Virus record (IMG/VR): IMGVR_UViG_3300044971_002795
Coordinates: 1 to 33,318 of that record
Direction: 5' to 3' (one strand)
Origin: a virus
Length of the DNA stretch: 33,318 bases
The translations under genes were made by a program, and so were the position numbers. The notes beneath the pieces were generated by a model, which worked only from the letters and a program-made list of their open reading frames with translations, had not been told where the DNA came from and ran no database searches. The number at the start of each line of letters is the position of its first letter. Positions within the stretch are counted from its first letter, which is position 1. Shown here in pieces: positions 1 to 33,318 of the stretch.

Positions 1-341
1 GTTCCTTGAGTTCCTTGGAATCCCTGAGAACCGATAACACCTTGAGTTCCTTGTGAACCTTGTGATCCAGTTGCTCCTTGAGTTCCTTGGAATCCCTGAG
101 AACCAATTTCACCTTGAAGTCCTTGAGCACCTTGTCCAACAAATTCACCAGAAAGTCCAGTTGCACCTTGATTTCCCCTTTCCCCCTGCAATCCCTGGGT
201 TCCTTGCAGTCCTGTCGTTCCTTGCGTCCCTTGCGTTCCTTGAGCTCCAGAACTACTTGCAACTATTTTTATAGCATTTTCTTGGCCGACTTTTACGGTT
301 GGTAGATTTTCAGAATTTACACGTACCTTTATATCTGCCAT
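1..341 (-). CDS. Collagen-like repeat structural protein, 5' part only
   Basis: The minus-strand frame starts at ATG 341-339 (MADIKVRVNSENLP) and stays open to the window edge, giving 113 codons. After an N-terminal stretch of about 30 residues it becomes a Gly-X-Y repeat rich in Gln and Thr (units such as GTQ, GFQ, GAT, GSQ), the signature of phage collagen-like proteins that form trimeric fibres. In cyanophages such proteins are usually virion-surface or tail-fibre proteins. The C-terminal part lies outside the window, so receptor binding cannot be judged. A late-type motif lies 45 nt upstream at 386-393, which fits a structural gene. Adhesin or fibre role is inferred; the collagen repeat is seen directly. 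Confidence 0.85.
   Translation of the reverse strand, partial: MADIKVRVNSENLPTVKVGQENAIKIVASSSGAQGTQGTQGTTGLQGTQGLQGERGNQGATGLSGEFVGQGAQGLQGEIGSQGFQGTQGATGSQGSQGTQGVIGSQGFQGTQG
3..104 (-). repeat. 30-nt direct repeat inside the collagen-like gene
   Basis: The same 30 nt occur at 3-32 and 75-104, 72 nt apart (24 codons), so the repeat keeps the Gly-X-Y register and encodes GSQGFQGTQG in both copies. This looks like in-frame expansion of the repeat region. The array may continue beyond the left edge. Confidence 0.85.
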
Positions 342-385
342 TAGTTGAATACTCTCTTATTAACAGAAAATGCCCTCGTTAAGGA

Positions 386-393
386 TATTTATC
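386..393 (-). promoter_or_regulatory. Candidate late promoter (GATAAATA)
   Basis: On the minus strand GATAAATA differs from the T4 late consensus TATAAATA at one base. It lies 45 nt before the collagen-like gene and overlaps the HNH stop codon. The same octamer occurs before psbD (4425-4432). Confidence 0.45.
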
Positions 394-764
394 TAACTAA
401 CATTATTTCTTCTTGGTCGATATGCATAAAGATTCGTAGGACTTTCTGGTTTCATCCAATTTTTTATTTTAAGATAATTATCATGAGAAAAAAAGTCTTG
501 CTTATAATACCACTCTTCCCAAGGAGTATGACCTTTAGATTGATTACAAGAATGACAACATGCAACTACATTTGTTTTAATATCAAGTCCACCTTTACAT
601 TGAGGAAAAATATGGTCAAGAGTTATGTTTTCTTCAGATTTACAATACGCACACTTATATTCCCATTGCTCTTTTATATTTTTTTTCCACATTCGTTTTG
701 CTTCTGCTTTACTAGTTGTTTCAAGATTGAACAAGTAGTCCTTAAACGAGTGTAGAGGAACCAT
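393..764 (-). CDS. HNH endonuclease
   Basis: A 123-aa protein starting at ATG 764-762 (MVPLHSFKDYL); a TTG four codons earlier is the alternative start. It has the whole HNH core: a CAYC zinc pair, LDHIFPQCKGG with the catalytic Asp-His, an Asn about 10 residues later (KTNVVACC), and a second pair in CCHSCNQSKG. This is a zinc-bound HNH nuclease of the small free-standing phage type, which usually nick or cut DNA and can act as homing enzymes. It sits between the collagen-like gene and the glycosyltransferase genes; no intron or intein is seen next to it. Target is unknown. Confidence 0.88.
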   Translation of the reverse strand: MVPLHSFKDYLFNLETTSKAEAKRMWKKNIKEQWEYKCAYCKSEENITLDHIFPQCKGGLDIKTNVVACCHSCNQSKGHTPWEEWYYKQDFFSHDNYLKIKNWMKPESPTNLYAYRPRRNNVS

Positions 765-783
765 AAGTATTTGCAACCTATGT

Positions 784-909
784 TTATTTATTCCTCGTTT
801 TAATAACTTCTATTAATTCTTTAATGGTTATATAAATGTAATGCCACTCATCATAATAAGTGATATCAGAATCTCTGGTTAAATATTGTTTAATTTTATT
901 AAAGTTCAT
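784..909 (-). CDS. Small hypothetical protein (41 aa)
   Basis: Begins MNFNKIKQYL and ends ...IEVIKTRNK. Its ATG lies in the last codons of the two-domain glycosyltransferase, overlapping by 11 nt (ATGAACTTTAA), the same coupling style used elsewhere in this genome. It is rich in Ile, Tyr and charged residues and has no membrane segment or motif I recognise. The overlap is the main support that it is translated. Confidence 0.55.
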   Translation of the reverse strand: MNFNKIKQYLTRDSDITYYDEWHYIYITIKELIEVIKTRNK

Positions 910-2683
910 TTGCTTTTAAATTTTTACCTTTAGTTTTCCACCATTCTATAATTTCATCATGGGATCTTATGTGATAATGATCACATTGCCCATTAAGATT
1001 TTGAGCAGTTTCTCCCATAAGATCTAGATAAGATGATTTGCATCCATGTATATCTTCAACAAAAAGTGGGAATGAATATATCGGTCCAAAAGAAGAAAAC
1101 ATAATTGTTTCAACAACAGGAACTATAAAGTTTTCTGCCCTACCACTAACATCATTTCCTTTAACATCCAAATAGAATTTATCGTCTGGATGATATGTTT
1201 CTATTAATTTTCTAGCATGTTCTCTAGAAATTAAATACGCGCAGGCGGACCAATCACACCAACACCTATTTCTAAACTTATCTCCATAATAAAATAGATG
1301 TTCTCTTATCCAAGCAAGTTGAATACACTCCCAATCTTTTGGCAACCTTTCTAAAAATTGATCCCATGTAAAGTTCCAGTAATCAACTGTTTCTAAACTA
1401 AGATCATCCTCACAAAAGAATGCATAAGGTTCGTCAGTTTCATAATACCATTGTTTAACCGCCTTTAAGTGAGAAGTTACTGGTCCACGACTACCCTCAC
1501 TTAATCTCCATTGCCCAATTCTATCTAGAAATTCAGAAACTATTATATGATCTTCATTCTTATAACGTTTAAAAATATGAGGAGTAACATTATTAATACC
1601 AACATCTTTAAATTTTTCAATTAAAAGATTTCTTCTTTCTACAGTTTCTTCAATACTAATAAAATGGACTGGTGGAAAATTTTTTAATTTCTCAGATCTA
1701 GTTAAATCAATCGGTCTAATCAAAACAGATTTTACTCTGTCACGAATGTTATTCATAACATTGTTCCACCAATTTATATTCTTCTCTTGAAGTTCTCTAA
1801 GTTTCTCTGGTTGATTCAGTAATTCTTTACACTGCCGAACAGCATCTTCCCAAGTAAGAGCAAAAATCCAAGGTATTGGTGTCACACCAAATTTAAATAC
1901 AATATCAATTTCACCCTGCCATCTCCAAACAACTACGGGTATTGCACCACATATAGTTGCTTCATAGTGCCTAAAACAATTTAAAGATGTATTTCCCCTA
2001 CCGCATGGAACAAATATAGAATCGCTATAAAGATCAACTAATTGTTTTTTATCAACTCCACTTTCTTTGAAAAAATAATTATCGATAGAATTTTCAAAAG
2101 TTTCTATCATTTTAGCACGATCAGTTGTTGGCAACCATTCATTAACTTCATAATTGTAATAAAAAAATTGCCCATCTTTTATTTTACCAACAAAGGACCA
2201 ATTATATTTTCTTTTCTCTGGTGGTAATATTTTAATTTCATTAACAGGAGTATCATTAAGATATCCCAATGGCATATGAATTATATTTTCATACGAATAT
2301 AATGGAGTTTTGCATATTTCTCTTCTAAATTCTTGATGATTATGCTGTCTTAAAAATAACTCACAGTAATTTGCCAATTCATTATGAACATCTAAATCTT
2401 CGTGAGCATATTCATCAGACAGTTGAATTACAACTTTTGGTTTTAATTTTAAAACACATTCCAAAGCTTCATCATATGAAGGCATATATCCCCATTCATA
2501 TATTTCAGGATCTCTACAACTATAGACAAAAACATCAAAAGTTTCGTTAGAATTTCTAACTTGATCTAAAGAAAGAAAATGTACGGACTTTTCTAAACTT
2601 TTTGGCAATATTTCATTCAAAATAAAATCATGTTCCCAAACTTCTTCTCTACAATTTCTGGCAAAAAATAATACTTTAATCAT
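899..2683 (-). CDS. Two-domain glycosyltransferase: exostosin-like plus GT25
   Basis: A 594-aa protein. Residues about 1-320 resemble exostosin/GT47-type transferases: the FVPCGRGNTSLNCFRHYEA stretch followed by GAIPVVV is the typical nucleotide-sugar binding region. Residues about 340-594 are a GT25 domain (LPS glycosyltransferase type): HFISIEETVERRNLL at its start, GPVTSHLKAVKQW, and the acidic FFCEDDLSLETV motif. Two fused catalytic domains suggest that one protein adds two successive sugars. It is separated from the main glycan operon by the photosystem block, yet its GT25 half resembles the enzyme at 7972-8763. Acceptor and donor cannot be deduced. Confidence 0.85.
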   Translation of the reverse strand: MIKVLFFARNCREEVWEHDFILNEILPKSLEKSVHFLSLDQVRNSNETFDVFVYSCRDPEIYEWGYMPSYDEALECVLKLKPKVVIQLSDEYAHEDLDVHNELANYCELFLRQHNHQEFRREICKTPLYSYENIIHMPLGYLNDTPVNEIKILPPEKRKYNWSFVGKIKDGQFFYYNYEVNEWLPTTDRAKMIETFENSIDNYFFKESGVDKKQLVDLYSDSIFVPCGRGNTSLNCFRHYEATICGAIPVVVWRWQGEIDIVFKFGVTPIPWIFALTWEDAVRQCKELLNQPEKLRELQEKNINWWNNVMNNIRDRVKSVLIRPIDLTRSEKLKNFPPVHFISIEETVERRNLLIEKFKDVGINNVTPHIFKRYKNEDHIIVSEFLDRIGQWRLSEGSRGPVTSHLKAVKQWYYETDEPYAFFCEDDLSLETVDYWNFTWDQFLERLPKDWECIQLAWIREHLFYYGDKFRNRCWCDWSACAYLISREHARKLIETYHPDDKFYLDVKGNDVSGRAENFIVPVVETIMFSSFGPIYSFPLFVEDIHGCKSSYLDLMGETAQNLNGQCDHYHIRSHDEIIEWWKTKGKNLKANEL

Positions 2684-2837
2684 TTTCTAAAGATTGTTTA
2701 TTATATTTGTTTAAACAGGCATTTCTTGCCCAAACACGTCTTAAACTATTTACATAAGAACAAGGTTTTTGTTTCTTTCCACAGTAAGGACATTCTGCAT
2801 CTGGAGGATCACCAATATACCCTTCAGGTGTATACAT
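2676..2837 (-). CDS. Small Cys-rich protein (53 aa)
   Basis: Starts MYTPEGYIGD and overlaps the glycosyltransferase start by 8 nt (ATGATTAA). It carries CPYCGKKQKPC, then a Cys in RNACLNKY, a possible small zinc-binding site of CxxC type with a third and fourth Cys. I recognise no family. The tight overlap suggests co-translation with the glycosyltransferase. Confidence 0.6.
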   Translation of the reverse strand: MYTPEGYIGDPPDAECPYCGKKQKPCSYVNSLRRVWARNACLNKYNKQSLEND

Positions 2838-2855
2838 TTTTCTTTTTTAATTATC

Positions 2856-3128
2856 TCATACAATTACAGGTTTCTGCAATCCTTCTGGAAGTTTTTCCTT
2901 ATAATCATTTAGCACTGGAATTTGTCCAGAAGGAAGACCAAGTTGTCCTGGAAGTTGTTTATCTGTTGTAGAAGTAATATCAATCACCTGATCCATAATA
3001 AAACGATGACGATTGTAAGAACGATTGTGAGGATCAAAACTTACCATCATAAGTGCATCATTAATATCACCACAATGCGCAATAATTTTTCCAGTTCTAT
3101 TTTCAGTTACGACCCAATATTCGTTCAT
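2856..3128 (-). CDS. Conserved-type phage hypothetical protein (90 aa)
   Basis: I choose ATG 3128-3126 (MNEYWVVTENRTGKII) because the in-frame upstream extension lies mostly in the coding region of the preceding small gene. The protein contains GDINDALMMVSF and a long polar C-terminus with several Pro and Gln. No catalytic motif is apparent. It overlaps the preceding gene by 26 nt and probably shares its transcript. Function unknown. Confidence 0.7.
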   Translation of the reverse strand: MNEYWVVTENRTGKIIAHCGDINDALMMVSFDPHNRSYNRHRFIMDQVIDITSTTDKQLPGQLGLPSGQIPVLNDYKEKLPEGLQKPVIV

Positions 3129-3237
3129 TTTGTGTATGCTTTTCTTTATTATAAGATGGTTTTGATGGATTGTAAAGTTGAGGCCATGTATCACGAATAA
3201 TTTCTGCTAATTTATAAGGAGTAGTAGAAGTGATCAT
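3103..3237 (-). CDS. Small hypothetical protein (44 aa)
   Basis: Starts MITSTTPYKLAEIIRDTWP and ends in a basic, polar tail. The ATG forms an ATGA overlap with the stop of a 24-aa hydrophobic frame upstream, and its own end overlaps the next gene by 26 nt. No known domain. Overlaps at both ends and a protein-like composition support it. Confidence 0.65.
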   Translation of the reverse strand: MITSTTPYKLAEIIRDTWPQLYNPSKPSYNKEKHTQNERILGRN

Positions 3238-3308
3238 AAATCTTGCAGTACTGATACTATAAACATAAAAAATCCGAATGCTATGAATGAAAAGAGCATT
3301 AAAAACAT
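3234..3308 (-). CDS. Possible 24-aa membrane peptide downstream of psbD
   Basis: MFLMLFSFIAFGFFMFIVSV followed by LQDL would be a single membrane helix. Its ATG directly follows the T-run of the psbD terminator and there is no Shine-Dalgarno sequence. In favour: the ATGA overlap with the next gene and the same terminator-to-ATG layout at 4879 and 6366. It could also be noise. Confidence 0.35.
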   Translation of the reverse strand: MFLMLFSFIAFGFFMFIVSVLQDL

Positions 3309-3332
3309 AAAAAAAGGAGTTCGTAGAACTCC
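3309..3332 (-). terminator. psbD terminator
   Basis: On the minus strand a perfect 7-bp stem (GGAGTTC/GAACTCC, 3-nt loop) is followed by seven T. It begins 11 nt past the psbD stop. Confidence 0.85.
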
Positions 3333-3342
3333 CTTATTTAGA

Positions 3343-4404
3343 TTAGAGTGCGTTACCCCTAGGCAACACTTCCTCTGGGAACACGAAGTTCTCATGAGGT
3401 TGATCAACTGGTGCCATCCAGGCACGAAGTCCTTCATTTAGAAGGATGTTCTTTGTGTAGAAAGTCTCAAACTCTGGATCTTCTGCTGCACGGATTTCCT
3501 GTGATACGAAATCGTATGCTCTAAGGTTAAGAGCGAGTCCAATAATTCCAATACTAGATGTCCAAAGACCCATAACAGGTACAAACAACATAAAGAAATG
3601 GAGCCAACGCTTATTACTAAAAGCGATACCAAAAATTTGAGACCAGAACCTATTCGCCGTAACCATAGAATAGGTTTCCTCTTCTTGAGTAGGTTCAAAC
3701 GCCTTGAAGGTGTTTGCTTGGTTTCCGTCTTCAAAGAGGGTGTTTTCGACCGTTGCACCATGAATAGCACATAGTAGAGCACCTCCTAGTATACCAGCAA
3801 CTCCCATCATATGGAAGGGGTTCAGCGTCCAGTTGTGGAAACCCTGAAGGAACAGCAGGAACCTGAAGATGGCAGCAACACCAAAGGAAGGTGCGAAGAA
3901 CCAACTGGATTGCCCCAGAGGGTACATCAGGAAGACCGAAACAAATACTGCAATAGGACCAGAGAATGCGATTGCGTTGTAAGGACGGATACCTACCAGG
4001 CGAGCAATCTCAAACTGACGAAGCATAAATCCAATTAGGCTGAAAGCCCCGTGGAGCGCCACAAAAGTCCAGAGTCCCCCAAGTTGGACCCACCTGACGA
4101 AATCCCCTTGAGACTCAGGACCCCAAAGTAGAAGAAGAGAATGACCCATAGAATCTGCAGGCGTTGACACAGCTGCCGTAAGGAAATTAGCACCCTCAAG
4201 GTAACTAGACGCCAACCCGTGGGTGTACCAGCTTGTAACAAACGTTGTGCCAGTAAGCCAGCCACCAAGGGCAAGATAAGCAGTGGGAAAAAGTAATAGT
4301 CCAGACCAACCCACAAATACAAAGCGATCTCGTTTAAGCCAGTCATCCAGGACATCAAACCATCCTCGTTGTTGAATTGGTTGCGAAAGTGTAGAAGAAG
4401 TCAT
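3343..4404 (-). CDS. psbD: Photosystem II D2 protein
   Basis: A 353-aa full-length D2 (cyanobacterial D2 is 352 aa). It binds reaction-centre pigments, QA and the non-haem iron together with D1. Key residues are kept, with numbering one higher than the standard: Tyr161 (TyrD), His198 (P680 ligand), His215 and His269 (iron ligands) in [14 protein letters not shown] and [10 protein letters not shown]. No frameshift or intron. A strong ribosome site (GGAGGTT) sits just before the ATG, and both a sigma70-like and a late-type promoter motif lie upstream. Phage D2 replaces damaged host D2 so that photosynthesis supplies energy during infection. It is GC-richer than neighbouring phage genes, consistent with cyanobacterial ancestry. 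Confidence 0.99.
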
Positions 4405-4424
4405 AACCTCCTATGTATTTCTCA

Positions 4425-4458
4425 TATTTATCTTAACATTACTTAACAAAGGAGTCAA
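4425..4458 (-). promoter_or_regulatory. psbD promoter: sigma70-like plus late motif
   Basis: Minus strand: TTGACT (4458-4453), 17 nt, TAAGAT (4435-4430). A GATAAATA late-type octamer (4432-4425) overlaps the -10 box. The two motifs could give early/middle and late transcription from nearly the same site. Confidence 0.6.
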
Positions 4459-4475
4459 TAAGCATTTGTGCTTAT
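4458..4475 (-). terminator. Hairpin abutting the psbD -35 box
   Basis: Perfect 7-bp stem ATAAGCA/TGCTTAT with a 4-nt loop that contains the stop codon of the small membrane protein gene. There is no proper T-run, so it may be a weak terminator or a 3'-end protector. The psbD -35 box begins at its last base. Confidence 0.4.
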
Positions 4476-4594
4476 CCCCAATAAATTACTGACAGAGTGA
4501 AGGCAACAAACACAACGATTGTGAAACCCATCATACCTACACCTACCCAGATGATCCAGGGTTCCATAGGATGATGTTGATTATTGTGAGACAT
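4472..4594 (-). CDS. Small single-helix membrane protein (40 aa)
   Basis: Starts MSHNNQHHPMEPW and continues into one hydrophobic helix (residues about 14-38) ending IYWG. The polar His-rich N-terminus plus one helix resembles small photosystem or cytochrome subunits in build, but I cannot match it to a named one. It lies 6 nt after the thioredoxin-like gene and just before psbD. Membrane location is inferred from composition; a role at the thylakoid is a guess from its neighbours. Confidence 0.65.
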   Translation of the reverse strand: MSHNNQHHPMEPWIIWVGVGMMGFTIVVFVAFTLSVIYWG

Positions 4595-4600
4595 AAAAAT

Positions 4601-4879
4601 TCAGTTAATATATTGGTCCAATAATTTGGTGATATTTTTTGTAATATCAACTCCACCAATATATTCTTCTACTTTTTCCCCATCTTCATTAACTACAATC
4701 AAGGTAGGAGTTGCATTAATTTTATATTGTTTAGCGATAGAAAGATTTTCTTCATAACCATCATCAAGAAGAAGTTCTTTTACAGATTCTGTTCTTGAAT
4801 CTGACATAGTATTAAAATACTTTTTGACAAGAATGCAAGGTCCGCATTCTTTTTTAGAAAACAAAAGAAGATTAGACAT
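4601..4879 (-). CDS. Thioredoxin-like protein (92 aa)
   Basis: A thioredoxin-fold protein with active site CGPC at residues 12-15 (KKECGPC) and the cis-Pro motif NATPTLIVV at about 55-63. It lacks the extra N-terminal segment of host thioredoxins (about 105 aa), giving a compact glutaredoxin-sized form. It should catalyse dithiol-disulfide exchange in the cytoplasm; phage targets may include ribonucleotide reductase or the peroxiredoxin at 6425-6952. The ATG follows the T-run of the psbA terminator with no leader, so expression probably depends on read-through from psbA. Confidence 0.9.
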   Translation of the reverse strand: MSNLLLFSKKECGPCILVKKYFNTMSDSRTESVKELLLDDGYEENLSIAKQYKINATPTLIVVNEDGEKVEEYIGGVDITKNITKLLDQYIN

Positions 4880-4905
4880 AAAAAAAGAGGGTTGTTACAC
4901 CCTCT
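4880..4905 (-). terminator. psbA terminator
   Basis: Minus strand: 7-bp stem AGAGGGT/ACCCTCT, 6-nt loop, then a T-run that ends at the ATG of the thioredoxin-like gene. Confidence 0.85.
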
Positions 4906-4930
4906 AATTATATCAGCTATTCAGTTTTTA

Positions 4931-6010
4931 TCAACCAATAGCAGGAGCGCGAAGAGCAACAGGAGTGTTAGTAGCAGCAGCAAGATCCAGAGGGAAATTG
5001 TGTGCATTACGCTCGTGCATTACCTCCATGCCCAGTCCAGCACGGTTGAGCACATCTGCCCAAGTGTTGATCACTTTACCTTGTCCATCAACGATGGACT
5101 GGTTGAAGTTGAAACCGTTGAGGTTGAACGCCATCGTAGATACGCCCAGGGCAGTAAACCAGATACCGACAACAGGCCAAGCAGCAAGGAAGAAGTGTAG
5201 CGAACGAGAGTTGTTGAACGAAGCATATTGGAAGATCAGGCGACCAAAGTAACCATGAGCAGCAACGATGTTATAAGTCTCTTCTTCTTGACCGAACTTG
5301 TAACCATAGTTCTGCGACTCTTGCTCGGTAGTTTCACGAACCAGCGAAGAAGTAACCAAAGAACCGTGCATAGCACTGAACAGAGAACCACCGAACACAC
5401 CAGCAACGCCGAGCATGTGGAAGGGGTGCATCAGGATGTTGTGCTCTGCCTGGAACACAAGCATGTAGTTAAAAGTACCAGAGATACCCAGGGGCATCGC
5501 GTCAGAGAAAGAACCTTGACCGAAAGGATAGACCAGGAACACTGCGCTTGCGGCAGCAACAGGTGCAGAGTAAGCAACACAGATCCAAGGACGCATACCA
5601 AGGCGGTAAGAAAGTTCCCACTCACGTCCCATGTAGGCGTAGATGCCGATGAGGAAGTGGAACACTACCAGTTGGAAAGGTCCACCGTTGTAAAGCCACT
5701 CATCAAGAGAGGCAGCTTCCCAGATGGGGTAGAAGTGCAGTCCAATAGCATTGGACGAAGGGATAACAGCACCAGAGATGATGTTGTTTCCGTACATGAG
5801 AGAACCAGCAACAGGTTCACGGATGCCATCAATGTCCACTGGGGGAGCACCGATGAATGCAATGATGAAGCAAGTTGTAGCAGCAAGCAGGCATGGGATC
5901 ATCAGAACGCCGAACCAACCCACATAGAGGCGGTTATCGGTTGAAGTCACCCAGTTGCAAAACTGTTCCCAAGTATTCGATTGTCGTTGTTGTGAAATTG
6001 TAGCAGTCAT
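4931..6010 (-). CDS. psbA: Photosystem II D1 protein
   Basis: A complete 359-aa D1. Ligands of the Mn cluster and cofactors are present at standard positions: Tyr161, Asp170, Glu189, His190, His198, His215, Ser264, His272, His332, Glu333, His337, Asp342, Ala344. Residue 130 is Glu, the form associated with high-light D1 in cyanobacteria. The C-terminal extension after Ala344 is 15 residues, [15 protein letters not shown], cleaved by CtpA in hosts; it differs from the usual SVEAPAVNG-like tail. No intron. It has its own strong promoter, a structured leader of about 160 nt and a terminator. The product replaces photodamaged host D1 during infection. Confidence 0.99.
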
Positions 6011-6033
6011 TTGTTTTAAAAGGGTAAGTAAAA

Positions 6034-6165
6034 GTTCGGGGGGACGAACGAGTTACAGTATGCTCCGCAACACCCTCCATTGCGGATATGAGAGATACTT
6101 TACTTCTCATGATCTCGGTTGGAGAAGAGCAAATGTTAAGAGAACTTTGCATTCCGTAACATTTG
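6034..6165 (-). promoter_or_regulatory. Structured psbA 5' leader
   Basis: Four separate hairpins lie between the promoter and the psbA start: 6034-6049 (GTTCG/CGAAC), 6064-6086 (TCCGCAA/TTGCGGA), 6088-6110 (ATGAGA/TCTCAT) and 6130-6165 (CAAATGTTA/TAACATTTG, 9 bp). No small gene fits. A conserved RNA class upstream of psbA in marine cyanobacteria and cyanophages (PhotoRC-I/II) is known; this may be a member, but I cannot align it here. There is no clear Shine-Dalgarno before the ATG, so the leader may set translation. Confidence 0.55.
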
Positions 6166-6171
6166 TTTACC

Positions 6172-6205
6172 TATTTATGATAGCACGCCCCCACTGCCCT
6201 GTCAA
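6172..6205 (-). promoter_or_regulatory. psbA promoter
   Basis: Minus strand: TTGACA (6205-6200), 17 nt, TATCAT (6182-6177), near-consensus sigma70. The late-type octamer CATAAATA (6179-6172) overlaps its -10 box. The -35 overlaps the stop codon of the upstream 54-aa gene. Confidence 0.75.
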
Positions 6206-6366
6206 GCCCTGTACTCATCCAATTTGTCCAGGACCTTGTTGAGGTAATGATGCGCTAACCATTTTGGATCATATCCAGATTTATTCATCCACTCTTTATC
6301 CAAATCATTTTTTATTTTGAGGACCTCACACTTTATAATGTCCTTTGTCAAATATCCTCTAGGCAT
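6202..6366 (-). CDS. Small hypothetical protein (54 aa)
   Basis: Starts MPRGYLTKDIIKCEVLKIK and includes KSGYDPKWLAHHYLNKVLDK; helical, charged, no membrane segment. It occupies the interval between the peroxiredoxin terminator and psbA, and its TGA lies within the psbA -35 box. The composition looks like a real soluble small protein. Function unknown. The ATG lies only a few nt after the preceding terminator T-run. Confidence 0.7.
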   Translation of the reverse strand: MPRGYLTKDIIKCEVLKIKNDLDKEWMNKSGYDPKWLAHHYLNKVLDKLDEYRA

Positions 6367-6370
6367 ATAC

Positions 6371-6404
6371 AAAAAAACTCTGCCTCTTATTTAGAGACAG
6401 AGTT
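6371..6404 (-). terminator. Terminator after peroxiredoxin
   Basis: Minus strand: 12-bp stem AACTCTGTCTCT/AGAGGCAGAGTT with one G-U pair and a 5-nt loop, ending in seven T. Confidence 0.9.
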
Positions 6405-6424
6405 GAATATTATTTCTTATTGTT

Positions 6425-6952
6425 TCAAACTAGTTCTAATTCCAACACAGAAGAACGAATATAATTCAAAATATTCTCTGGAGTAGTCTCTTCATAAGGG
6501 TCGGTGTCGGCATTGTCCCGTTGCCCACCCTCAACGAATAGTTTTTGGATGATTCCGTTATCCACAACTGCAGCATAACGCCAAGAGCGACTACCGAAAC
6601 CAAGGTTAGACTTATTGACGAGCATACCCATAGAACGTGTGAAATATGCATTGCCATCTGGAATGAGTTTTACTTTCTCAATGTTCTGGTCTTGTGCCCA
6701 GGCATTCATTACAAACCCATCATTAACAGAGATGCAGTAAATATCGTCGATGCCCAAACTACGAAAGTCGTCATATTTCTCTTCGAATCCAGGTAACTGA
6801 TAGGCACTGCAAGTAGGAGTGAAAGCACCAGGCAGACTAAAAATGACCACGCGCTTTCCATTGAAAAGTTCTGCAGATGTACGTGTTACAAACTCACCAT
6901 TCTCACGGAATACAAATTCAACTTGAGGAATTTGATATTGTTCTTTACGCAT
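6425..6952 (-). CDS. Peroxiredoxin (Prx5/redoxin type)
   Basis: The start at ATG 6952 (MRKEQYQIPQVEF) gives 175 aa; longer in-frame starts run into the upstream hli gene, and AGAGG sits at ribosome-site distance. The motif FSLPGAFTPTCSAYQLPGFEE carries the peroxidatic Cys48 of the Prx5 family, and Cys73 (IYCISV) is a possible second thiol. The enzyme reduces peroxides using thioredoxin or glutaredoxin; a thioredoxin-like protein is encoded 1.5 kb downstream. It is the last gene of the hli-petF-hli-prx unit, ending in a strong terminator. It would protect against peroxide made when photosynthesis continues without carbon fixation (inference). Confidence 0.95.
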   Translation of the reverse strand: MRKEQYQIPQVEFVFRENGEFVTRTSAELFNGKRVVIFSLPGAFTPTCSAYQLPGFEEKYDDFRSLGIDDIYCISVNDGFVMNAWAQDQNIEKVKLIPDGNAYFTRSMGMLVNKSNLGFGSRSWRYAAVVDNGIIQKLFVEGGQRDNADTDPYEETTPENILNYIRSSVLELELV

Positions 6953-6963
6953 TTTAACCTCTA

Positions 6964-7083
6964 TCACAGAATACCAGGAATAATTTGTCCAGTTACAAGA
7001 TAAGATCCAGCAGCAGCAACGAAACCAATCATCGCCGCCCAACCGTTAATACGTTCTGCTTTTTCAGTAAAAATTTTGTTCAT
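6964..7083 (-). CDS. hli: High-light-inducible protein (39 aa)
   Basis: [20 protein letters not shown] then one membrane helix. AERINGWAAMIGFVAA is the Hli/CAB-like helix with the chlorophyll-binding Glu-Arg...Asn motif. Hli proteins dimerise in the thylakoid, bind chlorophyll and carotenoid, and protect photosystem II assembly. At 39 aa it is a minimal phage-type Hli. The ATG overlaps the stop of the upstream gene (ATGA) and an AAGGAG ribosome site lies in that gene's end. Confidence 0.92.
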   Translation of the reverse strand: MNKIFTEKAERINGWAAMIGFVAAAGSYLVTGQIIPGIL

Positions 7084-7292
7084 TTGTTTTCTCCTTGATA
7101 TGGATGTTTTTGTTTAAGTTCAGGATCTGGATTAGATACCAATTTTTCTTTTACAGGTTTAATAACAATAAACTTGTCGCTTTTTAAGGTGCCAGCAATC
7201 TTAACTTCTAGTTCTACATTTCGGTCCCAGGCACCAGTTTCAACAAGTTCTTGTAGGGCAAGATTAAATTGCCCAAGCATTTTAGCACTCAC
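7080..7292 (-). CDS. Hypothetical protein between petF and hli (70 aa)
   Basis: I choose GTG 7292-7290, which overlaps the ferredoxin stop (GTGA) and has AGGAAG 7 nt upstream; the ATG at 7280 ([10 protein letters not shown], 66 aa) is the alternative. The protein contains [20 protein letters not shown] and a Lys-rich end. I do not recognise the family. Its place between ferredoxin and Hli, with overlaps on both sides, suggests a role with them, but nothing in the sequence proves this. Confidence 0.7.
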
Positions 7293-7579
7293 AGATTTTC
7301 TTCCTGTTGAGTGAGAATTACACAATCGCTGGTGGGATATGCCACGCAAGTGAGAACCCAACCTTCGGCAATTTGATCATCATCAAGGAACGATTGCTCC
7401 TCGTTATCTACGGTGCCGCTAATCAGTTTACCAGCACAAGCAGAGCAAGCACCAGCACGGCAGGACGAAGGAAGATCCACGCCTGCTTCTTCTGCTGCTT
7501 CAAGAATGTATTGATCGGGAGCACATTGAATAGTAGTTTCGGTGCCGTCAGGAGATTGAAGTGTAACGTTGAATGTCAT
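7289..7579 (-). CDS. petF: Plant-type [2Fe-2S] ferredoxin
   Basis: A 96-aa protein starting [12 protein letters not shown]. The cluster ligands Cys40, Cys45, Cys48 and Cys78 lie in the classic [12 protein letters not shown]...TCVA pattern. It carries electrons from photosystem I to FNR, ferredoxin-dependent reductases or bilin reductases. Phage ferredoxins may redirect electrons to nucleotide synthesis or pigment enzymes (inference). The acidic surface expected of PetF is evident. It is co-transcribed with the two hli genes from the promoter at 7899-7927. Confidence 0.97.
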
Positions 7580-7590
7580 TGTTTTAAGAC

Positions 7591-7677
7591 TCAATAAGTT
7601 TCAGAGAGTTGATCAACAGCATAACCCAAAATCACGAAAAATGCAACTGTCGTGATTGTCCAGAGTGCCTCAGTCAT
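7591..7677 (-). CDS. Tiny membrane peptide (28 aa)
   Basis: [20 protein letters not shown] followed by VDQLSETY: one short helix with an acidic tail. The ATG overlaps the stop of the upstream hli gene by one base, and it ends 11 nt before ferredoxin. The size recalls one-helix photosystem or cytochrome b6f subunits, but the sequence does not match any I can name. Confidence 0.6.
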
Positions 7678-7871
7678 CAGAAGATGCCGAAGAAGAAGTT
7701 ACCAGTGCTAACATAAGAAATGATGCCAGCAACAAAACCGACCATTGCCCAGCGCCCATTGGTACGCTCCCTGATTTGATTAGGTGTCAACATCCCATAA
7801 TTTTCGTAATACATTGTAGGTTCTTTGGCAAACATATTTTGTTGCCCATATTCATTAGTAGTTACAGTCAT
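7677..7871 (-). CDS. hli: High-light-inducible protein (64 aa)
   Basis: Starts MTVTTNEYGQQNMFAKEP; the C-terminal half has the Hli helix RERTNGRWAMVGFVAGIISY with the conserved Glu-Arg...Asn-Gly-Arg pigment-binding pattern. It is longer than the Hli at 6964-7083 by a soluble N-terminus of about 35 residues. It is the first gene of the unit, 28 nt after the -10 box. The same thylakoid photoprotective role is expected. No Shine-Dalgarno is visible. Confidence 0.93.
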   Translation of the reverse strand: MTVTTNEYGQQNMFAKEPTMYYENYGMLTPNQIRERTNGRWAMVGFVAGIISYVSTGNFFFGIF

Positions 7872-7898
7872 TGTAGATTTGTAAAGAACTGTTACAGA

Positions 7899-7927
7899 AG
7901 TATATAGCAAAAAGAAAGGGGCGTCAA
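7899..7927 (-). promoter_or_regulatory. Promoter of the hli-petF-hli-prx unit
   Basis: Minus strand: TTGACG (7927-7922), 17 nt, TATACT (7904-7899). The -35 box lies in the loop of the terminator hairpin of the upstream glycan operon. Confidence 0.8.
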
Positions 7928-7935
7928 GCCCCTTT
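7908..7935 (-). terminator. Terminator of the glycan operon
   Basis: Minus strand: 8-bp stem AAAGGGGC/GCCCCTTT with loop TTGAC, followed by CTTTTTGC. It lies 37 nt after the last glycosyltransferase stop. Confidence 0.85.
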
Positions 7936-7971
7936 GTTTTGATATTCTGATAATGTAAGTATAAATGCTTA

Positions 7972-8763
7972 CTATTTACCTTCCCAACCAGGTGGAAGGG
8001 TTCCAAAGAAAGGATCATAGTCAAATATAGAATTCCAATCATCTATTTCAGACGATTGGTTTTTCCAAAATTGCCACAATCCTTCATAACTGCTGCGATG
8101 AAAAACATCAACATGATCATGATGTATTGAAGAACCCAGTTCAATCTTATAAAGAAATAATGGTATAGCGTAAGTATTTCCCGAGTTATAAATTAAATCA
8201 TCAGCAACTGCTCTTGGTTTAACACCAGTATCTAATTTGTATTTTCCATCTCTTACATGCAAGTCAATTAATTTTTGAGCATGTCTCCTAGTTATTAAAT
8301 AACAAGCAGTGGAAAAATCATTTACAAATCTGCGATGAATTTTTAAATGAACTTGAGCAGGATTAATAATTGCCAATTGAATTACATCATAAGCGTAAGG
8401 AACTTTAGAAAAGAAATCTTTCCAAGTAAAAGACCAGTGCTTAACAGTATCCAAATCACAATCATCTTCCATAATTAAAGCACAAGGAGAATCAGAATTT
8501 TCCAAAAAATGTTTAAGTGCTTTTAAATGAGAAGTAACACATCCAACTTCACCCGAAGACATATTATCAGGGTATTTTCCTTTAATAATATGCCCTAAAT
8601 CATCTTCCCTCCCATCATAGGCAGAAATCCTCGTATAATTTTCAATCTCCCAATATTTAAATTGGTCTTCCATATATTGAGATCTTTCTGGTTGATTATC
8701 AAGATTCAAATAATAAATTGGAGGAATACCTTTGAGCTTATAAATTGATTTATTTTTATCCAT
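7972..8763 (-). CDS. GT25-family glycosyltransferase
   Basis: A 263-aa protein. IYYLNLDNQPERSQYMEDQF is the GT25 N-terminal motif, followed by GCVTSHLKALKHFL and the acidic LIMEDDCDLDTV. GT25 enzymes add sugars, often galactose, to LPS core or O-antigen. It is the last gene of the 16.6-kb glycan operon; the ATG overlaps the previous stop (TAATG). It is similar in design to the C-terminal domain at 899-2683, suggesting an ancient duplication. Donor and acceptor unknown. Confidence 0.9.
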   Translation of the reverse strand: MDKNKSIYKLKGIPPIYYLNLDNQPERSQYMEDQFKYWEIENYTRISAYDGREDDLGHIIKGKYPDNMSSGEVGCVTSHLKALKHFLENSDSPCALIMEDDCDLDTVKHWSFTWKDFFSKVPYAYDVIQLAIINPAQVHLKIHRRFVNDFSTACYLITRRHAQKLIDLHVRDGKYKLDTGVKPRAVADDLIYNSGNTYAIPLFLYKIELGSSIHHDHVDVFHRSSYEGLWQFWKNQSSEIDDWNSIFDYDPFFGTLPPGWEGK

Positions 8764-9590
8764 TATTCTATAAAATCTTTAACAATCTTATTAAAAATAT
8801 CCGCTTTAATTTTAAGAGGATCTTCTTTAGTTTTCCAATTCTTTTTAGTATGCCAATTAGTTCCAGCCCTATAATGCAAAAACTTTCCTTCCAAGTGAAG
8901 TTCAAATTGAAATCCATCTTTTGGTTGAGACCACATATCAGGATTTAATAAAACAGGAATTTCAATGCCTTTATATTCTGTTGGATACTCTGGACAATCA
9001 TCCGCAGTAGTTCCACCTTCATTAATGTTTTTAAACTTTATATTATTTCTTTTAAAATAATAATGTAAAGAACCACCAGTATCTGTAGTTTCACCATCAA
9101 CAACACCATGAGAAAAATCTAAATTTGGATCAATACTCATGATTTTTTCCATATCAAAAAACATTATTCCGTTCCAAATATATCTGACTTGTCCTCTAAC
9201 TTGAAGATGACCTGCCACTATTTCTCCTTGCATGTATTCTTTTATTGAAAAATCTTCCAATAAAAACATGTCAGAATCTGTAAAAAATACTACTTCATTC
9301 GCGTGCTTCTTTTTAATAATTTCATCAAAAGTCCATTGAATTGTCTCATCTACATGGTCGGAACCCGAAATTGGAGCATCAAACTTTCTCTTTTCATCAA
9401 CAGGTTTTTTATAATAAACAATATTATATTTCTCTGCAATTTCTTTAAACTCTTTAGAAATATTATCATCAAGCGAATCATCAATTACATTAAATTGATA
9501 CTCATCTTTTAAAAATTTTTTAAAAGATTTTGCTTGAATTTCCAAAAAATCTGGTCTATTTACAACAGATGTAAAAATTTGAACTGTCAT
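8763..9590 (-). CDS. Putative GT-A glycosyltransferase (275 aa)
   Basis: Starts MTVQIFTSVVNRPDFLEIQ at ATG 9590, which forms ATGA with the upstream stop. A GT-A type nucleotide-sugar site is suggested by EVVFFTDSDMFLLEDF (DSD motif) after about 100 residues. Later features are GVVDGETTDTGGSLHYY and FLHYRAGTNWHTKK. I cannot assign a CAZy family. The operon position supports a role in assembling the same glycan. Confidence 0.7.
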   Translation of the reverse strand: MTVQIFTSVVNRPDFLEIQAKSFKKFLKDEYQFNVIDDSLDDNISKEFKEIAEKYNIVYYKKPVDEKRKFDAPISGSDHVDETIQWTFDEIIKKKHANEVVFFTDSDMFLLEDFSIKEYMQGEIVAGHLQVRGQVRYIWNGIMFFDMEKIMSIDPNLDFSHGVVDGETTDTGGSLHYYFKRNNIKFKNINEGGTTADDCPEYPTEYKGIEIPVLLNPDMWSQPKDGFQFELHLEGKFLHYRAGTNWHTKKNWKTKEDPLKIKADIFNKIVKDFIE

Positions 9591-10486
9591 TTTAGTTGTT
9601 CTCCGATCCATTCTTCAAGTTTTACTTTTGGTTCCCATCCAAAAGTTTTTTTAAATTTTTGATTGTTTGCAAGACTTATCCTTGCTTCCCCAGGTCTAGG
9701 GGAAATGTTAATTTTTTCATGATCAAATAATCTAGATATTTGATTAATAGAATAATTTGTTCCTGTTCCAATATTATAAACTTGTCCGAAAGAATCGGAA
9801 TCAACATCTTTAGTTGCTGCGAGGATGTTTGCATTTACAACATCACCAACATAAGTAAAGTCCCTTCGTTGGTTTCCATCACCAACAATGGTTAGAGGTT
9901 CTCCTGCTGCTCTCTGGCGAAGGAAAATACCAATCACAGGAGCATACTGTCCACGCAGAGGTTGGCGTTCTCCATAGACATTAAAGTAACGGAAACAAAC
10001 AGTTTGAAGACCATATAAATTGGTGTACATCTTACATAATTTTTCACCATTTACCTTTGAAACGGAATAAGGATTCAAACAATCATCAGGTTGAGTTTCC
10101 ACATTCGGCGTTTGATTCATTCCATACCCCGAAGACGTGGAAGAATACATTACACGTTTAACACCTGCTTCACGGGCACATTGAAGAACAGTTACAGTAC
10201 CAACAGAATTGATACTAACTGCTTCAATCGGATTTTGAATAGCAGGTTGAATACGTGCCTCTGCAGCAATGTGAAACACATAATCAACGCCATCATAGAG
10301 TGGACGTGTATTTTGATAATCACGAATATCGTACTTATAGTTTTGCGCATTATCATTCCAGTAAAAATGATCATGAGCATCAGAATACTCATTATCAATC
10401 ACAACAACTTCGTGACCAAGTTCAAGCAAACGATCTACAAGATTTGATCCAATAAATCCAGCACCACCAGTAACTAAACTTTTCAT
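9587..10486 (-). CDS. NAD-dependent sugar epimerase/dehydratase (SDR)
   Basis: A 299-aa extended SDR: GGAGFIGSN Rossmann motif at residues 7-15, and catalytic YSVSK preceded by SSTSSGYG. Ends in the WEP-type C-terminus (FGWEPKVKLEEW). It resembles UDP-glucose 4-epimerase and related nucleotide-sugar epimerases. It lies beside the heptose-phosphate genes, so a nucleotide-heptose or a hexose substrate is possible. I chose ATG 10486 because the Rossmann strand MKSLVTGGAGFIG begins there. Confidence 0.88.
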   Translation of the reverse strand: MKSLVTGGAGFIGSNLVDRLLELGHEVVVIDNEYSDAHDHFYWNDNAQNYKYDIRDYQNTRPLYDGVDYVFHIAAEARIQPAIQNPIEAVSINSVGTVTVLQCAREAGVKRVMYSSTSSGYGMNQTPNVETQPDDCLNPYSVSKVNGEKLCKMYTNLYGLQTVCFRYFNVYGERQPLRGQYAPVIGIFLRQRAAGEPLTIVGDGNQRRDFTYVGDVVNANILAATKDVDSDSFGQVYNIGTGTNYSINQISRLFDHEKINISPRPGEARISLANNQKFKKTFGWEPKVKLEEWIGEQLK

Positions 10487-10487
10487 T

Positions 10488-10901
10488 TTATCTCCAAGAT
10501 TTAACAATTTTTCTTTTTAACTCAGTAGTTGAATAATCATGTTCTCTATTAATAAAAATAATTTTTATAGGATTATCTTTTCCAGTATAGGATCCATTTT
10601 GATAATCATCACCTAAAAAACGAATATCATAATTGTTAAGATAGGATAAAAACGTATCTTCTACTTGATAAACTACGATATCGTCAATGTATTTAATAGA
10701 TTCCAAAATTTCTTTTCTGTCACTCAATGATTGAACTGGAGAAAGTTTATTTGATCGTTCTATAGATGGATCTTCATGAAGAGCAACAGTAAGATGATTA
10801 CAATATTCCCTACACTCCCTAAACATTCTAATATATCCAGGATGAATAAGATCAAATGCCCCAGCAATAATACCTTTACTTTTGGTTGACTCGCTGCCCA
10901 T
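10488..10901 (-). CDS. Cytidylyltransferase-like nucleotidyltransferase
   Basis: A 137-aa protein with GIIAGAFDLIHPGYIRMF, the HxGH-type nucleotide site in the variant form HPGY, and the C-terminal YSTTELKRKI in place of ISSTxLR. The family (TagD, HldE C-domain) attaches CMP or AMP to a sugar or polyol phosphate. In this cluster it probably activates a heptose 1-phosphate, but the nucleotide is unclear. Its ATG lies 142 nt inside the HAD gene in another frame, see the findings: the two could be one frameshifted fusion. Confidence 0.82.
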   Translation of the reverse strand: MGSESTKSKGIIAGAFDLIHPGYIRMFRECREYCNHLTVALHEDPSIERSNKLSPVQSLSDRKEILESIKYIDDIVVYQVEDTFLSYLNNYDIRFLGDDYQNGSYTGKDNPIKIIFINREHDYSTTELKRKIVKSWR

Positions 10902-11203
10902 TCTACTGCATTAACTGCTTTGTCATCAATAAAAATGTCTGCAGTTGGTTTGCAAAACATGGGAAACAGTTCATGATACTTATATCCCCATTCCGCTAAT
11001 TGGTTTTTAGTTAATTCGGTATGATCTATTCCAGATCCTTTTCCTCGTGCAGTTTGGAAAATGATATAATTTCCTTCATTGTACAAACGATTTACTTGCT
11101 CAACCATGAAAGGATACGGTTTAGCATTTAAGTAATCAGGTTTACCTTTTTGATTATTTGGCGTATAACAAAGAGTTCCATCAATGTCAAAACAATATCT
11201 CAT
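10760..11203 (-). CDS. HAD-family phosphatase
   Basis: Starts MRYCFDIDGTLCYTPNNQKG, the HAD motif I (DIDGT); FQTARG holds motif II; ADIFIDDKAVNAVEW holds motif IV with the two Asp. About 110 residues form the real domain; the last about 40 are a hydrophobic Leu/Ile-rich tail that is simply the out-of-frame reading of the nucleotidyltransferase gene. It may dephosphorylate heptose 1,7-bisphosphate (GmhB role), although GmhB is larger, and capsule phosphatases of this size are also known. The start overlaps the isomerase stop (ATGA). Confidence 0.82.
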   Translation of the reverse strand: MRYCFDIDGTLCYTPNNQKGKPDYLNAKPYPFMVEQVNRLYNEGNYIIFQTARGKGSGIDHTELTKNQLAEWGYKYHELFPMFCKPTADIFIDDKAVNAVEWAASQPKVKVLLLGHLILFILDILECLGSVGNIVIILLLLFMKIHL

Positions 11204-11703
11204 ACAACTCCATGAAGAAAAATTTGATGTACACATTCAACTACACCATAATCATTACTACTTATGTAGTAATTCCATAAAGCATTAGTTGCTAGTAAAC
11301 GAATACTATTATCAGAGTTAAATCCAGTTAATACTCCATAATCAACTTTATTATCTTCACACCACTTCAAACAGTTTAACATATTTTTTGATTCTCCACC
11401 AGAGCTCATAATTACTACAAGAGTATTATCTTCAACATAATATTCTAAAAATTTTTGGTAAGCATTTTCATAACCAAAATCATTCGTCAACATTGTTAGC
11501 ATAGAAGGATCGGAAAGAATAGAAACTTTCTTTTTATGAAACTTCATATAATCTTGAGAAATGTGAGAAGCTACAGAATTACTTCCTCCATTACCAAGAA
11601 TAATAATTCTTTCATGGGTATTAAATGCTTCTTTAAATTTTCTAAACTCATCACTAATATGAGCAGATTTAAGAGTTTTAATATATTCTTCAAATGGATT
11701 CAT
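11200..11703 (-). CDS. gmhA: Phosphoheptose isomerase (SIS domain)
   Basis: A 167-aa SIS protein: ILGNGGSNSVASHISQDYMK is the GmhA sugar-phosphate loop, then LTNDFGYENAYQKFLE and VIMSSGGESKNML. GmhA converts sedoheptulose 7-phosphate to D-glycero-D-manno-heptose 7-phosphate. It is slightly shorter than bacterial GmhA (about 190 aa). The gene is directly followed by the HAD and nucleotidyltransferase genes and preceded by the GHMP kinase, the expected order for a nucleotide-heptose route. Sedoheptulose 7-phosphate is plentiful in the pentose phosphate pathway, which the phage also touches through gnd. Confidence 0.9.
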   Translation of the reverse strand: MNPFEEYIKTLKSAHISDEFRKFKEAFNTHERIIILGNGGSNSVASHISQDYMKFHKKKVSILSDPSMLTMLTNDFGYENAYQKFLEYYVEDNTLVVIMSSGGESKNMLNCLKWCEDNKVDYGVLTGFNSDNSIRLLATNALWNYYISSNDYGVVECVHQIFLHGVV

Positions 11704-12647
11704 ATTTTACGTCCAGAAACACCTTCGGATGATACATTTATTTTAACAGCATGATGAGGTATATTTAAATTATTTTTTTCAGAAAATACTAAGAAAAATC
11801 CCCCATTTCCAGCACCACAGAGTTTATGAGATAAAACAGTATTATTTTCATATAATTCTTTATCTATATTTTTGATTACTTCATTTTCAACAATTATAGA
11901 ACTTGTCTTTTTTTTCTCTTCCCACGATTTATTCAATAATTCAAATATTTTAAAATGATCATTATTGACAATAGCATCGTATGCTTCGTCAACAATTGGA
12001 AGTAAATTTTTTACTTTTTCTAAGTTATCATTCACATCCTTCAAAACATTTTTAGAATTTCTAGTAACACCAGTAAATACCAAGTGCATGTCAAAGGGAT
12101 CAAAAAATGATGATGGAAGATAATCATATGTTACTCTATCATTTGGATAGAATTCAATTCGTTTAAATCCTCCTACTCCACACCCAAAAGGATCTTGATA
12201 ACCACAATAAGGATTAAATTTTCTTTCCAACTTATATGCAAGAGAGCAGATTTCAACATCTGATAAAGATTTATCCAAGAACATGCATACAGATTTTATC
12301 AAACTAATAATATATGAAGATGATGAAGCCAATCCACTTCCTTGCGAATAAGCATCTCCGAATAAATTAATTTGAACCGGACCAATATTAAAATGCTCCA
12401 GAACAACTCTTATAACTTCGTTTTTAATATCAGAAACTTTACAAACATCCTCTCTATTTGAATAGTTTAATCGGTACTTATGATCTAAATTATTAACTCC
12501 AAAAATATCTCTACCTAAAGTAACATAAGTTTTCAAATTTGAAGCAAAACTAATAACAGATCCATATCCATATTTTTCAACAAAATATGGACTATCAGTT
12601 GATCCACCAAACAAAGAAATCCTAAGAGGGCAATATGAAATATACAT
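11700..12647 (-). CDS. hddA: GHMP-family sugar kinase, HddA-like
   Basis: A 315-aa kinase starting MYISYCPLRISLFGGSTDSP, the GHMP motif 1 typical of HddA and fucokinase-like enzymes. The ATP loop is QGSGLASSSSYIISLI; the C-terminal LCGAGNGGFFLVF is GHMP motif 3. HddA phosphorylates D-glycero-D-manno-heptose 7-phosphate at C1. The ATG overlaps the upstream stop (TAATG). With gmhA beside it, heptose is the most likely substrate; another sugar kinase role is less likely. Confidence 0.85.
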   Translation of the reverse strand: MYISYCPLRISLFGGSTDSPYFVEKYGYGSVISFASNLKTYVTLGRDIFGVNNLDHKYRLNYSNREDVCKVSDIKNEVIRVVLEHFNIGPVQINLFGDAYSQGSGLASSSSYIISLIKSVCMFLDKSLSDVEICSLAYKLERKFNPYCGYQDPFGCGVGGFKRIEFYPNDRVTYDYLPSSFFDPFDMHLVFTGVTRNSKNVLKDVNDNLEKVKNLLPIVDEAYDAIVNNDHFKIFELLNKSWEEKKKTSSIIVENEVIKNIDKELYENNTVLSHKLCGAGNGGFFLVFSEKNNLNIPHHAVKINVSSEGVSGRKI

Positions 12648-13315
12648 TAATAAATTTTTTCTGGCAAAAATAACTGAGGTATATATGAAAAACATTCCAT
12701 TGTTCTTTGTGATGAAAGTTTTTCATAAGTTACTTTTTGATTTCCATCAGAACTAGTTTGGTAAAAATATGGATCATCTATAGCATAAACATTAAAAAAC
12801 CTTTGAAGTTCTGCATATTGAATATCAAAAAAACTTTCAATAATATATCCAGCATGATAGGATGCACGTCTACATATTTCTACCCAGTCTGGAGTCAAAT
12901 ATACTATAGCATGTCCTCCAAGCATGTTATAAACTCTAACGATTTTTTCATCAATATGCTTCCATTGCACAAACGGACCAGAGTGCCCATTCATTCTACC
13001 CCATCCAGATATTCCCAAATACAAGGCATCAGCATCATCAGGAATTTCTATAATCGGATCCCAATTTTTAACATCAATATCATCTTCAACTATGACAAAA
13101 GGACCACTAGTAATATTATGTAAAAAATCACTCACTGTTCTGGCACATCCAGCAAATCCATTTGAGTGTAAAGTTGCATCTAATCTATGAAATTCTTTAA
13201 TACCTAAAGATTTAAATAAACTCTCAACATTTTTTTTCCTTTGTTCATCTCGTTTGAGATTAATATAATAAAAAGGTATTTCTCTAAGATCTAATTTCAT
13301 TACCATCGTATCCAT
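12647..13315 (-). CDS. GT25-like glycosyltransferase (222 aa)
   Basis: FYYINLKRDEQRKKNVESLF is the GT25 start motif, and GPFVIVEDDIDVKNW holds the acidic metal site. It is divergent: the TSHLKA-type segment is replaced by GFAGCARTVSDFLHN. ATG 13315 is given; ATG 13300 (MKLDLREIPFYY) is possible and would leave a better leader after the extended -10 at 13325-13333. It probably adds one sugar in the shared glycan. Confidence 0.8.
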   Translation of the reverse strand: MDTMVMKLDLREIPFYYINLKRDEQRKKNVESLFKSLGIKEFHRLDATLHSNGFAGCARTVSDFLHNITSGPFVIVEDDIDVKNWDPIIEIPDDADALYLGISGWGRMNGHSGPFVQWKHIDEKIVRVYNMLGGHAIVYLTPDWVEICRRASYHAGYIIESFFDIQYAELQRFFNVYAIDDPYFYQTSSDGNQKVTYEKLSSQRTMECFSYIPQLFLPEKIY

Positions 13316-13324
13316 TTACATTTA

Positions 13325-13333
13325 ATTATAGCA
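13325..13333 (-). promoter_or_regulatory. Candidate internal extended -10 promoter
   Basis: TGCTATAAT on the minus strand, in the largest gap of the glycan operon (27 nt). No good -35. It could boost the heptose half of the operon. Confidence 0.4.
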
Positions 13334-13342
13334 TATTAAAAA

Positions 13343-14458
13343 TTAAACTGTTCTTATGACATTCATTTCTTCCATTTTTTTGTTAGTTTGCTCAATAATA
13401 TCGTCCAATAAATCAATACCACTTAACCATTTTTTATACTCATTAACACTATCATGTATTGACCTTTTTGGTTCCCATCCCAAAGATCTAAGTTTAGAAA
13501 TATCAGAAACTATATGGCGGGTATCACCAAATCTATATCTGCCAGATGGTTTAGGAATATAGTTATCATATCCAAAAATACTAGCAACTACTTTAGCAAA
13601 TTCATTGATAGTTATTGGTAAACCTCCACCAACATTAAACATTTCATAGTTTGCCCTTTCATCATTCATTACTAAAATATTTGCATCAACAACATCATGG
13701 ATATTTACAAAATCCCTAACTTGATTACCATCTTCATAAATTTGAGGTTCTTTTCCCTGATAAAAAGAAAGTGAAAAAATTCTACAAGCACCGCTATAAG
13801 TATTATAAAAACTTTGTCTAGATCCTTGAACAATAGAATATCGCATAGCAACAGAAGGTATTTCATACCTTTTACCTAAAAATAATGCAAACATTTCTTC
13901 AGATATTTTACTCATTCCGTATGGATTTTGAGGATTAGATATAGTTTCATCAGTTTTCGTCCACTTAATAGGAGGATTAAAATTAGATGGACAATCTAAT
14001 TCCCAAATACCTTGTTTAAGATCAGAATCTTTTCTCATGTCAGGAAGAAATTTTTTACCATCTGCATCCAAATACAATCCTTCCCCCAAGGTTGCTTGAC
14101 TACTAGCAACTATAACTTTTTTAATTGGTATTTTGTAATTATAAATCAATTCATATATCTTTGCAGTTGAAGAAACATTTACATCAACAAATTTACTAAA
14201 GATTGGCAAATAATCTTGAAAGGCAGCAAAATGAAATATAACATCACATCCCAAAATAGATTGCAACAAAATTTTTTCATCATTGACATTACCATATATA
14301 AATTCTATTCTAGAATCTAAGTATGATGGAACTATTTTATTTTTATGAACTGGTTCTTCTAAACTATCAAGAACACGAACAGAATGTCCTTCACTCAAAA
14401 GACGATCTGCAGTGTGAGATCCTATAAATCCAGCTCCGCCAGTTATTAAAACTTTCAT
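13343..14458 (-). CDS. NAD-dependent epimerase/dehydratase (SDR, 371 aa)
   Basis: Extended SDR with GGAGFIGSHTADRLL at residues 7-21, active-site SSQATLGEG and YGMSK, and a WEPKRSIHDS end. It carries an unusually long insert between the Ser and Tyr motifs (about residues 125-175, with KKFLPDMRKDSDLKQGIWEL). It resembles UDP-sugar epimerases and CDP- or GDP-sugar modifying enzymes. Substrate not assignable. The spacing to the GT6 gene is 5 nt. Confidence 0.85.
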   Translation of the reverse strand: MKVLITGGAGFIGSHTADRLLSEGHSVRVLDSLEEPVHKNKIVPSYLDSRIEFIYGNVNDEKILLQSILGCDVIFHFAAFQDYLPIFSKFVDVNVSSTAKIYELIYNYKIPIKKVIVASSQATLGEGLYLDADGKKFLPDMRKDSDLKQGIWELDCPSNFNPPIKWTKTDETISNPQNPYGMSKISEEMFALFLGKRYEIPSVAMRYSIVQGSRQSFYNTYSGACRIFSLSFYQGKEPQIYEDGNQVRDFVNIHDVVDANILVMNDERANYEMFNVGGGLPITINEFAKVVASIFGYDNYIPKPSGRYRFGDTRHIVSDISKLRSLGWEPKRSIHDSVNEYKKWLSGIDLLDDIIEQTNKKMEEMNVIRTV

Positions 14459-14463
14459 TATAA

Positions 14464-15162
14464 TTAATTTCTTAGTTCTGAGTGATTTTTTTTCAAAGCA
14501 ATTATTTTAGGTTCGTAAGGATAATTAGAATTTTCATAAAATTCTTCAGCCCAACAATAAGATGGTGTTAAACTTAAAGAGGGTTTATTATCAATAAGAT
14601 ACCTGTTCATTTGGGATTCATCATGCCATAAAGCGATAACTCCATTCTCAAGATCTTTATTTACACGGTCTGCAATGATTTCAGACATTTTAATAAATTC
14701 TTCAGTCGTTCCGCCGTTGAATCCACCAGCATAATAATTTTCCCCTTCATGACCGAATGGAACATATGCTAATGATTTTGGATTTCTATCATAAGATCTT
14801 TGTTCCTTTGGATAGAAAGATTGATATGGGTGCATAGTAGCAACTATGCCATCAGTTAAAATTTCATCTCCAACAGAATTATCAATTCTCATATCAGCAT
14901 CAAGATAAAAACAATAATCATGCTGGAGAATAAAATCTTTCTCTTTTACAAAATAATTATATCTTTTTAAAGTTGGCATTGGCCATGGTTCATGGTCAAT
15001 ATAATGAACTTTTATATTATCAGAAGTTTCAACTTCATGATCGGTAAACAACAAACAACTAATTTCATGTCCATTTAAAAAATTTTCCTCAATAGAATCA
15101 TACAGTTTTTCAACAAACTGAAGATATTTGTTTGTAGCAATGGTTAATATACAGATTTTCAT
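14464..15162 (-). CDS. GT6 glycosyltransferase (ABO histo-blood-group type)
   Basis: A 232-aa GT6 catalytic domain without a membrane anchor. Diagnostic segments in order: FYLDADMRID (DXD metal site), YYAGGFNGGTTEEF, IALWHDESQMNRYL, TPSYCWAEEF, and the end ALKKNHSELRN, closely like the human A/B transferases. GT6 enzymes transfer Gal or GalNAc alpha-1,3 to a galactose, in ABO enzymes one carrying alpha-1,2-fucose. A GT6 is already known from cyanophage P-SSM2. Many bacterial GT6s have NXN; here DXD is kept. Two GT11 genes nearby could make the fucosylated acceptor. Confidence 0.93.
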   Translation of the reverse strand: MKICILTIATNKYLQFVEKLYDSIEENFLNGHEISCLLFTDHEVETSDNIKVHYIDHEPWPMPTLKRYNYFVKEKDFILQHDYCFYLDADMRIDNSVGDEILTDGIVATMHPYQSFYPKEQRSYDRNPKSLAYVPFGHEGENYYAGGFNGGTTEEFIKMSEIIADRVNKDLENGVIALWHDESQMNRYLIDNKPSLSLTPSYCWAEEFYENSNYPYEPKIIALKKNHSELRN

Positions 15163-15171
15163 TTTAATTAA

Positions 15172-15759
15172 TTAACAAATAGTACTACCCCGTTTCCCAA
15201 TACATACGTATTTTGAATACAGACTTTCATCAACAACAGTTGGATCAACATACCAATCTTCAAAAGGATCATCACCAACGTTATTTACATCACAAGCAAC
15301 TAATACATAACCACGATCTATTAAATATTCTCTAGAAGCATTTCTTACTTCTTCACCGCACGAATAATAATCAGTTTCAAATGTAATTACCGAGAATTTG
15401 TACTTATCAAACGGAACTGCAGTTAAGCACTTATAAGTATTTTCTGCTGGTTCACAATCAACTTGAAGATAATCAATACGATCAATATCACCCCATATAT
15501 TTTTAATGTGTTCATGATAATCAAATGAAGATCCATCTGCCAAAACACATTTATTTTTTCTTACCGAATTAAATTTATTAACATACTCACTTACAATGTC
15601 CAAAGAAAAACCTTCCCAAGAATAATCTTTTTCTAGTAAATAAGTATTGCTGATGTTAATAGGATCAAATGCTCCTATTTCAAGATACTTCCCACCCTTT
15701 TTATTTTGAAGCATGGTTAATACAAATTTATCTTGCCCAGCTTGAGAAAAACTTTCCAT
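15172..15759 (-). CDS. FkbM-family methyltransferase
   Basis: A 195-aa protein opening MESFSQAGQDKFVLTML, the FkbM-like start, followed by the SAM site GKYLEIGAFDPIN and the acidic loop IDYLQVDCEPAENT. FkbM-type enzymes O-methylate sugars or small molecules and are frequent in O-antigen clusters. It is short compared with full FkbM (about 250 aa) but has the whole SAM domain. It lies 1 nt from the next methyltransferase gene, so the final glycan may be methylated at two places. Confidence 0.85.
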   Translation of the reverse strand: MESFSQAGQDKFVLTMLQNKKGGKYLEIGAFDPINISNTYLLEKDYSWEGFSLDIVSEYVNKFNSVRKNKCVLADGSSFDYHEHIKNIWGDIDRIDYLQVDCEPAENTYKCLTAVPFDKYKFSVITFETDYYSCGEEVRNASREYLIDRGYVLVACDVNNVGDDPFEDWYVDPTVVDESLYSKYVCIGKRGSTIC

Positions 15760-15760
15760 T

Positions 15761-16540
15761 TTATTGAATCTCCTTTTTTATCATTGTTGTAAAATACAAA
15801 TATCCATTAGGTGGCCAAAAATCAAGAACTTTACTTACACTAACAGTAAAGTCTTTTTGGGCTCTTTCTAAAAGAATTTGTCTACTAACTTGTCCTTTAT
15901 TAAGTATCATATAAACTCTTTTAGAATTTGCAATTACATTTTCATAATAAGCATTTTGAAGTTCTAAATTAAGTTCAGAATATGCATAATTGCTAATGAG
16001 AAGATCTACGTTATCAATCTTCTCTGGAGTTGAATGAGTAAAAACTTTATCACCTACATCAAAATTAGAAAGATATTTTTTCTGGAGTTTAGATGCTGGT
16101 TCCATGTCATAGATATGATATTCATCAAAATCACAAAGACAACTAATTGTTTTACACAACCCACCATATCCTCCACCTATTTCGACAATTTTATTAATTT
16201 CACATTCTCCAACAAAATGAGAAATATCTAATGTATTTTGAATATATCTTAACGTAGATGGGGAAATTTTACCAAATGGTTCATCATACTCAACAATTTG
16301 AGAACCACCGAATTTATCATTTTCTTTAAAAGAATCTATAATTTGAGGATCTAAATCATATTGTAGAATTCCTTTAATATATCTTTGCCCGTCTTCAGGA
16401 GATACATGCTCTAAGACTGGAGTGTATCTTGAATCTGTTTTAAATGTTTTAAAAACTTCATCATCTAAAACTGCTTCTCTGCAAATATCAGCATAAGAAT
16501 CAGTTGCTGACATATCAACACATGTCCAATTATCAATCAT
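15761..16540 (-). CDS. Putative sugar O-methyltransferase
   Basis: A 259-aa protein with the SAM-binding motif NKIVEIGGGYGGLCKTISCL near residue 115 and YHIYDMEPASKLQKKYL after it, the pattern of the NanM-type putative sugar O-methyltransferases. The C-terminal part has LLISNYAYSELN, a typical substrate-side motif. It overlaps the upstream glycosyltransferase gene by 8 nt. Role: methyl capping of a sugar, inferred from family and context. Confidence 0.82.
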   Translation of the reverse strand: MIDNWTCVDMSATDSYADICREAVLDDEVFKTFKTDSRYTPVLEHVSPEDGQRYIKGILQYDLDPQIIDSFKENDKFGGSQIVEYDEPFGKISPSTLRYIQNTLDISHFVGECEINKIVEIGGGYGGLCKTISCLCDFDEYHIYDMEPASKLQKKYLSNFDVGDKVFTHSTPEKIDNVDLLISNYAYSELNLELQNAYYENVIANSKRVYMILNKGQVSRQILLERAQKDFTVSVSKVLDFWPPNGYLYFTTMIKKEIQ

Positions 16541-17402
16541 TTATAATCTCCATTAATTTTTTTACAGATGCTTTAAAGGATAATTCCTTTTCAATATATT
16601 TTTTAGGGTTATATGAATTTATTTTAGCACAGAATTTAGAAAAAGAAAATTCCATATCATTTTCATTATAAAAAACTTCACCACATTCATTAGACCAATA
16701 AGGAACAGAAGATGCAGGAACTCTGTATTCTTCACCTTGATCTAACCATTCTTCAACATCCCAAACAAATAAAGGGGTGTTTGATTGCATTATTTCTTGA
16801 ACTGCGATTCCCTGGCTTTCCGTTCCGTTTACCAAAAAACAAAACTTACACTGTTCTAATAATTCTTTTAATTTACTCTCATCATAATTGCCATAAGAAA
16901 TTATAGTATAAGTAAGATTATTTTTTTTCAGTAATTGTATAGATTTTTCAAGATCCTCATCATTTCTTCTTTTAAAATAAATTAAACAATCATATGAAAT
17001 ATTTTTATTGATCGCAAATTCCTCAATCCCAACTGGCCATATTGAAATTTTATCAGGAGTAACATCAAACTTTGTAATAAGTTTATTCTTGACCCACAAA
17101 GAAGGAACTATTAATTTATTATAATACTGAGGATTTTCAATTAAAAACCTACCATATGGGCAGAATGGCCAAAACTGTGGTCCAATAAAACAAGTTTCGT
17201 GTTCTAGTGTTTCATGAATTTTATATTCACGCTCAGAATAATCCAATAATAGATTTTTTTCGTAAACATTTTTATTAATTACATACTCAATACCATTTTC
17301 ACTCAAAGATTTCTTTAAATTTTTTCTTACTTTCAGAGGTCCACATGTTTTACCGTTCTGTAGGTAAGAGTATGCATTTTCATCATACCATATATTAATC
17401 AT
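16533..17402 (-). CDS. GT-B (GT4-like) glycosyltransferase
   Basis: A 289-aa protein from ATG 17402 (MINIWYDENAYSYLQNG), which forms ATGA with the upstream GT11 stop. The C-terminal Rossmann half has NGTESQGIAVQEIMQSNTPL, matching the E-x7-E nucleotide-sugar motif of GT4-type enzymes, and ISIWPVGIEEF at the domain junction. It is shorter than usual GT4 proteins (about 370 aa). Donor unknown. Confidence 0.82.
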   Translation of the reverse strand: MINIWYDENAYSYLQNGKTCGPLKVRKNLKKSLSENGIEYVINKNVYEKNLLLDYSEREYKIHETLEHETCFIGPQFWPFCPYGRFLIENPQYYNKLIVPSLWVKNKLITKFDVTPDKISIWPVGIEEFAINKNISYDCLIYFKRRNDEDLEKSIQLLKKNNLTYTIISYGNYDESKLKELLEQCKFCFLVNGTESQGIAVQEIMQSNTPLFVWDVEEWLDQGEEYRVPASSVPYWSNECGEVFYNENDMEFSFSKFCAKINSYNPKKYIEKELSFKASVKKLMEIIND

Positions 17403-18202
17403 AAAACAATCCACTCATTTAAATATAAATCTTGATAATATTTATTGGTATCTAAACCCCCTGCCCATTTTTTAGGTGCTATAGTTTTTTTACTTTTTGC
17501 TAACCACGATCCCCACCAACTGAAAGAACTATTAGCAATAATATGATATTTGCACATAGTCTGTAGACAAAGATCTACGCCAGTATTATTGTCTTCAGAA
17601 AATAAAAATCTATCGTGAGAAAATATTTGTTGATTTTTACACCACTCAATATCATCAGAAAATATTAAAACTGGATTATTGTTAGGAAAATATTCTAGAG
17701 ATTTTTTATAATAATTTATATCTTGAATAGGGTGAACATCGGGGCAATTCAAATAATCGGTTCTACGAACATGCAAAGAAATAACATCAGAAATTCCAAA
17801 ATTTTCTTTAAAAAATTGTTTACATGGATCTAGTATGTCATCTACAAATGTAAATGCATTTCTAATTTCATTTTCAGCATTTTCAAAATAAGTTTTAAAC
17901 TGATAATATCCAAACAAATTGATATTATTTGGGCATTTATCCCAAATATAATTATGAAATTCGTTTGGTGGTTCCATTAATAATGGATAATTGGTAATTT
18001 TATATTCTACTTCTGGAAGATTAAAACATTCGTATAAAGTTATATCTGTATTTTTTACTTTAGAATCGTACAGACCAAATACGGACCTTGGTGGTAAACA
18101 ATATTCATAGTTGTGTTTTTTTGCTATTCCCCGAAGACTTGCATATTGAAACATTTGATTTCCAAGTCTACCAAGATTTCCAAGTTTGTCAAAAGAAATC
18201 AT
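17399..18202 (-). CDS. GT11 family alpha-1,2-fucosyltransferase-like
   Basis: A 267-aa GT11 protein: GNLGRLGNQMFQYASLRGIA at the N-terminus, VISLHVRRTDYLN (HxRRxD donor motif), PVLIFSDDIEWCK and IIANSSFSWWGSWLA. GT11 enzymes transfer L-fucose from GDP-fucose in alpha-1,2 linkage; bacterial members can also transfer colitose (WbgN of E. coli O55). It is paired with a second GT11 directly upstream, with ATGA overlaps on both sides, downstream of a GDP-fucose/colitose pathway. Confidence 0.92.
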   Translation of the reverse strand: MISFDKLGNLGRLGNQMFQYASLRGIAKKHNYEYCLPPRSVFGLYDSKVKNTDITLYECFNLPEVEYKITNYPLLMEPPNEFHNYIWDKCPNNINLFGYYQFKTYFENAENEIRNAFTFVDDILDPCKQFFKENFGISDVISLHVRRTDYLNCPDVHPIQDINYYKKSLEYFPNNNPVLIFSDDIEWCKNQQIFSHDRFLFSEDNNTGVDLCLQTMCKYHIIANSSFSWWGSWLAKSKKTIAPKKWAGGLDTNKYYQDLYLNEWIVL

Positions 18203-18993
18203 ACTCTAATCCACCCATCAACATATAAATCACTAGCATTTATCGGATTAGAATCTGGGTTCCATAAAGAAGGAATAAAAATTTTCTTTGCATTTGACAA
18301 GTATGCTCCCCACCAACTATAAGTACTATTAGCAGTAATTACATAATCACACAAAGACATGAGGCACAAATCAATATATGGGTCATTAACTTCAGAAACT
18401 AAAAATCTATCTTCAGAAAAAAGATCTTGCTTTTTACACCATTCAGGTTCATCAGAAAAAATTAAAACTTTACAAGTTTTTGGTAAATCAAGTAAACATT
18501 TTTCATAGTAACTCATATCTTGAGAAACATGATTATTATTGGTAACAAAATCCGTTCTTCTAATATGAATTCCGACCAACTCAGAGTTATCACTAAGTTG
18601 AGTTTTTAAATCAGAAGCAATATCGTAATATTCAGATTTGAACTGAAAATCTTTTTTAATTTGATCATCAATATGCTTAAACCATTTATCAGATTGAAAG
18701 AATCCCAAAAGATCAACATTTCCTTTAGGTGGATTCTCATAAGTTTCTTTATCAAAATGAAAATGCCGTTCTTCATGTATTGGGAAATCACTAATTCCCC
18801 TAGAGCAATTAATATTAAAACAATCGTCAATATTACTTCTTAAAGTGGTATAATAATATTTACCAAAAACATCTTTTGGGGGTATCATAAAATCCCTATT
18901 GTGTTTAATAGAAAGAGATTTAATTGCAGAATATTGAAACATTTGATTTCCCAAATGCCCATGATTACCTAAACGATTAAAAGAAAAAGTCAT
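18199..18993 (-). CDS. GT11 family fucosyl/colitosyltransferase-like
   Basis: A 264-aa GT11 protein: LGNHGHLGNQMFQYSAIKSL, VGIHIRRTDFVTN, KVLIFSDEPEWCK and VITANSTYSWWGAYLS. It is clearly paralogous to the next gene, but diverged along its length, so the two may use different donors or acceptors. The ATG overlaps the ColD-like gene stop (ATGA). With GDP-fucose and GDP-colitose both possible products here, one transferase per sugar is a reasonable inference, not shown. Confidence 0.92.
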   Translation of the reverse strand: MTFSFNRLGNHGHLGNQMFQYSAIKSLSIKHNRDFMIPPKDVFGKYYYTTLRSNIDDCFNINCSRGISDFPIHEERHFHFDKETYENPPKGNVDLLGFFQSDKWFKHIDDQIKKDFQFKSEYYDIASDLKTQLSDNSELVGIHIRRTDFVTNNNHVSQDMSYYEKCLLDLPKTCKVLIFSDEPEWCKKQDLFSEDRFLVSEVNDPYIDLCLMSLCDYVITANSTYSWWGAYLSNAKKIFIPSLWNPDSNPINASDLYVDGWIRV

Positions 18994-20153
18994 AATTGCT
19001 TAAATGTATTCTCCAGAAGATTCAATTCTTTATCACCAATAAAATGATTGTTACCCAAATAAATCCCATTATCATGAACAAAATCAACAGTCAAAGTATC
19101 TTTGTTACTAGTTACACTATAACCTTTCAAGAATGGTTGTCTTAATAGATTCCCACTTATAATTGGACGGTGTTCTATACCAACTTCAACAAACTTCTTC
19201 CTCAAATCATCTGCTATTTCTTTTGTTTTGCAAATTAAAGGAAAACAAAAATTACTACATGTAGGATAATATTTTGGAGCAATAAATTTATCAGGATATT
19301 TTTTAATGAGTTCTATAAAATTAATATAATTTTTGTTTCTAATTTCAATATACTTATCTAACCTTTTGAGTTGAGATAGTCCAAGAACCGCACCAAGTTC
19401 ATGATTTCTAAAATTATACCCGTCAGTTACAAATAAAAACTGATCTGAAACATCTGGATATTTTTGAGCATACTCTTTATGTTTTGTAGATTCTCTTGCA
19501 AGTCCATGACTTCTCTTCATTCGCATGAGATCATACAATTCATAATTGTTAGTGGATACCATTCCACCTTCAATAGTAGACATATGGTGTCCAAAGTAAA
19601 AACTGAATGTAGAACCTAAACTATCGGATCCACGACGAGTTCCATCTGGAGATTTGCATCCATGAGATTCACACACATCATCCAGTATCAAAGCATTTGG
19701 AAATAAGTTTTTATACCGTTCATTATTCGCAGAAAATCCAATTAAGTGTGTAACAAAAATTAGTTTAATGTCAGGATGTTCTTTGGAAATGTATTCGAGA
19801 TCTTCTTCACAAAAACTAAAATTATTAATATTAATATCACAAAAAATAGGAGTAAATCCTAATTGAATAACTGGTCCAATATTAGTAACCCAAGTACAAG
19901 AAGGAACTAATACTTTATCCCCATCTTTCAATCCGTATAGTTCTTTAACTGCAGATAGTAATAGATAATTTGCGGTACTTCCAGAAGAAACATAAAGTGA
20001 ATATTTTGCACCTAACCATTTACTCCATTCATCTTCAAACTTCCTAACCATTTTACCATTAGTAAAACGATCAGAAGTCAGAACAAACTTTGCAAGATTA
20101 AACCTATCACCAAAGGTGATATTGTTTTTCATCAAAGGCCATTTAAATTGCAT
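18990..20153 (-). CDS. colD: GDP-4-keto-6-deoxymannose 3-dehydratase (ColD-like)
   Basis: A 387-aa PLP protein of the DegT/DnrJ/EryC1 fold (E. coli ColD is 388 aa). The usual PLP Lys is replaced by His: FSFYFGHHMSTIEGG, His189, as in ColD, where this His drives 3-deoxygenation instead of transamination. Asp159 (LILDDVCESHG) would hold the pyridine nitrogen. Other ColD-type segments are VEVGIEHRPIISGNLL and DNGIYLGNNHF. It lacks the extra Cys cluster of the CDP-sugar E1 enzymes. Start ATG 20153 ([10 protein letters not shown]) gives an 11-nt overlap with fcl. With Gmd upstream and an Fcl/ColC-type reductase, GDP-L-colitose is the likely product. Confidence 0.88.
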   Translation of the reverse strand: MQFKWPLMKNNITFGDRFNLAKFVLTSDRFTNGKMVRKFEDEWSKWLGAKYSLYVSSGSTANYLLLSAVKELYGLKDGDKVLVPSCTWVTNIGPVIQLGFTPIFCDININNFSFCEEDLEYISKEHPDIKLIFVTHLIGFSANNERYKNLFPNALILDDVCESHGCKSPDGTRRGSDSLGSTFSFYFGHHMSTIEGGMVSTNNYELYDLMRMKRSHGLARESTKHKEYAQKYPDVSDQFLFVTDGYNFRNHELGAVLGLSQLKRLDKYIEIRNKNYINFIELIKKYPDKFIAPKYYPTCSNFCFPLICKTKEIADDLRKKFVEVGIEHRPIISGNLLRQPFLKGYSVTSNKDTLTVDFVHDNGIYLGNNHFIGDKELNLLENTFKQL

Positions 20154-21072
20154 TTTTCTTATACCATTCGTAAGTTTTCTCAATACCTTCACGAAGACCA
20201 ATTTTTGGTTCCCATCCCAAAGATTTAATTTTATCTACATTCAATACTTTACGAGGAGTCCCATTTGGTTTACTAGTATCCCACTTAATTTCTCCTTCAT
20301 AACCAACAACATCAGAAATTGTTTGAGCAAGTTCTTTGATTGTCATGTCTTCACCTGTACCAACGTTGATATGTTCAGGTTCATTATAGTTTTGCATACA
20401 CATATAACATGCTTCTGCAAGATCATCAACATGGAGAAATTCTCTCATAGGTGATCCATCCCCCCAACATTCTACTTGAGAAGAATTCAATTTTTTTGCA
20501 TCATGAAATCTAGAAATAAATCCAGGAAGAACATGTGATGTTGCTAAATCAAAATTATCATTAGGACCATAAAGATTTGTAGGCATCAAAGAGATAGCAT
20601 TAAATCCATGCTGTTCCCGATATGCTTGGCACATCTTCAGACCAACTATTTTTGCCAATGCATAAGCATCATTTGTTGGTTCCAGGGGACCACTCATTAA
20701 CTGATCTTCAGTAATTGGTTGAGTTGCAAATTTTGGATAAATGCAAGAAGACCCAAGAAAAAGAAGTTTTTTAACACCAAACTTATAAGCAGTGTCAATA
20801 ATGTTTGTTTGAATCTGAAGATTTTCTTTTAAAAAATCTGCTTTACTACTATTATTTGCCATAATGCCACCAACTTTAGCGGCAGCAACAAATACATATT
20901 CAGGTCTTTTATCTCTAAAAAAGTTTTTAGTTTCTTCTTGATCTGTAAAATCTACAAAATATCTAATACCTTTAATGATATTTTTGTATCCTTTATTTTG
21001 GAGATTTCTCGCAATTGCTGATCCAACCATACCATGAGCACCAGCAACTAATACTCTTGAATTATTGTCCAT
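20143..21072 (-). CDS. fcl: GDP-L-fucose synthase (WcaG/Fcl) or ColC-type
   Basis: A 309-aa [40 protein letters not shown] (the Ser of the catalytic triad), [20 protein letters not shown] (YxxxK), and LPTNLYG-like [13 protein letters not shown], all standard for GDP-fucose synthase. The enzyme epimerises and reduces GDP-4-keto-6-deoxymannose. ColC, which finishes GDP-colitose, belongs to a related SDR group, so with colD beside it either product is possible. Start ATG 21072 overlaps gmd by 11 nt. Confidence 0.93.
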
Positions 21073-22063
21073 AAATGCACATATCCTCAACAAGTTGTTC
21101 AAATGAAATTTTAGGTTCCCAACCTAACTTTTGTTTTGCCTTTGTGGCATCACCTAATAAGGTTTCTACTTCAGCAGGACGAAAATATTTAGGACTTACT
21201 TTAATAACGGTTCTTTTAGTAAGTTTGTCAATACCAACTTCATCAATACCTTCACCCTCCCAAGCAATACTCATTCCAAAATATGGTGCTGCTTTTTCAA
21301 CAAACTCACGTACTGAGTATTGCTCTCCTGTGGCAATTACATAATCATCTGGTTCATCCTGCTGGAGCATCAACCACATCGCTTCTACAAAGTCTTTAGC
21401 ATGACCCCAGTCACGTTTTGCATTCAGATTCCCGAGATATAATATATCTTGTCTCCCAGTTGAAATAGATGATAATCCGCGAGTGATTTTTCTTGTGACA
21501 AAAGTTTCTCCTCTTCTAGGGGATTCGTGATTGAAAAGAATTCCAGAACTTGCATGTAGTCCATATGACTCTCTGTAGTTTTTGACGATCCAATATCCAT
21601 AAACTTTTGCAACTCCATAAGGTGAGCGGGGATAAAACGGCGTAGTTTCTGATTGAGGAATTTCTTGAACCTTACCAAACATTTCCGAAGTTGATGCTTG
21701 ATAAATTCGTGTTTTGTTTTCCATCCCCAATAAACGAACTGCTTCAAGAATACGAAGAGTTCCCAATCCATCAGTCTGACCAGTATATTCTGGAACTTCA
21801 AAAGACACTTTTACATGACTTTGGGCACCAAGATTATATATTTCATCTGGTTGAACTTGCTGAATAACCCTTACAAGGTTGGTAGAGTCAGTAAGATCAC
21901 CATAATGAAGTTTAATTTGATCATAGATATGATCAATCCTATGCGTATTAATTAACGAAGCACGTCGAATAATGCCGTGTACTTCATATCCTTTTTCTAG
22001 AAGTAATTCTGCAAGATAAGATCCATCTTGTCCAGTAATTCCAGTTATCAGTGCAGTTTTCAT
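21062..22063 (-). CDS. gmd: GDP-mannose 4,6-dehydratase
   Basis: A 333-aa extended SDR with [20 protein letters not shown] at the N-terminus, [25 protein letters not shown] (YxxxK), [19 protein letters not shown] and [20 protein letters not shown], all characteristic of Gmd. It makes GDP-4-keto-6-deoxy-D-mannose, the branch point for fucose, colitose and other deoxysugars. Shorter than E. coli Gmd (373 aa) but with no missing core motif. The ATG overlaps the halogenase stop. Host GDP-mannose is presumably the substrate source, as no manB/manC is seen here. Confidence 0.96.
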
Positions 22064-23220
22064 GCCAATTCTTTTCTTAAATATTGGGATAATTTTTCAT
22101 CAACAAATCTCCATGGAGATTTTCCAGAATTAATAATTTTAGTCAAATTATGATTTTCTATAAAGTTTTTACTTTTTTCTTTACAAGATTTCCAATAATA
22201 ACTATCATATACTGACCCATTTTGATAATGGTAGTTTATTAAATGTATGACTTCTTCCATCAAAGAAAGATATGAATTATTAATTTCATTTTTATTTCCA
22301 TATCCTTCAATATAAGAGACTATTAAATCATTAACAATCTCAAAACATTCCATAGAAGTTGCTTGCAATGGTTCAAAGAAGAATAATGAATTTCCGTTTT
22401 TTATTATATTTTTATTTTCAGTTATTAATTTTTTCCTATAAAAACTTTTAAAAGTATAGTCCATATGCTTGTCAAAGTCAATATCAGGATAACTAACTAC
22501 ATTATCAACATTTCTAGGATTTTTAAATATATCTTTCATATTATCCAATGCTTCTTCCTTAGAAATAAATCTATTATCATACAGATATCCCCAATTTTGC
22601 TTATCCATCAAAGGAATACCAAACATCCATCCATATTGATGTGCATAATGATAAGTAAATTGCCAATTACCAGGTTTTTTTGAAGAGCAGACTATTGCAG
22701 AATTTACATAGATATTGTCCACAAAACATGCATCATCATAATTTTCAGAAAATCCTCTACAATCAATCAAATAATCAAAAACATAAACATCATTATCCAG
22801 TATAACTTCAACATGAGAATCTTTTGACGTAAATTTGGAAACATTTCCATGCTTGACAAAAAATCTTTTAGGATACTCTTTAGAAAATATAGGTAATAAA
22901 AATTGCCTAAGCTCCCTATTATTAAAATGTATTCCATAATTTCCAGCAGGAAATCTAGAATAAAAATCTTCTTTTTTCCAATTAGTAAAAGTAACTTGAT
23001 GCTTGAATGTACATCTTAAATTATGAAAATGCTGATCAACATTAAACCCTATAGAATTATAAAGATTGTTTGGAAATCCAAGAAGTGTAGATTCCCCGAC
23101 ACAAATTATATCAATATTTGGATCATATAATAGATAAATATCAGCATTTTTTATAGAACTAAGCAATGAAGATACTGTTAAAAGACCTGCAGTTCCTGAA
23201 CCAATAATTCCAATTTTCAT
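22060..23220 (-). CDS. Flavin-dependent tryptophan-halogenase-like protein
   Basis: A 386-aa FAD protein. [17 protein letters not shown] is the FAD loop, [10 protein letters not shown] matches the halogenase GEAT region, [11 protein letters not shown] keeps the catalytic Lys (Lys73), YGWMFGIPL is a WxWxIP variant with Phe for the second Trp, and [16 protein letters not shown] matches FEPL. It is shorter than free-Trp halogenases (about 500 aa), especially at the C-terminus. Related proteins occur in other cyanophages; their substrate is unknown. A flavin reductase partner is not seen. Location in a glycan operon suggests an unusual substrate or a non-halogenating role. Confidence 0.85.
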
Positions 23221-23962
23221 ATAATTTTTTTGATAAATTCTTCTCTATTAAAATTAGACATTTCAATCCAAGCTCTGGTTTCCCATCCACATAAAGCATC
23301 CATCAAACTACCAAAATCAAATAAGAAATAATTATCATGATTATCCCATATTTTTTTCTGCATTGCTCTTCCAGAACATCCCATAGAAGTCACAACAACA
23401 GAATACTCACTGTCATCCAATGATACCTTTTTAAATTCCTGATATATTTCTTCAAACTTAGAAAAAGAAGATTTTGATGGTGTTTTTCTAAAATTTCTTT
23501 AGGAATATTTTCATTACCTATAAAATACTTGACTTGATTAGAAATTTGTTTTAAAAACTGAGCGGCATAATTTGGATCTTGAATTGATATATGCGATAAA
23601 GCAACATTACTATAAAGTTCTATCTCACTTAGTTCTCCAGTAATTTTTCTAAAATTATTTAAAATATCTTCACACCAATTTAAGGGAGCTTCATGATTCC
23701 CCGGAAACATTCCAACTTCTAAAGTTTCCAGATCTTTACAATGCAAGGGCAAAGTTCTAAGTACATTTGGATGATTTAATCTCATAGCATCGGTCATCAT
23801 TACTTTTAACTTTTCATTGGATTCCTGCAAAAGTTCAGAAACTCCTAAAGCAAGATTTACGTCACCATCCCCAAATCTAAAATAAGCTCCTTTTTGTTTA
23901 GTTTTAATTATTAAAGAAATTTTGTCTAATGTTTCCTGGGTTGAATAAAATTTAACTTCCAT
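23217..23962 (-). pseudogene. GT-D (DUF1792)-like glycosyltransferase, frameshifted
   Basis: The first frame (ATG 23962, MEVKFYSTQETLDKI) has KGAYFRFGDGDVNLALG, the metal and sugar site of GT-D/DUF1792 transferases. It would end out of phase at 23390. The other frame continues the domain with SKFEEIYQEFKKVSLDDSEY and SVVVTSMGCSGRAMQ, then DFGSLMDALCGWETRAWIE, to the stop at 23217. The switch falls in a run of five A (plus strand 23462-23466); one more base there would give one unbroken protein of about 248 aa. Either a homopolymer sequencing error, a recent mutation or a -1 frameshift site. It overlaps the neighbours normally, so it was functional until recently. Confidence 0.8.
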
Positions 23963-24552
23963 TACATTACAACTCTAATAAAGTTTCCATCACCAAATAC
24001 ATTACAGTCCATGTGAATTAAATCCACATCATAACATTTTAACTTTTTATTTTTTGAAAATTGCCACAAAGATTTTTCAATATTTACCATATTATAATTC
24101 ATAAAATCCCAATCAGTATTTTTTAACCATTCAATCAAGTAATTTGTTTTCATAGCAAAACAACCAGTAAAATATTGATCATCAATATTTCTAGCATATA
24201 AATCATACCCAGGATTTTTTTCAATTAAATCAAAAAAATATTTATCGGTAAAATGATACCTTCCAGTTATTTGAACCGTCATATCATCATTAACATCATT
24301 ATTATCAAAAAATTTTTCGAGTGCTTTTCCTAAATTTGCACCTTTGTTGCGATAATTAAAATCATGGGTATTTGTACAATAACAAGAAAATTTTTTATGC
24401 AGGTATGGAGGTTCTTGATTAGATATACATTCCAACCACATAATATTGTGTTGATACAAATTTTCAGATAACCATTTAATTGTTTTTAAATATTCACCAT
24501 GTCTCATATCACTCATAAGATCTATTTCTGCGCTGGTAGATAATATTAACAT
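23962..24552 (-). CDS. Unassigned glycan-operon protein (196 aa)
   Basis: First gene of the glycan operon. It opens MLILSTSAEIDLMSDMRHGE; its centre has NYRNKGANLGKALEKFF and MTVQITGRYHFTDKYFF, reminiscent of GT-A type proteins in surface-glycan clusters. No DXD is certain (YDLYARNIDDQYF is a candidate). The stop overlaps the next start (TAATG). I call it a possible glycosyltransferase by context only. Confidence 0.6.
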   Translation of the reverse strand: MLILSTSAEIDLMSDMRHGEYLKTIKWLSENLYQHNIMWLECISNQEPPYLHKKFSCYCTNTHDFNYRNKGANLGKALEKFFDNNDVNDDMTVQITGRYHFTDKYFFDLIEKNPGYDLYARNIDDQYFTGCFAMKTNYLIEWLKNTDWDFMNYNMVNIEKSLWQFSKNKKLKCYDVDLIHMDCNVFGDGNFIRVVM

Positions 24553-24575
24553 GGTTAAAATTTTTTGTTCAATTT

Positions 24576-24583
24576 AATTTATA
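24576..24583 (-). promoter_or_regulatory. Candidate late promoter of the glycan operon
   Basis: TATAAATT on the minus strand (7 of 8 to the T4 late consensus), between the terminator hairpin and the first glycan gene, 24 nt before its ATG. No sigma70-type promoter is visible here. Confidence 0.5.
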
Positions 24584-24586
24584 CAA

Positions 24587-24613
24587 AAAAAGAGAGGGTA
24601 GACCTCTCTTTTT
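24587..24613. terminator. Bidirectional terminator before the glycan operon
   Basis: 11-bp perfect stem AAAAAGAGAGG/CCTCTCTTTTT, 5-nt loop, with T-runs for both strands. Confidence 0.9.
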
Positions 24614-24703
24614 AAGTTTATTTATTTTTTATTCAGAAATATTAAACTGAGCGGGAGAGAGTCCCATCCGCACCACTTGCCTTTTTAAGGGATGGCAAGA
24701 AAC
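24614..24703 (-). other. Short structured non-coding stretch
   Basis: After the 69-aa gene two hairpins can form on the minus strand: CTTGCC/GGCAAG (12-nt loop) and GGGA/TCCC. Short frames are open in more than one phase but no start with a ribosome site. Possibly a 3'UTR or a small RNA; unexplained. Confidence 0.35.
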
Positions 24704-24913
24704 CTATTTTACAGCAGAAACAAAATTATTAATTATTTCTGCTTGCTTTAGAACTTGATTAAGAGTTGGAAAATTTGGATATTCTAGTTCAAGTTTTTCA
24801 ACTTTATCATTCCATTCTCTAGCCGTATCATATTTTACGCAAAACTCATCATTTAACATAGTATATGCTTGTTTGAAAATTTCAAATCGAAGCTCATAAG
24901 GTGTTTTTGACAT
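24704..24913 (-). CDS. Conserved-type phage hypothetical protein (69 aa)
   Basis: Starts MSKTPYELRFEIFKQAYTML with a good ribosome site (AGGAGAC, 7 nt before ATG). Amphipathic helices with many Glu and Lys and a Trp (REWNDKVEKLELEYPNFPT). The style is that of small T4-like cyanophage proteins of unknown role. The N-terminal LRFEIFKQAYTMLNDEF and the later TLNQVLKQAEIINNF look like two helices. Confidence 0.75.
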   Translation of the reverse strand: MSKTPYELRFEIFKQAYTMLNDEFCVKYDTAREWNDKVEKLELEYPNFPTLNQVLKQAEIINNFVSAVK

Positions 24914-24963
24914 GATTTGTCTCCTGTGTGTATGTGTGTTTATGGGTCATTTTGACTCCACCA

Positions 24964-24983
24964 CTTGGTTTTACGAAACCAAG
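24964..24983 (-). terminator. Hairpin at the end of the 75-aa membrane gene
   Basis: Perfect 8-bp stem CTTGGTTT/AAACCAAG with loop of 4 that includes the gene's stop codon. No T-run follows, so termination is doubtful. Confidence 0.45.
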
Positions 24984-25198
24984 AAAAGTTGGGTTAACTT
25001 TGATATTTCAGTAATACCAAAGAATGCTATCAGAAATAACACATCCCAGAGTTTAAGTTTGATTGCGAAAGGTATACCAAGGAGTCCCCCGATAAACTTT
25101 ATCATCAAACCGCTTTTAAAATCTCCCCATAACATGATTTGATAACCAAGTAAGAGAAGAAGGTTCCCAAGATACCTTAGGATACTAGATTTAGACAT
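24971..25198 (-). CDS. Small membrane protein (75 aa)
   Basis: I choose ATG 25198 (MSKSSILRYLGNLL). Two hydrophobic stretches, about residues 8-22 and 50-66, with LMIKFIGGLLGIPFAIKLKL between them, suggest two or three short helices. It lies 53 nt after the 71-aa gene. No family recognised. Confidence 0.65.
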   Translation of the reverse strand: MSKSSILRYLGNLLLLLGYQIMLWGDFKSGLMIKFIGGLLGIPFAIKLKLWDVLFLIAFFGITEISKLTQLFLVS

Positions 25199-25251
25199 AA
25201 GGGGTTTGCTCCCGACCAGTGCTGTTATAGACCATCCGTGTCTGTTTGTTT

Positions 25252-25467
25252 TCAAGCAACCTCAACTGCTTCAAGATCTTGGGCAACGTATTCCATAAGC
25301 ATTTCATAGTCGTCAAGGGGGTCACCTGAAAATACCACTCCTTCGTTTTCGTAGAAGCGGCGAACCTTTTTATAAAGTTTCGGATTCTTCACATCAAGGT
25401 AGATTTCCCCGTTAGCAGCAAGTTGAAGAGTGCTAACATCTTTTTTGAACTTTTGAATCAGAGACAT
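25252..25467 (-). CDS. Hypothetical protein (71 aa)
   Basis: Starts MSLIQKFKKDVSTLQLAANG and continues EIYLDVKNPKLYKKVRRFYE; acidic C-terminus. It is the first gene after a near-consensus promoter (25491-25519), so it is probably transcribed early. The protein-like charge pattern and strong promoter support it. Function unknown. Confidence 0.75.
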   Translation of the reverse strand: MSLIQKFKKDVSTLQLAANGEIYLDVKNPKLYKKVRRFYENEGVVFSGDPLDDYEMLMEYVAQDLEAVEVA

Positions 25468-25490
25468 CGTTTTGAATTGTTTGCTCTAGT

Positions 25491-25519
25491 ATTATAAGTG
25501 TTAAGTCGTATTTGGTCAA
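25491..25519 (-). promoter_or_regulatory. Strong sigma70-like promoter
   Basis: Minus strand: TTGACC (25519-25514), 17 nt, TATAAT (25496-25491). Drives the small genes at 25467 and below. Confidence 0.8.
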
Positions 25520-25522
25520 GTC

Positions 25523-25542
25523 GTCCAGTTTAGAAACTGGAC
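25523..25542 (-). terminator. Hairpin after tRNA-Pro
   Basis: Perfect 8-bp stem GTCCAGTT/AACTGGAC, 4-nt loop, 2 nt past the tRNA 3' end and just before the next promoter. No T-run. Confidence 0.5.
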
Positions 25543-25544
25543 AG

Positions 25545-25618
25545 TCGGGATGATAGGATTCGAACCTACGGCCCCTCGCTCCCAAAGCGAGTGCTCTACC
25601 AAACTGAGCTACATCCCG
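25545..25618 (-). tRNA. tRNA-Pro(TGG)
   Basis: 74 nt; acceptor CGGGATG/CATCCCG, anticodon loop TTTGGGA, T-loop TTCGAAT. No encoded CCA. A second tRNA-Pro(TGG) lies at 32663-32736. Confidence 0.95.
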
Positions 25619-25621
25619 TTA

Positions 25622-26065
25622 TTAAACATCACCACCATCAGTAAATACTATAGTTCCCCCCTTTCCCCACATAGCAGCATACGGAACATCATAATTATAA
25701 ACTAAAGTCCATTTATCGGCATTTAAAACATATGGAGTTGTTCCACTATTTGTAATCAAATCATTCCAAGTATTATCATTGACTGCAACAGCATTATACA
25801 ATGTATCTGACCATATGTCAATACTCTTTCCAGTAGTTGGATATTGTGAAGAAGTTACATTATCTCTCCACGTTATATAACTGTTATTAGTAGCAGGAAA
25901 AGCTCTAAACTGAGCAGGAGTTAAAGATATATTATTTCCAGCATATGTAAAAGATGAACTGGTTGGTAAAGTACTTCTAACAACGTCAGTAAGAGCAGAA
26001 ACTGTAAATGATCCGGTCCAGTCTTGATCATTTGTATTAATGTCTACATTAACAAGTCTTGGCAT
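25622..26065 (-). CDS. Hypothetical protein, possibly structural (147 aa)
   Basis: From ATG 26065 (MPRLVNVDINTNDQDWTGSF). Rich in Thr, Ser, Asn and aromatic residues with few Lys or Glu, e.g. SLTPAQFRAFPATNNSYITW and the Gly-rich end MWGKGGTIVFTDGGDV, as in beta-rich virion decoration proteins. No known motif. It ends 3 nt before tRNA-Pro. Confidence 0.7.
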   Translation of the reverse strand: MPRLVNVDINTNDQDWTGSFTVSALTDVVRSTLPTSSSFTYAGNNISLTPAQFRAFPATNNSYITWRDNVTSSQYPTTGKSIDIWSDTLYNAVAVNDNTWNDLITNSGTTPYVLNADKWTLVYNYDVPYAAMWGKGGTIVFTDGGDV

Positions 26066-26069
26066 TTTT

Positions 26070-26192
26070 TTATTCTTTATTTTCTTTATGTATATATGCA
26101 ATTCCCATAATAGGAACTACTATTATTCCAAATCCACAAAGACCTAACCAAATTGGACTTGAAGCAAGTGCTTCCACAACATGAAAAATCAT
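26070..26192 (-). CDS. Small single-helix membrane protein (40 aa)
   Basis: MIFHVVEALASSPIWLGLCG then a hydrophobic run and a charged end (HKENKE). The ATG overlaps the upstream stop (ATGA) and it ends 4 nt before the next gene. One membrane helix; role unknown. Confidence 0.6.
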   Translation of the reverse strand: MIFHVVEALASSPIWLGLCGFGIIVVPIMGIAYIHKENKE

Positions 26193-26416
26193 CTTCCTCT
26201 CCAATTCTTATACTCGTAATAAAAATATTGATCAACCTCATCTAAACCACTCAGAGGAGCATGAACATCCCAATAAGACCATTCCATACAAAACTGCTTA
26301 ATATGTATATCATTCATTGCAGTTTTTACTCCATACATTCTGGAAAAAGAAGATGAGGCAAATTTATATTTTTGCTTAATGTGCGGTTCCATTTCCCTTA
26401 TAGTCTTCGGAATCAT
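26189..26416 (-). CDS. Hypothetical protein (75 aa)
   Basis: ATG 26416 (MIPKTIREMEPHIKQKYKFA) has a strong ribosome site AGGAGGATACT inside the upstream small gene. The sequence is soluble and rich in aromatic residues (WSYWDVHAPLSGLDEVDQYF). No family recognised. Overlaps on both sides. Confidence 0.7.
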   Translation of the reverse strand: MIPKTIREMEPHIKQKYKFASSSFSRMYGVKTAMNDIHIKQFCMEWSYWDVHAPLSGLDEVDQYFYYEYKNWRGR

Positions 26417-26495
26417 AGTATCCTCCTCGTGTTCCGAAATAAAGTGTAGACAATACAAAAGGAATGGCAACAAAAATAAGTGCTTTACCTAACAT
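26376..26495 (-). CDS. Small protein with N-terminal membrane helix (39 aa)
   Basis: MLGKALIFVAIPFVLSTLYF followed by a Gly/Tyr/Asp-rich tail. It overlaps the gnd stop by 11 nt (ATGTTAGGTAA) and the next gene by 41 nt. Supported by the coupling pattern; role unknown. Confidence 0.55.
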   Translation of the reverse strand: MLGKALIFVAIPFVLSTLYFGTRGGYYDSEDYKGNGTAH

Positions 26496-27519
26496 GATGG
26501 CCTCCAAACATATAACGCATTCCGTTCAGAATTTTTGCCCCGAATGATCCGAGATTGCGTGAGTTAAATCTTTCAAATAGGGCAGTAGTAATAACAGGAG
26601 CGGGAACCCCCAGGTCCACAGCGGCAGAAACAGTCCAACGACCCTCACCGCTATCGGATACGCCTCCAGAGAACTGTTTAAGGCTACCATCCCTGCGTAG
26701 CACATCAGCAGTAAGATCAAGTAACCAACTGCCAACCACGCTACCGCGACGCCATAACTCAGCAACTTCAGCAACATCAATATCATAGCAATAAGATTCT
26801 GGATCTGCCATGGGAGCAACTTCTGCGTCTCCTTCTCTGACATATTGAGCACCTAGATTAGCATTTTTGAGAATATTGAATCCTTCGGCATATGCCTGCA
26901 TAATACCGTACTCAATTCCATTATGCACCATCTTTACAAAATGTCCAGCACCTGGACCACCGCAGTGTAACCAACCAAACTCTGCAGAGGTTACATCCGA
27001 GTCAAATTGAGTCCTTGGGGCAGCGGTGATCCCTGGGGCAAGGGCATCAAAAATGCTCGCACAAGTGGCGACCGCAGTATTTCCGCCACCAACCATAAGA
27101 CAGTATCCACGATCCAAACCATAAACACCGCCGCTAGTGCCACAATCAATATATTGGATACCCAACTTTGCCAGACGTTCTGCTCTTTTCCGACTGTCTT
27201 TAAAATTGCTATTGCCATGATCAATAATAATATCTCCCTCACTACAATATCGTAGTAACTCATTTATTGTCTCCTCTACAGTTTCGGCAGGAACAACCAT
27301 CTGAAAAACTCCTGGTTGTGGTCTGCCATTTTTGTTTTGTTTAACTACTTTAACAAGATTTTCAATAGTAGTTGCAATTCCATCCACATATCCCTTTTCA
27401 TATGCTTCGTTTGCTTTTTCATAATTCCTGCGATAACCCCAAACCTCTATTCCTGCCTTCATCATGCGGCGAGACATACCTTCGCCCATTCTTCCGAGTC
27501 CGATTAGTCCTACTTTCAT
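26485..27519 (-). CDS. gnd: 6-phosphogluconate dehydrogenase, short form
   Basis: A 344-aa enzyme of the short (YqeC/GndA-like) class. NADP site GLIGLGRMGEGMSRRMM at residues 4-20; IIIDHGNSNFKDSRKRAERL; substrate loop CGTSGGVYGLDRGYCLMVGG; catalytic GHFVKMVHNGIEYG. It oxidises 6-phosphogluconate to ribulose 5-phosphate, CO2 and NADPH. In cyanophages gnd supports the pentose phosphate pathway, giving NADPH and pentose for DNA synthesis; sedoheptulose 7-phosphate from the same pathway could feed gmhA (inference). Ribosome site AAGGTAA before the ATG. It lies in an operon of small genes. Confidence 0.97.
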   Translation of the reverse strand: MKVGLIGLGRMGEGMSRRMMKAGIEVWGYRRNYEKANEAYEKGYVDGIATTIENLVKVVKQNKNGRPQPGVFQMVVPAETVEETINELLRYCSEGDIIIDHGNSNFKDSRKRAERLAKLGIQYIDCGTSGGVYGLDRGYCLMVGGGNTAVATCASIFDALAPGITAAPRTQFDSDVTSAEFGWLHCGGPGAGHFVKMVHNGIEYGIMQAYAEGFNILKNANLGAQYVREGDAEVAPMADPESYCYDIDVAEVAELWRRGSVVGSWLLDLTADVLRRDGSLKQFSGGVSDSGEGRWTVSAAVDLGVPAPVITTALFERFNSRNLGSFGAKILNGMRYMFGGHHVR

Positions 27520-27529
27520 ATAATTACCT

Positions 27530-27616
27530 TTAGTAAGCGTGTGTAAGTCCCCAATGAATCCACAATCCCATAATACTAAAATATATTAATGCAAACATAA
27601 AAACTGTTTTAATCAT
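27530..27616 (-). CDS. Tiny membrane peptide (28 aa)
   Basis: MIKTVFMFALIYFSIMGLWI followed by HWGLTHAY: one helix. Overlaps the upstream gene by 8 nt (ATGATTAA) and ends 10 nt before gnd. Confidence 0.5.
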   Translation of the reverse strand: MIKTVFMFALIYFSIMGLWIHWGLTHAY

Positions 27617-27722
27617 CTTCTTCGTCCTCATAAGTAGATGGTTCTTCAAAAAGTTCTTCCATTTTTTGATGAAGAACTCTTTGATTTAGTTTTTGCAAAT
27701 CTTCTTCTGTAATTGATACCAT
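27609..27722 (-). CDS. Small acidic protein (37 aa)
   Basis: MVSITEEDLQKLNQRVLHQK then a very acidic tail (YEDEEDD). The ATG adjoins the stop of the 68-aa gene with a 1-nt overlap. Helical, coiled-coil-like; role unknown. Confidence 0.6.
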   Translation of the reverse strand: MVSITEEDLQKLNQRVLHQKMEELFEEPSTYEDEEDD

Positions 27723-27928
27723 TAGTTTAAAGTAATTTTAAGGAATGGAAGTAAAGGAGGAATAACTCCAACCAACCTCAAAAGTCCTTCAGCAAATAGA
27801 GCAAGAACCACCCAACCGACGCACATACTAATGATAGAAGCATTACGGTTGTGTCGTCGTATTGCTGCATCAATCATCTCCTGTACTTCTATACGAGATA
27901 CATAATCGTCATCAAAAGGTTCCATCAT
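27722..27928 (-). CDS. Small membrane protein (68 aa)
   Basis: Two adjacent ATGs (MMEPFDDDYVSRIEVQEM); the first overlaps the upstream stop (ATGA). An acidic helix with RIEVQEMIDAAIRRHNRN is followed by a membrane segment (about residues 33-58). A one-helix anchored protein; function unknown. Confidence 0.65.
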   Translation of the reverse strand: MMEPFDDDYVSRIEVQEMIDAAIRRHNRNASIISMCVGWVVLALFAEGLLRLVGVIPPLLPFLKITLN

Positions 27929-28074
27929 TTCTCATCTCCAAGAAACTTTGCAAGAGGATCTTTGCGGGTTTTTACAATTTCAACTGCTCTTTTGTAAAAC
28001 ATATTGTCTGTATTACCAGACTCCTCAAATGTTGCCTTGATCTTCACCCAGTTAAGGTAGGTGTGCTGATCCAT
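27925..28074 (-). CDS. Small hypothetical protein (49 aa)
   Basis: MDQHTYLNWVKIKATFEESG ... ending DPLAKFLGDEK. Soluble and helical. First gene of the gnd operon, about 25 nt after the candidate transcription start. Overlaps the next gene by ATGA. Confidence 0.7.
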   Translation of the reverse strand: MDQHTYLNWVKIKATFEESGNTDNMFYKRAVEIVKTRKDPLAKFLGDEK

Positions 28075-28094
28075 ACTCTTTAAGGTTGAATACT

Positions 28095-28129
28095 ACTAGT
28101 TATACTAGTCAGTATCTAAAGAATGTCAA
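28095..28129 (-). promoter_or_regulatory. gnd-operon promoter with ACTAGT repeats
   Basis: Minus strand: TTGACA (28129-28124), 16 nt, TAGTAT (28107-28102). Two palindromic ACTAGT boxes (28095-28100 and 28104-28109) flank 3 nt and cover the -10 box, a possible operator. Confidence 0.55.
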
Positions 28130-28154
28130 CTATGTGTTGATACAAAAACACACA

Positions 28155-28169
28155 TTAAGACAATCTTAA
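28155..28169 (-). terminator. Weak hairpin after tRNA-Ser
   Basis: 6-bp stem TTAAGA/TCTTAA, 3-nt loop, followed on the minus strand by TGTGTGTTTTTG. Probably ends the Dps/tRNA-Ser transcript. Confidence 0.45.
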
Positions 28170-28189
28170 ATTTTGTAATATTTCTTAAA

Positions 28190-28273
28190 CGGAAGTGGTT
28201 GGATTCGAACCAACGGTGCTATTAACACGCTTGTTTTCAAGACAAGTACCTTAAACCACTCGGTCACACTTCC
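28190..28273 (-). tRNA. tRNA-Ser(TGA)
   Basis: 84 nt with long variable arm; acceptor GGAAGTG/CACTTCC, anticodon loop CTTGAAA, T-loop TTCGAAT, discriminator G. Confidence 0.95.
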
Positions 28274-28282
28274 AAAAAGTCC

Positions 28283-28540
28283 TCAACGGACTTCAAAATC
28301 TAATCGTTTTACTTTACGCTGACGACGTGCCTCTTGCCAGGCGATGTCTTCGTTTGTAAGAACACCAGATTTCTTTTTGTTATTTATTAAGTTTAGCATA
28401 ATAACCTGGGATAAGTCAACTGCCGAAATAACTCCATTTCGAATTGTTGCCATATTAGAACAACCACATGATACAGTTTTTCCAGGAATGCCTTCTAACT
28501 CTTTACCACAAGAGCGGCATCTAATTCTTAAATTTTCCAT
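28283..28540 (-). CDS. Hypothetical zinc-ribbon-like protein (85 aa)
   Basis: MENLRIRCRSCGKELEGIPG then VSCGCSNMATIRNG: two Cys pairs (CRSC and CGC) could bind zinc. The C-terminus is basic (ARRQRKVKRLDFEVR), suggesting nucleic-acid contact. It follows Dps by 18 nt. Family not named; small phage proteins of this design are common in T4-like cyanophages. Confidence 0.72.
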   Translation of the reverse strand: MENLRIRCRSCGKELEGIPGKTVSCGCSNMATIRNGVISAVDLSQVIMLNLINNKKKSGVLTNEDIAWQEARRQRKVKRLDFEVR

Positions 28541-28558
28541 AACATTATAAGTTTTATT

Positions 28559-28993
28559 TTATTCAGTAAACGATCTTAACATCCAAACAAATTTTCCATG
28601 CGCTTCATTTAAATCATCAAGAAGATTAATTGTTCCTCTAGACTTTTGGTTCTCTGCTTCTACTGCAGCATCATTACACATAGAAATAATTTTTTTATGA
28701 TCTTCTAAAAGATCACTAATCATTTCCATAGAACTGATATTTGTTTTTGCTTCTCCTACACCAGAAACTTCAAGAACTCTTGATAAAGAACTTACAGGTT
28801 TAACACCAAGATATCTCATGTGTTCAGAAAGACGATCAATTTCTTCCTGAATTTGAGTATATTGATCCCCAAACAAATCATGAATCTGTTTGAAATCTGG
28901 ACCAACAACGTGCCAGTGATAAACCCAAGTTTTTTGAAACAGCAAGAAAAGTGATGCTTGCGTATCACTTAAGAGTTTATAAAGGGTTTCCAT
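28559..28993 (-). CDS. dps: Dps / ferritin-like protein
   Basis: A 144-aa four-helix protein with the Dps ferroxidase signature WVYHWHVVGPDFKQIHDLF and QIQEEIDRLSEHM: His28, His38, Asp43, Asp53 and Glu57 fit the inter-subunit iron site. It lacks the Lys-rich N-terminal DNA-binding tail of E. coli Dps. Dps oxidises iron with peroxide and protects DNA. A perfect T4-type late motif lies 18 nt upstream with a hairpin over the start region, suggesting late expression. Phage use could be DNA protection, iron storage or a virion role (unproven). Confidence 0.92.
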   Translation of the reverse strand: METLYKLLSDTQASLFLLFQKTWVYHWHVVGPDFKQIHDLFGDQYTQIQEEIDRLSEHMRYLGVKPVSSLSRVLEVSGVGEAKTNISSMEMISDLLEDHKKIISMCNDAAVEAENQKSRGTINLLDDLNEAHGKFVWMLRSFTE

Positions 28994-28994
28994 T

Positions 28995-29018
28995 ATACTT
29001 CTTTTTGAAGTATTTATA
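28995..29018 (-). promoter_or_regulatory. Dps late promoter and start-site hairpin
   Basis: TATAAATA (29018-29011), an exact match to the T4 late consensus. Overlapping it, a perfect hairpin ATACTTC/GAAGTAT with A5 loop (28995-29013) lies just before the ATG. Confidence 0.65.
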
Positions 29019-29020
29019 AA

Positions 29021-29092
29021 TGGGAAATACCGGATTCGAACCAGTGACTTATTGCTTGTAAGGCAACCACTCTACCGCTGAGTTAATCTCCC
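29021..29092 (-). tRNA. tRNA-Val(TAC)
   Basis: 72 nt; acceptor GGGAGAT/ATTTCCC with one G-U, anticodon loop CTTACAA, T-loop TTCGAAT, discriminator A. It adjoins the Dps late promoter. Confidence 0.93.
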
Positions 29093-29099
29093 AATAAAA

Positions 29100-29264
29100 T
29101 CAACCTTGTTTCATAAGATATTCTACAGTATTTGCTATATCGTTCATAGCATCACGAAGATTTTCTCTTTGACCAGATTCTTGTTTAATTATAGGGCGAT
29201 GATCATCAGTTAAAGTCCAACGCCATTGTTTCATATCCTTACAATACCATAAATTAATTTTCAT
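29100..29264 (-). CDS. Small hypothetical protein (54 aa)
   Basis: MKINLWYCKDMKQWRWTLTD then DHRPIIKQESGQRENLRDAM. The pattern (aromatic beta strands then a helix) looks like a small folded domain common in cyanophages. Overlaps the upstream gene by 11 nt (ATGAAAATTAA). Function unknown. Confidence 0.7.
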   Translation of the reverse strand: MKINLWYCKDMKQWRWTLTDDHRPIIKQESGQRENLRDAMNDIANTVEYLMKQG

Positions 29265-29409
29265 TTTTCGAATGCTCCAGTTTAATCCAATTAATCAGAG
29301 CATTCAATTCCATTATCTTTTCTTCAGTAAAATCATTTTTTTTATTGAAAAGATAAAAATTAAGTGCTTCAAGAGCAACTTCTCTATCACGTTGGGAAAT
29401 AAGAGACAT
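29254..29409 (-). CDS. Small hypothetical protein (51 aa)
   Basis: MSLISQRDREVALEALNFYL then NKKNDFTEEKIMELNALINW; two helices, charged. First gene after the promoter at 29431-29459, which drives it together with the 54-aa gene and probably tRNA-Val. No family recognised. Confidence 0.7.
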   Translation of the reverse strand: MSLISQRDREVALEALNFYLFNKKNDFTEEKIMELNALINWIKLEHSKNEN

Positions 29410-29430
29410 AAAAATTTTAACTCGTTAGTT

Positions 29431-29459
29431 ATAATATCAGAAAAGGGGAGTTTTGTCAA
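29431..29459 (-). promoter_or_regulatory. sigma70-like promoter inside the porin terminator
   Basis: Minus strand: TTGACA (29459-29454), 17 nt, TATTAT (29436-29431). The -35 is in the loop region of the porin terminator. Confidence 0.78.
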
Positions 29460-29465
29460 CCCCCC
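29441..29465 (-). terminator. Porin terminator
   Basis: Minus strand hairpin of 8 bp (GGGGGGTT with AACTCCCC, one G-U), 5-nt loop, then TTTTC; it starts 9 nt after the porin stop. Confidence 0.75.
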
Positions 29466-29474
29466 ATATCTATA

Positions 29475-30941
29475 TCAGAACTTAAAGGTTGTCTGAATTA
29501 CCCCACCCCAGTTGGAGGAGTTGTCAGCAAGGCGCTGATTGTCGCTACCGTAGATGATAGCAGGAGTGACGCTGATGTTATCAGATACTTGATACTTGTA
29601 GAAGATTTCAAGAAGAGTGGACTTCTCAAGATTTTCACCAGTAGGTGCTTGACCGATAGCAACACCAGCAGAGTTACCATCAACAAACACATCATCCCAG
29701 GTCAGACCAGCAAACCATGACTGACTGTTAGTAGCAGCACTTTGAGTACCACTCACAGTGTTCCAACCATAACCACCAGAGATAGAAGGAACAATACCTG
29801 ATTTCTGAGGTTGCCAGTAAGCATTCAGTGCATAACCGTTAGAAGTTTGCCCAGGAACTAGAGCACCAGAAGCACCATTCAGACCGTTGTAGGTGCGAAC
29901 ACGAGTACCTTCAGTACCATAACGATAACCGAATGCAGCACCCCAGTTAGTACCACGATAACCGATTTGTGCAAGAGTATTCAGAGCACCAGTCTCATCA
30001 AACACTCCAGTTTCACTATCATTACCACTTTGAGCAACATAGTTTACACCAGCAATAAGACCTTTCTTACCATACTGAGCACCGAAACCAGCACCAGTTG
30101 CTTTGTTGTAAACACCAGGAGCACCAGCAACAGCAAAGAAGTCAAGAATACCAGACTTATAAGCAGAAGGCATCCAAGCAATCTCAGTGTTACGAACAGC
30201 AGCACCAGCAGTCAGAGTTGCTTTGTTATTAAAAGCAGGGAACTGATAGAACAGGCGGTCAATCACTACGTTGTTACCAACTTCACTGGTGGTGTTATCT
30301 GCCTTATCCAGCTTGAACAGAGAAGAACTAGAACCGAAAGGATCACCACTAAAGTTAGATGAACGCAGACGAGTACGAAGCAGATCCTTACCAGTGAACG
30401 AAGTGTCCAAATTCAGACGGAGATCGTAGTTAAATGCAGTATGAGTTACATCACCACCTTTGGTACGATAGTCATCAACGCCACCAAGAACAAAGTTTGC
30501 TTCACCACGGAGTTTGGTAGTAGTGGAGAACTGAGTTGCTTCCAGAGAAGCAACTTTAGTTTCCAGGTTTGCAACCTTACCTTGAATAACGGTAAGTTCA
30601 TCACGGAACTCATTAGCAAGGCGCTTGAGTTCATCAGTTTGCTCAGTTACGCGATCAAGGCAAGCATTCAGAAGTGCTGCTGCCTCATAACGGGTCATAG
30701 CACGTCCACCACCAAAGGTGCCGTTAGGATAACCAGCAACGCAACCATAACGCTCTACAAGGTTGCTGAGTGCTTGATACGCCCAATCACTAGGTTGCAC
30801 ATCAGAAAGTTGCGAAACGCTTGTAACCTGCTCTGTGGAGTATTGATTGACTGCTGACATATTAAGATCTGCAGCATTAGCAGCAACAGGAGCAACCATT
30901 CCCAGAGCAACAGGTGCAAGCATCAGTTGTTTGAGTTTCAT
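29475..30941 (-). CDS. som: Som-type outer-membrane porin with SLH domain
   Basis: A 488-aa protein with a signal peptide (MKLKQLMLAPVALGMVAPVA, cut near ANA-AD), an SLH domain at about residues 43-95 (DVQPSDWAYQALSNLVERYG, YPNGTFGGGRAMTRYEAAAL), a coiled coil about 100-135 and a C-terminal OprB-like beta barrel ending in Phe (TTFKF). This is the standard build of cyanobacterial Som porins, in which the SLH domain grips peptidoglycan-linked polymer. Length is in the host range (about 450-550). Codon use is GC-richer than the glycan genes, consistent with host origin. It has its own promoter, structured leader and terminator. A phage copy could change nutrient uptake or phage re-adsorption. 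Confidence 0.94.
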   Translation of the reverse strand: MKLKQLMLAPVALGMVAPVAANAADLNMSAVNQYSTEQVTSVSQLSDVQPSDWAYQALSNLVERYGCVAGYPNGTFGGGRAMTRYEAAALLNACLDRVTEQTDELKRLANEFRDELTVIQGKVANLETKVASLEATQFSTTTKLRGEANFVLGGVDDYRTKGGDVTHTAFNYDLRLNLDTSFTGKDLLRTRLRSSNFSGDPFGSSSSLFKLDKADNTTSEVGNNVVIDRLFYQFPAFNNKATLTAGAAVRNTEIAWMPSAYKSGILDFFAVAGAPGVYNKATGAGFGAQYGKKGLIAGVNYVAQSGNDSETGVFDETGALNTLAQIGYRGTNWGAAFGYRYGTEGTRVRTYNGLNGASGALVPGQTSNGYALNAYWQPQKSGIVPSISGGYGWNTVSGTQSAATNSQSWFAGLTWDDVFVDGNSAGVAIGQAPTGENLEKSTLLEIFYKYQVSDNISVTPAIIYGSDNQRLADNSSNWGGVIQTTFKF

Positions 30942-30972
30942 AAAATTGTTTTATGTACTATAGGACAATATA

Positions 30973-31030
30973 AAGATTTACAACAAAGTAAATCTTCGTT
31001 ATTTAGGAGATCTTAAGCAAACCTTAAGAT
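30973..31030 (-). promoter_or_regulatory. Porin leader with two hairpins and CTTAAG half-sites
   Basis: Hairpin 1 (30973-30996): AAGATTTAC/GTAAATCTT, 9 bp, 6-nt loop. Hairpin 2 (31010-31030): ATCTTAAG/CTTAAGAT, 8 bp, 5-nt loop. The two CTTAAG boxes are 11 bp apart, which also fits the 8+3 spacing of cyanobacterial Pho boxes. A CTAAATA late-like motif lies between them. Confidence 0.5.
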
Positions 31031-31038
31031 TGGATAGT

Positions 31039-31067
31039 ATCTTAGATCACTTTCAGTTTTTTGTCAA
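31039..31067 (-). promoter_or_regulatory. Porin promoter
   Basis: Minus strand: TTGACA (31067-31062), 17 nt, TAAGAT (31044-31039). Confidence 0.75.
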
Positions 31068-31084
31068 CTAAGATTTGATTAAGA

Positions 31085-31156
31085 AGCGGGGTATCGGAAT
31101 CGAACCGACGACATCTAACTTGGAAGGATAGCGTTCTACCGCTGAACTAACCCCGC
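31085..31156 (-). tRNA. tRNA-Gly(TCC)
   Basis: 72 nt; acceptor GCGGGGT/ACCCCGC, anticodon loop CTTCCAA, discriminator U typical of Gly. Confidence 0.95.
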
Positions 31157-31205
31157 AAAGTGGGAGATTTCTCTCCCAGCACATTTCCTTCACACGGATA
31201 GGAAA

Positions 31206-31234
31206 AGTATAAGACATAATTAATATTATGTCAA
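31206..31234 (-). promoter_or_regulatory. sigma70-like promoter before tRNA-Gly
   Basis: Minus strand: TTGACA (31234-31229), 17 nt, TATACT (31211-31206). The first T of the -35 is the discriminator base of tRNA-Thr. A hairpin TGGGAGA/TCTCCCA (31160-31177) lies before tRNA-Gly. Confidence 0.75.
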
Positions 31235-31306
31235 GCCCCCGACAAGACTTGAACTTGCGACAACCGCTTTACAAAAGCGGTGCTCTACCAGCTGAGCTAC
31301 AAGGGC
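31234..31306 (-). tRNA. tRNA-Thr(TGT)
   Basis: 73 nt; acceptor GCCCTTG pairs with CGGGGGC (two G-U), anticodon loop TTTGTAA, T-loop TTCAAGT. Confidence 0.93.
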
Positions 31307-31504
31307 GAAAGGTAGTGAGTGTCCACCACCCGCAGGAGACACTTCCTGCGATTTTTACTGCATTAGAAGGCAGTGATAAGAGAAAACACCAAACCTTATT
31401 CTTCCTGTCTTCAGGAACGCACCAAATGGGTTGGGAGACTCTAGAGATTTTACCTCCGAAGTTTGTCCAGCATTTTCAATTTGAAAGAACTTATGCCCTT
31501 CCAA
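31307..31504 (-). other. 198-nt hairpin-rich gap in the tRNA array
   Basis: No gene or tRNA fits. Hairpins: CGCAGGA/TCCTGCG (31331-31350) followed by T5 on the plus strand, ACTGC/GCAGT just after it, and TTCCTG/CAGGAA further on. It could be a decayed tRNA region or a small structured RNA. The T-run lies on the strand opposite to all genes. Confidence 0.4.
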
Positions 31505-31576
31505 CTCCACAACCTGGATTCGAACCAGGGACCAAATGATTAACAGTCATCTGCGCTACCGCTGCGCCATTGTGGA
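31505..31576 (-). tRNA. tRNA-Asn(GTT)
   Basis: 72 nt; acceptor TCCACAA/TTGTGGA, anticodon loop CTGTTAA, discriminator G. Confidence 0.95.
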
Positions 31577-31584
31577 ATAAGTTG

Positions 31585-31702
31585 TCCCAGTATAAGGATT
31601 CGAACCTTAAGTTTTTTAGTCACCTACCTCAGGAGATTAACTCCCTTCTGGAATGCGGGGGCACCACCCGACCACATGACCGTTACCTACGGCGTCACTG
31701 GG
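31585..31702 (-). tRNA. Aberrant long tRNA-like element, anticodon unclear
   Basis: The ends are tRNA-like: acceptor CCCAGTG/TACTGGG, D-arm GCCG-TAGGTAA-CGGT, T-arm TAAGG-TTCGAAT-CCTTA, discriminator A. Between D and T arms are 69 nt instead of the usual 23-40: an ATGTG/CGCAT stem with a 15-nt loop and a long variable part holding GGAG/CTCC. It may be an expanded, interrupted or decaying tRNA; no standard anticodon can be set. Confidence 0.5.
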
Positions 31703-31773
31703 AAGATATAGATGGAGTAAGCGTGATATACCTCATAAGGATATAACAGAGGCTTACCCTCTATCAGTATTAT

Positions 31774-31802
31774 ATAGTAACAAACTCCGAAGAATTTGTC
31801 AA
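31774..31802 (-). promoter_or_regulatory. sigma70-like promoter within the tRNA array
   Basis: Minus strand: TTGACA (31802-31797), 17 nt, TACTAT (31779-31774), starting 2 nt past tRNA-Arg. Confidence 0.65.
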
Positions 31803-31803
31803 G

Positions 31804-31875
31804 CACCCTGAGGAGGATTTGAACCACCGTCTTCTTCGTTCGTAGTGAAGCACTCTTCCACTGAGTTACCAGGGC
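31804..31875 (-). tRNA. tRNA-Arg(ACG)
   Basis: 72 nt; acceptor GCCCTGG/TCAGGGT with terminal G-U pairs, anticodon loop CTACGAA; mismatches at the loop-closing A-C pair and mid T-stem. A34 would need conversion to inosine. Confidence 0.85.
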
Positions 31876-31881
31876 ATTTGG

Positions 31882-31953
31882 CGAAGGGTGAGGGATTTGA
31901 ACCCCCATCGCAAGGTTTTGGAGACCTGCATCTTACCATTAGACTAACCCGAC
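31882..31953 (-). tRNA. tRNA-Trp(CCA)
   Basis: 72 nt; anticodon loop CTCCAAA, T-loop TTCAAAT, D-arm GTCT/AGAT. The acceptor (GTCGGGT with ACCCTTC) has two mismatches, so it may be degenerate. Confidence 0.85.
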
Positions 31954-31956
31954 TGG

Positions 31957-32028
31957 TTCTGAGGGTAGGATTCGAACCCACGAATGGCGGGACCAAAACC
32001 CGCTGCCTTACCACTTGGCGACCTCAGA
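31957..32028 (-). tRNA. tRNA-Gln(TTG)
   Basis: 72 nt; acceptor TCTGAGG/CCTCAGA, anticodon loop TTTTGGT, T-loop TTCGAAT. Confidence 0.94.
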
Positions 32029-32032
32029 ATGG

Positions 32033-32103
32033 GGTGACGTATGGGAATTGAACCCATGTAGGCGGTTCCACAAACCGCTGCCTTACCACTAGGCTAACGT
32101 CAC
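32033..32103 (-). tRNA. tRNA-His(GTG)
   Basis: 71 nt; acceptor GTGACGT/ACGTCAC, anticodon loop TTGTGGA, discriminator C. The extra 5' G of tRNA-His is not encoded (the base there is T). Confidence 0.92.
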
Positions 32104-32104
32104 A

Positions 32105-32178
32105 AGGCAGTAGATAGATTTGAACTATCGTCCATAGGCATATGAGACCCGTGCTCTACCAGACTGAGCTATACTGCC
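32105..32178 (-). tRNA. tRNA-Met(CAT) or tRNA-Ile2(CAT)
   Basis: 74 nt; acceptor GGCAGTA/TACTGCC, anticodon loop CTCATAT, weak anticodon stem. CAT could be elongator Met or lysidine-modified Ile; not decidable by eye. Confidence 0.88.
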
Positions 32179-32182
32179 AAGG

Positions 32183-32272
32183 CGGAAGTGATAGGATTTG
32201 AACCTATGGATGTCCATATAGGACATCGGGAGATTAGCAATCTCCTGCATTAAACCACTCTGCCACACTTCC
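32183..32272 (-). tRNA. tRNA-Ser(GCT)
   Basis: 90 nt with long variable arm (GATGTCC/GGACATC); acceptor GGAAGTG/CACTTCC, anticodon loop TTGCTAA, discriminator G. Confidence 0.95.
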
Positions 32273-32290
32273 TAGTTTCCCTTACGGGAA

Positions 32291-32364
32291 TTGGAATGGT
32301 CGGACTTGAACCGACGACCTCACGATTATCAGTCGTGCTCTCTAACCAACTGAGATACATTCCA
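32291..32364 (-). tRNA. tRNA-Ile(GAT)
   Basis: 74 nt; acceptor TGGAATG/CATTCCA, anticodon loop CTGATAA, T-loop TTCAAGT. The next 140 nt (32365-32504) hold no gene, only small hairpins. Confidence 0.94.
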
Positions 32365-32504
32365 ATAATGAATTGTTGTCTCTTCCCTTTACCTTACCTC
32401 AATTCTCATCCCGAAGAGAGCGGGCAGAGGTAATTCCGATTTTTCACAACCATAGTCACTAGCTAGGTGACGGAAGTGTTTTTCATATCGGGCAACAACC
32501 CAAG

Positions 32505-32577
32505 CCGAAGAGGGTGGAATTGAACCACCGACACCAGGATCTTCAATCCCGTGCTCTACCATCTGAGCTACTCCCCG
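32505..32577 (-). tRNA. tRNA-Phe(GAA)
   Basis: 73 nt; acceptor CGGGGAG/CTCTTCG with two G-U, anticodon loop TTGAAGA, T-loop TTCAATT. Confidence 0.93.
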
Positions 32578-32583
32578 TTTGGT

Positions 32584-32660
32584 TTGGAAATTCAGGAATT
32601 GAACCTGTCGGACAGTAGAGGCGATCAACTCTCCACTCTCCTGTGCTCCACACATTTCCA
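32584..32660 (-). tRNA. Second aberrant tRNA-like element
   Basis: 77 nt with a perfect acceptor TGGAAAT/ATTTCCA, T-loop TTCAATT and discriminator A, but no normal D-arm. The best anticodon stem (AGTGGAG/CTCTACT) leaves a 10-nt loop. A different pairing (AGTTG/CTACT) would read CGC (Ala) with one mismatch. Identity left open. Confidence 0.5.
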
Positions 32661-32662
32661 AG

Positions 32663-32736
32663 TCGGAATGACAGGATTCGAACCTGCGACAACTGGTTCC
32701 CAAAACCAGAGCTCTACCAAACTGAGCTACATTCCG
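32663..32736 (-). tRNA. tRNA-Pro(TGG), second copy
   Basis: 74 nt; acceptor CGGAATG/CATTCCG, anticodon loop TTTGGGA, D-arm identical to the copy at 25545-25618 but with a different anticodon stem. Confidence 0.95.
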
Positions 32737-32739
32737 TGG

Positions 32740-32811
32740 TATTCCTAACGGGATTCGAACCCGTGCTGCCACCTTGAAAGGGTGGTGACCTAACCGCTAG
32801 TCGATAGGAAC
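32740..32811 (-). tRNA. tRNA-Glu(TTC)
   Basis: 72 nt; acceptor GTTCCTA/TAGGAAT, anticodon loop CTTTCAA, T-loop TTCGAAT. Confidence 0.95.
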
Positions 32812-32861
32812 TTGATATGCTACAACCGCCAAGGAGGGATTCTCCATAGGCAGCGTAGCAA

Positions 32862-32935
32862 CGACCCATACGGGATTTGAACCCGTGTTCTCCACCGTGA
32901 CAGGGTGGCGTGATAGACCGCTACACTAATGGGTC
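32862..32935 (-). tRNA. tRNA-Asp(GTC)
   Basis: 74 nt; acceptor GACCCAT/ATGGGTC, anticodon loop CTGTCAC, discriminator G. Confidence 0.95.
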
Positions 32936-32939
32936 AAGG

Positions 32940-33021
32940 TGGGAGGAGCAGGATTCGAACCTGCGAAGGCAGAGCCGTCTGATTTACAGTCAGATTCCTT
33001 TAACCACTCGGAAATCCTCCC
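32940..33021 (-). tRNA. tRNA-Tyr(GTA)
   Basis: 82 nt with long variable arm; acceptor GGGAGGA/TCCTCCC, anticodon loop CTGTAAA. Confidence 0.95.
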
Positions 33022-33060
33022 AGAACAGTTTATGTTTAATGACCGAACTGTGGCGGTCTA

Positions 33061-33132
33061 TGGGTCTGGTGGGACTCGAACCCACAACTTCCAGGTTAAA
33101 AGCCCGTTACTCTACCATTGAGTTACAGACCC
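33061..33132 (-). tRNA. tRNA-Lys(TTT)
   Basis: 72 nt; acceptor GGGTCTG/CAGACCC, anticodon loop CTTTTAA, T-loop TTCGAGT. First tRNA of the array in the direction of transcription; no clear promoter was found in 33133-33250. Confidence 0.94.
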
Positions 33133-33250
33133 ATTAAAGGTTTAAATTTTCAAGGTGCGGTGTGGTCTCTCTCAACCACTTGATTAGAATACCACCATTT
33201 GATCTCTTGGGGAGTGGATGGTGGACACTTAGGAAACTGTCACAGACAAC

Positions 33251-33287
33251 AAAAAAGGGGAGGAAACTTTTGGTTTCTCTCCCCTTT
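33251..33287 (-). terminator. Strong terminator right of the tRNA array
   Basis: Stem of about 14 bp (AAAGGGGAGGAAAC with GTTTCTCTCCCCTTT, one bulge), followed on the minus strand by TTTTTTG. It ends transcription entering from beyond the right edge and sets the boundary of the tRNA unit. Confidence 0.85.
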
Positions 33288-33318
33288 ATTTGCTTTTATG
33301 GATTACATCTTACATATG

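Follow-up and report, generated by a model that had tools for sequence, protein, structure and literature searches.

Colitose is a rare sugar, 3-deoxy-L-fucose, that differs from fucose by the loss of one oxygen, and its synthesis is known from bacterial O-antigens. Family GT11 is the alpha-1,2-fucosyltransferase family, and GT6 is the family of the ABO blood-group A/B transferases. WbgN of E. coli O55 and human FUT2, both GT11, accepted GDP-colitose as well as GDP-fucose (PMC11987014), and the sections consulted of a review ascribe [2Fe-2S] to E1 and SpnQ, not to ColD (PMC8987622). Among phages, the gmd-fcl pair of cyanophage S-SCSM1 was interpreted as serving GDP-L-fucose synthesis (PMC9602691). 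The original prediction for the locus reported here knew of no description of colitose synthesis in a phage; we likewise found none in the open-licence papers searched, but homologous cyanophage genes have been deposited under other names. The pathway proposed here would be a phage-borne variant of a known one.

The locus lies in a stretch of 33,318 nucleotides from a cyanobacterial virus (IMG/VR record IMGVR_UViG_3300044971_002795; hereafter the window), and its gene set probably makes colitose. The genes run gmd, SDR, PLP enzyme, GT11, GT11 on the minus strand, with successive ORFs overlapping (Gmd/SDR and SDR/PLP by 11 nt each, PLP/GT11a and GT11a/GT11b by 4 nt each; Table 1), and the first three, predicted at 18990-22063, were found there as complete, intact minus-strand ORFs. 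On balance, we consider it likely that this operon gives the phage a GDP-deoxysugar pathway of its own with a ColD-type branch, yielding GDP-L-colitose beside or instead of GDP-L-fucose for use by GT11.

Table 1. Features of the putative colitose locus and its surroundings in the window
Feature	Position	Strand	Remarks
gmd, GDP-mannose 4,6-dehydratase (GDP-mannose to GDP-4-keto-6-deoxymannose)	21062..22063	-	333 aa; TIGR01472, PF16363
SDR, GDP-L-fucose synthase (Fcl) type; proposed 5-epimerase/4-reductase, product GDP-L-fucose and/or GDP-L-colitose	20143..21072	-	309 aa
ColD-like PLP/PMP enzyme, proposed GDP-4-keto-6-deoxymannose 3-dehydratase	18990..20153	-	387 aa; ColD is best match
His189 codon of PLP enzyme, aligned with ColD catalytic His188	19587..19589	-	alignment
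SDR Leu139 codon (position 138 in E. coli Fcl); residue lies between the catalytic Tyr and Lys	20656..20658	-	suggestive correlation with ColD-like neighbour
GT11 glycosyltransferase a, candidate colitosyl/fucosyl transferase	18199..18993	-	PF01531 5.5e-28
GT11 glycosyltransferase b	17399..18202	-	PF01531 1.4e-28
GT6 glycosyltransferase, possible next step on fucosylated/colitosylated acceptor (putative role)	14464..15162	-	PF03414 6.2e-38

In the proposed pathway, Gmd would convert host GDP-mannose to GDP-4-keto-6-deoxymannose, from which the His189 enzyme, carrying PMP with no internal aldimine to Lys and recharged by glutamate like ColD, would strip the C3 hydroxyl to give GDP-4-keto-3,6-dideoxymannose. 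C5 epimerisation and C4 reduction by the Fcl-type SDR would then produce GDP-L-colitose or, without prior deoxygenation, GDP-L-fucose, and one or both GT11 enzymes would transfer the sugar to a surface or virion glycan during infection. Homology and fold, together with the active site and the linkage to gmd, point strongly to the 3-deoxygenation.

The residues and motifs claimed for the PLP enzyme (His189, Asp159, FGHHMSTIEGG, GIEHRPIISGNLL and NGIYLGN) are all present. H189 and D159 were invariant in 83 of 83 viral sequences (70 distinct), a set comprising the window, two phage records and 80 IMG/VR loci (with the window sequence itself among them, as L004); because these were the best 80 of 220 relatives, the set leans toward the window sequence. 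Three Lys aminotransferases aligned with this set had K in the H189 column, which, set against the constancy of the viral copies, argues that the active-site pattern is not due to chance. The residue mutated to Asn or Lys in ColD entries 3b8x, 2r0t and 3gr9 (named as His188 in the titles of 3b8x and 3gr9) aligned with the window H189, and the His column was unchanged on realignment omitting 14 cellular genome rows. ColD, about 31-32% identical, was both the top PDB sequence match (2gms, 1.3e-53; E1, 9.8e-29; perosamine synthase, 1.9e-22) and, for a predicted model of the enzyme (pLDDT 93.8), the top fold match (2gms_A, Z 49.3, rmsd 2.1, 375 residues; E1, Z 45.6; perosamine synthase, Z 43.6). 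These comparisons support a His-type sugar 3-dehydratase relative whose nearest kin is ColD.

Assignment of Gmd to its family is firm (565.9 bits against NCBIfam TIGR01472, cut-off 415; 2.2e-156 against PF16363), and its predicted role as substrate-supplying partner is borne out by its near-constant company: gmd was present in 80 of the 83 viral loci, and on the same strand within 2.5 kb of the PLP gene in 76 (best 80 of 220 relatives, the window and two phages). The CDP-glucose genes RfbF and RfbG occurred in none of the same 83, and RfbH-type control loci (L135, L164, L165, L137) carried both. Among bacteria, the order gmd-SDR-ColD held in all seven gmd-linked ColD-clade loci and in four of four further loci. 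Likeness to ColD alone nonetheless does not fix the substrate, since gmd was absent from the stretch read in 7 of 14 ColD-clade loci and was not found in 4 of 15 cellular relatives of the phage clade.

The SDR had been described as Fcl/ColC-type, of which the Fcl half stood. It is 51% identical to E. coli Fcl and 37% to one bacterial ColC, has a YALAK motif and keeps the Fcl residue set Ser107, Cys109, Tyr136, Lys140 and His179 (E. coli Fcl numbering). Against the NCBIfam Fcl model NF047922 (cut-off 500) it scored 463.7 bits, beside 462.4 for the P-SSM2 Fcl and 310.2 and 310.1 for two bacterial ColC. In the SDR tree it was nested in a phage Fcl clade, where 18 of 30 rows had no ColD-like neighbour, outside the bacterial ColC clade (99/95), and a true ColC is excluded by this descent; ColC is named here by gene position, the records labelling those SDRs GDP-L-fucose synthase. 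As the SDR is Fcl by descent and not ColC, the colitose-forming last step, and with it the final sugar, is a prediction, and GDP-fucose may be made as well. Most of the nearest viral Fcl loci (73 of 80) lacked the ColD-like gene.

The same descent lends itself to an alternative that we regard as unlikely, in which the PLP enzyme does 3-deoxygenate GDP-4-keto-6-deoxymannose but Fcl yields GDP-L-fucose alone, the dideoxy keto sugar being converted to a GDP-3,6-dideoxyhexose other than GDP-L-colitose by a further SDR of the phage or by a reductase of the host. Two other sugar SDRs are indeed present in the window (9587-10489 and 13343-14458), and gmd and the PLP gene were paired with a GDP-mannose 3,5-epimerase-like gene, with no Fcl-like SDR, in 11 of 83 viral loci (best 80 of 220 included; our reading of these pairings drew partly on 14 of 19 loci), gmd standing with neither type in 4 of the same 83. 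Yet the window Fcl gene shares bases with both of its neighbours, gmd and the PLP gene; a further SDR type was mostly accompanied by the PLP gene (in 45 of 50 loci, with no more than 1.5 kb between them in 37); and bacterial ColC, itself a distant Fcl relative, takes the corresponding position in an identical gene order. Moreover, since L-colitose is 3-deoxy-L-fucose, the 5-epimerisation and 4-reduction that yield fucose suffice for colitose.

A correlate of the ColD-like gene within the SDR is suggestive only. Leu at Fcl position 138 occurred in 67 of the 88 SDRs that have a ColD-like gene beside them, in 0 of 56 phage SDRs that do not, and in 10 of 11 bacterial ColC, but the link, found post hoc, did not reach significance when tested on the tree (median p 0.0625 and 0.125). 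Leu is not diagnostic, and as a simple mark of colitose-type SDRs it was rejected: 7 of 50 bacterial Fcl that lack such a neighbour have it too; these 50 were 30 returned loci, nearly all closest matches to E. coli Fcl, plus 20 hand-picked lower matches, scored such that a ColD-like gene more than about 1.5 kb away would be missed. The counts of 88 and 56 omitted locus L021, exact duplicates, matches that were short or broken, SDRs lying more than 1.7 kb from the PLP gene and, among those with no ColD-like neighbour, SDRs followed by less than 1.3 kb of DNA; L084 was retained among the 88. Another candidate mark, "SAC" (Ser108 to Ala), proved typical of one phage clade and not of ColC.

Returning to the PLP enzyme, its Pfam family is DegT/DnrJ/EryC1, PHROG 3139 and one RefSeq record name it an aminotransferase, and it shares its fold with perosamine synthases, which use the same substrate, GDP-4-keto-6-deoxymannose. 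That it is an unusual aminotransferase, such as a GDP-perosamine synthase without the lysine, is very unlikely given the His at the Schiff-base position of all 83 viral copies (best 80 of 220 included) and a perosamine synthase sequence score far weaker than that of ColD. The tree of ColD, E1 and DegT-type proteins called for at the outset was built, and the enzyme did not fall among the Lys aminotransferases, of which only two or three rows were sampled and used as root. A conventional Lys aminotransferase is ruled out by the His at the lysine position, in trees with these two or three Lys rows. In the 62-row tree (an earlier set of 84 reduced by 16 viral rows and by six that were long or odd; six cellular genome loci were omitted from the PLP trees and eight others represented by larger stretches), the rows with His were separated from the two with Lys by a branch of 100/97. 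The phage clade (37 rows) was sister to the ColD clade (15 rows), each forming one side of a branch and the two joined at 96/85; with five deep ColD-like rows they stood apart (96/95) from three RfbH and the two Lys rows. The window enzyme was not placed inside the E. coli ColD clade in this tree, and we speak of ColD-like enzymes because the phage proteins form a sister clade outside it: the predicted ColD-like identity survives as closest kinship in sequence and fold, and not as membership.

That the enzyme acts as a 3-dehydratase on CDP-sugars like E1/RfbH, the annotation given in S-CAM7, is less probable still, and this reading was rejected. RfbH (NF011936) is the best NCBIfam match, at 160.9 bits well below the cut-off of 423, but this does not discriminate, since the gmd-linked, ColD-clade L130 protein also matches RfbH best. 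Aligned against three RfbH rows, the window enzyme has R, a gap and K where the RfbH insert shows its three conserved Cys, and no Cys anywhere in that region; a single clade of phage and RfbH proteins was rejected in the 62-row tree (p-AU 0.012); and the 83 viral loci (best 80 of 220 included) offer gmd in 80 and RfbF/RfbG in none. At 49 columns separating ColD from RfbH, the viral rows agreed with ColD in 17, with RfbH in 8 and with neither in 24. The idea that the PLP gene is decaying, or rides along without function, for which we found nothing beyond its patchy presence beside Fcl, is barely credible for an intact ORF in an overlapping operon that is under purifying selection (dN/dS 0.07-0.13 versus six relatives).

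A scan of cellular genomes by exact peptide patterns returned 15 loci, none titled cyanobacterial; as it relies on exact patterns, the scan is no evidence that hosts lack the gene. One contig of a Crocinitomicaceae MAG, L084, sits within the viral PLP clade and may be a misbinned virus.

GT11 does not follow the ColD-like gene uniformly and is not a constant partner. It lay within 2 kb of the PLP gene in only 26 of 83 viral loci (best 80 of 220 included); with 4 kb flanks, and among loci of one SDR type, it occurred in no more than 3 of the 45 that carry the ColD-like gene and in 0 of the 5 that do not, and, in the Fcl scan, at 5 of 7 loci with that gene and 31 of 73 without.

We tentatively propose, as a possible though doubtful extension, that the ColD-like gene acts by itself as a switch within the glycan mimicry of phages, gained and lost repeatedly by phages with Gmd, Fcl and GT11. 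Its gain would turn an H-like determinant (alpha-1,2 fucose) into a 3-deoxy (colitose) one, perhaps extended by GT6, altering recognition of the infected cell or virion by other phages, grazers or enzymes, and the partner SDR would adapt repeatedly to the deoxygenated substrate through Leu between the catalytic Tyr and Lys. If colitose is indeed made, cyanophages recurrently carry a bacterial O-antigen dideoxysugar pathway filed under other names, and phage sugar metabolism extends from fucose to 3-deoxyfucose. In one phage, the GT6 gene and both GT11 genes would gain a role, and phage LPS-type clusters a testable rationale as means of rewriting surface sugars. The pathway could be tested on known phages, because S-CAM7 and ACG-2014f are recorded as isolates and one S-CAM7 record gives Synechococcus WH 7803 as host.

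Compared with known systems, the window enzyme resembles E. coli ColD (2gms, 3b8x, 2r0t, 3gr9) in fold, catalytic His column, Asp159, Trp88, the GIExRPI-GN and NG-GN motifs, gmd linkage and the lack of Cys at the RfbH insert columns, and differs in its modest identity (about 31%), separate sister clade, phage-borne setting and Fcl-type partner SDR. That partner shares with ColC its position between gmd and the dehydratase, the Ser-Cys-Tyr-Lys-His set and Leu138, whereas ColC forms its own clade. E1/RfbH has the same fold and His in place of Lys, but also insert cysteines, CDP-glucose gene partners and a different clade; the DegT/DnrJ/EryC1 Lys aminotransferases (perosamine synthase, ArnB, PseC) keep the Schiff-base lysine for which the viral copies have His. 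With WbgN, the E. coli O55 alpha-1,2-colitosyltransferase, the likeness is one of GT11 family assignment. Cyanophages P-SSM2, S-SRM01, S-SKS1 and S-SCSM1 have related gmd and fcl genes overlapping by 8-11 nt with glycosyltransferases close by, but none shows a ColD-like gene in the stretch that was read. The window is not alone in having its gene set: Synechococcus phages ACG-2014f and S-CAM7 share the order gmd-SDR-PLP-GT11, with GT11 likewise in the GT11a slot and the His kept, although their PLP enzymes, labelled hypothetical protein, aminotransferase or CDP-4-keto-6-deoxy-D-glucose-3-dehydrase, are 55-58% identical to that of the window and their SDRs fall outside the window SDR clade.

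The PLP enzyme of the window carries His189 where the DegT/DnrJ/EryC1 family has its Schiff-base lysine, as originally predicted, and all 83 viral sequences compared (70 distinct) conserve this histidine. Besides the window, the set comprises two phage records and the 80 best of the 220 relatives scanned, and is therefore biased towards likeness to the window. Its best matches among solved structures were ColD entries (1.3e-53); a putative NDP-sugar 3-dehydratase came next at 8.5e-30, ahead of E1 at 9.8e-29 and perosamine synthase at 1.9e-22. The residue altered in ColD mutants aligns with His189. In fold, the AlphaFold model (pLDDT 93.8) came nearest to ColD, with a Z score of 49.3 and 31% identity across 375 residues, ahead of E1 (Z 45.6) and GDP-perosamine synthase (Z 43.6). 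The protein is a His-type enzyme with a ColD fold, nearest to ColD, and is under purifying selection (dN/dS 0.07-0.13).

In a tree of 62 rows, rooted on two Lys aminotransferases, one clade (37 rows, support 99/98) united the phage enzymes with some relatives from bacteria and archaea; its sister was the ColD clade (15 rows, 100/100). These clades grouped together at 96/85, or 96/95 with five deeper ColD-like rows added, separate from the three RfbH and two Lys rows. By this placement the phage protein is ColD-like, yet outside the E. coli ColD clade; the predicted ColD-type 3-dehydratase thus stands as nearest to ColD by sequence, fold and tree, but as a member of a sister clade. At 49 columns separating gmd-linked ColD from RfbH, the viral rows agreed with ColD in 17, RfbH in 8 and neither in 24. 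Constrained groupings of RfbH with the phage enzymes (cost 22.5 log units, p-AU 0.012) or with ColD (19.7 log units, p-AU 0.022) were rejected.

Two photosystem II D1-family genes, a 6-phosphogluconate dehydrogenase gene and 19 tRNA genes suggest that the 33,318-base record derives from a cyanophage; in the compared stretch, the proteins of an IMG/VR contig (L004) are 99-100% identical to those of the window. The operon is intact and conserved, with overlaps of 11 nt (gmd/SDR), 11 nt (SDR/PLP), 4 nt (PLP/GT11) and 4 nt (GT11/GT11), and further sugar genes besides GT6 lie downstream of the GT11 pair.

Features of the window, by position
Feature	Position	Strand	Remarks
Collagen-like Gly-X-Y ORF	3-341	-	runs off left end of window
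594-aa protein with GT25 domain	899-2683	-	near collagen-like ORF
Likely nucleotide-heptose cassette	9587-12695	-	GHMP kinase (HddA-like), GmhA-like SIS protein, HAD-like protein, RfaE/TagD-type nucleotidyltransferase, SDR
GT6 gene	14464-15162		downstream of gmd-SDR-PLP-GT11-GT11 run
GT11 glycosyltransferase b	17399-18202	-	
GT11 glycosyltransferase a	18199-18993	-	
PLP enzyme	18990-20153	-	Pfam DegT/DnrJ/EryC1
SDR	20143-21072	-	
gmd	21062-22063	-	
Tryptophan-halogenase-like flavoprotein	22060-23220	-	PF04820, 1.6e-30
Porin-like protein	29475-30941	-	SLH domain and OprB-like barrel
tRNA cluster	31085-33133	-	16 genes

Matches to members of the heptose cassette form a recurring run in loci L013, L041, L049 (incomplete) and L072, and in L021 without a close SDR match. 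The porin-like protein had no PHROG match at 1e-4, and its architecture is that of cyanobacterial outer-membrane porins. Collagen glycosyltransferases belong to GT25, so the collagen-like fibre could itself be a glycan acceptor. The halogenase-like gene lies directly upstream of gmd and overlaps its start; such genes are listed for 20 of 153 cyanophages in PMC10452541.

The SDR, predicted to be of Fcl/ColC type, proved Fcl-like, sharing 51% identity with E. coli Fcl and 37% with a bacterial ColC. The Ser, Cys, Tyr, Lys and His common to both are all present in it, but it falls in a phage clade apart from bacterial ColC. In the 68-row SDR tree, bacterial ColC formed one clade (7 rows, 99/95), 22 phage SDRs, every one with a ColD-like gene, formed another (100/97), and the window SDR fell in a third (30 rows, 100/97), where 18 lacked a ColD-like neighbour. 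Locus scans agreed: among the 80 viral loci whose SDR is nearest to that of the window, 73 lacked the ColD-like gene, 68 of them despite 1.3 kb or more of sequence downstream, and loci of the other SDR type carried it in 45 of 50, within 1.5 kb in 37, four of the remaining five having less than 1.3 kb downstream. The neighbour label requires at least five changes on well-supported branches of this tree, and 12 in a larger set, so the ColD-like gene has entered or left Fcl operons on several occasions.

The window SDR has Leu at the residue that corresponds to position 138 of E. coli Fcl and lies between the catalytic Tyr and Lys, as do 67 of 88 SDRs with a ColD-like neighbour versus 0 of 56 phage SDRs without, 10 of 11 bacterial ColC, and 7 of 50 bacterial Fcl without such a neighbour. 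On independent pairs the trend for this column, chosen post hoc from the data, was never reversed but fell short of significance (median p 0.0625 and 0.125), and Leu138 may hint at SDR adaptation to a ColD-like partner.

Likeness to ColD alone does not fix the substrate, since 7 of 14 ColD-clade loci lacked gmd in the stretch read. Among the 83 viral loci, gmd was present in 80 (same strand and within 2.5 kb in 76), the PLP gene lying within 0.6 kb of a contig end in two of the other three. None of the 83 has RfbF or RfbG; control RfbH-type loci have both. An Fcl-like SDR occurred in 65, a GDP-mannose 3,5-epimerase-like SDR without Fcl in 11, and neither in four; gmd linkage thus survives exchange of the other partner gene. 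It recurs in 11 of 15 cellular loci (L084-L098), some with different gene order, and bacterial gmd-linked ColD-clade loci had the order gmd-SDR-ColD in 7 of 7, plus 4 of 4 further. L022, L024, L025, L027 and L038 are among the 11 where the epimerase-like SDR replaces Fcl beside gmd and the ColD-like gene, possibly yielding a different dideoxy or L-sugar. Two loci (L063:7227-7991, L069:7213-7995) have, between gmd and the ColD-like gene, a gene whose product combines cytidylyltransferase-like and mannose-6-phosphate isomerase C-terminal domains. For the ColD-clade enzymes of L133 and L151-L156, the surrounding stretch that was read lacks gmd. Several have a weakly matching nucleotidyltransferase (RfbF) nearby, and that of L133 (Azospirillum) adjoins thiamine-dependent enzyme genes, so the ColD family may have substrates besides GDP-4-keto-6-deoxymannose. 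Another cyanophage, S-B43 (L099), encodes a second kind of His-type dehydratase, which resembles RfbH and has three Cys within its insert region; the 13 kb read there gave no match to gmd, RfbF or RfbG.

We propose that the His189 enzyme, with PMP and glutamate, would deoxygenate GDP-4-keto-6-deoxymannose at C3, modelled on the ColD mechanism (PMC8987622), that the SDR would complete GDP-L-colitose, and that GT11 would transfer the sugar. Since both WbgN and FUT2 (GT11) accept GDP-fucose and GDP-colitose (PMC11987014), one transferase set could serve both sugars. GT11 is, however, an inconstant partner: 26 of the 83 viral loci have one no more than 2 kb from the PLP gene.

In earlier reports, cyanophage gmd and fcl were interpreted as GDP-fucose synthesis (PMC9602691), a cyanophage gene table includes fcl, gme and rmd (PMC10436341, figure legend), and GT6 genes were noted in two cyanophages (PMC3961637). 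The original prediction that colitose synthesis is undescribed in phage agrees with the open-licence literature, as far as its text was available, where no phage colitose or ColD pathway was found, but the Synechococcus phages ACG-2014f and S-CAM7 carry homologues of the whole unit, deposited with the PLP enzyme labelled hypothetical protein, aminotransferase or CDP-4-keto-6-deoxy-D-glucose-3-dehydrase. Hence the gene set would appear to be a recurrent phage-borne variant of a known pathway, with a presumed end product, filed under other names.
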